A program made the translations under genes and the position numbers. A stretch of DNA of 64,000 nt from the NCBI RefSeq assembly GCF_014904745.1, contig NZ_JACZCS010000035.1, positions 62,001-126,000 of the forward strand, given 5' to 3'. The stretch comes from Oricola nitratireducens (GTDB taxonomy: Bacteria; Pseudomonadota; Alphaproteobacteria; Rhizobiales; Rhizobiaceae). The notes under the pieces were generated by a model. That model saw only the letters and a program-made list of their open reading frames with translations, was not told the origin of the DNA and did not search any database. Shown in pieces: positions 1-64,000 of the stretch; the first letter of the stretch is position 1; the number at the start of each line of letters is the position of its first letter.

Positions 1-74
1 ACCGCCATTTCGGAATCACGACGGATGCGATCGTCGCGGAAGCCGTCCGGCTCACCTCCGAGGGAGGTGCGTGA
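1..74 (+). CDS. cbbT: Transketolase, C-terminal end (partial)
   Basis: Only the last 23 codons lie in the window; the gene starts upstream. The tail contains HFGITTDAIVAEA, which resembles the usual end of bacterial transketolases (a phenylalanine-glycine-isoleucine-threonine segment followed by an alanine-rich helix). Transketolase moves two-carbon ketol units in the regenerative phase of the Calvin cycle, and the following genes (aldolase, RuBisCO, epimerase) fit a cbbT assignment. Its TGA overlaps the ATG of the next gene (TGATG at 72-76), so the two are translationally coupled. The assignment rests on a short stretch plus context. Confidence 0.75.
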   Translation, partial: RHFGITTDAIVAEAVRLTSEGGA

Positions 75-580
75 TGCTTTCGGCGCGGCATACGGAAGAT
101 ACGATCCGCGGCAAGACCGCGATCATCCGCATCAGCCTGGACGGCGGCGTCAGTCACACCGCGGTGCCGCTGATCAACCGGCTGGCGGACGCCGGCGCGC
201 GCGTCGTCGTCGTCGCCGGACTCGGCAATCCGGCCGGCGACATCAATCCGGCGCTCAGCCTGCGCCCGTTCACGGCAATGCTGCAGGAGATGACGGGCAA
301 GCCGATCACCTTCGTCAATGAAAGCCTCGGCACCGGAGCGGAAGGCAAGCTGGCGCAGGTGCCGTTCGGCGAAATCGCGCTGATGGAAAACCTGCGGTTC
401 CATTCCGACGAACGCCGCCGCGAGCAGGTGTTTGCCATGCGTCTATCGGTGCTCGGCGACTATTTTATCGACGCTGGCGATCCGCCGCTCAACGCGGAAG
501 GCTGGCAAGCCGCGCTGAAGAAAATCCTGCCGGAACCCGATCTTTCGGCACCCCCGCAAAAATCCAGAGAGGAGGCTTGA
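74..580 (+). CDS. Truncated phosphoglycerate kinase-like protein (N-terminal domain only)
   Basis: This 168-residue protein aligns by eye with the N-terminal, 3-phosphoglycerate-binding half of phosphoglycerate kinase: the [21 protein letters not shown] segment, the SLRPFTAML helix and ENLRFH at residues 105-110 all have direct PGK counterparts. It stops just where PGK continues into its second arginine motif and the nucleotide-binding domain, so it is less than half the usual roughly 390 residues. The substrate-binding signature is changed: the usual HLGRP is GLGNP (residues 49-53), and the usual DFNVP is ISLDG. It therefore probably cannot catalyse phosphoryl transfer. It sits in frame between cbbT and the aldolase with coupled starts, where a full pgk or gap gene is often found. 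Its job is unknown: a regulatory or structural pseudoenzyme, or a decaying pgk. The ATG at 74 is preferred over the GTG at 71. Confidence 0.75.
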
Positions 581-582
581 AC

Positions 583-1662
583 ATGGCCCGTATCACCCTT
601 CGCCAATTGCTCGACCACGCGGCCGAAAACGCCTACGGCGTCCCGGCATTCAACATCAACAACATGGAGCAGGGGCTCGCGATCATGGAAGCGGCCAAGG
701 CATGCGACGCACCGGTCATCATCCAGGCGTCGCGCGGCGCGCGCTCCTATGCCAACGACATCATGCTGACCCGGATGATCGACGCGCTGGTCGACATCTA
801 TCCCGATATCCCGGTGTGCATGCACCAGGACCACGGCAACAACGAAGCCACCTGCATGACCGCGATCCGGCACGGCTTCACCTCGGTGATGATGGACGGC
901 TCGCTCGAGGCCGATGCCAAGACGCCTGCTTCCTACGACTACAATGTCGAGATCACGGAGCGCGTTTCGCGCATGGCCCACTGGGTCGGCGCGTCCGTCG
1001 AGGGCGAACTCGGCGTACTCGGTTCACTTGAGACGGGCGAGGGCGAGGCCGAGGATGGTCACGGCGCCGTCGGCAAGCTCAGCCATGACCAGCTCCTGAC
1101 CGATCCCGACCAGGCCGTCGATTTCGTCACCCGCACTAAAGTCGATGCGCTGGCGATCGCCTGCGGCACGTCGCACGGCGCCTACAAGTTCACCCGCAAG
1201 CCGACCGGCGACATTCTCGCCATGCGCGTGATCGAGGAAATCCACGCCAAGCTGCCGAACACCCATCTCGTCATGCACGGCTCGTCCTCGGTGCCGCAGG
1301 AACTGCAGGACATCATCAACGAGTTCGGCGGCGCGATGCCGCAGACCTTCGGCGTGCCGGTGGAAGAGATCGTGCGCGGCATCAAGCACGGCGTGCGCAA
1401 GGTCAACATCGACACTGACTGCCGCATGGCTATGACGGGCCAGTTCCGCAAGATTGCCCAGGAAAACCCGGCGGAATTCGATCCGCGCAAGTTCCTGAAA
1501 CCGGCGATGGACGCGATGCGCGACCTCTGCCGCGACCGCTTCGAGGCCTTCGGCACCGCCGGGAACGCCGCGAAGATCAAGGTCATCCCGATGGACGAGA
1601 TGGCCAAGCGCTATGCCGCCGGCATGCTCGATCCGCAAACCGCGACCGCAAAGGCCGCGTGA
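583..1662 (+). CDS. cbbA: Fructose-bisphosphate aldolase, class II, Calvin-cycle type
   Basis: This 359-residue protein condenses dihydroxyacetone phosphate with glyceraldehyde 3-phosphate or erythrose 4-phosphate in the cytoplasm, giving fructose or sedoheptulose bisphosphate. Class II zinc-enzyme signatures are visible: FNINNMEQ near the N-terminus, the metal and catalytic segment HQDHGN at 81-86, and later zinc-ligand histidine contexts GTSHGAYKF and MHGSSSVP. Length is normal for the Calvin-type subclass (about 345-360). The ATG at 583 is preferred because a GGAGG at 571-575 lies 7 bases upstream; an in-frame TTG at 577 is too close to it. The gene follows the PGK-like gene by 2 bases and precedes RuBisCO by 31, consistent with one cbb operon. 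Confidence 0.95.
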
Positions 1663-1693
1663 CCCCCAAGCCACAAACGGAAGGAAAACGACC

Positions 1694-3079
1694 ATGGACC
1701 AGTCCGGACGTTACGCAAATCTCTCGCTGAAGGAAAAGGACCTGATCGCCGCCGGCAATCACGTGCTTTGCGCCTACATCATGAAACCGAAGGCGGGTTA
1801 CGGTTATCTGGAGACAGCCGCCCACTTCGCAGCCGAGTCCTCGACCGGCACGAATGTCGACGTTTCGACGACAGACGACTTCACCCGCGGCGTCGACGCG
1901 CTCGTCTACGAGATCGATGAAGCCAAGGAGCTGATGAAGATCGCCTATCCGATCGAATTGTTCGACCGCAACATCACCGACGGCCGTGCGATGATCTGCT
2001 CGTTCCTGACGCTCGCCATCGGCAACAACCAGGGCATGGGCGACGTCGAATACGCCAAGATGCACGATTTCTGGGTGCCGCCGTCCTTGCTGCGCCTTTT
2101 CGACGGACCGGCGACGACGATCAGCGACCTGTGGCGCGTGCTCGGACGTCCGCATGTCGATGGCGGCTTCATCGTCGGCACAATCATCAAGCCGAAGCTC
2201 GGTTTGCGCCCGCAGCCCTTCGCCGACGCCTGCTACGACTTTTGGCTCGGCGGCGACTTCATCAAGAACGATGAACCGCAGGGCAACCAGCTTTTCTCGC
2301 CGCTCAAGGAAACGATACCGCTCGTCGCCGACGCGATGAAGCGCGCCCAGGACAAGACCGGCGAGGCCAAGCTGTTCTCGGCCAACATTACCGCGGACGA
2401 CCATTACGAGATGCTCGCGCGCGCCGAGTTCATCCTCGAGACCTTCGCGGAGAACGCCGATCACGTCGCGTTCCTGGTCGACGGTTACGTCACCGGACCG
2501 GCAGCGATCACGACCGCGCGGCGCAACTTTCCGAAGCAGTATCTGCACTATCATCGCGCAGGCCACGGCGCCGTGACCTCGCCGCAGTCGATGCGCGGTT
2601 ACACCGCCTTCGTGCTGTCGAAAATGGCTCGCATGCAGGGTGCCTCGGGCATCCACACCGGCACAATGAGCTTTGGCAAGATGGAAGGGGAGGCCTCCGA
2701 CAAGCTGATGGCCTACATGATCACCAATGACAGTGCGGATGGTCCGTATTTCCACCAGGAATGGGCCGGGATGAACCCGACCACCCCGATCATCTCCGGT
2801 GGCATGAATGCGCTGCGCATGCCGGGCTTCTTCGAGAATCTCGGACATTCGAACCTGATCATGACCGCCGGCGGTGGAGCCTTCGGCCATGTCGACGGCG
2901 CTGCAGCGGGCGCGACTTCGCTGCGCCAGGCCGAGCAGTGCTGGAAGGAAGGCGCCGACCCGGTGCAGTTCGCGAAAGACCACTACGAATTCGCCCGCGC
3001 CTTCCAGAGCTTCCCTGGCGATGCCGACAAGCTCTATCCGGGCTGGCGCGAGGCGCTGCGGATCAATTCCGCAGCCTGA
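1694..3079 (+). CDS. cbbM: Ribulose-1,5-bisphosphate carboxylase, form II
   Basis: This 461-residue protein fixes CO2 onto ribulose bisphosphate. It closely resembles Rhodospirillum rubrum CbbM as I remember it, and the numbering matches: catalytic K166 (TIIKPKLG), the carbamylated K191 with metal ligands D193 and E194 ([13 protein letters not shown]), N111 (NNQG), the HYHRAGHGA histidine segment and the loop 6 GKMEGE lysine. It is therefore a true form II enzyme and not a RuBisCO-like form IV protein. No small subunit or activase gene is nearby, as expected for form II. An AGGAAA-type ribosome site precedes the ATG. It is followed by a hairpin and then the epimerase gene. Form II enzymes usually have low CO2/O2 specificity, so CO2-rich or low-oxygen conditions are likely (inference). 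Confidence 0.97.
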
Positions 3080-3099
3080 TCCGGGGTCGCAATAGCGCT

Positions 3100-3125
3100 T
3101 CCCGCCGTCTACAATGGCGGCGGGA
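3100..3125 (+). other. Intercistronic hairpin between cbbM and rpe
   Basis: TCCCGCCG at 3100-3107 pairs perfectly with CGGCGGGA at 3118-3125 around a 10-base loop. No T-run follows, so it is less likely a terminator than an mRNA-stabilising or attenuating element that would let cbbM mRNA accumulate over downstream genes. Function is inferred. Confidence 0.55.
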
Positions 3126-3151
3126 ACCCATCTCAAATTCAGGGAATCATC

Positions 3152-3835
3152 ATGAGCGGCACCATCATCGCTCCGTCTGTGCTTTCGGCGGATTTTTCAA
3201 GGCTTGGCGACGAGATCGAGGCGGTCGTGCGCGCGGGCGCCGACTGGATTCACCTCGATGTCATGGACGGCCACTATGTCCCGAACATCACCTTCGGGCC
3301 GCCGATTATCAAGGCCGTACGCAACCGGACCGACAAGGTTTTCGATTGTCATCTGATGATCGAGCCCTGCGACCCGTTTCTCGCCGCGTTCGCCGACGCC
3401 GGCTGCGACATCATCACAGTTCACGCCGAGGCGACGAAGCATCTCGACCGGTCGCTGCAGGCGATCCGCGATCTCGGCAAGAAGGCCGGGGTGTCGCTCA
3501 ATCCGTCGACGCCGGAAAACGTCATCGAATATGTTCTCGATCGGCTCGATCTGGTGCTGCTGATGACCGTCAATCCCGGTTTCGGCGGCCAGGTTTTCAT
3601 CCCGTCCGTCGTCGAGAAGACGGCCAGGATCAAGGCGATGATCGGCGACCGGCCGATCGATATCGAGATCGACGGCGGCGTAACGCCGGAAACCGCACCG
3701 CTCGTCGCGGCGGCGGGCGCGAATGTGCTTGTCGCGGGTTCGGCCGTTTTCAAGGGCGGCGAGGAAGCCGCATACCGCAAGAATATCGAGGCGATCCGCC
3801 AGGCCGCCGACGGCGCGGCCCGTGCCGCCGCCTGA
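3152..3835 (+). CDS. rpe: Ribulose-phosphate 3-epimerase
   Basis: This 227-residue TIM-barrel enzyme interconverts ribulose 5-phosphate and xylulose 5-phosphate in the Calvin cycle and the pentose phosphate pathway. Diagnostic segments are [13 protein letters not shown], the metal and catalytic motif [35 protein letters not shown] and the phosphate-binding DGGV and GSAVF regions. Length is typical (about 220-230). An AGGGAA site precedes the ATG by 5 bases. The gene lies 72 bases after cbbM and 20 before the thioredoxin-like gene, and within a cbb operon it would be called cbbE. Confidence 0.95.
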
Positions 3836-3855
3836 GCCACCAAAGGAGGACTGAC

Positions 3856-4413
3856 ATGGCTGCTGTGCCGCCTGTTTGCGATTTCGGCTGGAAAGCCGTC
3901 GATTCACGACTGATGAGCACGGAAGGACGCGCCTATTCGATTTTCGATTGCGCCGGGCCGAACGGCCTCGTCGTCGCCTTCATCTGCAACCATTGCCCCT
4001 ATGTGAAAGCGGTGATCGACCGGATCGTGCGCGATGCGCGCGACCTGGAGGCGCTCGGCATCGGCTTCGTCGCCATAAATTCAAACGATGCGCAGACCTA
4101 TCCGGAAGATTCTTTCGACAAGATGAAGGAATTCGCTGCCGCGCATGCTTTCACGTTCCCGTATCTGCATGACGATGACCAGTCGGTCGCGCGAGCCTTT
4201 GACGCGGCATGCACGCCCGATTTCTTCGGGTTCAACAAGAATCTCGAACTGCAGTATCGCGGCCGTCTCGACGCGTCGCGCAAGGAGACGGGCGGGCCGG
4301 GCCTGCGCCGCGATCTCTTCGAGGCGATGCGTCAGGTTGCCGAAACGGGTAAGGGGCCGGATGACCAGATACCGTCCATGGGATGCTCGATCAAATGGAA
4401 GGAGATGGCATGA
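3856..4413 (+). CDS. Thioredoxin-fold (AhpC/TSA-like) protein
   Basis: This 185-residue cytoplasmic protein has a thioredoxin/peroxiredoxin-like fold signature. After a short N-terminal segment it carries FICNHCPYVKAVIDRI, a CxxC redox motif in the CNHCPYV form seen in one family of thioredoxin-like proteins, then AINSNDAQTYPEDSFDKMKEFA and a C-terminal CTPDFFGF segment with another cysteine. There is no signal peptide. A strong AAAGGAGGA site (3842-3850) sets the start. Its stop overlaps the next gene's ATG. Its place among cbb genes suggests redox control or protection of Calvin-cycle enzymes, but the substrate cannot be read from the sequence. Confidence 0.85.
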   Translation: MAAVPPVCDFGWKAVDSRLMSTEGRAYSIFDCAGPNGLVVAFICNHCPYVKAVIDRIVRDARDLEALGIGFVAINSNDAQTYPEDSFDKMKEFAAAHAFTFPYLHDDDQSVARAFDAACTPDFFGFNKNLELQYRGRLDASRKETGGPGLRRDLFEAMRQVAETGKGPDDQIPSMGCSIKWKEMA

Positions 4414-5120
4414 GCATGCGCTTCGCTGAAGGCGGAGACCGCTGCGGTTGGCCACAGGCGGTGCTGTTCGATCTCGACGGAACGCTGATCGATTCTGTGC
4501 CGGACCTCGCCTCGGCCGTCAACGATCTGCTTGCCACGGAAGCCCGGGACGCGCTGACGGTCGACGAGGTCCGGACGATGATCGGCAATGGCATTCGCAA
4601 GCTTGTCGAGCGTGCATTCGCTGCGCGGGATGTCGAACTTGAGGGCGGCGCGCTCGACGAGATGACCGATCGCATGATGGCGATTTACGGACGCTGCCTG
4701 ACCGTCGGCACGACGCTGATGCCCGGCGCGTTCGAACTGGTGACCGCTTACGCCAAGGCCGGTGTGAAGATCGGCGTCGTCACCAACAAGCCGGAAAATT
4801 TCTCGCGCAGCATCATCGAACATTTCGGGCTGGGCCGGTCTGTGCATGTCATTGTCGGCGGGGACACCGGCCCGGCCCGCAAGCCCGCGCCCGATATGCT
4901 GCTCCACGCGCTGGAACAGATCGGCGTCGGCGCGCATCGCGCGTTGCTGGTGGGCGACAGCCCGGCCGATATCGATGCGGCCAAGGCAGTGCCGATGGCG
5001 TCGATCGCGGTTCGCGGCGGCTACACGACGGTGCCGGTGGACGAACTGGGCGCCGACATCGTCATCGACAGCCTGGTTCTGGTGCCGCAGGCTATCGAGC
5101 GGTTGAAGGAGCCGGCATGA
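4410..5120 (+). CDS. gph: Phosphoglycolate phosphatase (HAD family)
   Basis: This 236-residue HAD-superfamily phosphatase would remove phosphate from 2-phosphoglycolate, the product of RuBisCO oxygenation. Motif I is FDLDGTLID with two catalytic aspartates; motif II is the threonine of VVTNKP; the motif III lysine lies in KPAPD; motif IV is LLVGDSPADIDAA. The cap begins right after motif I. The ATG at 4410 overlaps the preceding stop (ATGA) and has AAGGAG upstream; an ATG at 4383 is less likely. In a RuBisCO operon the gene is commonly named cbbZ. The exact substrate is inferred from context. Confidence 0.9.
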   Translation: MSMRFAEGGDRCGWPQAVLFDLDGTLIDSVPDLASAVNDLLATEARDALTVDEVRTMIGNGIRKLVERAFAARDVELEGGALDEMTDRMMAIYGRCLTVGTTLMPGAFELVTAYAKAGVKIGVVTNKPENFSRSIIEHFGLGRSVHVIVGGDTGPARKPAPDMLLHALEQIGVGAHRALLVGDSPADIDAAKAVPMASIAVRGGYTTVPVDELGADIVIDSLVLVPQAIERLKEPA

Positions 5121-5121
5121 C

Positions 5122-5850
5122 ATGGCGGTGCGTGCTCTGATCTTCGATGTCGACGGGACGCTCGCCGAGACGGAAGAATTGCACCGTATTGCCTTCAACC
5201 GCACATTTTCGGAGGCCGGTTTACCGTGGGTGTGGGACCGGGATCTCTACAAGCAATTGCTGAGCGTCACCGGTGGGCGCGAGCGCATCGAACATTATGC
5301 GCGCCAGGTCGGGGCTGGCGATGTCGATGCGGCGGCGCTGCATCGCCGCAAGACCGAATTCTATAATGAACTGATGGTTCCGGGCACGGTCGAGCTCCGG
5401 CCGGGCGTCGAAGACCTGTTGAACCGGGCGCGGGCCGCCGGCCTCGATCTCGCGATCGGAACGACGACCAGCCGCCCCAATGTCGTCGGGCTGATGGCGG
5501 CGACGCTCGGCGAGGATGCGCTTTCCTGGTTCCGGTCGGTGCGCACGGGGGAGGACACGAAGCGCAAAAAGCCCGACCCGGAAGTCTACAAACTCGTCCT
5601 GGCCGATCTGGGACACCGGCCGGAAGATTGCCTGATCTTCGAGGACTCGGAAAACGGGCTGCGCGCCGCCCGGGCGGTGAATGTGCCGACGATTATCACG
5701 CCGAGCATCTATACCGGCGACAACAATTTCGCCGGGGCAGACTACATCTTCAAGAACCTCGACGAACCGTTCTCGATCCTCAAATTCACGCCGGAATTCA
5801 TCTTCGGCGATGTGCCCACCGGCGTGCGCGACCTGTTATTTCACGGCTAG
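5122..5850 (+). CDS. cbbY: CbbY-like HAD phosphatase
   Basis: This 242-residue HAD hydrolase matches CbbY proteins in size and motifs: FDVDGTLAETEELH (motif I plus the substrate-binding region), TTTSRPN (motif II), KRKKPDPEVY (motif III lysine) and DCLIFEDSENGLRAA (motif IV). Known CbbY enzymes dephosphorylate xylulose-1,5-bisphosphate, a misfire product that inhibits RuBisCO. Its position as the last gene of the RuBisCO operon supports that role. It begins one base after the gph stop and converges with the inositol-phosphatase gene, leaving 5 bases between the two stops. Confidence 0.92.
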   Translation: MAVRALIFDVDGTLAETEELHRIAFNRTFSEAGLPWVWDRDLYKQLLSVTGGRERIEHYARQVGAGDVDAAALHRRKTEFYNELMVPGTVELRPGVEDLLNRARAAGLDLAIGTTTSRPNVVGLMAATLGEDALSWFRSVRTGEDTKRKKPDPEVYKLVLADLGHRPEDCLIFEDSENGLRAARAVNVPTIITPSIYTGDNNFAGADYIFKNLDEPFSILKFTPEFIFGDVPTGVRDLLFHG

Positions 5851-5855
5851 CCGTT

Positions 5856-6647
5856 TCACTGCTTGAACGAGTTGCGGGCGATCGCCTCGATCTGCGCGTA
5901 GACATGCGGGCCACCGGCGATGACGCAAGTGCCGTGTTCGATGACGGTCGCGGGATCGAGCGGCATGATCGTGCCGCCGGCTTCCTCGATCATCAGCAGG
6001 CCGGCGATGCAGTCCCAGGAATTCATGTGCTCCTCGATGTAGCCGATCAGGCGCCCTGCTGCGACATAGGCGAGCATCAGCGCGCCCGACGCGTTGCGGA
6101 AAAAGACGCCGCCTTCGGCGATCAGCGCTGTGATCGCGGCGATGATGCCGGCCGCTTCGATACGGCTTGAATACCCGGTGCCGACGGATCCCTGCGACAG
6201 GTTCGGCGATTGCGAGACGGCGATCGGCTTGCCGTTAACGAAGGCGCCCTTGCCGCGCTCGGCCCAGAAGGTCTCGCCGGAAGACGGCTCGCAAATGACG
6301 CCGATTTCGGTGACCCCGTTATCGGAACAGGCAAGTACGACGCACCATGCCGGAATGCCGTGCACGAAATTCGCGGTGCCGTCGATCGGATCGATGACCC
6401 AGACATGGCCGCTCGTCCCTTCGACCGGCGCGTGCTCCTCGCCGAAGATACCGTCGTCGGGGAAAGCATGCGCAATCTCGCCGCGAATGAAGGTCTCGAC
6501 GTCCCTGTCGGCATTGGAAACGAGGTCCTGATGCCCCTTGCTTTCGATGGTCAGGGTGTCGAGCGAACGGAAATGCTGCAATCCGAGCGCTGCGGCACGC
6601 TTCGTCAGGTCGATCGCGAAAGAGAGACGGTCAGGATGTTCGGTCAT
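5856..6647 (-). CDS. Inositol monophosphatase family protein
   Basis: This 263-residue protein belongs to the FIG superfamily of magnesium-dependent, lithium-sensitive phosphatases. The metal-binding signatures are visible: GEEHAPVEG (motif with the first glutamate), WVIDPIDGTANFVHGIP (DPxDGTxN core) and the C-terminal SWDCIAGLLMIEEAGG. Substrates in this family include inositol phosphates, histidinol phosphate, PAP and sugar bisphosphates, and sequence alone does not separate them. The ATG at 6647 is chosen because the strong similarity begins there (MTEHPDRLSFAIDL). About 100 bases separate it from the upstream acyltransferase gene, so it may have its own promoter. Confidence 0.9.
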   Translation of the reverse strand: MTEHPDRLSFAIDLTKRAAALGLQHFRSLDTLTIESKGHQDLVSNADRDVETFIRGEIAHAFPDDGIFGEEHAPVEGTSGHVWVIDPIDGTANFVHGIPAWCVVLACSDNGVTEIGVICEPSSGETFWAERGKGAFVNGKPIAVSQSPNLSQGSVGTGYSSRIEAAGIIAAITALIAEGGVFFRNASGALMLAYVAAGRLIGYIEEHMNSWDCIAGLLMIEEAGGTIMPLDPATVIEHGTCVIAGGPHVYAQIEAIARNSFKQ

Positions 6648-6745
6648 GATGAAGTGGCGATCCGGTTCGGGTGTTTCCAGGGAGAGTCGTTGTTGCCCAA
6701 GGCCATAGCCGGATTTCCGGTGAAAGTAAGCAATAGTCGCCACCG

Positions 6746-7411
6746 TCACGAAAACTTTAAACTTGCCGGATCGGCCGCCTCGATCCGTTCGCGCAATCGC
6801 GCCTGCCATTCCGGTAAATCCTCAGGCACGATGTCGCGGGGAATATCCACCGGATCGCCGACAGCGATGCGGACACGGGCGAAAGGCAGCGGCACTTCAT
6901 GCCTGTCCCAACGGTTTTTCAACACGGTTTTCGGATCGCCGTTCACGGAGATCGGGAGCAAACGGTAGCCGAGGTCGGCTGCGATGCGGATGGCGCCGGC
7001 TTTCGGCTGTCGGGCGGGGCCGGTCGGGCCGTCCACTGCAATCGCCAGCAGCGGGTAGGCGCCGGCGGTCCCAAGTTCGATCGAGGCGAGACCTTGTTTC
7101 CCGGCACCATGGTCGATCCTGACCGGCCGGTATCCGAACCATCGGCATATGAACGCTATGACTTCGCCGCGGAAAGAGCGCGTGGTAAGCACCGTCGCTC
7201 TGCGTCCTTTCGCGAGCGCGAACAGCGGGAAATACTTGCCGTGCCAGAATATGGCAACGAGCCGTTCACCGTCTTTCAGACGGCGGTCGAGCTTTTCCAG
7301 ATCCCGGGTGTCCTTTCTCCATGTCAGCGCCCAGAGGAAAAGGATCGCGGCGATTGCCGTTCCGGTCATCGCGGCGGCGGCTACGGCGAAAGGGTTGCGG
7401 TTCGTGCCCAT
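6746..7411 (-). CDS. Lysophospholipid acyltransferase-like (DUF374) protein
   Basis: This 221-residue protein has one N-terminal membrane segment (about residues 9-29) and then a cytoplasmic domain of the DUF374 acyltransferase type. Recognisable elements are IFWHGKYFPLFALA (with the catalytic-type histidine), TTRSFRGEVIA, and AVDGPTGPARQPKAGAI, corresponding to the DGPxGP motif of the family. Such proteins are thought to transfer acyl chains in phospholipid or lipid A pathways, but individual substrates are mostly unproven. It follows the glycosyltransferase gene by 12 bases on the same strand, suggesting a shared envelope-lipid function. Confidence 0.85.
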   Translation of the reverse strand: MGTNRNPFAVAAAAMTGTAIAAILFLWALTWRKDTRDLEKLDRRLKDGERLVAIFWHGKYFPLFALAKGRRATVLTTRSFRGEVIAFICRWFGYRPVRIDHGAGKQGLASIELGTAGAYPLLAIAVDGPTGPARQPKAGAIRIAADLGYRLLPISVNGDPKTVLKNRWDRHEVPLPFARVRIAVGDPVDIPRDIVPEDLPEWQARLRERIEAADPASLKFS

Positions 7412-7423
7412 GGGCGTGCCAGC

Positions 7424-8749
7424 TTACCGCTTCGCGCCAGCGGGATTTTTTTGCAGATTGCCGTTTTCCGGCCCTTCGACGAGGACGGCGTCACTGACCG
7501 CGTGGGCCACATTACCGAAAAGCTCGATCTCGCGTGCGATCCTGCGCTTTGCCGTCTCCCACAAATCATCGGCGGGTTTGACCGGAGGCCCGCCGCGTGC
7601 GGCAAGCCCCTCGTAAAGCGCGATAGTGCGCAACAACGCGGTTTCTGCCGAAAAGGCCTCGGCCGTTTCATGCGCGGCCTTCTGCATCCGCTGCATTTCG
7701 GTTTCGTTCAAACGGATCAGCGATGACAGCGCCGTTGCAAAATCTACCGCCGACGCCTCGGCGGCCAGCAAGCGTCCGTTGATGCGGTCGCGGACGACCT
7801 CGCGCGCGCCCGGCGCGTCGAGCGCGACGACGGGCGTTCCCGAGGCCATCGCTTCGGCAAGCACGAGCCCTTGTGTTTCCGACAGCGAGGAAAAGGCGAA
7901 GATGTCCATCGCGGCATAGGCGTCGGCAAGGTCGCCGCCGGTGAGGACGCCGGTAAAACGGACACGCCGGTCGAACCCCTTGTCATGAAAATGCCGCTGC
8001 ATCGGCGCGCGCATCGGGCCGTCGCCGGTGACGACAAAATAGGCATCGTCGTTTTGGGTCAGGAACTCCGTCAGCGCATCGGCGAGAAAGGCAAGGTTCT
8101 TCTCCGGTGCCAGACGCCCCACATGACCGGCGACGGGCGCGTCCGCCGGGATCGCCAGCAGATCGCGGGCCCGCGCCGCATTGCCGCTGGCGAAATACGA
8201 GCAGTCGATCCCGCTGGGAATGACGCTGACCGGCACTTTCACTCCGTTGCTGGCCAATATCCGCGCGATGCTTTCGCTCGGTGCGATGACATGATCGCAG
8301 AGATCGCAATAGCCGAGCGCCAGTTTCAGAACGAGCCGTTTCAGGACATCGGAATCCTGCGCGACGTAATGGTCGTAAAGCTCGTAGCGCGTGTGATAGG
8401 TGAAAACCGCCGGAATTTTACGTCCAGCTGCCACGCGCAAGGCGGTGTCGCCGAGAAGAAACGGGTGATGCGAGTGGACGATATCCGGCTCGAATGCATC
8501 AAGATCCGCTCTGAGCGGCAAGGTGACGGGCAGGGGCATCGAGAAATCGCTTCCTGCGAAGCGCTGTACGGCGGGAATGCGGATAACGCCTTCCTCATGT
8601 TCGGGGTAACCCCGAAAGGTGGGCGCGACAACCAGTACGCAATGCCCCTTGCCGCGGAGCCCATCGGCAAGTCCGCTCACAGCGCGAGCGACGCCGCCGA
8701 CATGCGGCGTGAAGGTGTTGGTGAACATGACGATGTTCATTTGGCTCAT
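7424..8749 (-). CDS. Glycosyltransferase group 1 (GT4 family)
   Basis: This 441-residue GT-B glycosyltransferase starts with the classical acceptor-domain motif FTNTFTPHVGGVARAVSGLADGL and HSHHPFLLG. The nucleotide-sugar domain includes PSGIDCSYF, GHVGRLAPEKNL, VTGDGPMR and the FSSLSETQGLVLAEAMASGTPVV signature. The pattern is like glycolipid-forming GT4 enzymes (PimB or diglucosyl-diacylglycerol synthase relatives), so transfer of a sugar to a membrane lipid is plausible; donor and acceptor are not determined. A C-terminal extension after about residue 390 is hydrophilic. It is the first gene of a leftward operon with the DUF374 protein, reading from the region that carries two TTGACC palindromes. 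Confidence 0.88.
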   Translation of the reverse strand: MSQMNIVMFTNTFTPHVGGVARAVSGLADGLRGKGHCVLVVAPTFRGYPEHEEGVIRIPAVQRFAGSDFSMPLPVTLPLRADLDAFEPDIVHSHHPFLLGDTALRVAAGRKIPAVFTYHTRYELYDHYVAQDSDVLKRLVLKLALGYCDLCDHVIAPSESIARILASNGVKVPVSVIPSGIDCSYFASGNAARARDLLAIPADAPVAGHVGRLAPEKNLAFLADALTEFLTQNDDAYFVVTGDGPMRAPMQRHFHDKGFDRRVRFTGVLTGGDLADAYAAMDIFAFSSLSETQGLVLAEAMASGTPVVALDAPGAREVVRDRINGRLLAAEASAVDFATALSSLIRLNETEMQRMQKAAHETAEAFSAETALLRTIALYEGLAARGGPPVKPADDLWETAKRRIAREIELFGNVAHAVSDAVLVEGPENGNLQKNPAGAKR

Positions 8750-8762
8750 ATAAGCCGCATGG

Positions 8763-8777
8763 TTGACCGTCGGTCAA
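8763..8777. promoter_or_regulatory. Operator-like palindrome TTGACCGTCGGTCAA
   Basis: A perfect 7-bp inverted repeat around one central base lies 14 bases upstream of the glycosyltransferase start, in the divergent region 8750-8910. Its form is like TetR-family operators. A related imperfect copy lies at 8831-8844. No TetR-type gene is in the window, so the regulator is unknown. Confidence 0.6.
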
Positions 8778-8830
8778 ACGACTTCGGTCAGGCGGTCACG
8801 CCCGCGCCTCGCGGCGGCGGATTGGTGGGG

Positions 8831-8844
8831 TTGACCACCGTCAA
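8831..8844. promoter_or_regulatory. Second operator-like repeat TTGACCACCGTCAA
   Basis: TTGAC and GTCAA form 5-bp arms around CACC. The left half repeats the TTGACC half site of the palindrome at 8763-8777, 68 bases away, and it lies 66 bases upstream of the small membrane protein start. Together they could control both divergent transcripts. Confidence 0.45.
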
Positions 8845-8910
8845 TGGCGCAATGCCGGAATTGCGCTATTTGATGTTCGCGACATGAACGGGAGAGATGG
8901 AGGTTATTAC

Positions 8911-9114
8911 ATGAATGCTCAATCGCATGAACGCAATCGGCTGACGCCGTGGTATATTGGATTGTTGATTATTCTGGCCGCCGTCATCTTTGTCGGATAC
9001 CGGATGTGGGTGACCGAGTGTGGCGTTTCGATCGGTCTCGAACTGATCGTTCTGGCGGTGATGCCAATCGTTTATATCGTGCTGATGTATCTGACGCTGA
9101 CCAGCCAGAAGTGA
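8911..9114 (+). CDS. Small two-helix membrane protein
   Basis: This 67-residue protein has a hydrophilic N-terminus (MNAQSHERNRLTPW) and two hydrophobic segments, about residues 15-30 and 44-62, so an inner-membrane hairpin protein is expected. There is one cysteine between them. The ATG at 8911 is chosen because a GGAGG element ends about 6 bases upstream; an earlier in-frame ATG at 8884 lacks a good site. I do not recognise a family. It is followed 13 bases later by another small unknown protein, likely cotranscribed. Confidence 0.7.
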   Translation: MNAQSHERNRLTPWYIGLLIILAAVIFVGYRMWVTECGVSIGLELIVLAVMPIVYIVLMYLTLTSQK

Positions 9115-9127
9115 GGCTGGACAGATC

Positions 9128-9430
9128 ATGAGTGAAGATCGGTACCGACAGGCGTTCTCTGATCCGTCGAATGTCTTTAAAACGCCGGAAGCCGTGTTGG
9201 ACGATGCCGAGTTGACGCGCGAGCAGAAGATCGAGGTCCTCAGGCGCTGGGAATACAACGCGGCAGAGGAGGATGTGGCGCTGGAAGAGGGGATGCCCGG
9301 TGACGAGACCGGTCTGCTACGTCGTATCATGGTCGCGCTCGGCACGTTGACCGGTCCGATCGACGTTGATCATACGCCACCTTCCAAACAGCACGGATTG
9401 CCGCGATCTTCAGTCAAATCCCGCAAATAA
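9128..9430 (+). CDS. Conserved hypothetical protein (about 100 residues)
   Basis: This 100-residue soluble, acidic protein resembles small conserved proteins of rhizobia and relatives with a core FKTPEAVLDDAELTREQKIEVLRRWEYNA followed by an acidic AEEDVALEEGM stretch. The core predicts two amphipathic helices. There is no signal peptide or cysteine motif. The C-terminal tail is basic and probably disordered. It likely forms a small operon with the upstream two-helix membrane protein. No function can be assigned. Confidence 0.75.
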   Translation: MSEDRYRQAFSDPSNVFKTPEAVLDDAELTREQKIEVLRRWEYNAAEEDVALEEGMPGDETGLLRRIMVALGTLTGPIDVDHTPPSKQHGLPRSSVKSRK

Positions 9431-9538
9431 GGCCAGGCGGCAAGAAAAAGGCGCTGCGTTGATCCACGTCATTTTTTCGTCTGCATAGTACGCCTAGCCT
9501 GTTTTCGATAGTGGCCGGCAACCATCGGGGAGGACGGG

Positions 9539-11286
<1,748 letters not shown>

Positions 11287-11290
<4 letters not shown>

Positions 11291-13290
11291 CAGCCGGTGA
11301 TATCAGAACGCATCTCAACCGCGAACATGTTCTCGATCTTCTGTCGCGCATGATCCGTGTGCGGCATTTCGAGGACAAATGCGCCGAACTCTACACGCAG
11401 CAGAAAATTCGCGGCTTCCTGCATCTCTATGACGGCGAGGAAGCTGTCGCCGCCGGGGTGATCCCGCTGCTCGACGCCGACGACCGGCTGGTCGCGACCT
11501 ATCGCGAGCACGGTCATGCGCTGGTGCGCGGTGTGCCGATGAACGCCATCATGGCGGAGATGTACGGCAAGGCGAACGGCTGCGCCGGCGGGCGCGGCGG
11601 CTCGATGCATCTGTTCTCCAAAGAAAACAATTTCTACGGCGGCAACGCCATTGTCGGCGGCGGGCTGCCGCTCGCCGTCGGTCTCGGCCTCGGTGACAAG
11701 ATGAGTCAGGAAAGCCGCGTAACCGCCTGTTTCTTCGGTGAAGGCGCGGTCGCCGAGGGTGAATTTCACGAGAGCCTGAACCTGGCCTCGCTTTGGAAGC
11801 TGCCGGTGCTGTTCGTGTGCGAGAACAACGGCTACGCCATGGGCACGGCGCTCAAATACACCGAAGCCGATATGGACATTCACGAGAAGGCGCTCGGCTA
11901 CAACATCACCAGCGAGGCCGTCGATGGTATGGATATCGTCGCGGTGGAATCGGCGGCGCGGCGCGCGCTGAGTGCGATCCGCGAGACCGGAAAGCCATAT
12001 TTCCTCGAATGCCGGACCTACCGTTTTCGCGCCCATTCGATGTTCGACGCCCAGCTTTACCGTACCAAGGAAGAGATTGCGGAATGGCGCGCCAAGGGGC
12101 CGATCGTGCGGTTCCAGGGCTGGCTGGAGGAAAACGGCCTGATCGAGCATGGCGATGTCGAGAAGATCATCGCCGATGCGGATAAGGAAATCGCCGAGGC
12201 GGTGGCGTTCGCGGAAGCGGGCGAATGGGAGCCTGTGGAATCCCTGGCGCGTCACGTCATGGCCGAGGAGCGCCCGAAGCCGCCGGCGCTGCCTGCTCCT
12301 TCGGCGGAGACCGTCGAAGTCACCTATCGCGAAGCGGTCAAGATGGCGATCACCGACGCGATGGAACGCGATGAGCGCGTCTTCCTGATGGGCGAGGATG
12401 TCGCCCATTACGGCGGCTGCTACGCGGTTTCCAAGGGCCTGCTCGACAAGTTCGGTCCGGACCGCATCCGTGACACGCCGCTGTCGGAGTCCGGATTTAC
12501 CGGTGCCGGCATCGGCGCGGCGATGACGGGCTTGCGGCCGATCGTCGAAGTTATGACTGTGAATTTCTCGCTGCTCGCGCTCGACCAGATCATGAATTCT
12601 GCGGCGACGTTCCGGCACATGTCGAACGGGCAATTCGGCGTGCCGGTGGTGATCCGCATGGCGACGGGCGCGGGCAAGCAGCTCGCGGCCCAGCATTCGC
12701 ACAGTCTGGAGGGCTGGTACGGGCACATTCCCGGCCTGCGCGTGCTGACGCCGGCGACGCTGGAGGACGCGCGCGGCATGCTGCAGACGGCGCTGGACGA
12801 TCCAGATCCGGTGCTGATCTTCGAAAACGTTATGCTCTACAACATGACCGGCCAACTGGCCGCTAATGCAGGACCGGTCGATATCGACAAGGCGGCGGTG
12901 CGGCGCGAAGGCAAGGACGTGACGCTGATCACCTATGGCGGATCGCTGTTCAAGACGCTCGATGCGGCCGAGGAGCTTGCCAAGGAAGGTATCGCGGCGG
13001 AGGTGATCGATCTCAGGTCGTTGCGTCCGCTCGACATGGATACGGTGATTGCCTCCGTTGCGAAGACGCATCGCGCGGTGTTCGTCGACGAGGGATGGAA
13101 AACCGGTTCCATATCGGCGGAAATCGGCATGCAACTCGCCGAGGAAGCGTTCTTCGAACTGGATGCGCCGCTGGCGCGGGTCTGCAGTGCGGAAGTGCCG
13201 ATCCCCTATGCCGCGCATTTGGAGCAGGCGGCGATCCCGCAAGTTCCGCGCATCGTGGCGGCGGCCAAGACCGTCTGCAACAGGAGCTGA
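11287..13290 (+). CDS. 2-oxoacid (pyruvate/acetoin-type) dehydrogenase E1, fused alpha and beta
   Basis: This 667-residue thiamine-diphosphate enzyme carries the alpha part (about 1-320) and the beta part (about 335-667) in one chain; in most relatives they are separate genes. The alpha half has the ThDP motif from [17 protein letters not shown] to CENNGYAMG and the phosphorylation-loop-like [11 protein letters not shown]. The beta half has [32 protein letters not shown] and the DEGWKTG region. It would decarboxylate a 2-oxoacid or acetoin and transfer the acyl group to the E2 lipoyl arm. Substrate is unproven. It starts inside the ligase stop codon and is followed 4 bases later by E2. No E3 gene is here. 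Confidence 0.92.
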
Positions 13291-13294
13291 GGTC

Positions 13295-14521
13295 ATGGCC
13301 GAATTCGTCATGCCGTCGCTCGGCGCGGACATGGAAGCGGGAACGCTCGTCGAATGGCTGAAGAAACCGGGCGAGACGGTCAAGCGCGGCGATATCATCG
13401 CGGTTGTCGAAACTCAGAAAGGGGCAATCGAAGTCGAGGGCTTCGACGACGGTGTGCTCGAGACCTACCTTGTCGATCTCGGCACCAGGGTGCCGGTCGG
13501 CACGCCGCTTGCCGTGATCCGCAAGGACGGCGAGGAGCCGGCTGCCGCCAAACCCGCGCCGAAACGGGTTGAAGCGCCGGCCGCAGCACCGGAACCGATA
13601 AAGCCTGCGGAAGCGGTCGCCGAGAAGCCCGAGCCCGAACCGGCGCCTGCGCCTGCGTCGCCTGCCGCGATCGCGCCGTCCGGACGGTTGAAGATCACGC
13701 CGGCCGCGCGAAAGCTGGCCGCGCAGAAGGGGATTGATCCCGCGACGCTGACCGGCACGGGGCCGGAAGGAGCGATCCAGCTAGCCGACGTGGACACCGT
13801 TCAGGCGAGGGGCGTCCCGAAGGCCGAGCCGGAAAAACCGGCGACGGGCGGTTTCGACATAAGCGCGATGCGCGAGGCGATTGCCGCGGCCATGGCGCGG
13901 TCGAAGCGCGAGATCCCGCATTACTACCTGTCGCACCGTTTGGACCTCACGGCGGCGGAGGCCTTCATAGCCGAACGTAACGCCGGCAAGCCGCCGGAGG
14001 AACGCATCCTGATCGCGGCGCTGTATGTGAAAGCAGTCGCCAAGGCGCTGAAGAAATACAAGGAATTCAACGGCCATTACGAAAACGGCGAATTCCAGCC
14101 GGGCGATTCCGTCCATATCGGCATGGCGATCAATATCCGCGGCGGCGGGCTGGTCGCGCCGGCGATCCATGATGCCCAGGACCTCGATCTCGATACGGTC
14201 ATGGAGAAGACACGCGACCTCGTCGCGCGCGTGCGGGCGGGACGATTTCGCGCCAGGGAACTGTCCGACCCGACGATTACCGTTTCCAGCCTCGGCGACC
14301 GTGGCGTCGAGGCGCTGTACGGGGTGATCTATCCGCCGCAGGTGGCTATCGTCGGCATCGGCACACCGGTGACGCGGCCTTGGGTCGTGGATGACAAGGT
14401 CGTACCGCGTAGCACGGTCACCTTGACGCTTTCCGCCGATCACCGCGTCAGCGACGGCCATCGCGGCGCATTGTTTCTTTCCGCCATCGACAAGAATCTG
14501 CAGGAGCCTGAAAAACTATGA
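13295..14521 (+). CDS. Dihydrolipoamide acyltransferase (E2)
   Basis: This 408-residue E2 has a lipoyl domain at about 1-78 with the lipoyl lysine in VVETQKGAIEVE, then an alanine/proline-rich linker, a peripheral-subunit-binding domain at about 130-165 (KITPAARKLAAQKGID to GTGPEGAI), a second linker, and the catalytic domain ending with the active-site motif DHRVSDGHRGA. It passes acyl groups from E1 to CoA or another acceptor. The ATG at 13295 follows CAGGAG within the E1 tail. The last bases overlap the ACP gene by ATGA. Having an ACP rather than E3 next to E2 is the unusual point. Confidence 0.93.
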   Translation: MAEFVMPSLGADMEAGTLVEWLKKPGETVKRGDIIAVVETQKGAIEVEGFDDGVLETYLVDLGTRVPVGTPLAVIRKDGEEPAAAKPAPKRVEAPAAAPEPIKPAEAVAEKPEPEPAPAPASPAAIAPSGRLKITPAARKLAAQKGIDPATLTGTGPEGAIQLADVDTVQARGVPKAEPEKPATGGFDISAMREAIAAAMARSKREIPHYYLSHRLDLTAAEAFIAERNAGKPPEERILIAALYVKAVAKALKKYKEFNGHYENGEFQPGDSVHIGMAINIRGGGLVAPAIHDAQDLDLDTVMEKTRDLVARVRAGRFRARELSDPTITVSSLGDRGVEALYGVIYPPQVAIVGIGTPVTRPWVVDDKVVPRSTVTLTLSADHRVSDGHRGALFLSAIDKNLQEPEKL

Positions 14522-14763
14522 GCGACGACGAAATCGAGGCCGCGCTGCGCCTGGAACTGCGCAAGATCGCACCCGACATCGAGATCGAGGATATCGACAG
14601 GGAAGGTGATTTGCGCGAAGAGTTCGACATCGACTCGATGGATTTCCTCAATCTCGTCAGCGCGCTGTCGAAGAGCCTGGGCGTGGCCATGCCGGAAGAG
14701 GATTATTCCGAAATGGGCTCCTACGACGCGATGCTTGTCTATCTGCGCGCGCATACCGGCTGA
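14518..14763 (+). CDS. Acyl carrier protein
   Basis: This 81-residue acidic four-helix protein has the phosphopantetheine attachment motif DIDSMDFLNLV, where the serine would carry the prosthetic arm. The second half has the usual acidic helix II and III residues. It is not the housekeeping AcpP (sequence and context differ) but a dedicated ACP, translationally coupled to the E2 gene. In this cluster it may accept an acyl group from E2 or the AMP-ligase. That is an inference; no ketosynthase or transferase gene accompanies it. Confidence 0.9.
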   Translation: MSDDEIEAALRLELRKIAPDIEIEDIDREGDLREEFDIDSMDFLNLVSALSKSLGVAMPEEDYSEMGSYDAMLVYLRAHTG

Positions 14764-14767
14764 CTTG

Positions 14768-14784
14768 ACCCGCTTGTCGCGGGT
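14768..14784 (+). other. Short hairpin after the ACP gene
   Basis: ACCCGC and GCGGGT form a perfect 6-bp stem with loop TTGTC, starting 5 bases after the ACP stop. No T-run follows. It marks the boundary to the cox operon and could be a weak Rho-dependent or processing site. Confidence 0.35.
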
Positions 14785-14886
14785 AAGCCTGAACCGAAAT
14801 GCCCGTCGAAGTCCGAAACGTGACAGCGGGCCATATTTCGGTGATATATGCTGCGCATCGAAGAGGAGGAATTCGATAGCGCCGAC

Positions 14887-16038
14887 ATGATTACGCCGAC
14901 CTATGACTATCTGCTCGTGTTTGCATCGATCCTGGTGTCGCTGATGGCGTCATTCACGGGATTGACGTTGACCAAGGGCATTTCCGCTCTGCCCGAGGGC
15001 CGCCGAAAGGTGCAGATCGTCATGGCCTCGCTGGCGCTTGGCGGCGGCATCTGGTCGATGCATTTCGTCGCCATTCTGGCGATGCGCTTTCCTCTGCCGA
15101 TCGATTATGATGCGCTCTACACGCTCGGTTCGGCGCTGATCGCCATCCTGATGGCGGGCATTGCGCTGCTGACCATGCATTTCGCGCCGAGGACATGGCT
15201 GTGCCAGATCATCGCTGGAACGATTCTCGGCAACGGCATCGTCGTGATGCACTATGTTGGCATGTCGGCGATCCGCGGCTGCCTGCCGCTCTACGATCCG
15301 ACGGGTGTGGCGCTGGCGATCCTGGGCGCCACGATAATGGGAATCGTCGCGATAGGTGTCGCCTACGCCAAGCGCGACACGGCGCATATTCTCGCCAGCA
15401 CGATCATTTTCGGTTCGTCCGTGGTGGTTGTGCATTTCGTCGCCATCGCGTGGACGTCGTTCCAGCCGACCGGTTCGATCGCCGGTTTCACGCCGCGAAT
15501 CGAAAATGGCACGCTGGCGCTGATCGTGATGTTCTCCGCTTTCGTGATTTGCGGCACTTTCCTCTTATCCTCGACGAATTACGTTTTCACGCTGTTCCCG
15601 GTCGCGCCGGGCAGCGGGGCGCCGGAGCCTGCCTTCGCCGGTTCCGGCGTGGACACACGGAGCTTTTTGGAGGAAGCACCGGCAATTGCGCTGCCGCAAA
15701 GCGAGATGCTCCGCATCCCTTATGAGCGCGACAAGCGCACGCATTTCATTCCTGCCGAGCAGGTGATCGCGCTGCGCGCGGAGGGGCACTACACAGTGCT
15801 CTACACCCTGCAGGAAAAGCTGTTCTGCCCGTGGTCGATCTCGGAAGCGGAAAAGCGGTTGCCGGTTTCGCTGTTTCTGCGCACGCATCGCAGCTATCTC
15901 GTCAACATGCACCAGGTAACCGCTTTCGAACGGCATAAGGACAGTGGCTCCTGTCACTTCGATGGCGCACAGTCGCTGAAATTCGTGCCGGTAAGCCGAG
16001 GCAACGTTGCCGGCGTGCGCGAAGCGCTTGGCCTCTAG
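14887..16038 (+). CDS. coxC: MHYT-LytTR regulator, CoxC-like
   Basis: This 383-residue protein has six to seven hydrophobic membrane segments in the first 235 residues containing MHYT-type repeats (WSMHFVAI, VVMHYVGM, VVVHFVAI), whose His and Met are proposed to bind copper and sense gases such as CO or NO. A linker leads to a LytTR DNA-binding domain at about 275-380 (FIPAEQVIALRAEGHYTVLYT to FLRTHRSYLVNMHQV). This architecture is that of CoxC and CoxH of carboxidotrophs, and it lies just before coxMSL, as in Oligotropha. It should sense a gas or the redox state at the membrane and act on cox promoters. The start is uncertain: the ATG at 14887 fits the family's N-terminus, but an ATG at 14848 is possible. 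Confidence 0.88.
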   Translation: MITPTYDYLLVFASILVSLMASFTGLTLTKGISALPEGRRKVQIVMASLALGGGIWSMHFVAILAMRFPLPIDYDALYTLGSALIAILMAGIALLTMHFAPRTWLCQIIAGTILGNGIVVMHYVGMSAIRGCLPLYDPTGVALAILGATIMGIVAIGVAYAKRDTAHILASTIIFGSSVVVVHFVAIAWTSFQPTGSIAGFTPRIENGTLALIVMFSAFVICGTFLLSSTNYVFTLFPVAPGSGAPEPAFAGSGVDTRSFLEEAPAIALPQSEMLRIPYERDKRTHFIPAEQVIALRAEGHYTVLYTLQEKLFCPWSISEAEKRLPVSLFLRTHRSYLVNMHQVTAFERHKDSGSCHFDGAQSLKFVPVSRGNVAGVREALGL

Positions 16039-16054
16039 GCGGCGAAAGCGCTTT

Positions 16055-16086
16055 TCGCATTTCGTGCGGATAAATCGCATTTCGTG
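16055..16086. promoter_or_regulatory. Phased direct repeats upstream of coxM
   Basis: TCGCATTTCGTG occurs at 16055-16066 and again, identical, at 16075-16086, start-to-start 20 bases, about two helical turns. This lies 113 bases upstream of the coxM ATG in the 160-base coxC-coxM gap. LytTR-domain regulators typically bind paired direct repeats about two turns apart, so it is a candidate site for CoxC or an RcoM/CoxH-type regulator. A TCTATCT stretch at 16137 could be part of a -10 element. Confidence 0.6.
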
Positions 16087-16198
16087 AAATCCGCCGCGCC
16101 TGCCGTGTGTTCGCGGTCGCTTGCCGACAGGCGTTTTCTATCTCTGAAGCATGGAAGCGGCCGCCCCGAGCGGCGCTCTCCGCTTTTGGGAGGAACGC

Positions 16199-17053
16199 AT
16201 GATACCGAGTAGATTTGACTATCACCGGCCGGATTCCGTCGATGGCGCCGTGGCGCTACTGACGAAATACGGCGACGAGGCGCGCGCGATCGCCGGCGGC
16301 CACAGCCTTATTCCGATGATGAAACTGCGGATGGCCGAGGTTCAGCACCTTGTGGACCTGCAGGGCATCGATTCCATGAAGGGTGTGTCGGTTGCCGGCG
16401 GAACGGTCACCATCGGCGCGATGATGACACAGCACGAGCTGATCGCAAACGAAGCGCTTGCCAAGGCCGCGCCGATCATCCGCGAGGCTTCGCTGCAGAT
16501 CGCCGATCCGCAGGTGCGCTATGTCGGTACCATCGGCGGCAATCTCGCCAATGGCGATCCGGGCAACGACATGCCGGGACTGATGCAGTGCCTCGATGCG
16601 ACCTATGTGCTCGCCGGCCCGGACGGCACGCGCGAGGTCGCCGCCCGCGATTTCTACGAGGCGGCCTATTTCACGGCGCGCAGCGACGACGAGATTCTCG
16701 TCTCGGTGCGTTTCACCGCGCCGAAGGGCGGCTACGCCTACGAGAAGCAGAAACGCAAGATCGGCGATTACGCCACCGCGGCTGCGGCGGTGCTGATCGA
16801 GAAGGACGGCGCGACTTGCGCGGCGACCTCGATCGCGATGACCAACCTGTCCGACACGCCGGTGTGGTGCGAGGCGGCGGGGGCGGCGCTGGTCGGTTCG
16901 AAACTCGACAAGTCGGCGATCGACGCGGCTGTCGCGGCGATGCTGCCGACGATCGATCCGCAGGAGGACAATCGCGGTCCGGTCGAATTCAAGAAACATG
17001 TCGCGGGCGTGATGCTGCGCCGGGCCATCGAGCGCGCCGCGTCGCGCGCCTGA
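16199..17053 (+). CDS. coxM: Carbon monoxide dehydrogenase medium (FAD) subunit
   Basis: This 284-residue subunit holds FAD and passes electrons from the iron-sulfur subunit to the quinone pool. It is near-identical in plan to Oligotropha Cox[14 protein letters not shown] at the N-terminus, FAD-binding [13 protein letters not shown] (about 31-44) and [16 protein letters not shown] (about 111-126), and the [14 protein letters not shown] segment. The ATG at 16199 follows GGGAGGAA and matches the family start; an upstream in-frame ATG at 16151 is rejected. Order M-S-L is as in carboxidotrophs. Confidence 0.95.
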
Positions 17054-17069
17054 CCGGGAGGAGAACTTT

Positions 17070-17557
<488 letters not shown>

Positions 17558-17561
<4 letters not shown>

Positions 17562-19978
17562 ACGAGATGACTCCCCCGAAAGCCGAACGCGCAGAAGCCC
17601 TCAAGGGTCTCGGCACGGCACGCAAGCGCGTCGAGGACGCACGTTTCACCCAGGGCAAGGGCAACTATGTAGACGATCTGAAACTGCCGGGCATGCTGTT
17701 CGGCGATTTCGTCCGCAGCCCCTATGCCCATGCCCGCGTCAAATCCATCAACGCGGACAAGGCCAAGGCCATTCCCGGCGTCATCGCCGTGCTGACGGCC
17801 GATGACCTTCGTCCCCTCAATCTGCACTGGATGCCGACGCTTGCCGGCGACGTCCAGATGGTCCTCGCCGACGGCAAGGTGCTCTTCCAGGGGCAGGAAG
17901 TGGCCTTCGTCGTCGCCGAGGACCGCTATATCGCGGCGGATGCCGTCGAGCTGGTCGAGGTCGAATACGAGGAGCTTCCCGTCGTCGTCGATCCGTTCAA
18001 GGCGCAGGCAGACGACGCGCCGGTGCTGCGCGAGGACCTCGCCGGCAAGACGGAGGGCGCGCATGGGCCGCGCCGGCACCACAACCACATCTTCACCTGG
18101 GAACAGGGCGACAAGGACGCGACCGACGCCGTACTCGGATCGGCCGATGTCGTGGCGGAAGAGATGGTCTATTACCACCGCACCCATCCGTGCCCGCTGG
18201 AGACCTGCGGCTGCGTTGCCTCGATGGACAAGGTGAACGGCAAGCTGACCGTCCACGGCACCTTCCAGGCACCGCATGCGGTGCGCACGGTGGCTTCGCT
18301 GATCTCGGGGATCGCGGAGCACAATATCCGCATCATCTCGCCGGATATCGGCGGCGGCTTCGGTAACAAGGTCGGTGTCTATCCGGGCTATATTTGCGCC
18401 ATCGTCGCCTCGATCGTTACCGGCGTGCCGGTCAAGTGGGTCGAGGACCGGATGGATAATCTGATGGCGACGGCGTTCGCCCGCGATTACTGGATGAAGG
18501 GCAAGATCGCAGCGACCAAGGACGGCAAGATCACCGGCTTGTGGTGCCATGTGACGGCGGACCACGGTGCTTTCGACGCCTGCGCCGATCCGACCAAGTT
18601 CCCGGCCGGCTTCTTCAACATCTGCACCGGCTCCTACGACATTCCGACGGCTTATCTGGCGGTCGACGGGATCTATACCAACAAGGCGCCGGGCGGCGTC
18701 GCCTATCGCTGCTCGTTCCGGGTGACGGAGGCGGCCTATTTCATCGAGCGGATGATCGAGGTTCTCGCCATCGAGCTCGGAATGGATGCGGCCGAATTGC
18801 GCGCCAAGAACTTCATCAAGAAGGAGCAGTTCCCGTATCAGTCGGCGCTCGGCTGGGAGTATGATTCCGGCGACTACCACACTGCCTGGGACAAGGCGCT
18901 CAGCGCGGTCGGTTATACCGAGTTGCGCAAGGAACAGGCCGAGCGGGTCGAAGCGTTCAAGCGCGGCGAGACGCGCAAGCTGCTCGGCATTGGCCTCTGC
19001 CACTTCACCGAAATCGTCGGCGCAGGGCCGGTCAAGAATTGCGATATTCTCGGCCTCGGCATGTTCGATAGCTGCGAAATCCGGATCCATCCAACCGGAT
19101 CGGCGATAGCGCGGCTCGGCACGATCAGCCAGGGGCAGGGGCATGCGACGACATTCGCGCAGATCCTTGCATCGGAGATCGGGATTTCCGCCGACGACAT
19201 CACCATCGAGGAGGGCGACACCGACACCGCGCCCTATGGACTCGGCACTTACGGCTCGCGTTCGACGCCGGTCGCCGGCGCAGCCACCGCAATGGCCGGC
19301 CGGAAAATCCGCGCAAAGGCGCAGATGATCGCGGCCTATCTGCTCGAGGTGCATGACAACGACGTCGAGTGGGACATCGACCGTTTTATGGTCAAGGGCG
19401 CGCCCGAGCGCTTCAAGACCATGAAGGAAATCGCGTTCGCGTCCTACAACCAGGCGATCCCCGGTCTCGAGCCGGGTCTGGAGGCGGTCAGCTATTACGA
19501 CCCGCCGAACATGACCTATCCGTTCGGCGCCTATATCTGCGTCATGGAGATCGACGTCGACACGGGCGAGCACGAAATCCGCCAGTTCTATGCGCTGGAC
19601 GACTGCGGCACCCGCATCAACCCGATGATCATCGAAGGGCAGGTGCATGGCGGCGCAACCGAGGGTTATGCCATCGCGATGGGCCAGGAGCTCGCTTATG
19701 ACGACATGGGCAACGTCAAGACCGGTACGCTGATGGATTTCTTCATCCCGACGTCATGGGAAACGCCGCATTACACGACCGACCACACGGTGACGCCCAG
19801 CCCGCATCATCCGATCGGCGCGAAGGGCGTGGGCGAAAGCCCGAATGTCGGCTCGGTCCCGGCCTTCTCCAACGCTGTCCATGACGCATTCCGGCCGTTC
19901 GGCCTCAAACAGGCCCATATGCCGCACGATCATTGGCGCATCTGGAAGATCGCGCGTGACCTCGGCCTGCACGGCTGA
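17558..19978 (+). CDS. coxL: Carbon monoxide dehydrogenase large (Mo-Cu) subunit, form I
   Basis: This 806-residue subunit carries the molybdopterin-cytosine-dinucleotide cofactor and oxidises CO to CO2. The form I signature AYRCSFR is present at residues 382-388, with C385 the ligand that bridges copper and molybdenum. This motif separates true CO dehydrogenases from form II relatives (AYRGAGR). Other cofactor segments are [27 protein letters not shown] and the C-terminal [14 protein letters not shown] containing the catalytic glutamate. Length is almost the same as Oligotropha CoxL (about 809). It is followed by a strong intercistronic hairpin and then coxD. Aerobic CO oxidation is therefore strongly supported. 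Confidence 0.98.
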
Positions 19979-19996
19979 GCGTGATCCGGCCAACGC

Positions 19997-20022
19997 GCAT
20001 CCGGGGGCAAGTCCCCGGATGC
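19997..20022 (+). other. Strong intercistronic hairpin between coxL and coxD
   Basis: GCATCCGGGG (19997-20006) pairs with CCCCGGATGC (20013-20022), a perfect 10-bp stem with loop GCAAGT. No T-run follows. It sits exactly between the structural genes MSL and the maturation genes DEFG, where it could protect the coxMSL mRNA or reduce read-through so structural subunits are made in excess. Confidence 0.7.
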
Positions 20023-20036
20023 CTCCGGAGAAGATG

Positions 20037-20912
20037 ATGACCTGGCAATCCTTGCAGGCAGACCTGTCCAGCGCGGGCTATGTCGCGTCCGACGACCTGG
20101 CGATGGCGCTTTTCCTGGCGGTGACGCTGGGTAAGCCGCTATTGCTCGAAGGGCCGGCGGGGGTTGGCAAGACGCAGATCGCCAAGACACTCGCCGAATT
20201 GCAGGGCGCGAAGCTCATCCGGCTGCAATGCTACGAAGGGCTGGACGCGTCGCACGCCATTTACGAGTGGAACTATCAACGCCAGCTCTTGTCGATCCGG
20301 GCGGCGGCGGAAGACCACAAGCCGTCCGACGAGATCGAGGACCATATCTTCTCGGAAAAGTTCCTGCTGCAGAGGCCGCTTCTGGAAGCGATCCGGCAGG
20401 AAAAGCCGGCCGTGCTGCTGATCGACGAGATCGACCGGGCCGACGAGGAATTCGAGGCCTATCTCCTGGAAGTCCTGTCCGATTTCCAGATCACTATCCC
20501 GGAGATCGGGACGATCGAGGCGAAGACGCGCCCGCACGTCATCCTGACGGCGAACGGCGCGCGCGATCTCTCCGACGCGCTGAGGCGGCGCTGTCTTTAC
20601 AATTTCGTCGACTATCCCGACCGCCGCACCGAAATGGCGATCCTGGCCAGGCGCTGCCCGGACATCGAGGCCCGGCTCGCCGAGCAAATCGTCGGTTTCG
20701 TGCAGGCGCTGCGCAGGGAAGAACTGGAGAAAAAGCCGGGTATCGCCGAGATGCTGGACTGGGCGGCGGCGCTCGCCGGCCTCGGCGTCAACGATCTGGC
20801 CGACGACCCCGTGCAGACGCAGGCGACGCTGGTCTGCCTCTTGAAGACCGAACGCGACCGCGCTGCCGTGCCGAAGGAAGTGCAGCAGCGTCTCGCCGGA
20901 AAGGCGGCATGA
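20037..20912 (+). CDS. coxD: MoxR-type AAA+ ATPase, CoxD
   Basis: This 291-residue AAA+ protein belongs to the MoxR family and assists assembly of the copper-sulfur-molybdenum centre of CO dehydrogenase. Walker A is GPAGVGKT at about 39-46, Walker B LLIDEIDRAD at about 131, sensor 1 ILTANGARDL, and the arginine-finger region DALRRRCLY. It pairs with the VWA protein CoxE directly downstream, the usual MoxR-VWA partnership. The ATG at 20037 is preferred over the adjacent ATG at 20034 because GGAG at 20027-20030 then has a 6-base spacing. Confidence 0.95.
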   Translation: MTWQSLQADLSSAGYVASDDLAMALFLAVTLGKPLLLEGPAGVGKTQIAKTLAELQGAKLIRLQCYEGLDASHAIYEWNYQRQLLSIRAAAEDHKPSDEIEDHIFSEKFLLQRPLLEAIRQEKPAVLLIDEIDRADEEFEAYLLEVLSDFQITIPEIGTIEAKTRPHVILTANGARDLSDALRRRCLYNFVDYPDRRTEMAILARRCPDIEARLAEQIVGFVQALRREELEKKPGIAEMLDWAAALAGLGVNDLADDPVQTQATLVCLLKTERDRAAVPKEVQQRLAGKAA

Positions 20913-22097
20913 ATGCAGGTCACCCGGTTTCCGGAACGCGCGCAGGGACCCGCCGAACGGATGGCGGGCTTCATGGCGCATCTGCGCATGAACGGGATTC
21001 CCGCCGGCCTGAACGAGACCGAGACCGCGCTTGCTGCGCTCGGCGCGGTCGACGCCGGCGACATCGGCGAAGTGCGGTCGGCCCTGAAAGCGATCTGCGC
21101 CGGCGACGCCGACCAGGAGATGCGCTTCGACGAGTTGTTCGACGCCTATTGGCGCAACCGGGGCCGCAAGCGCGGGGGAGCTTCCGTGACCCATTCGGCG
21201 CACAACATGCAGGCAAAGGGCGCCGGCAATTACCGGCTGGCTTCAGGCGCGAGCGACGAGGCGGGCGAAGCCGACACCCCCGATGACGGTACCGAGGGAG
21301 AGGCCGGCCGCGCAGGCACCGGGCAGTTGATCGCCTCCAGGGTCAGCACGATCGAAAAGACCGATCTGCGGAAGCTGATGACGCCAGAGGATCTTGAACG
21401 GGCGGAACAGGTCGCCGAGCGGATCGCGAAAAGCATCCGCGACCGGCGATCGCGGCGGCGGAAGGCAGCGGCGCGCGGTGCAGTGCTCGACATGCGCAAG
21501 ATCCTGCGCCGCAGCGTCAATCGCGGTGGCGAACCGATCGACCTTTTCTACAAGACGCGGCCTGACCGGCCGGCGCGGATTGTCGCCCTGCTCGACGTGT
21601 CCGGCTCGATGACAGTCTATGCGCGGGTGTTTCTCGCCTTTCTCAAGGGACTGGTGTCGGCGGACCAGGCGACCGACGCCTATCTGTTCCACACGCAACT
21701 CGTGCGCATCTCCGACGCGTTGCGCGACTCCGACACGATGCGCGCCGTCAATCGCCTGTCGATCATGGCGCAAGGCTTCGGCGGCGGCACTAGGATCGGC
21801 GCCAATTTGAAAATCTTCAACGCGCAATATGCGGCGCAATCGGTCAACGGGCGCAGCGTCGTGATTATCCTGTCCGACGGTTACGATACCGATCCGCCGG
21901 AGATGGTCGCCGACGCGCTCGCGCGGCTGAAACGGCGCGGCGCGCGCATCGTCTGGCTCAATCCGCTGAAAGGCTGGGAAGGCTACGAGCCGGTGGCGCG
22001 CGGCATGGCGGCCGCGCTGCCCTATCTCGACCATTTCGCCGCTGCCAACACGCTCGATGATCTCGCCGCGCTCGAGCCGTGGCTGAACGGGATCTGA
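20913..22097 (+). CDS. coxE: VWA-domain protein CoxE
   Basis: This 394-residue cytoplasmic protein is the von Willebrand A partner of CoxD. The N-terminal 200 residues are helical and charged, with a disordered acidic stretch near 110-135. The VWA domain carries the MIDAS motif DVSGSM at about 228, the threonine of GGGTRIG and the aspartate of ILSDGYDTD. The MoxR-VWA pair is needed for insertion of sulfur and copper into the CO dehydrogenase active site in Oligotropha. It begins immediately at the coxD stop. Confidence 0.95.
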   Translation: MQVTRFPERAQGPAERMAGFMAHLRMNGIPAGLNETETALAALGAVDAGDIGEVRSALKAICAGDADQEMRFDELFDAYWRNRGRKRGGASVTHSAHNMQAKGAGNYRLASGASDEAGEADTPDDGTEGEAGRAGTGQLIASRVSTIEKTDLRKLMTPEDLERAEQVAERIAKSIRDRRSRRRKAAARGAVLDMRKILRRSVNRGGEPIDLFYKTRPDRPARIVALLDVSGSMTVYARVFLAFLKGLVSADQATDAYLFHTQLVRISDALRDSDTMRAVNRLSIMAQGFGGGTRIGANLKIFNAQYAAQSVNGRSVVIILSDGYDTDPPEMVADALARLKRRGARIVWLNPLKGWEGYEPVARGMAAALPYLDHFAAANTLDDLAALEPWLNGI

Positions 22098-22108
22098 TGG
22101 AGGCCCCC

Positions 22109-22951
22109 ATGGGACAGAAATCTGACATTCTCAAACAGGCTGCCGAGCTTCGAAACGCCGGCGAAGCCTTCGTCCTAGCAACTGTGGTTCGCACGGTCGC
22201 TGCGACGGCGGCGAAGGCGGGCGCCAAGGCGATCATTCGCGCCGACGGCACGATCATGGAGGGCTGGATTGGCGGTGGCTGCGCGCGCGGCGCCGTGCTG
22301 AAAGCAGCCAAGGACGCGATCGCCGACGGACAGGCGCGTTTTGTCTCGGTGCAGCCGGAAGACATGCTTGCCGAACACGGCGTATCGGCCGGCACCGAAA
22401 AGGAAGGCGTGCGGTTTGCGCGCAACATGTGCCCGAGCAAGGGCACGATGGATGTCTTCATCGAGCCGGTGCTGCCATCGCCGGGGATCGTGATCCTCGG
22501 GTCGAGCCCGGTGGCGGTGGCGCTCGCCGACATCGCGCCACGCTTCGGCTACCACGTTACGGTCTGTGCGCCGGGGGATGAGCAGGGGGTGTTTGCCAAC
22601 GCCGATGCGCGTATCGACGGCTTCATGATCGAGACGGCTGAAACCACTGAAAAATATCTCGTCGTCTCGACGCAGGGTCGCGGTGACGAGGCGGCGCTGA
22701 GCGCCGCGCTGTCGGTTCCGTCGGCGCATGTGTCCTTTGTCGGCAGCAAGGCGAAAGCGGCGGCAATCGGAGCCAAGCTGCGTGACAAGGGCGTCGACGC
22801 GGACCGGCTCGCCGCTCTCAAGGCGCCGGCCGGCCTCGATATCGGCGCGATCACGCCGGACGAGATCGCATTGTCGATCCTGACCGAAATTGTGCTGGTC
22901 CGGCGCAGCCGTCAGCGGCAGGCTGCGGCAGAGGCGGGGACAGGTTCATGA
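22109..22951 (+). CDS. coxF: XdhC/CoxF family cofactor-maturation protein
   Basis: This 280-residue protein has the N-terminal XdhC/CoxI domain (VLATVVRTVAATAAKAGAKAI, then GGCARGAV with a conserved cysteine) and a C-terminal Rossmann-like domain (GIVILGSSPVAVALADIAPRFGY, STQGRGDEAALSAAL, SFVGSKAKA). XdhC-type proteins hold and sulfurate the molybdenum cofactor before insertion. The ATG at 22109 has GGAGG 5 bases upstream; an ATG at 22097 overlapping the coxE stop (TGATG) is the alternative. Its stop overlaps a tiny open frame, then coxG. Confidence 0.93.
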   Translation: MGQKSDILKQAAELRNAGEAFVLATVVRTVAATAAKAGAKAIIRADGTIMEGWIGGGCARGAVLKAAKDAIADGQARFVSVQPEDMLAEHGVSAGTEKEGVRFARNMCPSKGTMDVFIEPVLPSPGIVILGSSPVAVALADIAPRFGYHVTVCAPGDEQGVFANADARIDGFMIETAETTEKYLVVSTQGRGDEAALSAALSVPSAHVSFVGSKAKAAAIGAKLRDKGVDADRLAALKAPAGLDIGAITPDEIALSILTEIVLVRRSRQRQAAAEAGTGS

Positions 22952-23088
22952 CCGACATGGTCCGGCGTCTGCGGGCGTTACTCGTAATCCTTTTCGCGCC
23001 TTCGCCCGGCGTCATGCAGACTCCCGAAAACGAAACAGAAAAACTGGCAGTCGAGGCGATGCTGAACGGCCGATCCTGCTGCGGATGA
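22948..23088 (+). CDS. Possible small protein between coxF and coxG
   Basis: An ATG overlaps the coxF stop (ATGA at 22948-22951) and opens a 46-codon frame ending 13 bases before coxG. The product starts MTDMVRRLRALLVILF, basic then hydrophobic like a signal anchor, and ends RSCCG with two cysteines. Coupling to coxF and the exact fit in the gap favour a real small gene, but there is no family support and no separate ribosome site. It could equally be untranslated leader. Confidence 0.35.
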   Translation: MTDMVRRLRALLVILFAPSPGVMQTPENETEKLAVEAMLNGRSCCG

Positions 23089-23101
23089 AAGAGGACAATC
23101 C

Positions 23102-23548
23102 ATGGAAATGAAAGACGAAATCCGGATCGAAGCTCCGCGGGCGCGCGTCTACGATGCGCTCAACGATCCGGATATCCTGAAGCAAAGCATTCCCGGCTGC
23201 GAAGAGCTGATCAAGCATTCCGACACCGAACTGGAAGCGAAGGTGACGCTGAAAATCGGCCCGGTGAAGGCGAAATTCGGCGGCAATGTGACGCTCGACA
23301 AGTCTAATGCGCCGGACCGGTTCTCGCTGACCGGGGAGGGCAGCGGCGGGGTTGCCGGGTTCGCCAAGGGCGGAGCCGATGTCGAATTGGAGGAGGACGG
23401 CGACGCAACGATCCTGCGCTACACGGCGAAAGCCGATGTCGGCGGCAAGATCGCCCAGCTCGGTAGCCGGCTGATCAGCTCGACGGCGAACCGTCTGGCT
23501 GGGCAGTTCTTCAACAAGTTCAAGGAAACGGTCGAAGCGGCTAACTGA
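23102..23548 (+). CDS. coxG: CoxG family SRPBCC protein
   Basis: This 148-residue protein has the SRPBCC/CoxG fold: IEAPRARVYDALNDPDILKQSIPGCEEL at the N-terminus, then alternating strands and the TGEGSGGVAGFAKG glycine-rich stretch, ending in a helix ISSTANRLAGQFFNKFKETVEA. CoxG helps dock CO dehydrogenase to the cytoplasmic membrane and quinone pool. As I recall, the Oligotropha protein is about 200 residues with a C-terminal hydrophobic anchor. Here the anchor is absent, so docking may depend on another protein. It is the last cox gene and converges with the carnitine operon. Confidence 0.93.
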   Translation: MEMKDEIRIEAPRARVYDALNDPDILKQSIPGCEELIKHSDTELEAKVTLKIGPVKAKFGGNVTLDKSNAPDRFSLTGEGSGGVAGFAKGGADVELEEDGDATILRYTAKADVGGKIAQLGSRLISSTANRLAGQFFNKFKETVEAAN

Positions 23549-23557
23549 GCGCTTCCT

Positions 23558-24343
23558 TCAGCGGCCTTTCCAGACCGGTTCGCGTTTCTCGGCAAAGGCG
23601 CGAAAGCCTTCCAGATTGTCATCGGAATCGTAGAGTTCGTCGACGGTCGGGAACTTGCGCTTGGTGATCCAGTTCATCGCCTCCTGGAAATTCATCGCCT
23701 CGGCCTCGCGCGCGACCTCCTTGATCGCGGCGAAGACGAGCGGCGGCCCGCTTTCGAGCAGCCGGGCGATCTTCCAGACGCGGTCGGTCAGGGCATCGTT
23801 GTCCGGCAGGATCTCGTTGACGAGGCCCCAGCGGTGGGCTTCCTCGGCGTCCATCCAGCGGCCGGTGAACAGCAGGTCCATGGCGACATGGTAGGGAATG
23901 CGCTTCGGCAGTTTGACGGTGGCTGCGTCGGCAAGCGTCCCGGCGCGGATCTCTGGCAGCGCGAAGGAGGACTGCGCCGAGGCAAAGATGAGGTCGCAAG
24001 ACAATGCGAGTTCGAAACCGCCGCCGACCGCCATGCCGTTGACGCAGGCGATCACCGGCTTGTTCATGCCGCGCAGTTCCTGAATGCCGCCGAAACCGCC
24101 GACGCCGTAATCGCCGTCGACGGCGTCACCATTGGCGGCCGCCTTGAGATCCCATCCGGCGGAAAAGAACTTGTCGCCCGCCGTCCGGACGATGGCGACG
24201 CGCAGATCGGGATCGTCGCGAAAGGCCTTGAACGTCTCGCCCATCAGGCGCGACGTGGCGAGATCGATGGCGTTCGCCTTCGGGCGGTCGAGTGTCACCT
24301 CGAGGATGGCGCCTTCGCGGCGGGTGCGCACGACGTCGTTCAT
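23558..24343 (-). CDS. caiD: Enoyl-CoA hydratase family, carnitinyl-CoA dehydratase-like
   Basis: This 261-residue crotonase-fold protein has the oxyanion-hole segments DKFFSAGWDLKAA and CVNGMAVGGGFELALSCDL, a catalytic-type glutamate in LPEIRAG, and a tryptophan-rich C-terminal region resembling CaiD. CaiD hydrates crotonobetainyl-CoA to carnitinyl-CoA. It is the last gene of a leftward operon containing an acyl-CoA synthetase, an acyl-CoA dehydrogenase, a carnitine dehydrogenase and a BKACE enzyme, which strongly favours a trimethylammonium-acyl-CoA substrate. Its start overlaps the preceding stop by 4 bases. Confidence 0.88.
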   Translation of the reverse strand: MNDVVRTRREGAILEVTLDRPKANAIDLATSRLMGETFKAFRDDPDLRVAIVRTAGDKFFSAGWDLKAAANGDAVDGDYGVGGFGGIQELRGMNKPVIACVNGMAVGGGFELALSCDLIFASAQSSFALPEIRAGTLADAATVKLPKRIPYHVAMDLLFTGRWMDAEEAHRWGLVNEILPDNDALTDRVWKIARLLESGPPLVFAAIKEVAREAEAMNFQEAMNWITKRKFPTVDELYDSDDNLEGFRAFAEKREPVWKGR

Positions 24344-26409
24344 TGCGGGTCCTCCTGTAGCACGATCAGGGCGTCGGCGATTGCCGCCCCCTTGCCGATC
24401 TCGCAGACGATCAGCGGATTGATATCCATTTCGACGAGTTTGCCGGCGTTTTCGACCGCAAAGCGGGCGATGGCCTCAATGGCGTCGATGGCGGCTTCGA
24501 TATCGGCCTTCGGCCGGCCGCGATAACCGTCGAGCAGCGGAAATAGTTTCAGCGCGCGGATCGCTGTTTCGATCTCGTCACGCGTGGCGGGCAACAGCAG
24601 GGTGCGACTGTCTTCGAGCAATTCGACGAGGATGCCTCCGCTACCGACCGTCACAATCGGACCGAATAGTGGGTCGCGCGTGACGCCGACGATCAGCTCG
24701 GCGACGCCGCCCTCGACCATGCGCTCGACAAAGAGACCGGTTCCGATCGGGGCGAGGGCGTCCGCCGCTTCGCGGACGGATTCGGCGTCGCGAAGACCGA
24801 GGCGGACCGCGCCGCGCTCCGACTTGTGGGCAATGCCAAGCGCCTTCAGGGCGACGGGATATCCAAGAGCATCGGCGGCCGCTACGGCTTCGGCGGCGGT
24901 GGCGGCGCGGCATCCTTGGGGAACCGGCAGGCCGGAAACTGCCAGCCGCGCCTTGGCCTCGGCTTCGTCGAGTGTGTGCGTCTTGCCGCCTTCTCCCGCT
25001 TTAGCGGCGACCGCGGCGGGGAAGGGCCGTTTCCATGCCGCGCCAATGGCAGCGGCGGCCTCGGCCGCATCGAACGCCTCGTCGATGCCCTGCATCGGCG
25101 CGATGCCGCGCGCCATGATGTCGGCTGCCCAGTTCTCGGAGAGGTTTTCCGGCAGCGAAGCGAGGATAGCGCCCTTCGCGCCGTTCGCCTTCAATGCCGT
25201 CTCGAAGGCGGAGACGGTCGCGCGCCAGTCGGCATCGGAACATCGGTCGGCGCGCGGGAAATCGAGGACAAGGAAATTAAGGTCGAAGCCGCCGGAAACC
25301 ATGGCCGAGAACGTGGCCGTCATGGCCGGCGCGTCGTTCCAGATGAAGGTGTGATAGTCAAGCGGGTTGGCGACGGCGACCAGCGGTCCGAGCGTTTGCC
25401 TGATGGCAGTCCTGTGGTCCGGAAAAAGCGGCCGGAAGGTGACGCGCCGGCCTGCGGCGCTGTCGGCCATGATCGATGCCTCGCCGCCGGAACAACTCAT
25501 CGAGGCGATGTCTCTGCCGTCGAGCGGGCCGGTGACATGCAGCAGCTTCAGTACTTCCATGAAGGCGGGGATCGAGGCAACGCGGCCGATGCCGAGGCGG
25601 GCGAGGAAGGCGTCGGAGGCGGCGTCCGCGCCGGCCAGAGACGCGGTGTGGGAGACGGTCGCGGCGCGCGCCTGTTCGGATTTTCCGAGTTTCATCGCGA
25701 CGATCGGCTTCTTCAATTCGCGTGCGTGTTTCGCCAAGCGCTCGAAACCGGCGACGCTGTCGAAGCCCTCGATATGCAGGCCGAGGACGGACACCCGCTC
25801 GTCCTCGATCAGGCCGATGGCGATCTCGGAGAGACCTGTCTGCGCCTGGTTGCCGGCAGTCACGACATAGGAAAGCGGAAGACCGCGCGCCTGCATCGTC
25901 ATGTTGATGGCGATGTTGGAGGACTGCGTGACAATGGCCGCGCCGCGCGCGCTTTCGGGGAGACGCATGCCACCATGCTGGTCCGGCCACAACAGGGCGC
26001 CGTCGCAATAGTTGATCAGGCCATAGCAGTTCGGACCGAGGATCGGCATGTTTCCGGCGGCGGCGACCAGTTCCTCCTGCAGGCGTTCGCCGTCGGCGTC
26101 GTCGGCGCCGGCCTCGCGAAAGCCGGAGGCGAAGCAGACCGCGCCGCCCGCGCCGCGTTCTGAAAGCTCGCGCACGAGGTGAACGGAGGCGTTGCGATTG
26201 ACGCCGATGAAGACGGCGTCGGGCGCGGAGGGAAGATCGGCTGCGCAGCGGTATGCAGGCAGGCCCTCGATGGTCTCCTTTTCCGGATGAACCGGCCATA
26301 TTTCGCCGGCAAAGCCCATGCGCTGCGTCTGGCGGATGACCGCCGCGGCCCAGCCGCCGCCGAAGACGGCGACGGATTTCGGCCTGAGCAGGCGTTCCAG
26401 CGAGCGCAT
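24340..26409 (-). CDS. Acyl-CoA synthetase (ADP-forming), probably for betaine-type acids
   Basis: This 689-residue protein joins the alpha and beta parts of an ADP-forming (succinyl-CoA-synthetase-like) acid-CoA ligase. The N-terminal CoA-binding domain starts LRPKSVAVFGGGWAA, followed by the ligase domain with GPNCYGL and the phosphohistidine region ATVSHTASLAGADAA; an ATP-grasp domain occupies about 470-689 (KALGIAHKSERGAVRLGL, GSGGILVELLEDS, EMDINPLIV). In this operon it is the only CoA ligase and so is the likely activator of gamma-butyrobetaine or carnitine, replacing AMP-forming CaiC. It overlaps both neighbours by 1-4 bases. Confidence 0.85.
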   Translation of the reverse strand: MRSLERLLRPKSVAVFGGGWAAAVIRQTQRMGFAGEIWPVHPEKETIEGLPAYRCAADLPSAPDAVFIGVNRNASVHLVRELSERGAGGAVCFASGFREAGADDADGERLQEELVAAAGNMPILGPNCYGLINYCDGALLWPDQHGGMRLPESARGAAIVTQSSNIAINMTMQARGLPLSYVVTAGNQAQTGLSEIAIGLIEDERVSVLGLHIEGFDSVAGFERLAKHARELKKPIVAMKLGKSEQARAATVSHTASLAGADAASDAFLARLGIGRVASIPAFMEVLKLLHVTGPLDGRDIASMSCSGGEASIMADSAAGRRVTFRPLFPDHRTAIRQTLGPLVAVANPLDYHTFIWNDAPAMTATFSAMVSGGFDLNFLVLDFPRADRCSDADWRATVSAFETALKANGAKGAILASLPENLSENWAADIMARGIAPMQGIDEAFDAAEAAAAIGAAWKRPFPAAVAAKAGEGGKTHTLDEAEAKARLAVSGLPVPQGCRAATAAEAVAAADALGYPVALKALGIAHKSERGAVRLGLRDAESVREAADALAPIGTGLFVERMVEGGVAELIVGVTRDPLFGPIVTVGSGGILVELLEDSRTLLLPATRDEIETAIRALKLFPLLDGYRGRPKADIEAAIDAIEAIARFAVENAGKLVEMDINPLIVCEIGKGAAIADALIVLQEDPQ

Positions 26410-27572
26410 CAGGCGCCGAGCGGCCGCAGCAGCGCGCGCGAGATGATGTGGCGCTGGATTTCGGACGTTCCCTCCCAGATGCGCTCGATGCGCGCGTCGC
26501 GCCAGATGCGCTCAAGCGGCAGTTCGTCCATCAGGCCCATGCCGCCATGGATCTGGATCGCCTCGTCGGCGACCATGGCGAGCATCTCGGTCGCCTTGAG
26601 TTTCGCCATCGCCATGTCGGCGTCGGTGACGGTTCCCTGGTCGACCTTCCAGCCGGCTTCGAGGATCATCAGTTCGGCGGCCTTCATCTCGACGGCCATG
26701 TCGGCGAGCTTGAAGGAGACGCCCTGGAATTTGCCGATCGGCTGGCCGAACTGCTGGCGGCCGGCGGCATAATCGACGGCGTGGGCAAAGGCGCGTTCGG
26801 CGCGGCCGAGGCATGTCGCGCCGACCTGCAGGCGGGTCGCGCCGAGCCAGTCGTTGGCGACCTCGAAGCCCTTGTGCACTTCGCCGAGCACGGCGCTTGC
26901 GGGCAGGCGGCAATTGTCGAATTCGAGGATCGCGTTGGTGTAGCCGCGATGCGAGACGTTGCGGTAGCCGTCGCGCACGGCAAAGCCCGGGTGGCCCTTG
27001 TCGACGAAGAAGGCGGTGATGAGCTTCTTCTTGCCGCGCGGCGTATCTTCCTCGCCGGTCGCCATGAAGGTGATGGTGAAATCAGCGATGTCGGCGTGGC
27101 TGATGAAGTGCTTGGTACCGTTGAGCACCCAATCGTCGCCGTCTTTTTTCGCGGTCGCCTTCATGCCGCGGAGGTCGGAGCCTGCGCCGGGCTCGGTCAT
27201 TGCGAGGCAGTCCCATTTCTCGCCACGCACGCAGGGCAGGAGATATTTCTCGCGCTGTTCGGGCGTGCCGGCGCACAGGATGTTGGAGGGGCGCGCGACA
27301 CAGGTCCAGTGTAACGCGTAATTGGCGCGCCCGAGTTCCTTCTCGTAGAGTAGCCATGTCGGCGTATCGAGACCGGCGCCGCCGAACTCTTCCGGAATAT
27401 TGGCGGCATAGAGGCCGGCTTCGATGGCCTTTTTCTGCAATTCGCGAACGAGGTCCATGTCGAGATGTCCCGTCCGCTCGATTTCCGCCTCGTGCGGATA
27501 GAGTTCGTTCTCGACGAAGGCGCGCGTGGTCTGCGCGATGAGTGTCTGTTCCTCGGATAGGCCGAAATCCAT
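26409..27572 (-). CDS. Acyl-CoA dehydrogenase, probably gamma-butyrobetainyl-CoA dehydrogenase
   Basis: This 387-residue flavoprotein has the acyl-CoA dehydrogenase layout: N-terminal helices (MDFGLSEEQTLIAQTTRAFVENELYPHE), the flavin-binding CLAMTEPGAGSDL, the beta domain HFISHADIADFTI, and the C-terminal helical domain with the RxxFGQPIGKFQ and IHGGMGLMDELPLERIWRDAR segments. It would oxidise an acyl-CoA to the 2,3-enoyl-CoA, passing electrons to ETF. Between the CoA ligase and the hydratase it fits conversion of gamma-butyrobetainyl-CoA to crotonobetainyl-CoA (inference). Its stop overlaps the ligase start. Confidence 0.9.
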   Translation of the reverse strand: MDFGLSEEQTLIAQTTRAFVENELYPHEAEIERTGHLDMDLVRELQKKAIEAGLYAANIPEEFGGAGLDTPTWLLYEKELGRANYALHWTCVARPSNILCAGTPEQREKYLLPCVRGEKWDCLAMTEPGAGSDLRGMKATAKKDGDDWVLNGTKHFISHADIADFTITFMATGEEDTPRGKKKLITAFFVDKGHPGFAVRDGYRNVSHRGYTNAILEFDNCRLPASAVLGEVHKGFEVANDWLGATRLQVGATCLGRAERAFAHAVDYAAGRQQFGQPIGKFQGVSFKLADMAVEMKAAELMILEAGWKVDQGTVTDADMAMAKLKATEMLAMVADEAIQIHGGMGLMDELPLERIWRDARIERIWEGTSEIQRHIISRALLRPLGA

Positions 27573-27577
27573 GACTG

Positions 27578-29005
27578 TTACCTCATGCTTTCCGGTTGTG
27601 GCAGCTTGGCCTGCGCCTCGCCGAGCGCATCGATTTTCGCCAGGACATGCGGCGCCGGATCGCAGGAGCGCCGCGTTTCCAGGCTGACATGGATCAGGAG
27701 CTGGTTGCAGGTCGCGAGCAGTTCGCCGTCGGCGCGCAGCATCTCGTGATACATGCGCAGCTTCTTGCCTTTCGCCTCCAGCACCTGCGTGCGAACGCGG
27801 ATCTCGTCGCCGGCCACGGATTCCGCGAGATAGCGGATGTGGTTGTCGACGGTGAAGTAGGACATGCCGCCGTCGATATATTCCGCGTCCGCGCCGACCA
27901 TTGCCATCACGACATCGCCGGCGTCGGAGAAGACCTGGCCGTAGCGGCTTTCGTTCATGTGGCCGTTATAGTCGGTCCAGTCGATCGGAATGACGCGATG
28001 CAGCGTCTGCAGCGGTTGCGTGATGTCGGAGGGCAGGGGCGGCTTGATCCGCTCGTCATGATCCGCGAGGAGCGCGCCGGCGCCCCAGTTCCGCGCCTTC
28101 AGGGCGCGCATCATCGAGACGAGGTTGTCGTCGCGAATGCGTTCGAGCTCGCGGATCGAGTGCATGCCCGACTGGGCGTCCGACTGGCCGGCGATGGTGT
28201 CGATCAGCTCGTCGGTCAGTTCGGGCACGTCCATCAGCTTGGTCCACGGCCATTCGAGGCAAGGACCGAACTGGGCGATGAAGTGTTTCATGCCGGCTTC
28301 GCCGCCGGCGATCCGATAGGTCTCGAACAGGCCCATCTGCGCCCAGCGCAGGCCGAAACCGAAGCGGATCGCGTCGTCGATCTCTTCCGTGGTCGCGATG
28401 CCGTCCTTCACCAGCCACAGAGCCTCGCGCCAGACCGCCTCGAGAAACCGGTCGGCGATATGGGCGTCGATCTCCTTGCGGACGATCAGCGGCTTCATGC
28501 CCATAGCGTCGAGAACGGCCTTCGCGCGCTCGACAGTATCCGGCGCTCCGACAAGCTCGACCAGCGGCAGGAGATAGACCGGGTTGAAGGGGTGCGCGAC
28601 GAAGATCTGGTTGGGCTTCTTCACGCACTGCTGCAGTTCTGAAGGCTTGAAGCCGGAGGTCGAGGAGCCGATCAACGCATCCGGCGGGCAATGTTCCTGG
28701 ATTTCGGCGAAGACCTTGTGCTTGAGGTCGAGCCGCTCGGGCACGCTTTCCTGAATCCAGCCGGCATCCTGCACGGCGTCCTTGATCGAGGACGCAAAGT
28801 GCAGGTTTCCTTCCTGCGGGACCGTGCAGTCCGACAGGGCGGGCAGCGAGCGGCGCGCATTGGCGAGCACTTCGCCGATCTTGCGCTCGGCGTCGGGATC
28901 GGGATCGGAGATGACGACATCCCAGCCGTTGAGCAGGAAGCGGGCTGCCCAACCGCCGCCGATCACGCCGCCGCCGATGATGGCCGCTTTTTTTCTGGTC
29001 GTCAT
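27578..29005 (-). CDS. lcdH: Carnitine 3-dehydrogenase fused to betainyl-CoA thioesterase domain
   Basis: This 475-residue bifunctional protein starts with a 3-hydroxyacyl-CoA-dehydrogenase-type domain (about 1-320): the NAD site AIIGGGVIGGGWAARF, GSSTSGFKPSELQ, and AHPFNPVYLLPLVELV with the catalytic histidine. A hotdog thioesterase follows (about 335-475), recognised by IDWTDYNGHMNESRYGQVFSDAGD. Known relatives oxidise L-carnitine to 3-dehydrocarnitine and hydrolyse betainyl-CoA; some species encode them as separate CdhA and CdhB, while others fuse them as here. The start overlaps the HD-protein stop (ATGA). Assignment is strong because the BKACE gene is in the same operon. Confidence 0.9.
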   Translation of the reverse strand: MTTRKKAAIIGGGVIGGGWAARFLLNGWDVVISDPDPDAERKIGEVLANARRSLPALSDCTVPQEGNLHFASSIKDAVQDAGWIQESVPERLDLKHKVFAEIQEHCPPDALIGSSTSGFKPSELQQCVKKPNQIFVAHPFNPVYLLPLVELVGAPDTVERAKAVLDAMGMKPLIVRKEIDAHIADRFLEAVWREALWLVKDGIATTEEIDDAIRFGFGLRWAQMGLFETYRIAGGEAGMKHFIAQFGPCLEWPWTKLMDVPELTDELIDTIAGQSDAQSGMHSIRELERIRDDNLVSMMRALKARNWGAGALLADHDERIKPPLPSDITQPLQTLHRVIPIDWTDYNGHMNESRYGQVFSDAGDVVMAMVGADAEYIDGGMSYFTVDNHIRYLAESVAGDEIRVRTQVLEAKGKKLRMYHEMLRADGELLATCNQLLIHVSLETRRSCDPAPHVLAKIDALGEAQAKLPQPESMR

Positions 29006-29625
29006 TTCCCTGTCCTTTCCGCCGCGCGCTCAGGATCGACAAGCGGCACGCGCTCGCCGGCGCGGATCACCGCCGGGTCATAAGCCTTGCGAGCGAAGAC
29101 CTCGTCGACCATGCCGCGAAAGAACGCGATGCTCTCGTGGTCGTAATGCGGGTCGAAGCTCGACTGGTCCCAGCGTTCGCAGAACTCGGCGCAATCTTCG
29201 AAATAAGGGTGGCCGCGGAATTTTTCGCGCACGTTGCGGTCGCCGCCGAGATGGTGGGCATAGTAAAGGCGCTGGAAATCGCCGTGTTTTTCGATCACCC
29301 AGGTGCATTGCTCGCGTACGTAGGGACGGAGGATCGCGGCCGCGTATTCATCGTGGTTGTAGGGCGCATAGATGTCGCCGATGTCGTGCAGCAGGGCGGA
29401 GACCACCCAGTCAATGTCGGCGCCGTCGCGCCATGCCCGTGTCGCGCTCTGCAACGAATGGCCGAGCCGGGTGACCTGATAGCCGGACAGGCTTTCATCG
29501 AGTGCGACGAGCGCCTGCAGCAGGCGTTCGCCCGTCTTCGCGGCATAGTCGATCTCGTGGGCAGTGAGGAATTCGTAGTCCTCCCTGTCGCCGTCCTTCA
29601 TGGCGGTGAATTTGACTTTTTCCAT
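29002..29625 (-). CDS. HD-domain protein, candidate mixed-valent diiron oxygenase
   Basis: This 207-residue soluble protein has an HD-domain with more metal ligands than a simple phosphohydrolase: H56 (VTRLGHSLQSA), H80-D81 (ALLHDIGD), H91 (NHDEYAA), H114 (EKHGDF) and D153 (RWDQSS), a pattern similar to PhnZ, TmpB and myo-inositol oxygenase. The 24-residue spacing between the first histidine and the HD pair equals that in PhnZ as I recall. TmpB acts on a trimethylammonium compound, which makes an oxygenase role on carnitine, gamma-butyrobetaine or a related quaternary amine plausible. GGAGGGAGG precedes the ATG. Function is unproven; phosphohydrolase activity remains possible. Confidence 0.8.
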   Translation of the reverse strand: MEKVKFTAMKDGDREDYEFLTAHEIDYAAKTGERLLQALVALDESLSGYQVTRLGHSLQSATRAWRDGADIDWVVSALLHDIGDIYAPYNHDEYAAAILRPYVREQCTWVIEKHGDFQRLYYAHHLGGDRNVREKFRGHPYFEDCAEFCERWDQSSFDPHYDHESIAFFRGMVDEVFARKAYDPAVIRAGERVPLVDPERAAERTGK

Positions 29626-29652
29626 TCTCGCCTCCCTCCGAACTCGCGGGAA

Positions 29653-30564
29653 TTATTTCGGCGCCCGCTTCACGAGCCCGAGCTTTTCGCGCACCTCGGC
29701 GGGGCCGAGCACGCGCGCGCCCATGTTTTCCACGATCGTCACGGCGCGATCGACCAGTTGCGCGTTGGTCGCAAGCACACCCTTGTCGAGCCATAGATTG
29801 TCCTCGAGCCCGACGCGGACATTACCGCCGGCCAGAACCGCCGCGGCGACATAGGCCATCTGGTGGCGGCCAAGCGAGAAGGCCGACCATGTCCAGTTTG
29901 AAGGCACGTTGTTGACCATCGCCATGAAGGTGTTGAGGTCGTTCGGCGCCCCCCAGGGCACGCCCATGCAGAGCTGCACCAGCGCGTCGTCCTTCAGAAT
30001 GCCTTCCGACACGAGTTGCTTGGCGAACCACAAATGACCTGTATCGAACGCCTCGATTTCCGGCTTGACGCCAAGCTCGGTCATCATCGCGCCCATGGCG
30101 CGCAGCATGCCGGGCGTGTTGGTCATCACGTAATCGGCCTCGGCAAAATTCATCGTGCCGCAGTCGAGCGTGCAGATTTCCGGCAGGCATTCGGCGACAT
30201 GGGCGACACGCTCGGCAGCGCCTGCCATGTCCGTACCTCGCTGTTTCAGGGGCAGGGGGCTTTCTGTCGGGCCGAACACCATGTCGCCGCCCATGCCGGC
30301 AGTCAGGTTGAGAACAACGTCGACATCGGCGTCGCGGATGCGTTCGGTCACTTCGCGGTAGAGCGCGATGTCGCGGCGCGGCGCGCCGGTTTCGGGATCG
30401 CGCACATGGCAGTGGACGATGGCCGCACCGGCCTTGGCCGCTTCGATGGCGCTGTCGGCAATTTCGCGCGGCGACCGCGGGACCCGGGGACTGCGGTCCT
30501 GGGTGCCGCCCGAGCCGGTTATGGCGCAGGTGATGAAGACTTCGCGGTTCATGGTGAGCGGCAT
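29653..30564 (-). CDS. BKACE family 3-dehydrocarnitine cleavage enzyme
   Basis: This 303-residue TIM-barrel protein belongs to the beta-keto acid cleavage enzymes (3-keto-5-aminohexanoate cleavage family). The zinc-site histidines appear in IVHCHVRDPETGAP, and other family segments are LNLTAGMGGD, CTLDCGTMNF, PEIEAFDTGHL and VRVGLEDNLWL. In carnitine catabolism the family member (DhcA) converts 3-dehydrocarnitine and acetyl-CoA to betainyl-CoA and acetoacetate. Context with the carnitine dehydrogenase-thioesterase supports that substrate. AGGGAGG lies 6 bases before the ATG. It is the first gene of the leftward operon, divergent from the regulator. Confidence 0.9.
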   Translation of the reverse strand: MPLTMNREVFITCAITGSGGTQDRSPRVPRSPREIADSAIEAAKAGAAIVHCHVRDPETGAPRRDIALYREVTERIRDADVDVVLNLTAGMGGDMVFGPTESPLPLKQRGTDMAGAAERVAHVAECLPEICTLDCGTMNFAEADYVMTNTPGMLRAMGAMMTELGVKPEIEAFDTGHLWFAKQLVSEGILKDDALVQLCMGVPWGAPNDLNTFMAMVNNVPSNWTWSAFSLGRHQMAYVAAAVLAGGNVRVGLEDNLWLDKGVLATNAQLVDRAVTIVENMGARVLGPAEVREKLGLVKRAPK

Positions 30565-30622
30565 TGCGGGCCTCCCTGTTCGTTCCCGCCCGCATGGTGC
30601 CCGGCTTGCCGAAAACTGCTTT

Positions 30623-30644
30623 TCATTTTACGAAAATAAAATGA
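30623..30644. promoter_or_regulatory. Inverted repeat overlapping the carnitine regulator start
   Basis: TCATTTT (30623-30629) and AAAATGA (30638-30644) form perfect 7-bp arms around ACGAAAAT. The right arm contains the regulator's ATG. The 76-base divergent gap is otherwise GC-rich. It is a likely autoregulatory operator, and it replaces any Shine-Dalgarno sequence. Confidence 0.6.
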
Positions 30645-31633
30645 CAGAATACGAACTGCTTTCGGTTCCCGCGGCCGGTGACGCGCCAGTCAAGGTCGAC
30701 ATTCTGGTGTTGCCGGGGTCGTCGATGATGACGCTTGCCTGCGCCGGTGACCCGCTGCGCGCCGCCAACCGGGTCTGCGGGCGGACGGTTTTTGCGTGGC
30801 GCTTTCTGTCGCTCGACGACGACGATCCGCTGACTTCGGCCGGGACGCCGTGGCCGGTGTCGGGCCGTATCGATCCCGGCGAAAAACGGAATGTGCTGGC
30901 CGTCGTCGCGGGGTTCCGGGCGTTCGAAATGCGCGACCGGCGCATGCTTTCGCGGATCGTGCGGGCATCCCAGAATGCCGAGCTGACGATAGGGATCGAA
31001 TCCGGCGCATGGCTGATCGCCCGGGCGGGGCTGCTCGACGGCCGGCGCGCGACGACCCACTGGGAGGATTTCGAGGAATTCGCCACCGCGTTTCCCGCAA
31101 TCGACCTGCGCCCCGACCGTGCCGTCGCTGACGGGCGTTTCATCACGACGGCCGGGGCGTCGCCGACATTCGACATGATGATCGACCTGATCCGCCGATG
31201 CGCCGGGATGGCGGCGGCGCTCGATGTCGCGAGCGCCTTCGTCTACGAGGCCTCGCGTGGCGCAAGCGACGCGCAGGCGCCGGTATCGTTCGGGCCGGCG
31301 GGCAACCACGATCCGCGCGTCATGCAGGCGATCCGCGCGATGGAACTCTGCATCGAAAAGCCGGTGACGATCGCCGCGATCGCGCGGCGCGTTTCCATTT
31401 CGCCGCGCGGGCTGGAACAATTGTTCCGCAAGGAAATCGGCCAGACGCCGGGCGCCTATTTCCTGTCGCTCAGGATCAATGCGGCGCGGCGGCTGGTGCT
31501 CGATACGCGGCTTCCGATGACCGAGATCGCGTCGCGCACCGGTTTTTCCTCGGTCGCGGCGTTTTCGCGCGCTTTCAGGCGGTCCTACGGCATCTCGCCG
31601 ATGCGGAAACGCGCCGAGCGGGAGCCGGCCTGA
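30641..31633 (+). CDS. cdhR: GATase-1-like AraC-family regulator of carnitine catabolism
   Basis: This 330-residue protein has an N-terminal DJ-1/PfpI (class I glutamine-amidotransferase-like) domain at about 10-190 and a C-terminal AraC HTH domain (IAAIARRVSISPRGLEQLFRKEIGQTPG, then IASRTGFSSVAAFSRAFRRSYGISP). The position of the nucleophile elbow reads GIESGAWLIA, without cysteine, as in regulatory GATR proteins. CdhR and GbdR regulators of this architecture respond to carnitine or betaine. It is divergent from the carnitine operon. No Shine-Dalgarno element is visible before the ATG at 30641. Confidence 0.88.
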   Translation: MTEYELLSVPAAGDAPVKVDILVLPGSSMMTLACAGDPLRAANRVCGRTVFAWRFLSLDDDDPLTSAGTPWPVSGRIDPGEKRNVLAVVAGFRAFEMRDRRMLSRIVRASQNAELTIGIESGAWLIARAGLLDGRRATTHWEDFEEFATAFPAIDLRPDRAVADGRFITTAGASPTFDMMIDLIRRCAGMAAALDVASAFVYEASRGASDAQAPVSFGPAGNHDPRVMQAIRAMELCIEKPVTIAAIARRVSISPRGLEQLFRKEIGQTPGAYFLSLRINAARRLVLDTRLPMTEIASRTGFSSVAAFSRAFRRSYGISPMRKRAEREPA

Positions 31634-31661
31634 GGACGTTGTGCCCGGCGGCGGCGGATCA

Positions 31662-31695
31662 GAATGCATTCCGTTTCTGGAATGTGTGTTTGACA
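31662..31695 (+). promoter_or_regulatory. Candidate ArsR-type operator and -35 box upstream of the lipoate ligase
   Basis: GAATGCATTC (31662-31671) is a perfect palindrome, and CATTCC (31667-31672) pairs with GGAATG (31679-31684), which contains ATTC-N8-GAAT, the form of operator known for BigR/SqrR-type sulfur-responsive repressors. TTGACA follows at 31690-31695; the -10 is unclear (around 31709-31718). A repressor of that family is encoded at 43200-43478, so this is a strong candidate site for it. Confidence 0.65.
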
Positions 31696-31764
31696 TTGCC
31701 TTCCATGTAGGAAAATCTCGGGTAGCCACGCGAATACCCGCGCGTGCGTTGCAGGGAGGCAGAC

Positions 31765-32841
31765 ATGAAGCTTCGGGTCATCGATTTCGGCGTGGTTTCC
31801 GCACTGCGCAGCCAGGCCGTCTATCACGGCCTCGCCGAAACCATCACCGAGAGCAGCGACCCGGTTCTGTCGCTCGTATCCCCGGAAGAACCCTATGTGT
31901 GCGTCGGCATGCACCAGGAGATCGCCCGGGAAGTGGACGAGGCGTTCTGCACGTCGCGGAACCTGCCGATCTACCGGCGCCACGTTGGCGGCGGCGCTGT
32001 CTATCTCGACCGCAACCAGCTGTTCACGCACTTCATCTATCCGCGCAAGAAGGCGCCGGAATTCGCGATGAATCTCTATCCGATGTTCATCGAGCCGGTG
32101 GTGCGCACCTACAAGCAGCTCGGCGTCAACGCCAATTACCGGCCGGTCAACGATATCCAGGTGAACGGCCGCAAGATCGGCGGCACCGGGGCGGCGAGCA
32201 TCGGCGAGGCGACCGTCATGGTCGGCAGTTTCATGTTCGATTTCGACACCGAGACGATGGCGCGCTGCCTCAAGGTGCCGAGCGAGAAGTTCCGCGACAA
32301 GCTGCGCCAGACGCTGGACGACTACATGACGACGATGGTCAAGGAACTCGCCGAACTGCCGGACCGGGCGCGGCTGAAGAAACTGTTCCTGTCCAATTGC
32401 GGCGACGTTCTCGGCGTCGATCCGGTCGAGACGGAGCCGACGGCGGAGGAATGGGCGGCGATCGAACAGGCGGAGAAGGACCTGACCGATCCCGCATGGA
32501 CCAATCTCCAGGGCCGCAAGCTCGTCGAACTCGGCGTGAAAATCTCGGAAGGCCGGCATCTCACCGAAAGCATGCACAAGGCGCCGGGCGGCCTGATCCG
32601 GGTGCATTTGCTCGGTCTCGACGGAAAAGTCAGCGAGTTGATGATCTCGGGCGACTTCACCTGTCTTCCGCCCGAAGGCGCAGACACGTTGGCGGCCGAT
32701 TTGCACGGCGTCGACCTGTCAGAGGAAGCCCTTGCGGCGGCCGCGGACGCGGCGATGAAAACACATCAGATCGAAATGCCGGGCATCACCGGCGCAGACA
32801 TCGCGACCGCCATCATGGCCGCTGCACATGCGCCGGCCTGA
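31765..32841 (+). CDS. Lipoate-protein ligase of the sHdr type, sLpl(AB)
   Basis: This 358-residue protein belongs to the LplA/LplB/BirA ligase family. Visible motifs are the RRHVGGGAVYLD substrate-binding loop and NDIQVNGRKIGGTGA with the active-site lysine, followed by an accessory C-terminal domain, so it is a full-length ligase. In sulfur oxidisers a ligase of this type, sLpl(AB), attaches octanoate or lipoate specifically to LbpA, whose gene is at 40365. GGGAGG lies 5 bases before the ATG. No lipoyl synthase (LipS1/LipS2 or LipA) is in the window. It probably starts the sulfur transcription unit. Confidence 0.85.
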   Translation: MKLRVIDFGVVSALRSQAVYHGLAETITESSDPVLSLVSPEEPYVCVGMHQEIAREVDEAFCTSRNLPIYRRHVGGGAVYLDRNQLFTHFIYPRKKAPEFAMNLYPMFIEPVVRTYKQLGVNANYRPVNDIQVNGRKIGGTGAASIGEATVMVGSFMFDFDTETMARCLKVPSEKFRDKLRQTLDDYMTTMVKELAELPDRARLKKLFLSNCGDVLGVDPVETEPTAEEWAAIEQAEKDLTDPAWTNLQGRKLVELGVKISEGRHLTESMHKAPGGLIRVHLLGLDGKVSELMISGDFTCLPPEGADTLAADLHGVDLSEEALAAAADAAMKTHQIEMPGITGADIATAIMAAAHAPA

Positions 32842-32868
32842 TCGCGCGGCGGGGAGAAGTATTTCACG

Positions 32869-33558
32869 ATGAAAACCGTTTGCGTCATCCAGCATACGGA
32901 GGCCGAATATCTCGGCCTGATGGAAGATCATTTCGAGGGGCGCAACATCCGCTTTCTCTATAGCCGGCCATTTGCGGCGGGCGGCACGATACCGTCGGAA
33001 ACGATCGGCTTCGACGGGTTGATGCTGCTCGGCGGCGGGCCATATGGCATGGTCAGCGGCCATCTCCTGCCGAGCATGGGCCCCGAGTTGCGCCTGGTGA
33101 AGGCATTCCTCGATGCCGGCCTGCCGGTGATCGGGATCGAACTCGGTGCCCTCATCCTCGCGGCCGCGAGCGGCGGCGGCGCCGATGACGCACCGCTGCG
33201 ATTCGACGTAACGACCGCGAAAGCCGCCGCTCCGGGTCTGCTCGGCGGTCATATGCCTGCCACATTTCCGCTCGCGCTCTATCTGCGCGACCGTCCGGTC
33301 CTGCCCGCCGATGCGGAAATTTTGGCGGCGGACGAGGCGGGTGAACCGCTGGTCTTTTCGGTGCGCGGAAATTGCCTCGGCTTCGTCGGGCATCCCGGCA
33401 TGAAGCGCGGAATGGCCGAGGATCTGATCATGGAGTTCGCGGAAACGCCTGACAACACTGTCGAATCTCTGGAGGCGCTGGGCGCCGTGCAGGGCGAGGT
33501 CGCGGATGTGCTGAGCGAGCTCATGGTCGGCATCAGCCTGCATACCGGGCTGATGTAA
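32869..33558 (+). CDS. Class I glutamine amidotransferase-like protein lacking the catalytic cysteine
   Basis: This 229-residue protein has the class I GATase plan (FDGLMLLGGGPYGM; GLPVIGIELGALILAAA; GFVGHPGM). The nucleophile elbow, normally GxCxGxQ, reads GIELGAL with E91 in place of cysteine, and the usual HPE triad end reads HPGM. Glutaminase activity is therefore unlikely. It lies 27 bases after the lipoate ligase gene and before the dsrE-hdr genes; as I recall, similar GATase-like genes accompany other sHdr clusters. A scaffold or binding role in lipoate or sulfur metabolism is possible, but function is unknown. Confidence 0.8.
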   Translation: MKTVCVIQHTEAEYLGLMEDHFEGRNIRFLYSRPFAAGGTIPSETIGFDGLMLLGGGPYGMVSGHLLPSMGPELRLVKAFLDAGLPVIGIELGALILAAASGGGADDAPLRFDVTTAKAAAPGLLGGHMPATFPLALYLRDRPVLPADAEILAADEAGEPLVFSVRGNCLGFVGHPGMKRGMAEDLIMEFAETPDNTVESLEALGAVQGEVADVLSELMVGISLHTGLM

Positions 33559-33624
33559 ATCGGGATTACACAGTCGCTTGCCGTAAAGTCGGAAAAGCGG
33601 ATTTCCTGTTTGCATATTCCATTT

Positions 33625-33653
33625 TTGACATGTATTGTTTTCCAATTGCGATA
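33625..33653 (+). promoter_or_regulatory. Candidate promoter of the dsrE-hdr operon
   Basis: TTGACA at 33625-33630 is followed after 17 bases by GCGATA at 33648-33653, a weak -10. An ATTCC half site of the sulfur-repressor type lies just upstream at 33616-33620, without a good GAAT partner. The 150-base gap (33559-33708) is AT-richer than its surroundings. Confidence 0.4.
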
Positions 33654-33708
33654 CGGGTGCCAACCGGACCGGGAGAATCCGACCCGTCGCACAATATGGG
33701 AGAGAGCA

Positions 33709-34089
33709 TTGGCGGATAAACTCATTATCGTCATGGTGAATACCGATCCGAGCAATGGTGAAGAGCTCGGAGCGCCGTTTTTTCAGGCGACCGTGGCGGC
33801 TGCCATGGATTATGAAGTCGACGTGATCTGCACGGCGACTGCCGGCAAGCTGATGAAAAAGGGCGTGGCCGAAAAACTGGTCGTAAAGCCCGGCTCGCCT
33901 AAGACCGTTTACGATTTCATCAAGGACGCGCATGACGCGGGGGCGAAGTTCTATTGCTGCTCGCCCAATCTCGACCTGTTCGACATGACCGAAGAAGACC
34001 TCATTCCCGAATGCGAGGGGATCGTCGGCGGCGCGAAGGTCATCGAGGAAATCATGGAAAACGATGACGCCAAGGTGCTGACCTACTAG
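33709..34089 (+). CDS. DsrE-family sulfur transferase, DsrE3C-like
   Basis: This 126-residue cytoplasmic protein has the DsrE fold and a double cysteine at C83-C84 in KFYCCSPNLDLF; I recall the same two positions described for DsrE3C of Hyphomicrobium denitrificans, where they take part in persulfide transfer with TusA. A further cysteine is in PECEGIVGG. Translation starts at TTG (33709) after GGGAGAGA; no ATG fits the family start. It would carry sulfane sulfur between TusA and the sHdr complex. It directly precedes hdrC1, as in other sHdr clusters. Confidence 0.88.
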   Translation: MADKLIIVMVNTDPSNGEELGAPFFQATVAAAMDYEVDVICTATAGKLMKKGVAEKLVVKPGSPKTVYDFIKDAHDAGAKFYCCSPNLDLFDMTEEDLIPECEGIVGGAKVIEEIMENDDAKVLTY

Positions 34090-34126
34090 GCAAACGCACC
34101 GGGGGCATCGGTATCTGGAGGAGAAA

Positions 34127-34867
34127 TTGACCGCCCACGCCCAGATCAGTGATCCGGTTTCCGAGGCACCTGTGGTGTCGCGTGAGGATCTCGAGGAAAT
34201 CTTCGACGATATTCGCAGCCACGCGGTCTATGACCACGAAATTCATGGCTGCCTGAATTGCGGGATCTGCACCGCAACCTGCCCGTCGGCGCATTACTAC
34301 GACTATTCGCCGCGCGAGATCGTCCAGCTTCTGTGGACCGAGAATCTCGAGGGTATCTACGACGCGATGCAGGAAAAGATCTGGGCCTGCGCCCAGTGCT
34401 ACACCTGCGCGGCGCGCTGCCCGTTCGAAAATTCACCGGGCGGGCTGGTCATGATCATGCGCGAGGTTGCGATCAAGCACGGGATGGAGTCGGCCAAGGA
34501 AGTGCTGCGGCCGTTCTCGCGCGTTCTGCTCAAGGTGATCTCGACGGGCAATCAGCTCGCGCCGAACATGATCACCAAGGAAGCCTTCCCCGACTGGGGG
34601 CCGAATGTCAGCCGCATCGACGCGCCGCTGAACATCCTGCGCAAGGCGATCCCGATGCCGACGATGCACACGCTCGACACCGCTTGGGAGGTCAATCTGA
34701 AGACCTCCGTCGAACTTTACACCATCTGGGAAGCCACGGGCGTTCTCGATCAGCTGGAGACGGTCGACGAGAACCTGTTCGATGTCGTTTCCGACGTGAT
34801 GGATGAGAAGCGTGAGGAATGGGAAGAGTGGCTCGAGGACAACGAGGACGAGGATGACGACGACTGA
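34127..34867 (+). CDS. hdrC1: sHdrC1, heterodisulfide-reductase-like iron-sulfur subunit
   Basis: This 246-residue subunit has two [4Fe-4S] motifs: C42, C45, C48, C52 (CLNCGICTATCP) and C88, C91, C94, C98 (CAQCYTCAARCP). The middle and C-terminal parts follow sHdrC1 proteins and end in a long acidic tail (DNEDEDDDD). It transfers electrons within the sHdr complex that oxidises protein-bound sulfane sulfur to sulfite. The start codon is TTG at 34127 with GGAGGAG upstream, the second TTG start in this operon. hdrB1 follows 44 bases later. Confidence 0.93.
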   Translation: MTAHAQISDPVSEAPVVSREDLEEIFDDIRSHAVYDHEIHGCLNCGICTATCPSAHYYDYSPREIVQLLWTENLEGIYDAMQEKIWACAQCYTCAARCPFENSPGGLVMIMREVAIKHGMESAKEVLRPFSRVLLKVISTGNQLAPNMITKEAFPDWGPNVSRIDAPLNILRKAIPMPTMHTLDTAWEVNLKTSVELYTIWEATGVLDQLETVDENLFDVVSDVMDEKREEWEEWLEDNEDEDDDD

Positions 34868-34911
34868 GGCGGGATGTTCCCGCTGCATCATCGACACCGA
34901 AGGAGGAAGTC

Positions 34912-36282
34912 ATGGCTCAAGGAAATGACAGCAATAGCGGCGCATTCAGCGGTTTCGGCGCCGAATGGCAGGCCAGCAACCTGACGCCCGACGAAGCGCG
35001 GCGCGCCACCGACTGGGTCGAGACCAAGATCGACAAGCGCGCGCTCCTGACCAACAAGGAGCGCAAGGAAGACGTCCGCGACATCATGTGGCAGCTGGAA
35101 AAGGAGGGCGAAATCGTCGTCCACCGCGTCGGCGACGTGCATGAGCCGGTGATGGCCAAGACGCTCTATGGCTGGGACAAGAAAATCCCGACCAACAATC
35201 TGTGGCATCACAAGTCCTGCGGCCAGTGCGGCAACATTCCGGGATATCCGAGCTCCGTCCTGTGGCTGATGAACAAGATGGACATCTCGTATCTCGACGA
35301 GACCGACCAGACGTCGTGCACGGCCTGGAACTATCATGGTTCGGGCATCGGCAACGTGGTGTCGCTTGCCGCCGTGTTCCTGCGCAATTTCCACCAGGCC
35401 TATGTGTCGGCGAAATCGCAGGGCCTGCCGGAAGGAACCTACTATCCGCTGGTCCATTGCGGCACGTCCTTCGGCAACTACAAGGAAATCCGCGGCTTCC
35501 TGCTGCATTCGGCGGAATTGCGCGAAGAGGTGAAGAAGATCCTCGGCAAGCTCGGCCGCCTGATCGACGGCAAGCTGCTGATCCCCGAGGAGATCGTGCA
35601 CTATTCGGAGTGGCTGCATGTCATGCGCCACCGGCTGAAGGAGCATCAGGTCGTCGATGTCAGCGGCATCCGCGCGACCGTGCATCCGGCCTGCCACGTC
35701 TACAAGATGGTGCCCGAAGACGTCATCTATGACGACACAGTTCTCGACGGAAACCGCGTTGCGGTGACGACCGGCCTGCTCGACACAATGGGCGCGCAGG
35801 TGATCGACTATTCGACCTGGTACGACTGCTGCGGTTTCGGCTTCCGCCACATCATCGGCGAGCGCGAGTTTACCCGTTCGTTCGCGATCGACCGCAAGAT
35901 CCGCGTCGCGGTGGAAGAAGCACGCTCCGACGTGATGATCGGCCATGATACGGGTTGCATAACGACGCTCGACAAGAACCAGTGGATCGGCAAGGCGGTC
36001 GACAAGGTCTATGCGCTGCCGGTGATGGCGGACTGCCAGTTTGCCGCGCTGGCGCTCGGCGCCCATCCCTACAAGCTCGCCCAGTTGCACTGGCATGCCT
36101 CGCCATTCGAGACGCTGCTCGAGAAGATGGGCATCGACTGGGAGAAGGCGAAAGCCGAATTCGAAAGCTACCTGGACGACGTCAAGGTCGGGAAGATCGA
36201 GACCCTCTACGATCCGAAACGCGCCATCACGTCCGGTCCCGGATATGTCAAACCGAAGGCTCTGGCAGGGGAGGCGAAATGA
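34912..36282 (+). CDS. hdrB1: sHdrB1, CCG-domain subunit
   Basis: This 456-residue protein is the larger HdrB-type subunit. It contains CCG-like cysteine sets: KSCGQCGN (about 103) and SCTAWNYH in the first half, and HPACHVYK, YDCCGFGF and DTGCITTLD in the second, where one cysteine of the usual CxxC is missing. HdrB subunits of methanogens hold two noncubane clusters at the disulfide-reducing site; in sHdr the site is proposed to work on sulfur in the opposite, oxidising direction. AGGAGG precedes the ATG. Its stop overlaps hdrA by ATGA. Confidence 0.93.
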   Translation: MAQGNDSNSGAFSGFGAEWQASNLTPDEARRATDWVETKIDKRALLTNKERKEDVRDIMWQLEKEGEIVVHRVGDVHEPVMAKTLYGWDKKIPTNNLWHHKSCGQCGNIPGYPSSVLWLMNKMDISYLDETDQTSCTAWNYHGSGIGNVVSLAAVFLRNFHQAYVSAKSQGLPEGTYYPLVHCGTSFGNYKEIRGFLLHSAELREEVKKILGKLGRLIDGKLLIPEEIVHYSEWLHVMRHRLKEHQVVDVSGIRATVHPACHVYKMVPEDVIYDDTVLDGNRVAVTTGLLDTMGAQVIDYSTWYDCCGFGFRHIIGEREFTRSFAIDRKIRVAVEEARSDVMIGHDTGCITTLDKNQWIGKAVDKVYALPVMADCQFAALALGAHPYKLAQLHWHASPFETLLEKMGIDWEKAKAEFESYLDDVKVGKIETLYDPKRAITSGPGYVKPKALAGEAK

Positions 36283-37331
36283 CCAAGCCGGTTCTTATCG
36301 TAGGCGGTGGTCCCGCCGGATTGTCTGCTGCCCACGCGCTTGCTTCGGCCGGCCAGAAGGTCGTCATGGTCGAGAAGGAGGACCGTCTCGGCGGCGCTCC
36401 GATCCTCTCCGGCTACGCCAAGCTGGTGCCGAGCCACGAATGGGCAAAGGACGCCATCGGCGGCATGGTCTCGCGTGTGGAAGGCAACGATCTGGTCGAG
36501 GTGCATCTCGGCACGATCGTGGACAAGTTCGACGGCAATCCGGGCGACTTCAAAGCGACGCTGAAGAACGGCAAGGCTATCGAGGCCGGCGCCACGATCC
36601 TAACCACCGGCTTCACGCATTTCGACAGCGTCAACAAGCCGGAATGGGGCTTCGGTACCTATCCGGACGTCGTCACGACAACCCAGGTCGAGCAGATGCT
36701 GTCTTCGGGTGCGGGCGTCAAATGCCCGTCCGATGGCCGCGAGCCGGATCGCGTGGCGATCCTGCTTTGCGTCGGTTCGCGAGATCGCCAGATCGGGCGC
36801 GAATGGTGCTCGAAAATCTGCTGCACCGTGTCGGCCAATATCGCCATGGAGATCCGCGAGTCGCTGCCGAACTGCAACGTCTACATCTACTACATGGATA
36901 TCCGCACCTTCGGCCTCTACGAGGGCGACTACTACTGGGCGAGCCAGGAAGAGTACAAGGTCAAGTACATCAAGGCGCGCATCGCCGAGGTGACATCCGA
37001 CGGCAAGCGGCTTCTGGTAAAGGGCGAAGACACTCTGGTCAAACGGCCGATCTCGATCCCGTTCGACATGGTCGTTCACGCTATCGGCATGGATCCGAAT
37101 GTCGACAACATGACGATTTCGGCGGTCTTCGGTGTGGACCTCAACAAATACGGTTACGTCAACAAGACGTCGACCTACGCACATCTGGCCGAAACCAACC
37201 GGCCGGGCGTCTTCGTCGCCGGTTCGGCGACCGGGCCCGAGACGATCGACGATTCCATTGCCCAAGGGCAGGCGGCGGCGATGGCCGCGCTCAACATGGT
37301 CCGCAATCCGGTCTTGGAGGCGGCGGAATAA
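36279..37331 (+). CDS. hdrA: sHdrA, FAD-binding subunit
   Basis: This 350-residue flavoprotein starts with the Rossmann motif LIVGGGPAGLSAAHALA and ends with the FAD-contacting GVFVAGSATGPETIDDSIAQG. In the middle, VGSRDRQIGREWCSKICC holds a cysteine cluster of the HdrA type. It is much shorter than methanogen HdrA (about 650), as is usual in sulfur oxidisers, because ferredoxin and insertion domains are lost. The enzyme would pass electrons from sulfur oxidation to an acceptor, possibly NAD+. It overlaps hdrB1 and the next gene (TAATG). Confidence 0.94.
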   Translation: MTKPVLIVGGGPAGLSAAHALASAGQKVVMVEKEDRLGGAPILSGYAKLVPSHEWAKDAIGGMVSRVEGNDLVEVHLGTIVDKFDGNPGDFKATLKNGKAIEAGATILTTGFTHFDSVNKPEWGFGTYPDVVTTTQVEQMLSSGAGVKCPSDGREPDRVAILLCVGSRDRQIGREWCSKICCTVSANIAMEIRESLPNCNVYIYYMDIRTFGLYEGDYYWASQEEYKVKYIKARIAEVTSDGKRLLVKGEDTLVKRPISIPFDMVVHAIGMDPNVDNMTISAVFGVDLNKYGYVNKTSTYAHLAETNRPGVFVAGSATGPETIDDSIAQGQAAAMAALNMVRNPVLEAAE

Positions 37332-38206
37332 TGTTTCGCCTTGCGCGAAAACCCGCGCCGGAGCCAGTCCCGCAAGGTCCCGTACTGGACCTGTCGGGGC
37401 CGCGGCTGCGCAGGGCGCTGGAGCATCTGATCGAATCCGCGGAACCGACCGGCGGCGTCGAGCGCTATGTAAGTGCGCTCGTGCTCAAGGCTTCGCTGTT
37501 CGAGGAACTTCTCGGCAAGGGCCGCGTCAGCGAGATGACCGAGGCGGAGTTTCTTGACCTCGCGGCCTTCATCACGCCGGTGCGCCGGCGCGTGGGGCCA
37601 TGGATCGGCAAATATGGTTACGATGTGCTGCACCGTGCGATCGTCCGGCTGCTCGACGGCTGGGCCGATCCGGAGACGGCGGATTTGAGGCTCACGCGGT
37701 TCATCGCGACCTTCCCGGAAGACCGCGAACACCGCTGGATGCGCGATCTCGGCGCCGAAATCCTGCATTTCACGGCCCCGGACCGCTATCCGCTGATGAC
37801 GCGCTGGGTCTGGGACAACCGTGTCGGAACCGGCGTGTTGCGGGAAATCTGGTTCGCCGACGATGTCGACACCGTGCAGATCGACGTGCCGGACACCTAT
37901 GAAAGCTTCGTCATGCTTGGCGAGGAAATCGAGGGTTTCCTGAAGGAAAACGGCGTTTTCCGCGACCTGACCTTCTACGGCGATCTGCTGATGGCGCATG
38001 TCTATGCCGCCTATATCAACGATCGCGGCGGCCAGTATCTGCGGTCCGATTTCGCCAATACCGGCGACCCGATGGCGCATACACGCCGCATGCTGGGGCT
38101 CGACTCCGTCGATACCGAAACCGGCAGAACCCGTTTGAAACTGATTGACGGCACGGCGCATGTGCTTGGCACCGCGCGGCAGGTCGAACATACGGAGGCA
38201 TCCTGA
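37331..38206 (+). CDS. sHdr-associated protein of unknown function (Hyp)
   Basis: This 291-residue soluble protein is the conserved unknown encoded between hdrA and hdrC2 in all sHdr clusters I know of. It is mostly helical, with few or no conserved cysteines and no membrane segment or signal peptide. Notable segments are LTRFIATFPEDREHRWMRDLGAE and FYGDLLMAHVYAAYINDRGG. It overlaps hdrA (TAATG) and hdrC2 (TGATG), so it is made in step with the complex. It may be an assembly factor or a structural subunit; the sequence does not decide. Confidence 0.85.
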   Translation: MFRLARKPAPEPVPQGPVLDLSGPRLRRALEHLIESAEPTGGVERYVSALVLKASLFEELLGKGRVSEMTEAEFLDLAAFITPVRRRVGPWIGKYGYDVLHRAIVRLLDGWADPETADLRLTRFIATFPEDREHRWMRDLGAEILHFTAPDRYPLMTRWVWDNRVGTGVLREIWFADDVDTVQIDVPDTYESFVMLGEEIEGFLKENGVFRDLTFYGDLLMAHVYAAYINDRGGQYLRSDFANTGDPMAHTRRMLGLDSVDTETGRTRLKLIDGTAHVLGTARQVEHTEAS

Positions 38207-38952
38207 TGCCAATCCACGAGAAGTCGCTGATCCGCCCGGAAAACCTCGTCGAGCATGACGAACTCGTCATCGACGGCGTCGATGTTTCCGGCCACTGGAG
38301 CACGTTCATCGAAACGCGCGCCATCAGCGACTACAATGAAGATTTGCAGGACGAAATCGGGGCGCTTGGCGGTGGCGAGAACATCCATCGCTGCTGGCAG
38401 TGCGGTTCCTGCACCAATGCCTGCACCGTCAACGCGATCAACCCGGACTTCAATCCGCGCTACTGGATTTACCTGATCCGCCTGGGGATGGAATCCGAAC
38501 TGGTTCGCGACAAGGACATCATCTGGCAGTGCGTTTCCTGCAACAAATGCACCTATGCCTGCCCGCGGGACGTCAATCCCGAAGGCGTGATGAAGGCGAC
38601 GGCGCATTGGCTGGAAATGAAGGGCCACACCGAGAAAAAGCCGTCGATGATCTTCGACGAGGCGTTTTCGGAACAGGTCTTCGACACCGGCAAGATCGAG
38701 GACGGTCTGGTGCTGCGTCAGTTCTTCCAGCGCACGGGCCAGCCGCTGACCCAGCCCTGGCTGGTGACGCTGGTGACCGGCCTGATCAAGCGTTTCCCCG
38801 TATTCTACCTGATGCGGCTCGGTCTCGCGACCGTGTTCCGGCCGCGCACGAAGGGGTGGAGCAGGGCGAAAGCCGCCATTAACGAATATGTCGAGGAAGT
38901 CGAGGCAGCGAACCGCAAGGCGCTCAAACTCGATGCGAAGGGAGCCGAGTAA
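38206..38952 (+). CDS. hdrC2: sHdrC2, iron-sulfur subunit
   Basis: This 248-residue protein has two [4Fe-4S] motifs: C63, C66, C69, C73 (CWQCGSCTNAC) and C109, C112, C115, C119 (CVSCNKCTYACP). It is the second HdrC-type subunit of the sHdr complex and partner of HdrB2, 3 bases downstream. A more hydrophobic stretch near 185-210 (WLVTLVTGLIKRFPVFYLM) is amphipathic rather than a clear membrane segment. Starts by TGATG overlap with the preceding gene. Confidence 0.93.
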   Translation: MPIHEKSLIRPENLVEHDELVIDGVDVSGHWSTFIETRAISDYNEDLQDEIGALGGGENIHRCWQCGSCTNACTVNAINPDFNPRYWIYLIRLGMESELVRDKDIIWQCVSCNKCTYACPRDVNPEGVMKATAHWLEMKGHTEKKPSMIFDEAFSEQVFDTGKIEDGLVLRQFFQRTGQPLTQPWLVTLVTGLIKRFPVFYLMRLGLATVFRPRTKGWSRAKAAINEYVEEVEAANRKALKLDAKGAE

Positions 38953-38955
38953 ATC

Positions 38956-39879
38956 ATGTCCGGCAAGTACCAGAAGGTCGCCTATTATCCCGGTTGCGCT
39001 CTCGAGGGCAGCGGCCACGCCTATAACCGCTCGACCAAGGCAGTCGGCAAGAAGCTCGGCCTCGATCTCGTTGAGCTGAAAAACTGGAACTGCTGCGGGG
39101 CGATGGAGGTCAAGAACATCGATCCCAAGATCCAGACCTATCTGTCGGCGCGCAATCTTTCGATTGCCGAGGATATGGGCTTCGATACGGTGATGGCGCC
39201 GTGCAACGGCTGCTACCACAATCTGAAGAAGGCCGAATACGATCTTGAGAACGACGAGGCTTCGCGCGAGGTCAACTCCCGCCTGAGCGGAAAGGCCGGC
39301 CACAACACCTACGAATCCGGCAAGGTCGAAACCATCCATGCGCTTGACTGGATCAAGCACTCGGTAGGCGAGGAAGGCATCAAGGATCGGGTGAAGAACT
39401 CGCTCAAGGGGCTCAAGGTCGCGAACTACTACGGCTGCATGTATACGCGCCCGCGCCACATCTTCCCCGAGAAAGACAAGGGGCCGGGCTCAGAGTCGAC
39501 CTCCAAGCCGCATTTCATGGACGAGTTGCTGGCCGCGGCCGGTGCGGAGAACGTCGATTATCCGCTGAAGACAGCGTGTTGCGGCGGCGCGCACGCTCTC
39601 TCGGACAGCGATACCTCGACCAAGCTCGTGCTCAACCTGCTGACCACGGCCGAGGCCTGCGGCGCCGACGTGATCGCGACGGAATGCCCGACCTGCCACA
39701 CCGGTCTGGAGATGCACCAGATCCGTGCCGAGAAGGTTCTCGGGCGCAAGACGAGCGTCAAGATCCTCTATTTCACGCAGTTGCTCGGCATGGCGATGGG
39801 GCTGTCGCCGAAAGCCGTCGGCGTGCACGAAAACTTCTCGGATTCCATGTCGCTGATCAAGGAAAAGAAACTGGCATGA
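38956..39879 (+). CDS. hdrB2: sHdrB2, CCG-domain subunit
   Basis: This 307-residue HdrB-type subunit has two complete CCG domains. The first is YPGCALEGSGH, NWNCCGAMEV and APCNGCYHN; the second is YYGCMYTRP, TACCGGAHAL and TECPTCHTGL. Each CCG set can hold a noncubane [4Fe-4S] cluster like that in methanogen HdrB, so this is the likely catalytic subunit of the second half of the sHdr complex. It ends by ATGA overlap with the next, unknown gene. Confidence 0.94.
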   Translation: MSGKYQKVAYYPGCALEGSGHAYNRSTKAVGKKLGLDLVELKNWNCCGAMEVKNIDPKIQTYLSARNLSIAEDMGFDTVMAPCNGCYHNLKKAEYDLENDEASREVNSRLSGKAGHNTYESGKVETIHALDWIKHSVGEEGIKDRVKNSLKGLKVANYYGCMYTRPRHIFPEKDKGPGSESTSKPHFMDELLAAAGAENVDYPLKTACCGGAHALSDSDTSTKLVLNLLTTAEACGADVIATECPTCHTGLEMHQIRAEKVLGRKTSVKILYFTQLLGMAMGLSPKAVGVHENFSDSMSLIKEKKLA

Positions 39880-40349
39880 CAGACAGCGCACGCATGTCGA
39901 TCGACGATGTCACGGTCCGAGCCGAGGAACTGATCGGCAGCTCGGACGAGGTGCTAGCGCGCGATGCGGCCGGTATCGCGGCCGAGTTGCTTGCCATGGG
40001 GGAGGACATTCTCGCCGCATGGCACGAGGCAAAGGGTGCTGTTCCGACCGGGGAGAAGACGGAAGGCTTCCGTCTGCTGGCGCTGCACCGGCAGGGCGCG
40101 CGGGGCAATCCGAGTTTCAACGCATGCCGCGAAACCTGCCGCGAAATCGTGTATCATCACAACCTCGTCCTGCACGATCCGGAGGCATCCGATGTCGCAC
40201 ATACGATCAGGCTCGGTGCGATGGTCGTCAACCATCTGGCGTTATTCGTCGGTGGTAAGCTACAAGAAGCAGGGCTGGGTGATTTCTGCTGTTCGTCGCG
40301 CCCGCTGCGGCAGTCCGAGACATCCAACCCCGCAACAGAAACCGTTTGA
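39876..40349 (+). CDS. Unknown helical protein between hdrB2 and lbpA
   Basis: This 157-residue soluble protein is predicted all-helical. Recognisable segments are ARDAAGIAAELLAMGEDILAAWHEA, RETCREIVYHHNLVLHDPE and IRLGAMVVNHLALFVGGKLQEAGLGDFCCSS. It contains four cysteines, two adjacent (C145-C146 approximately). I do not recognise a named family. It overlaps hdrB2 by ATGA and precedes lbpA by 15 bases, so it belongs to the sulfur operon. Paired cysteines and histidines could bind a metal or sulfur, but this is speculative. Confidence 0.8.
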   Translation: MTDSARMSIDDVTVRAEELIGSSDEVLARDAAGIAAELLAMGEDILAAWHEAKGAVPTGEKTEGFRLLALHRQGARGNPSFNACRETCREIVYHHNLVLHDPEASDVAHTIRLGAMVVNHLALFVGGKLQEAGLGDFCCSSRPLRQSETSNPATETV

Positions 40350-40364
40350 ACAAGGAGGCCGCTC

Positions 40365-40808
40365 ATGCCGGTGGTCAGAGGCTGTAATCTTCCCGACGAT
40401 CTGCTCTACGACGTCGAAAACAACTTGTGGTACCGCGACAATGGCGACGAGACGTTTACCGTCGGCATGACGATGATCGCGACCGGCATGGCCGGCCAGC
40501 TTGTCGCCTTTACCGCCAAGAAGGCGGGCAAGACGATCAAGGAAGGCAAGTCCTGCGCGACGATTGAATCCGGCAAGTGGGTCGGTCCGGCAAAGCTCGG
40601 CTTTGAATCGGAGATTACCGAAACCAACGAAGAGCTGTCCGCCACGCCCACTTTGGCCAATTCCGACACTTACGGTGCCGGCTGGATGGTCAAGGTGAAG
40701 CCGGTGGACTTCGCGGCCGCCAAGGGAATGCTGACGCCCGGCACCGAAGTGGCCGGGCCGTATGAAGCCAAGATGGCCGCGGACGAGTTCGCTGGTTGCG
40801 CGGCGTAA
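40365..40808 (+). CDS. lbpA: Lipoate-binding protein LbpA (GcvH-like) of the sHdr pathway
   Basis: This 147-residue protein is GcvH-like: FTVGMTMIATGMAGQLVAFTAKKAG leads to the lipoylation site IESGKWVGP with K71 as the modified lysine, followed by the GcvH-type EITETNEEL and GYGAGWMVKVKP-like segments. In sulfur oxidisers LbpA carries the dithiol on which sulfane sulfur is oxidised by sHdr. It is served by sLpl(AB) (31765). The glycine-cleavage genes gcvT and gcvP are absent here, supporting the sulfur role. CAAGGAGG precedes the ATG. Confidence 0.94.
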   Translation: MPVVRGCNLPDDLLYDVENNLWYRDNGDETFTVGMTMIATGMAGQLVAFTAKKAGKTIKEGKSCATIESGKWVGPAKLGFESEITETNEELSATPTLANSDTYGAGWMVKVKPVDFAAAKGMLTPGTEVAGPYEAKMAADEFAGCAA

Positions 40809-40818
40809 GCGAGGCATC

Positions 40819-40986
40819 GTGACGAAGCTCATTGTCCGCAAGCCCGGAAATAACGGGCGAAAATCAGCCATTGCCGTTGCGGCAGCTCGAGACAAGGCCG
40901 GCCTTCAGGCCGGGGCGGCGTTCGCCGGGGCCGCGATGGCGCTGACATTGTTCGTGATTACCGCAGTGCTTTTAACGCGGGCATGA
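40819..40986 (+). CDS. Small single-helix membrane protein in the sHdr operon
   Basis: A GTG at 40819, with GAGG 4 bases upstream, opens a 55-residue frame with a basic N-terminus (TKLIVRKPGNNGRKS) and one hydrophobic helix at about 30-53 (AGAAFAGAAMALTLFVITAVLL). Its stop overlaps an ATG of the following DsrE-like frame. Position, ribosome site and membrane-protein composition support a real gene. It might anchor a sulfur component to the membrane; there is no family evidence. Confidence 0.55.
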   Translation: MTKLIVRKPGNNGRKSAIAVAAARDKAGLQAGAAFAGAAMALTLFVITAVLLTRA

Positions 40987-41018
40987 CCACGCCGGATATG
41001 GCCGGCAAGGAGAAGAAA

Positions 41019-41513
41019 ATGAGCACAGATACCAATGCGAAATCGATGTCGCTGATCGTGACAAAGGGCACGCTCGACTGGGCCTATCCGCCTTTCATCC
41101 TGGCGACCACGGCTGCGGCGATGGGCCTCGACGTGACGATGTTCTTTACCTTCTACGGGCTTGGGCTGCTCAAGAAGGACCTCAACCTCAAGATCAGCAC
41201 GCTCGGCAATCCGGCGATGGAAATGCCGATGATGGGCATGCACATGGCGATGCCGAACCTGATCTCGGCGCTGCCGGGCGTCGACGGCATGGCGACCGGC
41301 ATGATGAAGAACCTGATCAAGAAGAAGGGCGTCGCCTCGATCGAGGATCTGCGCGAACTGGCTGTCGAAGCCGACGTGCAGATGATCGCCTGCCAGATGA
41401 CCATGGACCTGTTCGAATACAAGCGCGAGGACATGATCGACGGGCCAACGCTTGGAGGCGCGGCCAGCTATATCGAAGTCGCCACGAAGAGCGACATTAA
41501 CCTTTATATCTGA
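41019..41513 (+). CDS. DsrE/DsrF/DrsH-like sulfur transferase, DsrE3A-like
   Basis: This 164-residue protein has the DsrE fold of the larger DsrE3A type: SLIVTKGTLDWAYPPFILATTAAAMG, TFYGLGLLKKD, a methionine-rich loop (PAMEMPMMGMHMAMPN) and the single cysteine C125 in MIACQMTMDLF. DsrE3A proteins of sulfur-oxidising archaea and bacteria mobilise thiosulfate or persulfide sulfur with TusA, encoded at 42926. The ATG at 41019 is chosen because AAGGAG lies about 7 bases upstream; an ATG at 40983 overlapping the small membrane gene is possible. Confidence 0.9.
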   Translation: MSTDTNAKSMSLIVTKGTLDWAYPPFILATTAAAMGLDVTMFFTFYGLGLLKKDLNLKISTLGNPAMEMPMMGMHMAMPNLISALPGVDGMATGMMKNLIKKKGVASIEDLRELAVEADVQMIACQMTMDLFEYKREDMIDGPTLGGAASYIEVATKSDINLYI

Positions 41514-41520
41514 CAATAAT

Positions 41521-41547
41521 CGGCGGGATGGAATCACCATCCCGCCG
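41521..41547 (+). other. Strong hairpin after the DsrE3A-like gene
   Basis: CGGCGGGATGG (41521-41531) pairs perfectly with CCATCCCGCCG (41537-41547) around AATCA, 11 bp. No T-run follows, so termination would be partial at best. It may separate expression of the hdr-lbpA genes from the porin and tusA. Confidence 0.65.
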
Positions 41548-41628
41548 GTATGCTTACGGACGCCACCGTTCTGGCGGGAGGATCATAGATCAATCGGAGA
41601 CCCGGCCGAGCCGGGGGGATGGGGACTA

Positions 41629-42873
41629 ATGAAACGGCATAGCAACAAGAACATTTCCGGCCTGCTCCTCGGCAGCCTTGTCGCACTTTCGGCGACCTGC
41701 GCCCCTGCATTCGCGACGGACGGCTATTTCCAGGTCGGCTTCGGCGCCCGCCAGGGCGGCATGGGCGGCGCCGGTGTGGCGGATTCGACCGACGCGATGG
41801 CCCAGACGCTCAACCCGGCCGGTATCGTCGGGGTCAAAGATCAGTGGCAAATTGGCGGTGCGCTATTTATGCCGTTTCGTGGATACGAGGCTACAGGGGC
41901 TGGCTTTGTTGCGCGGCCAGGTGTCGACAGCGATGCAAATATTTTTGTGATGCCGAATTTCGCCTTGGTGCGCCAGATTGATTCGCAATCTGCATGGGGT
42001 ATTTCCGTGTACGGTAATGGCGGCATGAATACCACTTATCCGAACGTGGCGAATCCATCCTGTGGCCCCGGTAGCGGCATTTTTTGCGGCGGCGCGACAG
42101 GTGTCGATCTGATGCAAGCCTTCATCTCGGTCGACTATGCCCGACAGATGGGGCCTCTGAAGGTCGGTATTGCTCCAACCTTGGCGGTGCAGCGGTTCAT
42201 GGCCAAAGGCTTAACCGGCTTTGGTGTTCCCGAGAACGGTTACGATTATTCGGTCGGTGGTGGCGTGCGTGCCGGTATCGAATGGGAGGCTATGCCGGGA
42301 CTGCGTTTCGGCCTGTCCGGCCAGACCAAGATGTACATGACGAAGTTCGACAAATATGCCGGCCTGTTCGCGGAGCAGGGCGGATTTGACATCCCGGCGC
42401 AGATAACGGCCGGTGTCGCCTTCGACGCGACGCCAGATTTAACGCTAGCCTTCGATTATCAGCGCATTTTTTACGGCGGTGTTCCCTCAATCTCGAACTC
42501 CTCGACCCTGCCGCCGCCGTTTGGCGCCGACAACGGTCCGGGCTTCGGCTGGCACGACGTGAACGTGTTCAAGATTGGTGCCGAATGGCAGGCAAACGCC
42601 GCGTGGACGCTACGAGCCGGTTATGCCTATAGCGACAATCCGATCAAACCGACGGATGTGATGCTGAACATTCTCGCTCCAGGCGTAACCCAACACCACA
42701 TCTCGGCTGGTGCAAGCTACAAGATGTCAGATCGCAACACGGTTGATTTCTTCGCCATGTATGTTCCCGAAACGAAGGTTACGGGTCCGGACGTGATGGG
42801 TGCTCCAGGAAGCGAAATCACGCTGAAAATGCACCAGTTCCAGCTTGGATTCGGTCTGACCCGCACGTTCTGA
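41629..42873 (+). CDS. FadL/OmpP1-type outer-membrane transporter
   Basis: This 414-residue protein has a signal peptide (basic MKRHSNKN, hydrophobic LLLGSLVALSAT, cleavage near APAFA) and the FadL N-terminal hatch motif FGARQGGMGGAGVADSTDAMAQTLNPAG, followed by alternating aromatic beta strands and a C-terminal phenylalanine (LTRTF). FadL proteins let hydrophobic compounds cross the outer membrane. Location between dsrE3A and tusA suggests import of hydrophobic or organic sulfur compounds or elemental sulfur (inference; fatty acids cannot be ruled out). Codon use from about 41840 on looks less GC-biased than in its neighbours. Confidence 0.88.
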   Translation: MKRHSNKNISGLLLGSLVALSATCAPAFATDGYFQVGFGARQGGMGGAGVADSTDAMAQTLNPAGIVGVKDQWQIGGALFMPFRGYEATGAGFVARPGVDSDANIFVMPNFALVRQIDSQSAWGISVYGNGGMNTTYPNVANPSCGPGSGIFCGGATGVDLMQAFISVDYARQMGPLKVGIAPTLAVQRFMAKGLTGFGVPENGYDYSVGGGVRAGIEWEAMPGLRFGLSGQTKMYMTKFDKYAGLFAEQGGFDIPAQITAGVAFDATPDLTLAFDYQRIFYGGVPSISNSSTLPPPFGADNGPGFGWHDVNVFKIGAEWQANAAWTLRAGYAYSDNPIKPTDVMLNILAPGVTQHHISAGASYKMSDRNTVDFFAMYVPETKVTGPDVMGAPGSEITLKMHQFQLGFGLTRTF

Positions 42874-42925
42874 ATCCACGAAACGAAACCCGAGAAAACG
42901 GGCGCTTGCCCGCAAAGGAGGAAAA

Positions 42926-43153
42926 ATGGCCGATCAGGTTCTCGACGCAAAAGGGCTGAACTGCCCGCTGCCCATTCTGCGCGCGAAGAAAGCGTTGAAG
43001 GAACTGCCGACGGGCGGCACGCTGGAAATTCATGCGACCGATCCGGGCGCGGTGAAGGATTTCGAGGCGTTCTGCCGCAGCACCGGCAACGAACTCCTGG
43101 AGTCGCGCGCAGAGGGAAGCACCTATATCTTCCTGATCAAGCACACGAACTGA
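42926..43153 (+). CDS. tusA: Sulfur carrier protein TusA
   Basis: This 75-residue protein has the TusA signature LDAKGLNCPLPILRAKKAL with the persulfide-carrying cysteine C13 in CPxP. The rest (GGTLEIHATDPGAVKDFEAFCRSTGNELLE) is typical. It delivers sulfane sulfur to DsrE proteins and the LbpA-sHdr system. AAAGGAGG precedes the ATG. It is the last gene of the sulfur operon and is followed by an intrinsic terminator. Confidence 0.96.
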   Translation: MADQVLDAKGLNCPLPILRAKKALKELPTGGTLEIHATDPGAVKDFEAFCRSTGNELLESRAEGSTYIFLIKHTN

Positions 43154-43174
43154 TTTGTCTGACAGATGAAGAAT

Positions 43175-43199
43175 GCCGGCGCCGTGTGCGCCGGCTTTT
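43175..43199 (+). terminator. Intrinsic terminator after tusA
   Basis: GCCGGCGC (43175-43182) pairs with GCGCCGGC (43188-43195) around CGTGT and is followed by TTTTC. It is a classical Rho-independent terminator for the rightward sulfur operon and lies right at the end of the convergent repressor gene. Confidence 0.85.
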
Positions 43200-43478
43200 C
43201 TATACGCAGAATTCGGCGTAAAGCGCCTTGATGATCCGGCGAATGCGGTCATCGGCAAGCGTATAGACGATGGAACGACCTGTACGCTCGAAATCGACCA
43301 GGCCGTCTTCCCGCAACCGGGCCAGCTGTTTCGAGACAGCGGCCTGCGGGACACCAAGCATCTGCTCCAATTGGCCGACGCTCGCACCGGTTTCGGCGAG
43401 GCGGCACAGGATCACAAGCCTGGAAGGATGGGCCAGCGACTTCAGGAACTGGGTCGTGCGTTCGGCGTTTTCCAGCAT
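43200..43478 (-). CDS. ArsR-family sulfur-responsive repressor, sHdrR/BigR/SqrR-like
   Basis: This protein (92 residues from the ATG at 43478) is an ArsR/SmtB winged-helix repressor: LKSLAHPSRLVILCRLAETGASVGQLEQMLGVPQAAVSKQLARLREDGLVDFERTGRSIVYTL. C25 and C91 are 66 residues apart, the spacing of the two redox cysteines in BigR and in Hyphomicrobium sHdrR, which form a polysulfide bridge. Position next to tusA supports regulation of the sulfur genes. The ATG has no ribosome site; the frame stays open upstream, and a CTG at 43535 preceded by AGGGAG (9-base spacing) would give 111 residues, closer to the usual N-terminus. Confidence 0.88.
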   Translation of the reverse strand: MLENAERTTQFLKSLAHPSRLVILCRLAETGASVGQLEQMLGVPQAAVSKQLARLREDGLVDFERTGRSIVYTLADDRIRRIIKALYAEFCV

Positions 43479-43535
43479 CTGGCCGGAAACGGCCAGATCT
43501 TCGAATTCTTCCGGTTCGGCGACAGTTACGGACAG

Positions 43536-43806
43536 CGTCTTCTGCTCCCTGCTAGAGTGTTTTTCTTGCCGTCACCATCTAAGCATGGCGCCAATGGAGC
43601 GCAAGTCAGGTAACGGTCCCGGCATTTTGCCTTTTTTGGAATTGTACCGTGTTCCGCCGCGGCAGTATAGGCCGCGTTCCGTCGCACCTGAACAGCAGCA
43701 AGGTGGCCAGTGTCCGGATTTTCGGCGCAATTGCCGTGGGCGAACGCATTTTTCCGGGATCTTAGCTGTTTCGCGTTTTCGATCCGAGCTGCTATGGACC
43801 GTTTTC
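43536..43806. other. Non-coding divergent region between the ArsR-type repressor and dusA
   Basis: This is the only long gap in the window (328 bases if the repressor starts at 43478). It must hold promoters for both genes. I see a GGAA-N10-TTCC arrangement around 43640-43660 and AT-rich patches (43555-43575, 43626-43640), but no convincing operator, RNA gene or small ORF. Confidence 0.4.
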
Positions 43807-44823
43807 ATGAATGAACATTCGCGCCTTTACAGGGAAAACGTACCGCGCCTGGCCATCGCGCCGATGATGGACTGGACGGATCGGCATTGCCGGTTCTTTC
43901 ATCGGCAGTTGACGCGTCGCGCGCTACTTTACACCGAGATGGTGGTTGCCGACGCGGTGATCCATGGCGATCGCGAGCGCTTGCTGGGCTATGACGCCGT
44001 CGAGCATCCGGTCGCGCTGCAGCTTGGCGGCAGCGAACCGGAAAAGCTTGCCGAGGCGGTGCGGATCGCGGCGGATTTCGGCTATGACGAAATCAACCTG
44101 AATGTCGGCTGTCCGTCCGACAGGGTCCAGTCGGGCACGTTCGGCGCCTGCCTGATGCGCACACCGGATCTCGTTGCACGCTGCGTCGAGGCAATGAAAG
44201 CGGCGGTTCCGGCCGGCCTCCCGGTTACGGTGAAGTGCCGGATCGGCGTCGACGATCAGGATCCGGAAATCGCCCTGTTCGATCTCGCAGCCCGGGTGAT
44301 CGAGGCCGGAACGGATGCGGTTTGGGTTCATGCGCGCAAGGCGTGGCTGGAAGGGCTTAGCCCGAAGGAGAACCGGGATGTTCCGCCGCTCGACTACGAT
44401 ATCGTCTATCGCCTGAAGGCCGAATATCCGGATTTCTTCATCGGGATAAACGGCGGCATTAAGGATCTGAGTGAGGTGGCGTCGCACCTGGAACGCGTCG
44501 ACGGCGCGATGCTCGGCCGCGCAGCGTATCAGAATCCCGGCCTTCTGGCGGACGCGGACGGCATTGTCTACGGCGACACGGCCGCTCGCCCGAATCTCTG
44601 CGACGTCGCCGAGACCATGGCGGATTATGTCGATCGCCACGTGGCGTCGGGCGGCAAGGCGAACCACGTCACGCGGCACATGGTCGGGCTTTTCCATGGC
44701 GTCGCCGGTGCGCGCCACTGGCGCCAGATCCTGTCGACGCAGTCGGTGCGCCCCGGCGCGAACGGCGATGTTGTACGCGAGGCGCTGCGCTCGGTATTGG
44801 ACGCGGGCCGCGAGGCGGCTTGA
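43807..44823 (+). CDS. dusA: tRNA-dihydrouridine synthase A
   Basis: This 338-residue flavoenzyme reduces uridine to dihydrouridine in the tRNA D-loop. Signatures are RLAIAPMMDWTDRHCRFFHR, LQLGGSEPEKLAEAVR, INLNVGCPSDRVQSGTFGACLM with the catalytic cysteine of the NVGCPS segment, and HARKAWLEGLSPKENR, typical for the DusA subgroup. The ATG at 43807 matches the family start. It stands alone downstream of a long non-coding gap and is followed by a hairpin. Confidence 0.95.
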   Translation: MNEHSRLYRENVPRLAIAPMMDWTDRHCRFFHRQLTRRALLYTEMVVADAVIHGDRERLLGYDAVEHPVALQLGGSEPEKLAEAVRIAADFGYDEINLNVGCPSDRVQSGTFGACLMRTPDLVARCVEAMKAAVPAGLPVTVKCRIGVDDQDPEIALFDLAARVIEAGTDAVWVHARKAWLEGLSPKENRDVPPLDYDIVYRLKAEYPDFFIGINGGIKDLSEVASHLERVDGAMLGRAAYQNPGLLADADGIVYGDTAARPNLCDVAETMADYVDRHVASGGKANHVTRHMVGLFHGVAGARHWRQILSTQSVRPGANGDVVREALRSVLDAGREAA

Positions 44824-44830
44824 TTTCAAC

Positions 44831-44855
44831 TTTACCGCTTGCCATCGGCGGTAAA
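44831..44855 (+). other. Hairpin after dusA
   Basis: TTTACCGC (44831-44838) pairs with GCGGTAAA (44848-44855) around a 9-base loop. It starts 8 bases after the dusA stop. Without a clear T-run it may be a weak terminator or an operator for the following permease. Confidence 0.45.
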
Positions 44856-44903
44856 TCTGGCCATTTCCTCTGCGCTGTTTGAATCCGGGGACGGGGAACC
44901 GAA

Positions 44904-45728
44904 TTGGACCATTTCGCATTCATGGATGTCGCTTGGCTTGTCGTTGCGCTAGCCGGGGCGGGCGTGGTCGCAGGATTTCTTGCCGGCCTGTTCGGTATCG
45001 GCGGCGGCGCGGTCCTTGTGCCGGTCTTCTATCAGGTCTTCGGGCTTGTTGGCGTCGACGAAGGGCTGCGCATGCATCTTTCGGTCGGAACGTCGCTTGC
45101 TATCATCGTACCGACCTCGATCCGCTCCCTGATGTCGCACAAGAAGAAGGGCGCGGTCGATATGGAGCTGTTGAAGAGCTACGTGATCGCCGTGCCGACG
45201 GGCGTGCTGATCGCGACGCTCATCTTCGCGTCAATTTCGGGGGCGGAATTGCGCGTGATCTTTGCAGTGATCGCGATCCTCGTCGGCTTTCGGCTGATCA
45301 TCAACCGGTCGGACTGGCGTCTCGGAGACGACCTGCCCACGGGCGCCGCGCGGTTCGGCGTGGGCGCATTGATCGGCTTTCTCTCCACGCTGATGGGGAT
45401 TGGCGGCGGTGTCCTGAACAACACGTTCATGACGCTGTTCAACCGGCCGATCCACCAGGCCGTCGCGACGTCGGCGGGCGTCGGCGTGCTGATCTCGATC
45501 CCGGGATTCATCGGATCGATGTGGGCCGGCTGGGGCGAAGAGGGATTGCCCTTCTTGTCGACCGGCTACGTCAACTGGCTTGCCGTCGCGCTCGTCATCC
45601 CGATTACGCTGCTGATTGCGCCGCTCGGCGTGAAATTCGCCCACAAGCTGGAAAAGCGCCAACTCGAAGTCGGTTTCGGCCTGTTTATGTTCGTCGTCGC
45701 CGCCCGTTTCTTCTACAGCGTTCTCTAG
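44904..45728 (+). CDS. TauE/SafE family membrane permease
   Basis: This 274-residue inner-membrane protein has about eight hydrophobic segments and the two family repeats FLAGLFGIGGGAVLVPVFYQ and FLSTLMGIGGGVLNNTFMTL. TauE/SafE proteins export sulfite or organosulfonates; others carry different anions. Because the sHdr pathway makes sulfite in the cytoplasm and the cluster ends 1.7 kb upstream, sulfite export is a reasonable inference. The frame starts at TTG 44904 (GGGGA upstream) or ATG 44922; the first is listed. Confidence 0.87.
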   Translation: MDHFAFMDVAWLVVALAGAGVVAGFLAGLFGIGGGAVLVPVFYQVFGLVGVDEGLRMHLSVGTSLAIIVPTSIRSLMSHKKKGAVDMELLKSYVIAVPTGVLIATLIFASISGAELRVIFAVIAILVGFRLIINRSDWRLGDDLPTGAARFGVGALIGFLSTLMGIGGGVLNNTFMTLFNRPIHQAVATSAGVGVLISIPGFIGSMWAGWGEEGLPFLSTGYVNWLAVALVIPITLLIAPLGVKFAHKLEKRQLEVGFGLFMFVVAARFFYSVL

Positions 45729-45732
45729 CGTT

Positions 45733-46434
45733 TCAGTTGCGCAGGACCATGCGGTCGCGTCGCACCTCGAAAGAGTGCAGCGTGTCGAGGAAATTCATAC
45801 CCAGCAGATTGGAGGACAGCTGGCTGTCGCTGGCGACAAGGGCGGTGATGTTGCGCCGGGTTATCCCGCCGATCGCAATGTCGAGCCCGGTGACCCGCGC
45901 CGCCATGGCGGTGCCGTTCGCGGTTGCGACGGGAATGTGAAAATCGAGACTGTCCGGGTCGATCCCGGCTTTGCGGGCGTTTTCCTCGGTCAGCACGACC
46001 GTCGATGCGCCGGTGTCAACGAGAAAGGTCTGACGCGAACCGTTGACGGTGCCGCTGGTCTCGAAGTGGCGGCCGCGCCGGTTGATCGTGACGGAGAGGC
46101 TGCCGTCGGCGCTTTGCGACGATACGGGTTCGCCCGGAATCAGTCCGGACGTCACACGGGCGGCGGTATCGTGCAGTTCGAAGCGATACTCATAGCCGAT
46201 AACCAGCATGATGATGATGGCCAGCCATATGCCGGCCTGGCGCGCCATTTCGCCGAAGCGCTGTCCGGAGGCGAACAGGCCTGCCGCGAGCACCGTGCCA
46301 AACAGGCCGAGATAGACGGTGCCTGCGAACTGGCTCTCGGTCATCGGTCCGATCGTTCCGTCGTTGCCGTTGAAGATCAGCACGAGGAGGCTGGCGCCGA
46401 GAATGCCGAAGACGAGAAAGGCGAACGGGTTCAT
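45733..46434 (-). CDS. Clan AA retropepsin-like aspartic protease, membrane anchored
   Basis: This 233-residue protein belongs to the bacterial retropepsin-like (TIGR02281) family. It has an N-terminal hydrophobic segment, a second near 36-57 and a third near 67-82, then the protease domain with FLVDTGASTVVLT (active-site aspartate; a homodimer would complete the site) and LLGMNFLDTLHSFEV. It faces the periplasm by prediction. Substrates are unknown. It overlaps no gene but lies 7 bases downstream of the DUF1289 gene in the same direction and converges with the permease. Confidence 0.87.
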   Translation of the reverse strand: MNPFAFLVFGILGASLLVLIFNGNDGTIGPMTESQFAGTVYLGLFGTVLAAGLFASGQRFGEMARQAGIWLAIIIMLVIGYEYRFELHDTAARVTSGLIPGEPVSSQSADGSLSVTINRRGRHFETSGTVNGSRQTFLVDTGASTVVLTEENARKAGIDPDSLDFHIPVATANGTAMAARVTGLDIAIGGITRRNITALVASDSQLSSNLLGMNFLDTLHSFEVRRDRMVLRN

Positions 46435-46441
46435 GGTGCGA

Positions 46442-46684
46442 TCACGCTTCTTCGGCCGAGGCGCCGCGTTCGCGCGCCATGCGCCGGCGTTTCGTCTCGC
46501 GGCGCGGCTTGCGTTCGATGGTTTCCAGGCGCTCTGGCAGCAGCGCCATGATCTCGCGGCGGTGTTCGGGAGAATAGGTTAGCCATTGTGCGATTTCGTC
46601 ACGTGTGCGCGCGCATCCGAAACAGTAGCCTGTGTTCAGGTCGATCGAACAGACGAGGATGCAGGGCGATTCAATCGCGTTCAT
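46442..46684 (-). CDS. DUF1289 small cysteine-rich protein
   Basis: This 80-residue protein has the DUF1289 pattern SPCILVCSIDLNTGYCFGCARTRDEIAQW, with four cysteines that could bind zinc or an iron-sulfur cluster, followed by a basic helical tail. The family is common in proteobacteria and has no settled function. The ATG at 46684 is directly before the conserved core and has GGAGG just upstream. It may be cotranscribed with cobS upstream (16 bases) and the protease downstream. Confidence 0.88.
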   Translation of the reverse strand: MNAIESPCILVCSIDLNTGYCFGCARTRDEIAQWLTYSPEHRREIMALLPERLETIERKPRRETKRRRMARERGASAEEA

Positions 46685-46700
46685 GGCGCCTCCTTCTGCA

Positions 46701-47516
46701 TCAATTGGGGATGGAAATCCCGAGCGCAAGTCCGGTAAAGAGCGTGATCTCGACGATCTGCTGGCAGGCGCCGAGCGTATCTCCGGTATGGCCGCCGATC
46801 ATGCGGGTGCAAAATCGCGAAAAGCCCTGCAGCGCAGTCAGCGCCAGCAGTATGGCAATCGCCGCATTGACGAAACCGGCCGAGGCGACGGCGAGGATCG
46901 CGAAAATGGCAAGTCCGGATATCGCCGCGGTGCCGACGGCGTTCTCCGACGGCTTTCCGGCCGCATCCGCGACGCCGCCCGGACGCGCATTGGGCAGGCC
47001 TGCCCAGAACCAGACCATTGCCGCCCTCGAACAGGCGGCGACAGCGATGAGGCCGAGACCGGCGGCAAAGGCGCCATGCGCCTGCACCATCACCGCAAGC
47101 GCCGCGCTGCGCAGCAGAATGCTTCCCGCAATGGCAATGGCGCCGTAGGTGCCGATGCGCGAATCCTTCATGATTTCCAGACGTTCGTCCTTCGTGTGGC
47201 CGCCGCCGAATCCGTCGGCGACGTCGCCGAGCCCGTCCTCATGCAGCGCGCCGGTCGCCGCGATCAGCGCGAGGATGCAGAAGACTGCGGCCATGAACGG
47301 CGGAACGCCGATCGTCGACAGGACGAGAAGGAGCAAAGCCGGCGCGGCGGCGATCACGACGCCGGCAAGGGCGAAACCCGCGGTGTCGTCGCGCATCGCG
47401 GGCGAAGGGCCTCCGGCTTCGAAATAGCGCTGCGAAACGGGCAGACGGCTCAGAAAGCCGACGGCGCGCATCGTCTGCGCCACCAGAGTCGTCATCGGTT
47501 CGGATGGATCGGCCAT
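46701..47516 (-). CDS. cobS: Adenosylcobinamide-GDP ribazoletransferase
   Basis: This 271-residue membrane enzyme joins adenosylcobinamide-GDP to alpha-ribazole in the last steps of cobalamin synthesis. The signature FLSRLPV is followed by GALHEDGLGDVADGFGGGHTKDERLEIMKDSRIGTYG, the metal-binding region of CobS/CobV. Five to six hydrophobic segments follow. The ATG at 47516 matches the family start. It is divergent from cobT, whose product makes alpha-ribazole phosphate. Confidence 0.94.
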   Translation of the reverse strand: MADPSEPMTTLVAQTMRAVGFLSRLPVSQRYFEAGGPSPAMRDDTAGFALAGVVIAAAPALLLLVLSTIGVPPFMAAVFCILALIAATGALHEDGLGDVADGFGGGHTKDERLEIMKDSRIGTYGAIAIAGSILLRSAALAVMVQAHGAFAAGLGLIAVAACSRAAMVWFWAGLPNARPGGVADAAGKPSENAVGTAAISGLAIFAILAVASAGFVNAAIAILLALTALQGFSRFCTRMIGGHTGDTLGACQQIVEITLFTGLALGISIPN

Positions 47517-47626
47517 GGTCCCAGCTTTTTGTTCGCGATTGCGCGACTGCGTGTCGCTTCGGGTGCGCCGTCGTGTATAGGGCAGGGGCAATAAACACGC
47601 CACAGCTTTCCCGATAGGAGCACATA

Positions 47627-48643
47627 GTGACCAGCGGCCTGCCATTCGACGATTTCCGCAACCTTCTGAAGAATCTGCCGGGTCCCGACGAGGCGGCTGT
47701 TGCCGCCGTGCGCGAGCGTGACGCCCAATTGACGAAGCCCGCAGGTTCGCTCGGGCGACTTGAGGAGATCGCCGAGTGGCTGGCTGCCTGGACGGGCCGC
47801 GCGCCCGCCGTGACGCGGCCGCTTGTGGCGGTGTTCGCCGGCAACCACGGAGTGGTCAACCAGGGCGTCGCCCCCTATCCGCAGAGTGTCACGGCGCAGA
47901 TGGTGGCAAACTTCGCCGCCGGTGGCGCGGCGGTCAACCAGATCTGCATCGCCAACGATCTTGGCCTGAAGGTCTTCGATCTGGCGCTCGACTATCCGAC
48001 GTCGGACATCACCCAGGACGCGGCGATGGACGAAAAGACCTGCGCGGCCACCATGGCCTTCGGCATGGAGGCGATCGCAGGCGGCACGGATCTGCTGTGC
48101 ATCGGCGAAATGGGAATCGGCAACACGACGGTGGCGGCGGCCATTTTCCACGGCCTCTATGGCGGCGATGCGGCCGAATGGGTCGGACCGGGCACCGGTT
48201 CGGCAGGCGAAGTGCTGACGTGCAAGATCGATGCCGTGGCGCGCGCCGTCGAACTGCACCGCCCGCATCTCGGCGATCCGCTGGAACTGCTGCGCCGTCT
48301 CGGTGGACGGGAAGTCGCGGCGATGGCGGGAGCGATCCTTGCCGCGCGCGCGGAGCGTATTCCGGTGATCATCGACGGCTATGTCGCGACCGCCGCGGCC
48401 GCTGTTCTGCACGCCGCCAATCCGGCGGTGCTCGACCATTGTCTTGCAGGGCATGTCTCGGCCGAGCCGGCGCATGCCAAGGCGCTGGCCAGGATCGGCA
48501 AGGAACCGTTGCTGTCGCTCGGCATGCGGCTCGGGGAAGGGTCCGGCGCGGCGCTTGCCGCCGGCATCGTCAAGGCCGCCGCGCTTTGCCATTCCGGCAT
48601 GGCGACGTTTGTCGAGGCGGGCGTCAGCGACAAGGATGAGTAG
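47627..48643 (+). CDS. cobT: Nicotinate-nucleotide--dimethylbenzimidazole phosphoribosyltransferase
   Basis: This 338-residue enzyme makes alpha-ribazole 5-phosphate from nicotinate mononucleotide and dimethylbenzimidazole for the lower ligand of vitamin B12. Conserved features are LTKPAGSLGRLEEIA, FAGNHGVVNQGVAPYP, CIGEMGIGNTT and the DGYVATAAA and EPAHAKAL segments; the catalytic glutamate lies in the C-terminal LRLGEGSGAA region. Translation starts at GTG with ATAGGAG 6 bases upstream. In alphaproteobacteria the gene is called cobU in some nomenclatures. Confidence 0.95.
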   Translation: MTSGLPFDDFRNLLKNLPGPDEAAVAAVRERDAQLTKPAGSLGRLEEIAEWLAAWTGRAPAVTRPLVAVFAGNHGVVNQGVAPYPQSVTAQMVANFAAGGAAVNQICIANDLGLKVFDLALDYPTSDITQDAAMDEKTCAATMAFGMEAIAGGTDLLCIGEMGIGNTTVAAAIFHGLYGGDAAEWVGPGTGSAGEVLTCKIDAVARAVELHRPHLGDPLELLRRLGGREVAAMAGAILAARAERIPVIIDGYVATAAAAVLHAANPAVLDHCLAGHVSAEPAHAKALARIGKEPLLSLGMRLGEGSGAALAAGIVKAAALCHSGMATFVEAGVSDKDE

Positions 48644-48664
48644 TTCTGAGCCGCTCCGGGGCGC

Positions 48665-50239
48665 TCAGCCCTCGTTGACGGCCGCCGCCTGCGGCTGAGC
48701 GGCCGGCTTTACGGTGCGCGACCGGGATTTTCTGCCGGGCGCGACGGGTGCCGCGGGCAGGACATCCATGACGCGCGCCGGTGGGAAAATGGCGATCGCT
48801 TCGGTGCCTTCGCGCAGTTTCGATTTCAGCTTGAACACGCCATCATGCATCGCCATCAGGGCCTGGACGATGGGAAGGCCGAGGCCGGTGCCCTGTTCCG
48901 CGCTCTTGATGGCAATCGATCCCTGACCGAAGGCCGAGAGGACGACCGGTATTTCGTCCTCGGGAATCCCGGGTCCGTTGTCCTTGACCGAAAGATACTG
49001 GCCTCCGGAGGCGGTCCATCCGGTCTTCACCTTGATTTCGCCCTCGGACGGCGTGAACTTGACGGCATTCGACAACAGGTTAAGCGCGACCTGGCGGACC
49101 GAACGCTCGTCGGCGAAGAGCCGCGGCATGTTCGGTTCGTATGCGTGGTCGATGCGGATTTTCTTCTGTGTCGCCTTGAGCTGCACCAGGCCGATGCAAT
49201 CCTCGACGATATCGACGAGGCTGAGCGGCTCCTCGACCAGTTCCTGCTTTCCGGCTTCGATACGGCTCAGGTCGAGGATTTCATTGATCAGTTTCAGGAG
49301 ATGCTGGCCCGACTGGTTGATATCGGCTGCATAGGCCTTATAGTTCTCGTTCTGCATCGGGCCGAGAACCTCCTTCGCCATCACTTCGGAGAAGCCGAGG
49401 ATGGCGTTCAACGGGGTGCGCAGTTCATGGCTCATGGAGGCGAGGAACCGGGATTTCGCCAGATTTGCTTCCTCGGCGCGGCGGCGGGCTTCCTCGGAAA
49501 TCGAACGCGCCATTTCCAGTTCCGCGACGAGAGCGTTGTTCTCGCTTCTGAAACTCAACGATGCGAGGCTTGCCCGGTTGAGGCGGATCGCGATGAAGGA
49601 AAAGAACAGCAACGCTGCGAGCAGGCCGGCGGAAGCCGTGATGCCGCGCGGATCGAACATTCCGTCGTGAACGATCGCGAAGACGACCAGCGGAATGCCG
49701 AATTCGGCGAGGACGGACCAGCGCAGATTATGGCTGATCGTGACGGTCGCGGCCATTGCAACAAGCAATGTCAGCGCCTTGAAAAAGAGTATGTCGACGC
49801 TGTCGCAGGCGACGCAGGGCGTATAGGCGAACCATGCCCAGCAAAGCCCGAGCAGAACATGCGTGCTGATGAAGAGCGGCGCCCAGCGGGCCGGATTGCG
49901 CTTGTCGACCTTGAGCGAAAGATACCGGCGGGCGAGAAATCCCCTGGCGATATACATGCTGGTCGAAACGATCGCCCAGGCGAACATGTTGGCGCCCATG
50001 CCGGCCGCCGCCGCGCCGAAGGTGACAAGGGCGATAAGAAGCATGATCGCGGGCGTGCCGGACAGGACTGTGCGTGCGTTTGTCGCCAGCAACTCCGCAT
50101 CGAACCCCGGATCGGAGATGCCTTGTTCGGCCAGACGGTCGCGCGTTTTGCGGACAGCCTTGCGCACATCGCTGTTGCGATAGGACTTTCGCCGGTCAAC
50201 AATGGTCTTGTCGGGGAATTCCGACGGAAATTGACTCAT
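48665..50239 (-). CDS. Membrane sensor histidine kinase
   Basis: This 524-residue kinase has an N-terminal cytoplasmic stretch, then about six hydrophobic segments at roughly 62-215 and a short helical linker (ISEEARRRAEEANLAKSRFLASM). The HisKA domain has the phosphorylated histidine in SHELRTPLNAILGFSEVM; the ATPase domain shows NLLSNAVKFTP (N box), DNGPGIPEDE (G1) and GTGLGLPIV (G2). The C-terminus is a proline/alanine-rich basic tail. No response regulator gene is adjacent, so its partner is elsewhere. The overall form is that of cell-cycle or development-type kinases (PdhS/DivJ-like) in Hyphomicrobiales, but the signal is unknown. Confidence 0.92.
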   Translation of the reverse strand: MSQFPSEFPDKTIVDRRKSYRNSDVRKAVRKTRDRLAEQGISDPGFDAELLATNARTVLSGTPAIMLLIALVTFGAAAAGMGANMFAWAIVSTSMYIARGFLARRYLSLKVDKRNPARWAPLFISTHVLLGLCWAWFAYTPCVACDSVDILFFKALTLLVAMAATVTISHNLRWSVLAEFGIPLVVFAIVHDGMFDPRGITASAGLLAALLFFSFIAIRLNRASLASLSFRSENNALVAELEMARSISEEARRRAEEANLAKSRFLASMSHELRTPLNAILGFSEVMAKEVLGPMQNENYKAYAADINQSGQHLLKLINEILDLSRIEAGKQELVEEPLSLVDIVEDCIGLVQLKATQKKIRIDHAYEPNMPRLFADERSVRQVALNLLSNAVKFTPSEGEIKVKTGWTASGGQYLSVKDNGPGIPEDEIPVVLSAFGQGSIAIKSAEQGTGLGLPIVQALMAMHDGVFKLKSKLREGTEAIAIFPPARVMDVLPAAPVAPGRKSRSRTVKPAAQPQAAAVNEG

Positions 50240-50344
50240 GACTTCAACAACTTACGCTTCACACGTCCGGCATGGGCGTCCCGTTTGGGTGAATGAACAT
50301 TATTTCCAAAACGTTAAAAACTCCCTTCAAATGGCGCCGGTCGC

Positions 50345-50965
50345 ATGGCAAGACTGCATAGAAACCGGCGGAAAAAGCGCTCGGCGGCGCGGTGGCTTGT
50401 CGAATTTACGGGCACCTTTGCGCTTTTTCTCGGCGTCGCGATCGCTGCCGCCATTCTCGACGAGCGATCGATGCAGGACCTTTCCGGAATGCCGCGGGCC
50501 GCCGATGGCGACACGCTCGTCTTCGACGGGCGGCGCGTGCGCCTGGCCGGTATCGACGCGCCCGAACTGCATCAGACCTGCCGCCGTTCCGGCGCCGATT
50601 ATCCCTGCGGGCGTCAGGCGCGGCTTTTTCTCGCCGGATTGCTGGAGGATGGAGAGACCGAATGCATGGGCAACGAGGAAGACCGCTATGGCCGGTTGCT
50701 GGTGCGCTGTATTTGCGCCAATACCGATGTCAACGCCGCGATGGTGCGGGCGGGATGGGCGGTGGCTTATGGCGGCTACGACAGCGAGGAGGCGGCGGCC
50801 AGACGCGAAGAGGCGGGTATATGGAGCGGTTCCTTCGTGCAGCCGGACGCGTGGCGGGCCAGCCGGGGCGGTCTGGCGGAACTCGGTCCCGCCGGCATGA
50901 CCGACCGGCTTCTCAACCGCATGAAGGACATTCTCGGATACCGAACCGGAAAGGATAATCCATGA
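50345..50965 (+). CDS. Membrane-anchored thermonuclease-family protein
   Basis: This 206-residue protein has a basic N-terminus, one hydrophobic segment (about 19-38, anchor or signal) and a staphylococcal-nuclease-like domain: ADGDTLVFDGRRVRLAGIDAPELHQTC, GRQARLFLAGLL, DRYGRLLVRC and NAAMVRAGWAVAYGGY. The catalytic pattern with arginines of RLAGIDAPE and the YGRL loop is conserved. It likely degrades nucleic acids outside the cytoplasm. It overlaps the next gene (GST) by ATGA. Confidence 0.88.
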   Translation: MARLHRNRRKKRSAARWLVEFTGTFALFLGVAIAAAILDERSMQDLSGMPRAADGDTLVFDGRRVRLAGIDAPELHQTCRRSGADYPCGRQARLFLAGLLEDGETECMGNEEDRYGRLLVRCICANTDVNAAMVRAGWAVAYGGYDSEEAAARREEAGIWSGSFVQPDAWRASRGGLAELGPAGMTDRLLNRMKDILGYRTGKDNP

Positions 50966-51597
50966 CACAGCGCGAGTTTCCCGGCTGCAAGCTTTTTGAC
51001 GGCGGCCGTGCGCCCAACCCGCGCCGGGTGCGCATTTTCCTCGCCGAGAAGGGAATTTCCGTGCCGCTCGTTCCAGTCGACATGGAATCTCTTGGCCACC
51101 GGAAGCCGGAAATCGAAATGCGCAATCCGATGCGGCGGTTGCCGGTGCTGGAACTGGAGGACGGGCGCATCCTGTCGGAAACAATCGCCATTTGCCGCTA
51201 TTTCGAAGCCCGGTGTCCGGAGCCCTCGCTGTTCGGGCGCGATGCCTTCGAACAGGCCGAAATCGAGATGTGGCAGCGCCGCATCGAATTCCATTTCCTT
51301 TATGTGGTGGCGCAGGCGTTTCGGCACATCCATCCGGCGATGAAGGAGTGGGAGCAGCCGCAGATCGCGGAATGGGGCGAGGCCAACAAGCCGAAGGCGC
51401 TCGAATTCGCGGCCTTTCTCGACGACGAGCTGGCAACGCGCCCCTTCATCGCGGGAGAGAAATTTTCCGTCGCTGACATCACCGCGACGATCGCGACTGA
51501 TTTCTGCAAACCGGCGCGCATACGGATTCGGGACGATCTGACGAATTTTCACCGCTGGTACGCCGCGATGCGGGATCGGCCCAGCTATACCGCATGA
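50962..51597 (+). CDS. Glutathione S-transferase
   Basis: This 211-residue protein has the GST fold. The thioredoxin-like N-domain includes KLFDGGRAPNPRRVRIFLAEKGI and the glutathione-contacting RLPVLELEDGRILSETIAICRYFE (cis-proline and SETxAI motif). The C-domain is helical with RPFIAGEKFSVADITATIA (N-capping SVADI motif). The substrate is unknown. It is cotranscribed with the nuclease and uracil-DNA glycosylase genes through overlapping starts and stops. Confidence 0.93.
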   Translation: MTQREFPGCKLFDGGRAPNPRRVRIFLAEKGISVPLVPVDMESLGHRKPEIEMRNPMRRLPVLELEDGRILSETIAICRYFEARCPEPSLFGRDAFEQAEIEMWQRRIEFHFLYVVAQAFRHIHPAMKEWEQPQIAEWGEANKPKALEFAAFLDDELATRPFIAGEKFSVADITATIATDFCKPARIRIRDDLTNFHRWYAAMRDRPSYTA

Positions 51598-52226
51598 ACG
51601 AAGACCTCTCAGCGCTTCTTGCCGATATCAGGGCATGCCGGATTTGCCGCGACACGCCGTCGTCCGGCATGCCGCTGCCGCACGAACCCAATCCGGTCTG
51701 CGTGCCGTCGGCAAAGGCGAGGATATGCATATGCGGGCAGGCGCCGGGGACACGGGTGCACAAATCGGGCCGTCCGTTCACCGATCCTTCCGGCGTGCGA
51801 CTGCGCAACTGGATGGGGATCGGCGAGGAAGTGTTTTACGATCCCGCGCGTATCTCCATCATTCCGATGGGGTTCTGTTTTCCGGGGCATGACAAGAACG
51901 GTGGCGACCTGCCGCCGCGTCGCGAATGCCGCGCCGCCTGGCATGACCGGCTTTTCGACGCCATGCCGCAACTGGAACTCGTTATTGCCGTCGGCCGCTA
52001 TGCGCAGGACTACCACATGGGTGCCGAGGTGCGGCCGACGCTGACGGAGACGGTGCGCAACTGGCACGCGGTTTTTGACGGGCGTCCTGCCGGCGGGGGC
52101 AAGCCGCGCATTCTACCGTTGCCGCATCCCTCGTGGCGCAACAATGCGTGGCTGAAGAAAAATCCGTGGTTCGATACCGAACTTCTGCCTGTGCTGCGCG
52201 CCGAAGTCACCCGTCTGACCTCATGA
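51594..52226 (+). CDS. Uracil-DNA glycosylase family protein
   Basis: This 210-residue protein belongs to the UDG superfamily (COG1573-like). Motif I is GQAPGTRVHKSGRPFTDPSG and the C-terminal motif is LPHPSWRNNAW, the histidine-proline-serine strand that contacts DNA. The N-terminal region has CRICRDTP and further cysteines, but not the complete iron-sulfur set of family 4 enzymes. It may excise uracil or act on other substrates; the subfamily is uncertain. It overlaps the GST gene by 4 bases and ends 25 bases before an inverted repeat. Confidence 0.82.
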   Translation: MNEDLSALLADIRACRICRDTPSSGMPLPHEPNPVCVPSAKARICICGQAPGTRVHKSGRPFTDPSGVRLRNWMGIGEEVFYDPARISIIPMGFCFPGHDKNGGDLPPRRECRAAWHDRLFDAMPQLELVIAVGRYAQDYHMGAEVRPTLTETVRNWHAVFDGRPAGGGKPRILPLPHPSWRNNAWLKKNPWFDTELLPVLRAEVTRLTS

Positions 52227-52250
52227 AACTGTGATTTTCACCCTCTTGGC

Positions 52251-52304
52251 GGAATATTTTTTTGCGTGTAAGGGGATTTTATCCACTTTACGCAAAAATA
52301 TTCC
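52251..52304. promoter_or_regulatory. Long AT-rich inverted repeat upstream of the Lrp-type regulator
   Basis: The left arm 52251-52271 starts GGAATATTTTT and carries GCGT; the right arm 52287-52304 reads TTTACGCAAAAATATTCC. They pair over about 17 bases with two small bulges. It is strikingly AT-rich in a GC-rich genome and ends 13 bases before the ATG. It is probably the autoregulatory operator of the Lrp protein, overlapping its promoter. Confidence 0.65.
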
Positions 52305-52317
52305 AATAGAGGCATAT

Positions 52318-52791
52318 ATGGACAAGCTCGACCGGCGCATTTTGCGCATCCTCCAGGAAGACAGCACGATAGCCGTTGCCGATCTCGCCAAGAAGGTAGG
52401 ACTGTCGACGACGCCGTGCTGGCGGCGCATCCAGAAGCTTGAGGAGGAGGGCGTCATCCGCAAGCGCGTGGCGCTTCTCGACCCAGTCAAGATCAACACC
52501 CGTGTGACGGTCTTTGTCTCGATCCGTACGAACTCGCATTCGACCGAATGGCTGAAGCGTTTCTCGGAGGTGATCGGGGACTTTCCGGAAGTCGTCGAGT
52601 TCTATCGCATGAGCGGCGATGTCGATTACCTGCTGCGCGTCGTCGTTCCGGACATCGCCGCCTATGACGCCTTCTATCAGCGCCTGATCTCGAAAATCGA
52701 AATCCGCGACGTGTCCTCGGCTTTCGCGATGGAGCAGATCAAGTACACGACGGAAATGCCGCTGGACTATATGGTGCTCGACAAGGCGTAA
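52318..52791 (+). CDS. Lrp/AsnC family transcriptional regulator
   Basis: This 157-residue regulator has an AsnC-type HTH (MDKLDRRILRILQEDSTIAVADLAKKVGLSTTPCWRRIQKLEEEGVI) and a C-terminal RAM ligand-binding domain (ETxxPxx equivalents FYRMSGDVDYLLRVVVPDIAAYDAF). These proteins sense amino acids and oligomerise on DNA. The ATG at 52318 is selected because the domain begins there; there is no ribosome site. The preceding region holds a long inverted repeat. The next gene encodes a DUF302 protein. Confidence 0.93.
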   Translation: MDKLDRRILRILQEDSTIAVADLAKKVGLSTTPCWRRIQKLEEEGVIRKRVALLDPVKINTRVTVFVSIRTNSHSTEWLKRFSEVIGDFPEVVEFYRMSGDVDYLLRVVVPDIAAYDAFYQRLISKIEIRDVSSAFAMEQIKYTTEMPLDYMVLDKA

Positions 52792-52870
52792 TCGTGCCGG
52801 ATTGACCTTGGTCAATGCGCGTTTTCAGATACATTAGCTAATTGAGATGTATCAACAGGAGGAGGCGCAT

Positions 52871-53350
52871 ATGAATTTCAGATCAATTCCGTCCTTGGGC
52901 GGCGCGGTGGTGCTTTCGGTTGCGACCGTATTCGCGGGAAGCACGGCGATGGCTGCGGGAAGCGACGTCGAAACGCGTGTCACCGAAAGCGGCTACGCTG
53001 ACGTGGCGCAATCGGTACAGGACGCGATCGTCAATCGCGGCTTCAAGATCGATTATCATGGCTTCATCGGCGACATGCTCAAACGCACCGCCGGCGATGT
53101 CGGCGCGACGAAGGAACTCTACAAGGATGCGGAGTTCTTCACCTTCTGTTCGGCGGTCGTGTCGCGCAAGGTGATGGAGGGCGATATCGGCGACATCGCT
53201 TATTGTCCTTATGTCGTTTTCGTCTACGAGAACGCCGAAACGCCGGGCAAGGTGACGGTCGGTTTCCGGCGTTTGCCGGAGGGGGGCGAGCGTGACCAGG
53301 TCAACACGCTGCTGACCGATATCATCGACGAAGCGGCCGACGGCATGTAG
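52871..53350 (+). CDS. DUF302 domain exported protein
   Basis: This 159-residue protein has a signal peptide (MNFRSIPSLGGAVVLSVATVFAGSTAMA) and a DUF302-like domain with SVQDAIVNRGFKIDYHGFIGDML, FTFCSAVVSRKVMEGD and GFRRLPEG. It is probably periplasmic. DUF302 proteins are small and widespread, and their function is not established. A strong GGAGGAGG precedes the ATG at 52871. An intrinsic terminator follows. Confidence 0.87.
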   Translation: MNFRSIPSLGGAVVLSVATVFAGSTAMAAGSDVETRVTESGYADVAQSVQDAIVNRGFKIDYHGFIGDMLKRTAGDVGATKELYKDAEFFTFCSAVVSRKVMEGDIGDIAYCPYVVFVYENAETPGKVTVGFRRLPEGGERDQVNTLLTDIIDEAADGM

Positions 53351-53384
53351 GCGCGCGCGGCAGGAGATTGCGTCTATGGATAGG

Positions 53385-53420
53385 GCGGCCCGTTGCGCAA
53401 GCGGCGGGCCGCTTTCATTT
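53385..53420 (+). terminator. Intrinsic terminator after the DUF302 gene
   Basis: GCGGCCCG (53385-53392) pairs with CGGGCCGC (53405-53412); inside the loop TTGCGCAAG can pair further. TTTCATTT follows. It serves rightward transcription and reaches the end of the convergent alkylation-repair gene. Confidence 0.75.
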
Positions 53421-54128
53421 ACGGGCCTTGCGGTTCAGCCGTTCGAGCGTCTTTTCGGCCGAGAGTTCCTTGACGGCGTCCTTGCCGATCCAGCGTGCCG
53501 TGCGGTTGTCGGAGGCGGCCAGTCTTTCCGCCAGCGCCAGCGCCGGTCCGTGGCAGGCGAGCGAGCGCTTGCCGATGTTTCGCAGCGCCCAGTTCACGGC
53601 CTTCCTGACGAAGTTCCGCTCATCGGTCGCGTGTTTCTCGATCAGCGGCAGCCAGGCGAGGATGTCGGTGTCGGGACGCTTCTTCAGATGCACGGTTCCG
53701 GACGCCATCATCGCAAATGCCGCCCGGCGCACGAACTCGCGTTCGTCGGCGGCGAATTCGGGAATGAGTTCGTCGGCAAGGTCAGACGCGCAGAACAGGT
53801 CCGCCGCTTCGTCGACGATTTCCCACGAGGCGAAATCATCCGCCATGGCGAGGGCCTGTTCGACGGTCACCTGTTTCGGATCGTCGCTGTACATCGCCAG
53901 CATGCGCGCTTCGCGAATGCCGGACGCCCAGAGTTCGGCCGCCCGTTGATGGTCGCGTTTCAGTTTGCGGGCAAGCGGATGCAGGACGGCATTGGAAATA
54001 CCGAGGGCGCTCGAGGTCTCGATGCCGTAACGCGCCATGCCGGCAATGTTCTCCGGCGATCGCAGGGACCGCAGATAGTCGATCGTCCGCTCGGCGGACC
54101 AGTCGGGCGAGGGCTCAGCCGGCGCCAT
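53415..54128 (-). CDS. DNA alkylation repair protein (AlkD-like)
   Basis: This 237-residue all-helical protein belongs to the HEAT-repeat DNA glycosylase family AlkD. Conserved points are the helices with KLKRDHQRAAELWASGIREARMLAMY, ASWEIVDEAADLFC and ATDERNFVRKAVNWALRNIGKRS, in which the DNA-contacting Trp, Arg and Asp positions can be recognised. It removes cationic alkylated bases without base flipping. It overlaps the upstream dehydrogenase stop by 14 bases. Confidence 0.9.
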   Translation of the reverse strand: MAPAEPSPDWSAERTIDYLRSLRSPENIAGMARYGIETSSALGISNAVLHPLARKLKRDHQRAAELWASGIREARMLAMYSDDPKQVTVEQALAMADDFASWEIVDEAADLFCASDLADELIPEFAADEREFVRRAAFAMMASGTVHLKKRPDTDILAWLPLIEKHATDERNFVRKAVNWALRNIGKRSLACHGPALALAERLAASDNRTARWIGKDAVKELSAEKTLERLNRKARK

Positions 54129-54999
54129 CGATCTTGCGTAACCGCGCCAGCAGCGAAGACGTGTCCCAGCGGTTCCCGCCCATGGACTGCACGTCCTTGT
54201 AGAACTGGTCGATCAGCGCGGTGACCGGCAGGGACGCGCCGTTGTTATCGGCCTCGGACAGCACGATGCCGAGATCCTTGCGCATCCAGTCGACGGCGAA
54301 ACCGTGTTCGTATTCGCCGGCGATCATGGTGCCGTGGCGGTTTTCCATCTGCCAGGACCCGGCCGCGCCCTTGGAAATGACGTCGATCACCTTGTGCATG
54401 TCGAGACCGGCCTTGAGGCCGAAATTGACGCCTTCCGCCAGTCCCTGGACGAGGCCGGCGATGCAGATCTGGTTGACCATCTTGGTGAGCTGGCCGGCGC
54501 CTGTCGGGCCCATCAGGCCGACCATGCGGGCAAAGCTTTCGATGACCGGCCTGGCGCGCTCGAAGACGTCCGCGTCGCCGCCGCACATCACGGTCAGCAC
54601 ACCGTTCCTGGCGCCCGCTTCACCGCCGGATACCGGCGCGTCGATGAAGTCGAAACCGCCGGCATCGGCGGCGGCGCGGAGTTCGCGCGCCACGTCGGCG
54701 GAGGCAGTCGTGTTGTCGATGAAGATCGCGCCCGACTTCATGCCGGAAAACGCGCCGTTCTCACCGATCGTGACGGAGCGCAGGTCATCGTCGTTTCCGA
54801 CACAGGTGAAGACGAAATCGGCGCCGTCGGCGGCTTCCTTCGGCGTCGCGGCCATGGCGCCGCCGAACTCCTTGACCCATTTCCCGGCCTTGGATGCCGT
54901 GCGGTTGTAGACCGTGACGTCGTGGCCGCCCTTGACCGCCAGGTGGCCCGCCATGTGGTACCCCATTACGCCAAGGCCGATGAATGCCGCCTTTGCCAT
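54115..54999 (-). CDS. 3-hydroxyisobutyrate dehydrogenase family NAD(P) oxidoreductase
   Basis: This 294-residue enzyme has the beta-hydroxyacid dehydrogenase plan: nucleotide-binding FIGLGVMGYHMAGHLA, the substrate motif DAPVSGGEAGARNGVL, the catalytic lysine in AGQLTKMVNQI, and a C-terminal all-helical domain with KDLGIVLSEA. Family substrates include 3-hydroxyisobutyrate, tartronate semialdehyde and similar small acids; the choice is not resolvable here. No valine-degradation gene is adjacent. Confidence 0.92.
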   Translation of the reverse strand: MAKAAFIGLGVMGYHMAGHLAVKGGHDVTVYNRTASKAGKWVKEFGGAMAATPKEAADGADFVFTCVGNDDDLRSVTIGENGAFSGMKSGAIFIDNTTASADVARELRAAADAGGFDFIDAPVSGGEAGARNGVLTVMCGGDADVFERARPVIESFARMVGLMGPTGAGQLTKMVNQICIAGLVQGLAEGVNFGLKAGLDMHKVIDVISKGAAGSWQMENRHGTMIAGEYEHGFAVDWMRKDLGIVLSEADNNGASLPVTALIDQFYKDVQSMGGNRWDTSSLLARLRKIDGAG

Positions 55000-55093
55000 C
55001 TCAGATCACCTCTTCGCTTGTCCGAGCGAGACATAACCTAACAGGCGGAACGGTCAACCGGTGAATCCGGTCGACCGGTGTCGGGCGGGATGC

Positions 55094-55270
55094 TCAATCG
55101 TTCATGTGCCGGTACGCGTCGCTCCGCGCGAGAGCGAGGAAAGAGTCGATTTCCCGGCGCCGCCGTTCGCGGGCCTCGCGCTCGTTCGAACCGCGCGCAT
55201 GTTCGGCGCGATAGTCAATTCCGGGCGTGCGGGTGGCGATCATCAGCGAATTAGCGAAGACGGTAAGCAT
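55094..55270 (-). CDS. Small uncharacterised protein
   Basis: This 58-residue protein starts MLTVFANSLMIATRTPGIDYRAEHARG and continues with a strongly charged helix (NEREARERRRREIDSFLALARSDAYRHM). The ATG at 55270 has GGAGA 5 bases upstream. The gene is divergent from the LysR regulator with 97 bases between them. I do not recognise a family beyond resemblance to small DUF1127-like proteins. It may be a membrane-associated or RNA-binding peptide, but this is open. Confidence 0.6.
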   Translation of the reverse strand: MLTVFANSLMIATRTPGIDYRAEHARGSNEREARERRRREIDSFLALARSDAYRHMND

Positions 55271-55367
55271 TCTTTTCTCCAAGTGTCAGATTGCCTCTCC
55301 TCAATTTGACTGTTCGCCGGGGAAATGCCAGTCAGGAATAAATATGATATGTAAGTAGGTCTTTCAT

Positions 55368-56255
55368 ATGGATTGGCGCGGCATACCTTCGCTCACCAGC
55401 CTCAGGGCTTTCTCGGCCGTGGCGGACGCGCTGAATTTCTCGCATGCCGGAAGGGAGCTGAACGTCAGCCATGCGGCGGTCAGCCAGCAGGTCCGGTCGC
55501 TGGAAGCGCATCTCGGCGTGTCGCTCGTCATGCGGTACGGGCGCGGCGTGACGCTGACACCGGAAGGCCAGGAATTGGCGCGCAGCCTCGAAAATGCCTT
55601 TCAGGGGATCAGGTCGGCCGTGGACGCCCTTGCCGATTCCGGTTCGGTGCGGCCATTGCAGGTGACCATGACGCCCGCCTTCGCGGTTAGCTGGCTCATG
55701 CCCCGCATTTCCGATTTCCGCCTGCAGCATCCGGACATCGAACTGATGCTCAATCCGACCGCAGAGGTCGTCGCACTGGCGCCGGGCGGTGTCGACGTCG
55801 CGATCCGCTTCGGGGACGGCAAGTGGAAGGGACTCGATGCCGAACCGCTGTTGCCGACCACCTTCGCGATCGTTGCAGCGCGATCGCTGGTCGGCGACCG
55901 CGAATTTGTGGATCCGGAGCAACTGATCGACTATCCCTGGCTGCAGGAACTGGGCACCAACGAATTGTCGCTCTGGCTGGAGCGCCAGGGCGTGATTGCG
56001 CCGGGAAAGCTCGATATTACCCATTTGCCGGGCTACATGGTTCTGGACGGATTGCGGCGCGGCGATGGCGTCACGGCATCGGCCCGAAAATTCCTCGAAG
56101 CCGATATAGCCGCCGGAAACCTGCGTGTCCTGTTCGAGGACGCCAGACCCGGATCGGGCTACTATATCGTCACGCGCCACGGGGCGATGCGGCCGCCGCT
56201 CAAGGCGTTCGTTTCATGGCTGCGCCGGCACGCACAGATGCCGGACAACCGCTAG
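55368..56255 (+). CDS. LysR-family regulator (GcvA-like)
   Basis: This 295-residue regulator has the N-terminal winged helix LTSLRAFSAVADALNFSHAGRELNVSHAAVSQQVRSLEAHLGVSL and a periplasmic-binding-like effector domain (PLQVTMTPAFAVSWLMPRI, DVAIRFGDG). These features place it in the GcvA-type subgroup, common beside amino-acid metabolism genes. Its stop codon overlaps the stop of the convergent ABC permease gene (CTAG at 56252-56255), so they may influence each other. Confidence 0.93.
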   Translation: MDWRGIPSLTSLRAFSAVADALNFSHAGRELNVSHAAVSQQVRSLEAHLGVSLVMRYGRGVTLTPEGQELARSLENAFQGIRSAVDALADSGSVRPLQVTMTPAFAVSWLMPRISDFRLQHPDIELMLNPTAEVVALAPGGVDVAIRFGDGKWKGLDAEPLLPTTFAIVAARSLVGDREFVDPEQLIDYPWLQELGTNELSLWLERQGVIAPGKLDITHLPGYMVLDGLRRGDGVTASARKFLEADIAAGNLRVLFEDARPGSGYYIVTRHGAMRPPLKAFVSWLRRHAQMPDNR

Positions 56256-57085
56256 CGCAGGAGATGCCGCGTCAGCCGGGCCTCGAGCCTGTTCCAGACA
56301 TTGCGCAACGCCTCCACCATGACGAAGTAGAAGACCGCCGCCCAGATATAGGCTTGGAAGTCATAGGTGCGCGAGAAGGCGCGCCGCGTTTCGCCCATCA
56401 GGTCGAACACGGTGACGAGGGCCACGATCGCCGATCCCTTGATCATCAGGATGATCTCGTTGCCGTAGGGCCGAAGCGCGACGATCAGCGCTTGCGGCAG
56501 GATGACCTTCCAGAAGGTGTGGATGCGATTAAGGCCGAGCGCCTCTGCGCCTTCCCATTGCCCCCTCGGCACGCTCTCGATGGCGCCGCGCAGGATCTCC
56601 GCCTGGTAGGCGGCCGTGTTCAGCGAAAAGGCGAACAGCGCGCAATTCCATGCATCGCGGAAAAAGACCCAGAGACCGACGGCTTCCAGCTGCTGCCGGA
56701 ATGAGCCGAGGCCGTAGTAGATGAGGAAAAGCTGGGCGATCAGCGGCGTGCCGCGGAAAATATAGACATAGGCGAAGGCGAGGCGGTTGATGATGATGTT
56801 CTTCGACATGCGCCCGAGGGCGACCGGAAACGATATCACCGCTCCGATGACGATGGAAACGCCGACAAGTGTCAGCGTGACGTAGAGACCCGACAGGAAT
56901 TTCGGGCCGTAGCGCTCGATCTTGTCGAGGTCCCAGGCGAGATAGAGATAGACGACAAGTCCGGCTGTGGCGGCGATCCAGAACGCCATCAGGAGGTAGC
57001 CGGCGATGCGGGACCGTGTCCAGGGCTTCGGCGGTGGCACCGGGGCCGGCTGGGCGGCGACGAGACCTTCGGCGGCACCGTTCAT
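56252..57085 (-). CDS. Polar/basic amino-acid ABC transporter permease (HisM-like)
   Basis: This 277-residue inner-membrane protein has a long N-terminal extension, one extra membrane segment and then the HisM/ArtM-type domain (GLYVTLTLVGVSIVIGAVISFPVALGR, FRGTPLIAQLFLIYYGLGS). The coupling loop EALGLNRIHTFWKVILPQAL contacts the ATPase. It forms a heterodimer with the upstream permease, whose stop overlaps its start. No ATP-binding gene is in this operon. Confidence 0.92.
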   Translation of the reverse strand: MNGAAEGLVAAQPAPVPPPKPWTRSRIAGYLLMAFWIAATAGLVVYLYLAWDLDKIERYGPKFLSGLYVTLTLVGVSIVIGAVISFPVALGRMSKNIIINRLAFAYVYIFRGTPLIAQLFLIYYGLGSFRQQLEAVGLWVFFRDAWNCALFAFSLNTAAYQAEILRGAIESVPRGQWEGAEALGLNRIHTFWKVILPQALIVALRPYGNEIILMIKGSAIVALVTVFDLMGETRRAFSRTYDFQAYIWAAVFYFVMVEALRNVWNRLEARLTRHLLR

Positions 57086-57795
57086 CGCGCCTGCTCCCCG
57101 CGTTTGCCATAGGCCTCGATCCTGTTCAGCGCGATTGACGAGATCAGCGCGAGGACGAGATAGAGCAGAAACGCGATGCCGAAGAAGAGAAACGCTTCCT
57201 TGGTAACGCGGGCGGCGATCCCGGTCTGGCGCAGAATGTCGGTCAGGCCGATGGCCGAGACGAGGGCCGTGTCTTTCAGCAGGATCATCCAGAGATTGCC
57301 GAGGCCCGGCAGCGCGATGCGGATCAACTGCGGCAGGATGATCATGCGCATCACGGTGCCATGGCGCAGGCCGAGCGCGTAGCCGCCCTCGTATTGGCCC
57401 TTGGGGATGGCGCGGAACGCGGACAGGAAGACTTCGCTCGCATAGGATGAGAAGACGAGCGCAAGCGAAACGGCGCCGGCGGCAAACGAGTTGATTTCGA
57501 TGGCGCCATCGAAGCCGATCAGCTTGAGGACAAGCTGGATGCCGATCTGGAGGCCGTAATAGACGATGAAGAGGGTGAGGAGTTCCGGCAGACCGCGGAA
57601 GATCGTGGTGTAGATGTCGGCGGCGGTGCGTACGGTCCACTCCTTGCTCTGCTTTCCGAGCGCGATCATGAAGCCGATGAAAAGCCCGAGTGGCAGGGTT
57701 GCGAGCGCGAGCGATACCGTTATCAGCACGCCCCAGGCAATTTCGTCACTCCAGCCCTGATCGCCAAAACTGAGTAACGTGAGATATTTCTCCAT
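57082..57795 (-). CDS. Polar/basic amino-acid ABC transporter permease (HisQ-like)
   Basis: This 237-residue membrane protein has the HisQ-type domain: GVLITVSLALATLPLGLFIGFMIALGKQS, FRGLPELLTLFIVYYGLQ, and the EAA coupling loop GYALGLRHGTVMRMIILPQLIRIALPG. It pairs with the HisM-like protein and receives substrate from the binding protein encoded upstream. It overlaps HisM by ATGA and is separated from the binding-protein gene by a hairpin, which may lower its expression relative to that gene. Confidence 0.92.
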   Translation of the reverse strand: MEKYLTLLSFGDQGWSDEIAWGVLITVSLALATLPLGLFIGFMIALGKQSKEWTVRTAADIYTTIFRGLPELLTLFIVYYGLQIGIQLVLKLIGFDGAIEINSFAAGAVSLALVFSSYASEVFLSAFRAIPKGQYEGGYALGLRHGTVMRMIILPQLIRIALPGLGNLWMILLKDTALVSAIGLTDILRQTGIAARVTKEAFLFFGIAFLLYLVLALISSIALNRIEAYGKRGEQAR

Positions 57796-57842
57796 CCGTC
57801 CCGCTTACCCGTTCGCAGTTGGCCCGTTCGGACCGGCATATG

Positions 57843-57868
57843 CGCCGGACGGTGTGCTCCGTCCGGCG
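57843..57868 (-). other. Hairpin between the binding-protein gene and the permeases
   Basis: A perfect 10-bp stem (CGCCGGACGG at 57843-57852 and CCGTCCGGCG at 57859-57868) with a 6-base loop lies between the binding-protein stop and the HisQ start. No T-run follows. Such REP-like elements often stabilise the binding-protein mRNA relative to the permease mRNA. Confidence 0.7.
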
Positions 57869-57884
57869 TGTTACTCTGGGGAAA

Positions 57885-58664
57885 TCAGTCGCCGTAAACG
57901 TCGACGTCGAAATACTTGTCGTTGATTTCCTTGTAGGTGCCGTTGGCGCGGATCGCGTCGATGGCGGCGTTGAACTTCTCGCGCAGTTCATCCTCGCCCT
58001 TGCGCACCGCGATGCCGGCGCCTTGGCCGTTGATTACCGGATCGGGCTTCAGCGTGCCGAGCAGTTTGCAGCATGCGCCGTCGTCCGACTTCAGCCATTC
58101 CGACAGCACGATCACGTCGTCGATGACGGCGTCGATGCGGCCGCTGGCGATGTCGAGCTTGTACTCGTCAGGCGTCGGATAGAGCTTCAACTCGGCGGAG
58201 GGAAGCTTTTCCTCGGCATAGTTGGAGTGGGTCGTCGAGGACTGGGCGCCGATCGTGCGGCCGGCGAGGCCGGCATCGGTCGCCTCGGTGATGTCGCTGT
58301 CCTTCGGGACGGCGATCGCCGGCGGCGTGTTGTAGTACTTGTTCGTGAAGTCGACCTTTTCCTTGCGCTCGTCAGTGATCGACATGGAAGCGATGATGGC
58401 GTCGAACTTGCCGGCCAGAAGTGCCGGGATGATGCCGTCCCAGTCCTGAGTCACGAATTCGCAATCGGCCTTCATTTCAGCGCAGAGCGCCTTGGCGATA
58501 TCGATGTCGAATCCGACGAGAGAGCCGTCGGCCTCGAGATTGTTGAACGGAGGGTATGCGCCTTCGGTACCGATCTTCAGCTTCATCATGTCTTCGGCCT
58601 GCGCGGCGCCGATCGTCAGCGCCAGTGTCGCGGCCGCAGCCAGGAATCCTGTGGTGAAACGCAT
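57885..58664 (-). CDS. Basic amino-acid ABC transporter substrate-binding protein
   Basis: This 259-residue periplasmic protein has a signal peptide (MRFTTGFLAAAATLALTIGAAQA) and the ArgT/HisJ-type domain: LKIGTEGAYPPFNNLEADGSLVGFDIDIAKALC, IPALLAGKFDAIIASMSITDERKEKVDFTNKYY and LASGRIDAVIDD. It is like lysine/arginine/ornithine-binding proteins; the ligand is not certain. AGAGGAAA precedes the ATG. Two cysteines near 206-207 and two near 61 and 68 may form disulfides. Confidence 0.93.
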   Translation of the reverse strand: MRFTTGFLAAAATLALTIGAAQAEDMMKLKIGTEGAYPPFNNLEADGSLVGFDIDIAKALCAEMKADCEFVTQDWDGIIPALLAGKFDAIIASMSITDERKEKVDFTNKYYNTPPAIAVPKDSDITEATDAGLAGRTIGAQSSTTHSNYAEEKLPSAELKLYPTPDEYKLDIASGRIDAVIDDVIVLSEWLKSDDGACCKLLGTLKPDPVINGQGAGIAVRKGEDELREKFNAAIDAIRANGTYKEINDKYFDVDVYGD

Positions 58665-58698
58665 GTCAGTTTCCTCTTTAGGTTACGCTTCTAGTGCA

Positions 58699-58714
58699 AG
58701 GCATTGTCATGCCT
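58699..58714. promoter_or_regulatory. Inverted repeat upstream of the amino-acid binding-protein gene
   Basis: AGGCA (58699-58703) and TGCCT (58710-58714) flank TTGTCA, 35 bases upstream of the start codon. The size fits a half-site pair for a LysR- or other dimeric regulator. The wider gap 58665-58808 contains no gene. Confidence 0.35.
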
Positions 58715-58808
58715 GATGGAACGCCCGTGCTCCTCGCAGGGCATGAAATGGAATACTCCCACTGTTTTTGCGCGGATTGCAACCGGAAAAAGTTCCGCAA
58801 CGAAAGGG

Positions 58809-59345
58809 TTATTTGCCCCTGGCGACTGGTCGAAACATGCGGACCAGCACTGCGTCGCGGTCGATGAAGTGGTGTTTCAGCGCGCCGAGAATGTGCAACG
58901 CAACTAGCGGCAGGAAGGCATGCCCGGCGAGGTCGTGAGCCTCTCCGAATATTTCGGCCAGCGCGCGGTTTGGCTGCATGGGGACCGTCACCGCGCCGAG
59001 GCCGAAGAAAGCGATGGGATCGCCTTCAAGCGGCGGGATCGCCAGTCCGGTGACCGAAACGGTCAGGATGCACAGCAGAAAAGCGAGGGTCACAAGGCGC
59101 GCGGCGAAGTTGAAGATTGCTGGCTGGTCGGTGATGCGGGGATAGCCCCGCGCGACGCGCCAGCCGGTGCGGAACAGAAAGAGCGGTATTGCGAGGATGC
59201 CGATACCGAGATGGATCGCGGCGAACTCGTCTTCGTGGGTGAGGAACAGCGTCACCACGGCCACGGCCGTCAGCCAGTGCAACAGGATCGAGACCGGCGA
59301 ATATCCGGCAAAGCGATCGCGGGTGTTGAGCGGGGTCCGTTCCAA
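58809..59345 (-). CDS. Cytochrome b561
   Basis: This 178-residue protein has four hydrophobic helices with histidines placed for two b hemes: ILLHWLTAVAVV (helix 1), AIHLGIGILAIP (helix 2) and HDLAGHAFLPLVALHILGALKHH (helix 4). It is of the bacterial b561 type (cybB-like) that exchanges electrons between quinol and acceptors such as superoxide in the inner membrane. The start appears to be TTG at 59345 with GAGG about 6 bases upstream, because no other start lies before helix 1. Confidence 0.88.
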   Translation of the reverse strand: MERTPLNTRDRFAGYSPVSILLHWLTAVAVVTLFLTHEDEFAAIHLGIGILAIPLFLFRTGWRVARGYPRITDQPAIFNFAARLVTLAFLLCILTVSVTGLAIPPLEGDPIAFFGLGAVTVPMQPNRALAEIFGEAHDLAGHAFLPLVALHILGALKHHFIDRDAVLVRMFRPVARGK

Positions 59346-59413
59346 GTCAGGCCTCGTGCGGCGTAGTCGTCATGCCGCGATACAGTCGCGGCCTGAGATT
59401 GGCAATGCCCCGA

Positions 59414-60637
59414 TTATGGCCGGTTGGCCATGCGCACAGCGCCAAGTGTCAGGATGATCGCGATCAGCGCACAGGCGGACAGGAACAGGCAGAGCGGGAT
59501 CGGGAGGCCTTCCTCGCCGGCGATGATGCCGGCGGCGATCGAGGCGCATGCGCCGACACCCATCTGTATCGCGCCGAGCAGGCCTGACGCGGCGCCCGCC
59601 GCATCGGGCTTGAGGCTGATGGCTGCGGCCGTCACGTTGGGAAGCGTCAGGCCGTTGCCGACACCGATCAGCATGACCGGCAGGAAGAAGGCGAGGGGAT
59701 GCTCCACCCCGGCGGCGAAGAAGGCGATGGTGATGGCGGGACCGGCCAGGGTGACGACCGTCCCTTCGACCATCATGCGCTCGAGACCGCGGCGTTCCGA
59801 GAAACGGCCGGTCAGGAAATTGCCGACGGAGTAGCCGAACGCGCAGAAGGCGAAATACAGCCCATAGGCGAACGGTGTAAGGCCGAGATAGACGTTCGAG
59901 ACCGCCGGTCCGCCGCCCAGAAAACCGAGAAAGGTTGCCGTTGTGAAGCCGGACGCGCAGGCATAGACCCAGAAAAGCGGCAGCCGCGCGAGTTGGCGGT
60001 AGCTTTCGACCTGGTTTCGCAACGGCGCGCCGCGAAACCGGTTCGTCTCCGGCAGCGTCACGATGGCGGCGGCGATGGCCGCAACCCCGAACAGGCCGAG
60101 CGCGACGAAGGTCATGCGCCAACCCGCGATCTGGTCGATCAGGCCGCCTATCGCCGGGCCGAGCATCGGCGCCACGGCCATGCCCATGACCATGTATCCC
60201 ATCGCGCTTGCCGCCTTCTCGCGTGGATAGACATCGCGGACGATCGCCCGCGACAGGACCATGCCGCTCGCGGACGCCGCCTGGATGATGCGTCCGGCAA
60301 GAAACATTTCGGCTGATTGCGCGATGACGCACATTGCGGTGCCGACGAGAAACAGGACGAGACCGGCATAGATGACCGGCCGACGCCCGAAGAGATCCGA
60401 CAGCGGGCCGATGACGAGTTGCAGGGCGGCCATCATGAAGAGGTAGAGCGAGAGGCCAAGCTGGATCGTGGCGTAAGGCGCGCCGAGGTCGCGCGCGATA
60501 CTCGGCATTGACGGAACGAAGAGATTGATCGCAAGCGGGCTGACGGCGGCAAGGAGCACCAGCGTGGCGAGCGCGGGTTTCGGCCCCGTCCAGTCGTGTT
60601 CGGCCGGCGTGGCTGCTTGTGCGGTATCGCTGCTCAT
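59414..60637 (-). CDS. Bcr/CflA-type multidrug efflux MFS transporter
   Basis: This 407-residue transporter has 12 predicted helices. The Bcr/CflA subgroup is indicated by NLFVPSMPSIARDLGA in helix 1, the motif A equivalent GPLSDLFGRRPVIYAGLVLFLVG, and SRAIVRDVYPREKAASAMGYMVMGMAVAPMLGP in helix 5. Substrates may be sulfonamides, bicyclomycin or natural antibiotics. The ATG at 60637 overlaps the upstream EamA gene (ATGA), which suggests one transcript. Confidence 0.92.
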   Translation of the reverse strand: MSSDTAQAATPAEHDWTGPKPALATLVLLAAVSPLAINLFVPSMPSIARDLGAPYATIQLGLSLYLFMMAALQLVIGPLSDLFGRRPVIYAGLVLFLVGTAMCVIAQSAEMFLAGRIIQAASASGMVLSRAIVRDVYPREKAASAMGYMVMGMAVAPMLGPAIGGLIDQIAGWRMTFVALGLFGVAAIAAAIVTLPETNRFRGAPLRNQVESYRQLARLPLFWVYACASGFTTATFLGFLGGGPAVSNVYLGLTPFAYGLYFAFCAFGYSVGNFLTGRFSERRGLERMMVEGTVVTLAGPAITIAFFAAGVEHPLAFFLPVMLIGVGNGLTLPNVTAAAISLKPDAAGAASGLLGAIQMGVGACASIAAGIIAGEEGLPIPLCLFLSACALIAIILTLGAVRMANRP

Positions 60638-61584
60638 GATCTGCGCGGTTTCCGGTGTCTGGCCATCTGTTCGCGATAAAGCGTATAGAGCCCGCTCGCA
60701 ACGATCAGCAACGATCCGGCAATCGCCAATATGTCCGGCCGTTCGCCGAAAACAACCAGGCCGATGACGATGGCAAATACCAGGCGGCTGTAACGGAACG
60801 GCGCGATGACCGAGATTTCGCCGGCCCGCAAGGCGATTGTCAGGAGGTGGATCCCGATGATGCCGAAGAACGATGCCGCGAGCACCATTGTCGTTGTGCG
60901 CCAAGACATCCACTGCCACGGCGCCGTCGCGCTCTGAAGCGCGACAGCGGCCGCGAACACGACGACATTGGCGCCAAGCGCGATGATCTCGGTCGGCACG
61001 GATCGCGCCACGGCGCGCGTGCCGAGGTCACGCATCGCAAGACCGATAACGGCCGCGACGGCGAAGAGGGCGGCGTAGTCGAAACCGGCCACTCCCGGCC
61101 GCACGATAAGGAGAACGCCGGCAAAGCCGGCGGCGACAGCGGTCCAACGGCGCCAGCCGACGGTCTCGCGCAGGAAGATTGCGGCGCCGAAGGTGACGGC
61201 GAGCGGAGAAGCCTGCAGGATCGCCGAGGCGTTGCTGATCGGCATCAGGGAGAGTGCGGTGACGAAACACAGCGCGCCGGTCGCCTCGCCGAAATGGCGC
61301 AGCAGGATTGCCGGCGAAACCAGCGCCTCGCGCGTGATACGCTGCCGCTTGGCTCTTGCGAGAAGGCCGAAATAGACGATCGCGAGCAGGCTCTGAATGC
61401 TCAGGATCTGGCCGACGCCGACATTTACCGAAGCCAGCTTGATGAACATGTCATCGAAGGCGAACAGCGCCATCGAGGTCGCCAGGAAGGCGATGGCCCT
61501 CAGGTTGGCGGCATCGATGGCGGCGATGTCGAGCAGCAAATCGGTATCGGGCGTTTCGCCGCCGCTGGTGTTCTGCGATGTCAT
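60634..61584 (-). CDS. EamA/DMT family transporter
   Basis: This 316-residue membrane protein has ten predicted helices in two EamA repeats (first MALFAFDDMFIKLASVNVGVGQIL; second SFFGIIGIHLLTIALRAGEISVIAPFRYSRLVFAIVIGLVVFGE). The hydrophilic N-terminus of about 35 residues is cytoplasmic. Substrates of this RarD/RhaT-like group are metabolites or amino acids and are not predictable. It heads a two-gene leftward unit with the MFS transporter. Confidence 0.92.
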   Translation of the reverse strand: MTSQNTSGGETPDTDLLLDIAAIDAANLRAIAFLATSMALFAFDDMFIKLASVNVGVGQILSIQSLLAIVYFGLLARAKRQRITREALVSPAILLRHFGEATGALCFVTALSLMPISNASAILQASPLAVTFGAAIFLRETVGWRRWTAVAAGFAGVLLIVRPGVAGFDYAALFAVAAVIGLAMRDLGTRAVARSVPTEIIALGANVVVFAAAVALQSATAPWQWMSWRTTTMVLAASFFGIIGIHLLTIALRAGEISVIAPFRYSRLVFAIVIGLVVFGERPDILAIAGSLLIVASGLYTLYREQMARHRKPRRS

Positions 61585-61687
61585 GAAACCGGCCCGCCGG
61601 AGGAAGAAGGGGGCCGCGCTAAACGCGGCAACCACCCTTATCGTAAAAGGCGCGCCTGGTCACGCCCCCTGATCGGAGGCGGCGGCC

Positions 61688-61813
61688 TTAGCGGCCGAAG
61701 AGCGAACCGAACATGTTGCGAAGCGTCGCATCGCGCTCGCGTTTGGCACGGGCGATGATCGTTTCGATCTCGCGCGGTTCGAACGTGTTGTCTTTGCGTT
61801 TGTTGGCGGACAT
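61688..61813 (-). CDS. Very small conserved-type protein (41 residues)
   Basis: This frame encodes MSANKRKDNTFEPREI followed by ETIIARAKRERDATLRNMFG and ends in SLFGR: a charged amphipathic helix and a short hydrophobic end. Peptides with this pattern (FEPREIE...RNMF) occur in rhizobia-type genomes, as I recall, usually near transporter genes. The ATG at 61813 has only a weak GGGAA upstream. It lies between two EamA genes in the same orientation and may be cotranscribed. Function is unknown. Confidence 0.6.
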   Translation of the reverse strand: MSANKRKDNTFEPREIETIIARAKRERDATLRNMFGSLFGR

Positions 61814-61959
61814 TGCCGTATTCCCGTCTTTCGTTGTGCGCGGCGCGCGTCATTGCTGCGCTGCACAATGCAGATGGGGTGTCTATGCGCCGATTTCGCG
61901 TTCGCAGATATGTTAATTGGGAAGGCCAGCCATGCGCGCGGATGCGAGGTGGTGCTGCG

Positions 61960-62883
61960 TCAGGTGCCGCGGGCTGGCGGCGGCGAGGCCGCCGAGATGC
62001 TGGCTGCGGTCGCTTTGCGGGATACGACGCGTTCGCGATAAAGCGTGTAAAGCCCGGTTGCGACGATGATCGCGGCCCCGGTCAGGGTAAAGGCGTCGGG
62101 CCATTCGCCGAAAAACGTCATGCCGAGGATGATCGACCATAACAGGCTGGCGTAGCGGAACGGCGCGACGATGTGGATGTCGCCGCCGCGCAGGGCGAGG
62201 ACGATGCACTGGTAGCCGATAAAGAGGAAGACGGCGGAGCCGCCCAATGCCGCGATGTCAGTGAAGGACAGCGGCTGCCAGCCGCCGAGGAACGTCATCA
62301 TGACGAGGCCGCTCACCGAGACGGCGATCGTCGTCAGCAGCGACACGGACAGGGCGGGAATATCGTGCGGCAGCCGGCGCGTGGCCAGATCGCGCATCGC
62401 GGCGAAGAAGACCGTGCACAGCGCCGACAGGGAGTAGATGGTGAAGCCTTCGAGGCCCGGCCGGATGATGATCACGACGCCGGCAAAACCGATCAGGATT
62501 GCCGAAAGCCGCCGGATCCCGACCGTTTCGCGTAGCACCAGGGCCGCTCCGAGCGTGACGGCCAGCGGCAAGGCCTGCAGAACTGCGGATACATTGGCGA
62601 GCGGCATGTGGAACAGTGCAAACAGGAAGAAAACCGTGCCGAGGATTTCGCCCGTGACCCGCAGCGTCATTGCGCCGGTGAGCGCCTTGCGCACCGGCAT
62701 CGGCGTCCGCGCGAGCCGCATGAAGATGCCAAGGAACACCATCATGATCGCGCCGCGCACGAACATGATCTGACCGGCATTGACCGCGCCGCCGAGCGAT
62801 TTCACCAGCGCGTCGTTGGTGGTGAAGCCGGCCATCGAAGCCGCCATCAGCAGGGAGGCGCGCAGGTTTGCGGTCATGGTCAT
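61960..62883 (-). CDS. EamA/DMT family transporter (second copy)
   Basis: This 307-residue protein has ten predicted helices in two EamA repeats (MAGFTTNDALVKSLGGAVNAGQIMFVRGAIM and QCIVLALRGGDIHIVAPFRYASLLWSIILGMTFFGEWPD). It resembles the transporter at 60634 in the second repeat and the C-terminal TGLYTLYRER, so the pair may derive from an old duplication. The ATG at 62883 (or 62877) starts just before helix 1. Substrate is unknown. Confidence 0.92.
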   Translation of the reverse strand: MTMTANLRASLLMAASMAGFTTNDALVKSLGGAVNAGQIMFVRGAIMMVFLGIFMRLARTPMPVRKALTGAMTLRVTGEILGTVFFLFALFHMPLANVSAVLQALPLAVTLGAALVLRETVGIRRLSAILIGFAGVVIIIRPGLEGFTIYSLSALCTVFFAAMRDLATRRLPHDIPALSVSLLTTIAVSVSGLVMMTFLGGWQPLSFTDIAALGGSAVFLFIGYQCIVLALRGGDIHIVAPFRYASLLWSIILGMTFFGEWPDAFTLTGAAIIVATGLYTLYRERVVSRKATAASISAASPPPARGT

Positions 62884-62930
62884 GGCGGTGCCGGATACCG
62901 GGAGAAAGAGGCGACTCGGATATGCGCCGG

Positions 62931-63548
62931 TCAGTTCCCGGCGGCGCTGTATACCGTCACCGGATTGGATTCGCCATCGTAAGTCGCATCGACTTCGTAC
63001 CGGGTCAGCACAAAGGCGCCTTCGCGGAATGTCCAGGTTCCGGACGAAGCCGCGTCCGCCAGTCCGCGCCATTTGGAGAAGCTCGAAATCGTTTGCGTCT
63101 CCTGGTCGAAAGCGCCGTCGATCAGGGTCGGGGTGGTGGAGAAGCCCAGGACCGTAAGTTTCTCGACAACGGCATCGTCGCCGTCGGCATATTCGATATC
63201 CAGCACCGGCTCGGCGAAATGCAGCGGGACGAGGCCCTCGAATTCCGTTTCCATGAACCAGATCGAGCCGAAATTGTAGGCGCCGTAGAAGCAGGGGAGC
63301 TGATGCAGCACGACGGCCCTGTCGGGGCCGTCCTTCTTCTCGTAGTCATAGCGGAAGGTCAGCGTCCAGGAAGCGGCCGCATCCATGTTCTCCTCGACGC
63401 GCGCCCACGAGCACAGTTCGCCGGGATAAGTCGCCTTGGCTGCTGCAAGGAGCTCTTGCGGCGTCATGGACGCGTTCTGCGCCTGTGCGCCTGCCGGAAC
63501 GGCGAGCGCGACGAGAAATATTGCGGCCGAGGCGATGGCGCGGTTCAT
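62931..63548 (-). CDS. Exported protein of unknown function
   Basis: This 205-residue protein has a signal peptide (MNRAIASAAIFLVALAVPAGAQA) and a mature domain rich in beta strands and aromatic residues (ASWTLTFRYDYEKKDG, FYGAYNFGSIWFMET, SSGTWTFREGAFVLTRYEVDATYDG). Similar exported proteins belong to the DUF1176 group, so a distant relation is possible. One disulfide could form between the cysteines near 46 and 86. It overlaps the upstream gene by 4 bases, so the two are coupled. Confidence 0.75.
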   Translation of the reverse strand: MNRAIASAAIFLVALAVPAGAQAQNASMTPQELLAAAKATYPGELCSWARVEENMDAAASWTLTFRYDYEKKDGPDRAVVLHQLPCFYGAYNFGSIWFMETEFEGLVPLHFAEPVLDIEYADGDDAVVEKLTVLGFSTTPTLIDGAFDQETQTISSFSKWRGLADAASSGTWTFREGAFVLTRYEVDATYDGESNPVTVYSAAGN

Positions 63549-64000
63549 GGTCCCTCCAGGCTGCGGGCGATGATCCCCGCGAGAGCGTCATATGTTGCGT
63601 GCAGACTTTCCGGATAGCGCAGGACCATGACATGAATGACACCGTTGGCGCCGAATTCGTGCCGTTCGTAGAAGATCATGGAGTCCTCGTGACCGGAGAG
63701 AACCGCCCAGTCGGCGCCGGAGGCGGCGTATGTGACCTCGCGGCTCTTCGATGTTGCATCGGACCGGGCCTGTTCGATCAGCGTTTCGGGCGTCATGTCC
63801 AGCGCGTTGAAGTGACCGAACACCGCCAGTTCAGCGCCGTCCGCCGAACGGAATCTGCGGCCGTCTCCATTGGCCGGAGCGGGATCGATCCGGTCGAAGA
63901 TGTCGGCGGGAAACGAAATCCGCGTGCCGAAGCGGCTGTTCTCATAGGTAAGCGTGTCGGCAAAGGCCGCACCGGCGACTATCAGAGCAAGGAAGATGGA
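63545..64000 (-). CDS. Exported protein of unknown function (5' end outside window)
   Basis: The frame is open to the window edge, and 151 codons are visible. The first visible residues, SIFLALIVAGAAFADT, look like the end of a signal peptide, so only a few N-terminal residues are missing. The mature part contains LTYENSRFGTRISFPADIF and ends LAGIIARSLEGP; it may resemble small periplasmic proteins that bind or inhibit hydrolases, but I cannot name a family. It is coupled to the following exported-protein gene (ATGA). Confidence 0.7.
   Translation of the reverse strand, partial: SIFLALIVAGAAFADTLTYENSRFGTRISFPADIFDRIDPAPANGDGRRFRSADGAELAVFGHFNALDMTPETLIEQARSDATSKSREVTYAASGADWAVLSGHEDSMIFYERHEFGANGVIHVMVLRYPESLHATYDALAGIIARSLEGP

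Follow-up and report, generated by a model that had tools for sequence, protein, structure and literature searches.

A candidate HD-domain diiron oxygenase, from a sister branch of PhnZ and TmpB, encoded in a carnitine operon of Oricola nitratireducens

The window analyzed here is a stretch of 64,000 nucleotides from Oricola nitratireducens that contains a carnitine operon of six genes, the second of which encodes an HD-domain protein. The genes of the operon, the divergently encoded regulator and the codons of the predicted metal ligands are given below in window positions.

30641..31633, plus strand: DJ-1/PfpI and AraC-type regulator, divergent, nearest to GbdR, a choline metabolism regulator (NF052371, 176 bits, below the cut-off of 480)
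29653..30564, minus strand: BKACE, an enzyme that cleaves a beta-keto acid, probably 3-dehydrocarnitine; the operon starts with this gene (Pfam BKACE, E 8.6e-101)
29002..29625, minus strand: HD-domain protein of 207 amino acids, sister family of PhnZ/TmpB (open reading frame with ATG start)
29458..29460, minus strand: codon of H56, first predicted metal ligand (computed from the open reading frame; invariant in alignments)
29383..29388, minus strand: codons of H80 and D81, the HD dyad, with D84 at +3 (HDIGD)
29353..29355, minus strand: codon of H91, predicted ligand (computed from the open reading frame; invariant in alignments)
29284..29286, minus strand: codon of H114, predicted ligand (HGDFQ, with Q118 where PhnZ and TmpB have Lys)
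29167..29169, minus strand: codon of D153, last predicted ligand (WDQ; invariant in alignments)
27578..29005, minus strand: carnitine 3-dehydrogenase (CDH) with a fused thioesterase domain (NF005716, 764 bits against a cut-off of 592; 4HBT domains)
26409..27572, minus strand: acyl-CoA dehydrogenase, candidate gamma-butyrobetainyl-CoA dehydrogenase (Pfam; no NCBIfam equivalog above cut-off)
24340..26409, minus strand: ligase of the ADP-forming acyl-CoA synthetase type (Pfam ATP-grasp_5, Succ_CoA_lig and CoA_binding_2)
23558..24343, minus strand: enoyl-CoA hydratase, nearest to crotonobetainyl-CoA hydratase (NF002936, 301 bits, below the cut-off of 500)

The regulator frame as listed starts at 30368; position 30641 is a methionine chosen ahead of the matched region, which begins at residue 103. 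The initial annotation had placed the HD gene inside the carnitine operon, and the gene is indeed tightly packed there, 27 nt from the end of the BKACE gene and overlapping by its last 4 nt the start of the CDH gene. No 2-oxoglutarate (2OG) hydroxylase was found among the open reading frames and Pfam matches of the operon, PhyH had no match at E<=0.001 in the window's genome, and Pfam and NCBIfam scans of the operon revealed no phosphonate gene.

The six candidate metal ligands proposed in the initial annotation (H56, H80, D81, H91, H114 and D153) are all present in the 207-residue frame and are invariant in both a 9-sequence alignment (A1) and a 36-sequence alignment (A2); all 82 remote family rows keep them as well. 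The VTxLxHxLQSA segment was likewise read correctly, V51 to A61 being VTRLGHSLQSA. The protein passes the Pfam HD model (24.1 bits, cut-off 22) and has a weak match to the myo-inositol oxygenase (MIOX) model PF05153 over residues 23-93, which at 20.9 bits stays below the gathering cut-off of 25. The ligand set fits a diiron oxygenase, as had been suggested, but an excerpt of a 2020 review attributes the same six-ligand H..HD..H..H..D set to the hydrolase YqeK (PMC8177086), so the set indicates a two-metal site and is not proof of oxygenase chemistry. Another feature is R53, located at -3 of H56 (RxxH), which is conserved in 90% of the 82 remote rows and in at least 95% of 60 close rows, and whose column has no Arg in 18 PhnZ/TmpB references. 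That excerpt describes a conserved Arg ahead of the first His of the metal site, without fixing the distance between them, as a phosphatase trait (PMC8177086).

Comparisons of fold were based on an AF2 model of the protein (pLDDT 91.2). Foldseek at E<=0.001 returned only 10 PDB chains, seven of PhnZ and three of TmpB. VIA Z scores were 17.5 for PhnZ (PDB 4mlm/4n71, the closest solved structure, with 27% identity), 16.2 for TmpB (PDB 6npa) and 11.5/10.3 for MIOX (PDB 2huo/2ibn, present in the fold comparison and absent from the tree), while all other listed entries scored 8.1 or less; the hydrolases YqeK and SAMHD1 scored 6.0 and 5.5. By fold, the modeled protein is thus closer to these three oxygenases than to any of the listed hydrolases. 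Profiles of the HD-protein family and of PhnZ/TmpB match in both directions (E 3e-18 to 2e-8). With five other HD proteins of the PF01966 type from the window's genome, the E values were at least 3.6 one way and at least 0.28 the other; these five and PhnZ/TmpB made up the comparison set, which leaves out six-ligand hydrolases. The initial annotation had named a grouping with plain phosphohydrolases as evidence against its own reading, and none was found as far as fold and profiles can be compared: the fold is nearer to the oxygenases, and within the comparison set the profiles match PhnZ/TmpB only. The PF05153 profile had no match in 120 genomes or in any control; the HD protein had no match in PHROGs, and a scan of viral contigs gave one partial relative.

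Despite this likeness, the protein is clearly apart from the characterized enzymes. Its scores with curated models (31.7, 25.1 and 22.5 bits) are far below the cut-offs (214.6, 300 and 300), the first being that for PhnZ, (R)-2-amino-1-hydroxyethylphosphonate oxygenase (TIGR03276, passed by 6 of the 7 PhnZ-type references scanned, with L266 just below), and the last that for TmpB, (R)-1-hydroxy-2-trimethylaminoethylphosphonate oxygenase (NF049941). The protein shares with PhnZ the HD fold, the six diiron ligands and the H-x-LQ segment, but it differs at the substrate site. All 18 PhnZ/TmpB references, which exclude the TmpB-model matches L273-L275 because no frame of theirs passed the motif filter, carry Y and E in the YxxE loop that precedes the first His, a Lys where PhnZ has K108 and the histidine of HDxGH, whereas the HD protein has L46 and Y49, Q118 and D84, respectively, as well as the extra R53. 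In PhnZ, K108 has a role in phosphonate binding. Gln occupies this position in 98% of remote rows and in at least 95% of 60 closer rows, and therefore counts against a phosphonate substrate. TmpB resembles the HD protein in fold, ligands and trimethylammonium context, and in the TmpA-like partner of some relatives, but lies on the opposite side of the tree (support 100/100). MIOX catalyzes C-C cleavage, which is the chemistry we propose below, but the HD protein is shorter, and MIOX has Lys where it reads HDxGD; HDxGK is common in HD hydrolases. The HD phosphohydrolases (YqeK, SAMHD1, HD-GYP and YfbR) share the HD dyad, the Arg before the first His and, in YqeK, the six ligands, but have lower fold scores, and relatives of the HD protein have 2OG-hydroxylase partners. 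Assignment of the protein as PhnZ, TmpB or MIOX was rejected on scores and site residues; the earlier description of it as PhnZ/TmpB-like holds for fold and profile but not for curated-model scores or the substrate site.

Matches to the family were found in 110 of 385 genomes of the window's class, one of which (G438) is weak and partial (E 6.6e-12), and at least 555 relatives were confirmed among at least 596 pattern-matched stretches of genome contigs. A homologue from another family of the same order is 74% identical (E 5.7e-105), and a 71% identical relative is annotated as an "inositol oxygenase family protein". Conservation on this scale puts the frame well outside what chance would produce. 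By sequence, the HD protein is in a large sister branch of PhnZ/TmpB without assigned function. The tree comprises 158 of 160 rows, two short ones having been dropped, and its bootstrap is unsettled, the closer clade of 66 rows (93/94) not being among the starred branches. Linkage to carnitine genes recurs at three separate places on this tree. The HD gene is located in a carnitine operon in 55 of the best 80 of the at least 555 relatives, a count that overstates the number of independent cases because these 80 named loci are mostly Mesorhizobium; among 61 relatives, this location was seen only in the window's own genome. The HD protein has no match in three genomes of the same genus (G002, G004 and G005) despite CDH being encoded beside BKACE, and it is thus accessory to the carnitine pathway; the notion of an obligate pathway enzyme was rejected on the same ground. 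In some relatives the slot between BKACE and CDH is filled, as judged by eye, by an acetyltransferase-like frame (L298) or an SDR-like frame (L290). A carnitine clade (12 rows) and a PhyH clade (24 rows) differ at two positions where each has its own residue in at least 80% of rows, neither position being a ligand.

Many relatives follow an Fe/2-oxoglutarate hydroxylase, either TmpA-like or PhyH, which is the layout of PhnY-PhnZ and TmpA-TmpB. Across 205 loci, 30 of 45 labelled 2OG-hydroxylase frames precede the best HD frame on the same strand by no more than 150 nt. Distances were measured to the best HD frame per locus, some of which are extended at the start, so that L074, L135 and L153 were counted as far although the hydroxylase overlaps. 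Neighbor labels came from home-made profiles that miss divergent partners (the PhyH match of L241 is weak and just below cut-off), and with these labels no partner of either type lies within 3.5 kb for 30 of the 66 rows in the closer clade. The starred branches force at least nine label changes for PhyH and at least six for TauD. L171 has two HD genes, and a PhyH frame overlaps the second of them on its downstream side. Other neighbors include a choline substrate-binding protein (SBP), choline dehydrogenase and ALDH (L099), a ProW/ChoW-type permease and a GcvT-type protein (L136), a choline SBP with BKACE and CDH (L229), and BKACE with CDH (L158). In the examined stretches around PhyH-linked relatives there is no CDH. 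Remote members adjoin class II aldolases, acyl-CoA dehydrogenases and genes of other kinds, so quaternary amines are not a common theme of the wider family.

Several functions could account for these observations. A diiron oxygenase that still cleaves the C-P bond of a hydroxylated trimethylammonium phosphonate or a similar compound, which we consider improbable, would be placed with betaine genes because its product would be glycine betaine, the compound that TmpA/TmpB yield according to part of a 2023 review (PMC10574752). The adjacent TauD proteins are in fact TmpA-like: all 8 that were scanned (9 were counted, L151 being left out) score higher with TmpA than with gamma-butyrobetaine dioxygenase, and that of L229 reaches 422.5 with the TmpA model, above its cut-off of 400. 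PhyH-HD pairs also resemble PhnY-PhnZ, and in two remote rows linked to PhyH, L171b and L174, the YxxE loop retains its Y and its E. C-P cleavage is nevertheless disfavored by the Gln at the K108 position, by the loss of YxxE in the HD protein and close groups and by the lack of a phosphonate gene in the operon. Moreover, 7 of the 11 genomes with TmpB above cut-off (G082, G214, G484, G488, G502, G547 and G643) also carry a member of the HD-protein family, so the roles of the two probably differ. The three-model comparison of TauD proteins bears on another proposal as well, namely an oxygenase acting upstream of gamma-butyrobetaine, for example by splitting 3-hydroxy-trimethyllysine at its C2-C3 bond into gamma-butyrobetaine, which would enter the CoA route, and a glyoxylate-level fragment. 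Such a vicinal cut resembles MIOX and would explain both the position beside the gamma-butyrobetaine CoA route and the pairing of relatives with hydroxylases of the TauD family, to which trimethyllysine dioxygenase belongs; yet the model of that dioxygenase scored lowest of the three in 10 of 10 TauD proteins scanned and the operon has no hydroxylase, which leaves this proposal with a slim chance.

An ordinary two-metal HD hydrolase, a phosphatase or phosphodiesterase with, for example, a housekeeping role on a nucleotide or CoA-type compound, might owe its place in the operon to chance or to a need for cofactor repair. The conserved R53, the six-ligand site shared with YqeK (PMC8177086, as excerpted) and the absence of the HD gene from many carnitine operons agree with this explanation, but it is made unlikely by the Z scores (8.1 or less for non-oxygenases against 10 to 17 for the three oxygenases), by profiles that do not match the genome's five other HD proteins, by HDxGD in place of HDxGK and by the repeated coupling of relatives to 2OG hydroxylases. 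The accessory distribution and the other accessory genes found in the BKACE-CDH slot would also suit a clean-up enzyme, with oxygenase or other HD chemistry, for D-carnitine or for a pathway by-product such as the decarboxylation product of 3-dehydrocarnitine, which is unstable. PhyH-linked relatives without CDH in the stretch examined argue against this role, and we regard it as quite improbable.

The best explanation, based on family position, conserved ligands, predicted fold, the operon and the repeated pairing with hydroxylases in relatives, and held with slightly less than even confidence, is that the protein represents a separate branch of the PhnZ/TmpB/MIOX fold class and is an HD-domain diiron oxygenase that performs O2-dependent C-C cleavage to give glycine betaine. 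The branch probably cuts C-C bonds in carnitine-like molecules, and carnitine is the leading, though unproven, candidate substrate. A mixed-valent Fe(II)/Fe(III) pair, probably on H56, H80, D81, H91, H114 and D153, would bind a hydroxylated trimethylammonium carboxylate through its hydroxyl and use O2 to take the carbinol C-H; the adjacent C-C bond would then be cleaved, releasing glycine betaine. This would parallel C-P cleavage by PhnZ/TmpB, with the carboxylate side replacing the phosphonate. The candidate reaction is carnitine + O2 = glycine betaine + glycolate, and an alternative would be alpha-hydroxy betaine acid + O2 = glycine betaine + bicarbonate, both of which are balanced. In relatives the hydroxyl may be added by the coupled Fe/2-oxoglutarate hydroxylase, and in the window's operon the CoA route from gamma-butyrobetaine may supply carnitine instead. 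R53 in its RxxH context, the loss of YxxE, the lack of an operon hydroxylase, the same-genus absence, the closer-clade rows without either partner and the varied neighbors of remote members count against this explanation. A further point against it is that carnitine, unlike inositol, has no oxygen on the carbon to be released. A more specific and rather unlikely version is that the protein cleaves carnitine without CoA or NAD, and that PhyH-HD and TmpA-like-HD pairs in Rhodobacterales, small-genome alphaproteobacteria and others are two-step routes in which a trimethylammonium acid is hydroxylated and then cut, yielding glycine betaine; such pairs would do for C-C bonds what PhnY-PhnZ and TmpA-TmpB do for C-P bonds.

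In open-licence literature, surveyed mostly by title, we found no role assigned to such an HD protein with carnitine or betaine. The excerpt of the 2020 review lists only MIOX, PhnZ and TmpB as HD oxygenases (PMC8177086), and the part of the 2023 review adds PhnZ variants for other phosphonates (PMC10574752). The latter source also gives estimates of phnZ abundance in surface seawater from <1% to ~20% of expected genomes (PMC10574752), a spread that a sister family named "PhnZ-like" could widen. The branch is widespread, lacks the phosphonate-type site residues and is linked in several places to carnitine, choline and betaine genes; it may already be a cluster in a similarity network of the superfamily reportedly presented by Rajakovich et al. 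in 2019. If the proposed function is true, it would add C-C cleavage in the breakdown of quaternary amines to the chemistry of HD oxygenases and would provide an O2-dependent route to glycine betaine.

The HD gene lies between a gene for a beta-keto acid cleavage enzyme (BKACE) and a gene for a fusion of carnitine 3-dehydrogenase (CDH) with a thioesterase:

29653-30564, minus strand: BKACE gene (Pfam), separated from the HD gene by a 27-nt gap
29002-29625, minus strand: HD protein of 207 amino acids with an ATG start (ORF call)
27578-29005, minus strand: carnitine 3-dehydrogenase/thioesterase fusion, with a 4-nt overlap with the HD gene

Translation of the ORF places the candidate metal ligands H56, H80, D81, H91, H114 and D153, as well as the segment VTRLGHSLQSA (residues 51-61), where the initial annotation had put them. 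The CDH fusion scores above its curated NCBIfam cut-off (764 versus 592 bits) and is followed on the same strand, with spacings of 5 nt or overlaps, by genes for an acyl-CoA dehydrogenase, an ADP-forming CoA ligase and an enoyl-CoA hydratase; a GbdR-like regulator gene is divergent to the operon. The initial annotation had also credited this operon with a CoA route for gamma-butyrobetaine. In NCBIfam and Pfam the enzymes either come closest to gamma-butyrobetaine enzymes or are compatible with such a role, but none exceeds an NCBIfam equivalog cut-off, and the route is therefore likely rather than proven. Adjoining the operon, a gene run on the plus strand (31744-39879) encodes a lipoate-ligase-type protein, a DsrE-like protein, two 4Fe-4S proteins and two cysteine-rich CCG proteins, and looks like a heterodisulfide-reductase-like (sHdr) sulfur-oxidation cluster. 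The region 19845-23548 encodes an AAA-type ATPase (read by eye), a CoxE-type VWA protein, XdhC/CoxI and CoxG, the accessory set of a molybdoenzyme of the aerobic CO dehydrogenase type.

In a Pfam scan of the window protein, HD is above its cut-off and MIOX slightly below. NCBIfam scores are all far under the cut-offs (PhnZ-type 31.7, hydroxymethylphosphonate dioxygenase 25.1, TmpB 22.5 bits), and phmmer against PDB sequences returned PhnZ (E 4e-5), a Cas10 HD domain (0.003) and TmpB (0.006). With a family profile of 142 rows, each of the 18 PhnZ/TmpB references was matched, at E 3e-18 to 2e-8, and the remaining five PF01966-type HD proteins of the window's genome, taken regardless of function, gave E 3.6 or worse; the reverse PhnZ/TmpB profile found the window protein at E 9e-12 and the same five proteins at 0.28 or worse. 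Six of the seven PhnZ-type references scanned are above the TIGR03276 cut-off, and the TmpB references are the eight left after near-copy removal from 11 matches above the NF049941 cut-off. An AlphaFold2 model (pLDDT 91.2, pTM 0.88) was built from alignment A2, whose 36 rows are the window protein and related loci only. Its sole Foldseek matches in the PDB at E<=0.001 were 10 chains, all PhnZ or TmpB. VIA-align Z-scores were 17.5 for PhnZ, 16.2 for TmpB, 11.5 for mouse MIOX and 10.3 for human MIOX, followed by a tRNA-processing enzyme (8.1), YqeK (6.0), Ddi2 cyanamide hydratase (5.7) and SAMHD1 (5.5). Thus the three known HD oxygenases rank first for the model, in line with the fit to mixed-valent diiron oxygenases initially suggested; such likeness of a predicted fold does not by itself establish function.

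In a tree of 158 rows (no MIOX among them), the 18 PhnZ/TmpB rows split from the 140 family rows with support 100/100, and the window protein, initially annotated as PhnZ/TmpB-like, falls outside PhnZ/TmpB in the separate family branch. Its clade of 12 rows (100/85) has carnitine genes in 11; a wider clade of 36 rows (100/97) comprises 13 PhyH, 11 carnitine and 12 neither, and a 66-row clade (93/94, branch not starred) 17 PhyH, 11 carnitine, 8 TauD and 30 neither. A nine-sequence profile (E<=1e-10) matched 110 of 385 genomes of Alphaproteobacteria and 59 of 398 of the phylum, including genomes of 1.2-1.8 Mb. No role assignment for this branch was found in the open-licence papers searched.

All 18 references carry Y, E, H and K at the columns of PhnZ Y24, E27, H62 and K108, respectively. 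Among family members, column 46 is variable and column 49 mainly Y or F; D occupies column 84 in 93% of the 82 remote rows and >=95% of the 60 closer ones, and Q occupies column 118 in 98% and >=95%, respectively. R104, Y17 and W152 are common to the closer rows; the remote rows have mainly S, W and Y there. Two remote PhyH-linked rows, L171b (the second HD gene of its locus) and L174, retain the Y as well as the E of the PhnZ/TmpB-type YxxE loop alongside R53, D84 and Q118 of the family, and are possible intermediates between the two branches. The extra residue of the family, R53 (RxxH), resembles the Arg ahead of the first His that PMC8177086, also the source of the Y24/E27 numbering, describes as a trait of HD phosphatases. 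On sequence grounds this is the strongest point against an oxygenase; R53 could instead hold a carboxylate.

Among the best 80 of at least 555 relatives, the order BKACE, HD, CDH, acyl-CoA dehydrogenase, CoA ligase is present in 55 named loci, one of which (L055) ends ahead of the hydratase. The majority are from Mesorhizobium and four from Hoeflea; Tabrizicola (L077), Rhodobacteraceae (L080) and an unplaced locus (L093) have this order too. In 16 of the remaining 25, one cut by a contig end, a PhyH gene is directly upstream of HD. Of the 45 ORFs labelled as 2OG hydroxylases across 205 loci, 30 are same-strand neighbors situated no more than 150 nt upstream of the best HD ORF; the same distance downstream holds none. 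PhnY-PhnZ and TmpA-TmpB have the same layout, according to PMC8177086 and PMC10574752. The tree forces at least nine PhyH and six TauD label changes, hence repeated gain or loss of the pairing. Every adjacent TauD protein scanned (eight) gave a better score with the TmpA model (318-423 bits) than with that of gamma-butyrobetaine dioxygenase (236-266), and one exceeded the TmpA cut-off.

Choline/betaine uptake genes are found in three of the ten TauD-linked loci (nine counted by adjacency, plus L153). L099, on Pseudomonas aeruginosa plasmid pF045_1, encodes TauD, HD, a choline SBP, choline dehydrogenase and aldehyde dehydrogenase. L136 (33% GC) carries on one strand an SBP, a ProW/ChoW-type permease, a Cons_hypoth698 protein, a GcvT-type protein, MFS, TauD and HD, with a choline-dehydrogenase-like gene nearby. 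L229 has TauD-HD-choline SBP and, on the opposite strand, a regulator, BKACE and CDH. L158 (29% GC, 1.6 Mb genome), which lacks the TauD link, contains HD, an opposite-strand thioesterase-like ORF (read by eye), BKACE and a protein of the L-carnitine dehydrogenase type (344 bits, below the cut-off of 414). Since L158 and L229 lie outside the window's clade, carnitine genes accompany the HD gene in three distinct parts of the tree.

A fixed carnitine role is opposed by the 61 relatives, where CDH exceeds its cut-off in 21 and family members occur in 10 (12 genomes matched; G048 and G049, which hold PhnZ, were excluded). Judged by contig position, the window's genome is the only one of these with the gene inside a carnitine operon, and in three genomes of the same genus (G002, G004, G005) BKACE adjoins CDH with no HD match. 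Relatives can have a different gene in the BKACE-CDH slot, such as an acetyltransferase-like frame (L298) or an SDR-like frame (L290), both read by eye. In G059 (L249) a 74% identical HD protein directly follows a glutamine synthetase-type gene, outside any carnitine operon. In G013 (L016:1-1914), a divergent HD stretch is in the same open frame as a protein that, read by eye, resembles hydantoinase B; the match covers just residues 50-194 of the window protein and contains stop codons. Remote family members have other neighbors. In eight tree rows (L101, L178, L182, L190, L199, L206, L234, L238) the remote HD gene has a class II aldolase gene a few hundred nt away at most, in the same orientation, a pair that may belong to a separate pathway. 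On contig C20 of the window genome (L278:1141-3041) an ORF resembling a class II aldolase (read by eye) comes directly after a gamma-butyrobetaine/TmpA-type dioxygenase gene, and Tistrella plasmid L102 has a similar TauD and aldolase pair ~4 kb from its HD gene.

The carnitine and PhyH clades have different majority residues (>=80% in each) at two positions only, 123 and 132, which suggests that they share their chemistry and perhaps their type of substrate. This would be a hydroxylated acid, supplied by the PhyH product and by the carnitine operon alike. Cleavage of carnitine with O2 to glycine betaine and glycolate, or of a 2-hydroxy acid with O2 to the lower acid and bicarbonate, would balance as a four-electron oxidation, as does the PhnZ reaction. 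The window genome encodes two full gamma-butyrobetaine/TmpA-type TauD proteins outside the operon, neither above cut-off, and a third, partial match; a PhyH search of this genome gave no hit at E<=0.001. Because the operon itself contains no hydroxylase gene, carnitine cleavage is the leading candidate there. Carnitine itself is nevertheless a doubtful substrate, a trimethylammonium compound is somewhat favored, and oxygenase chemistry is probable for the window protein.
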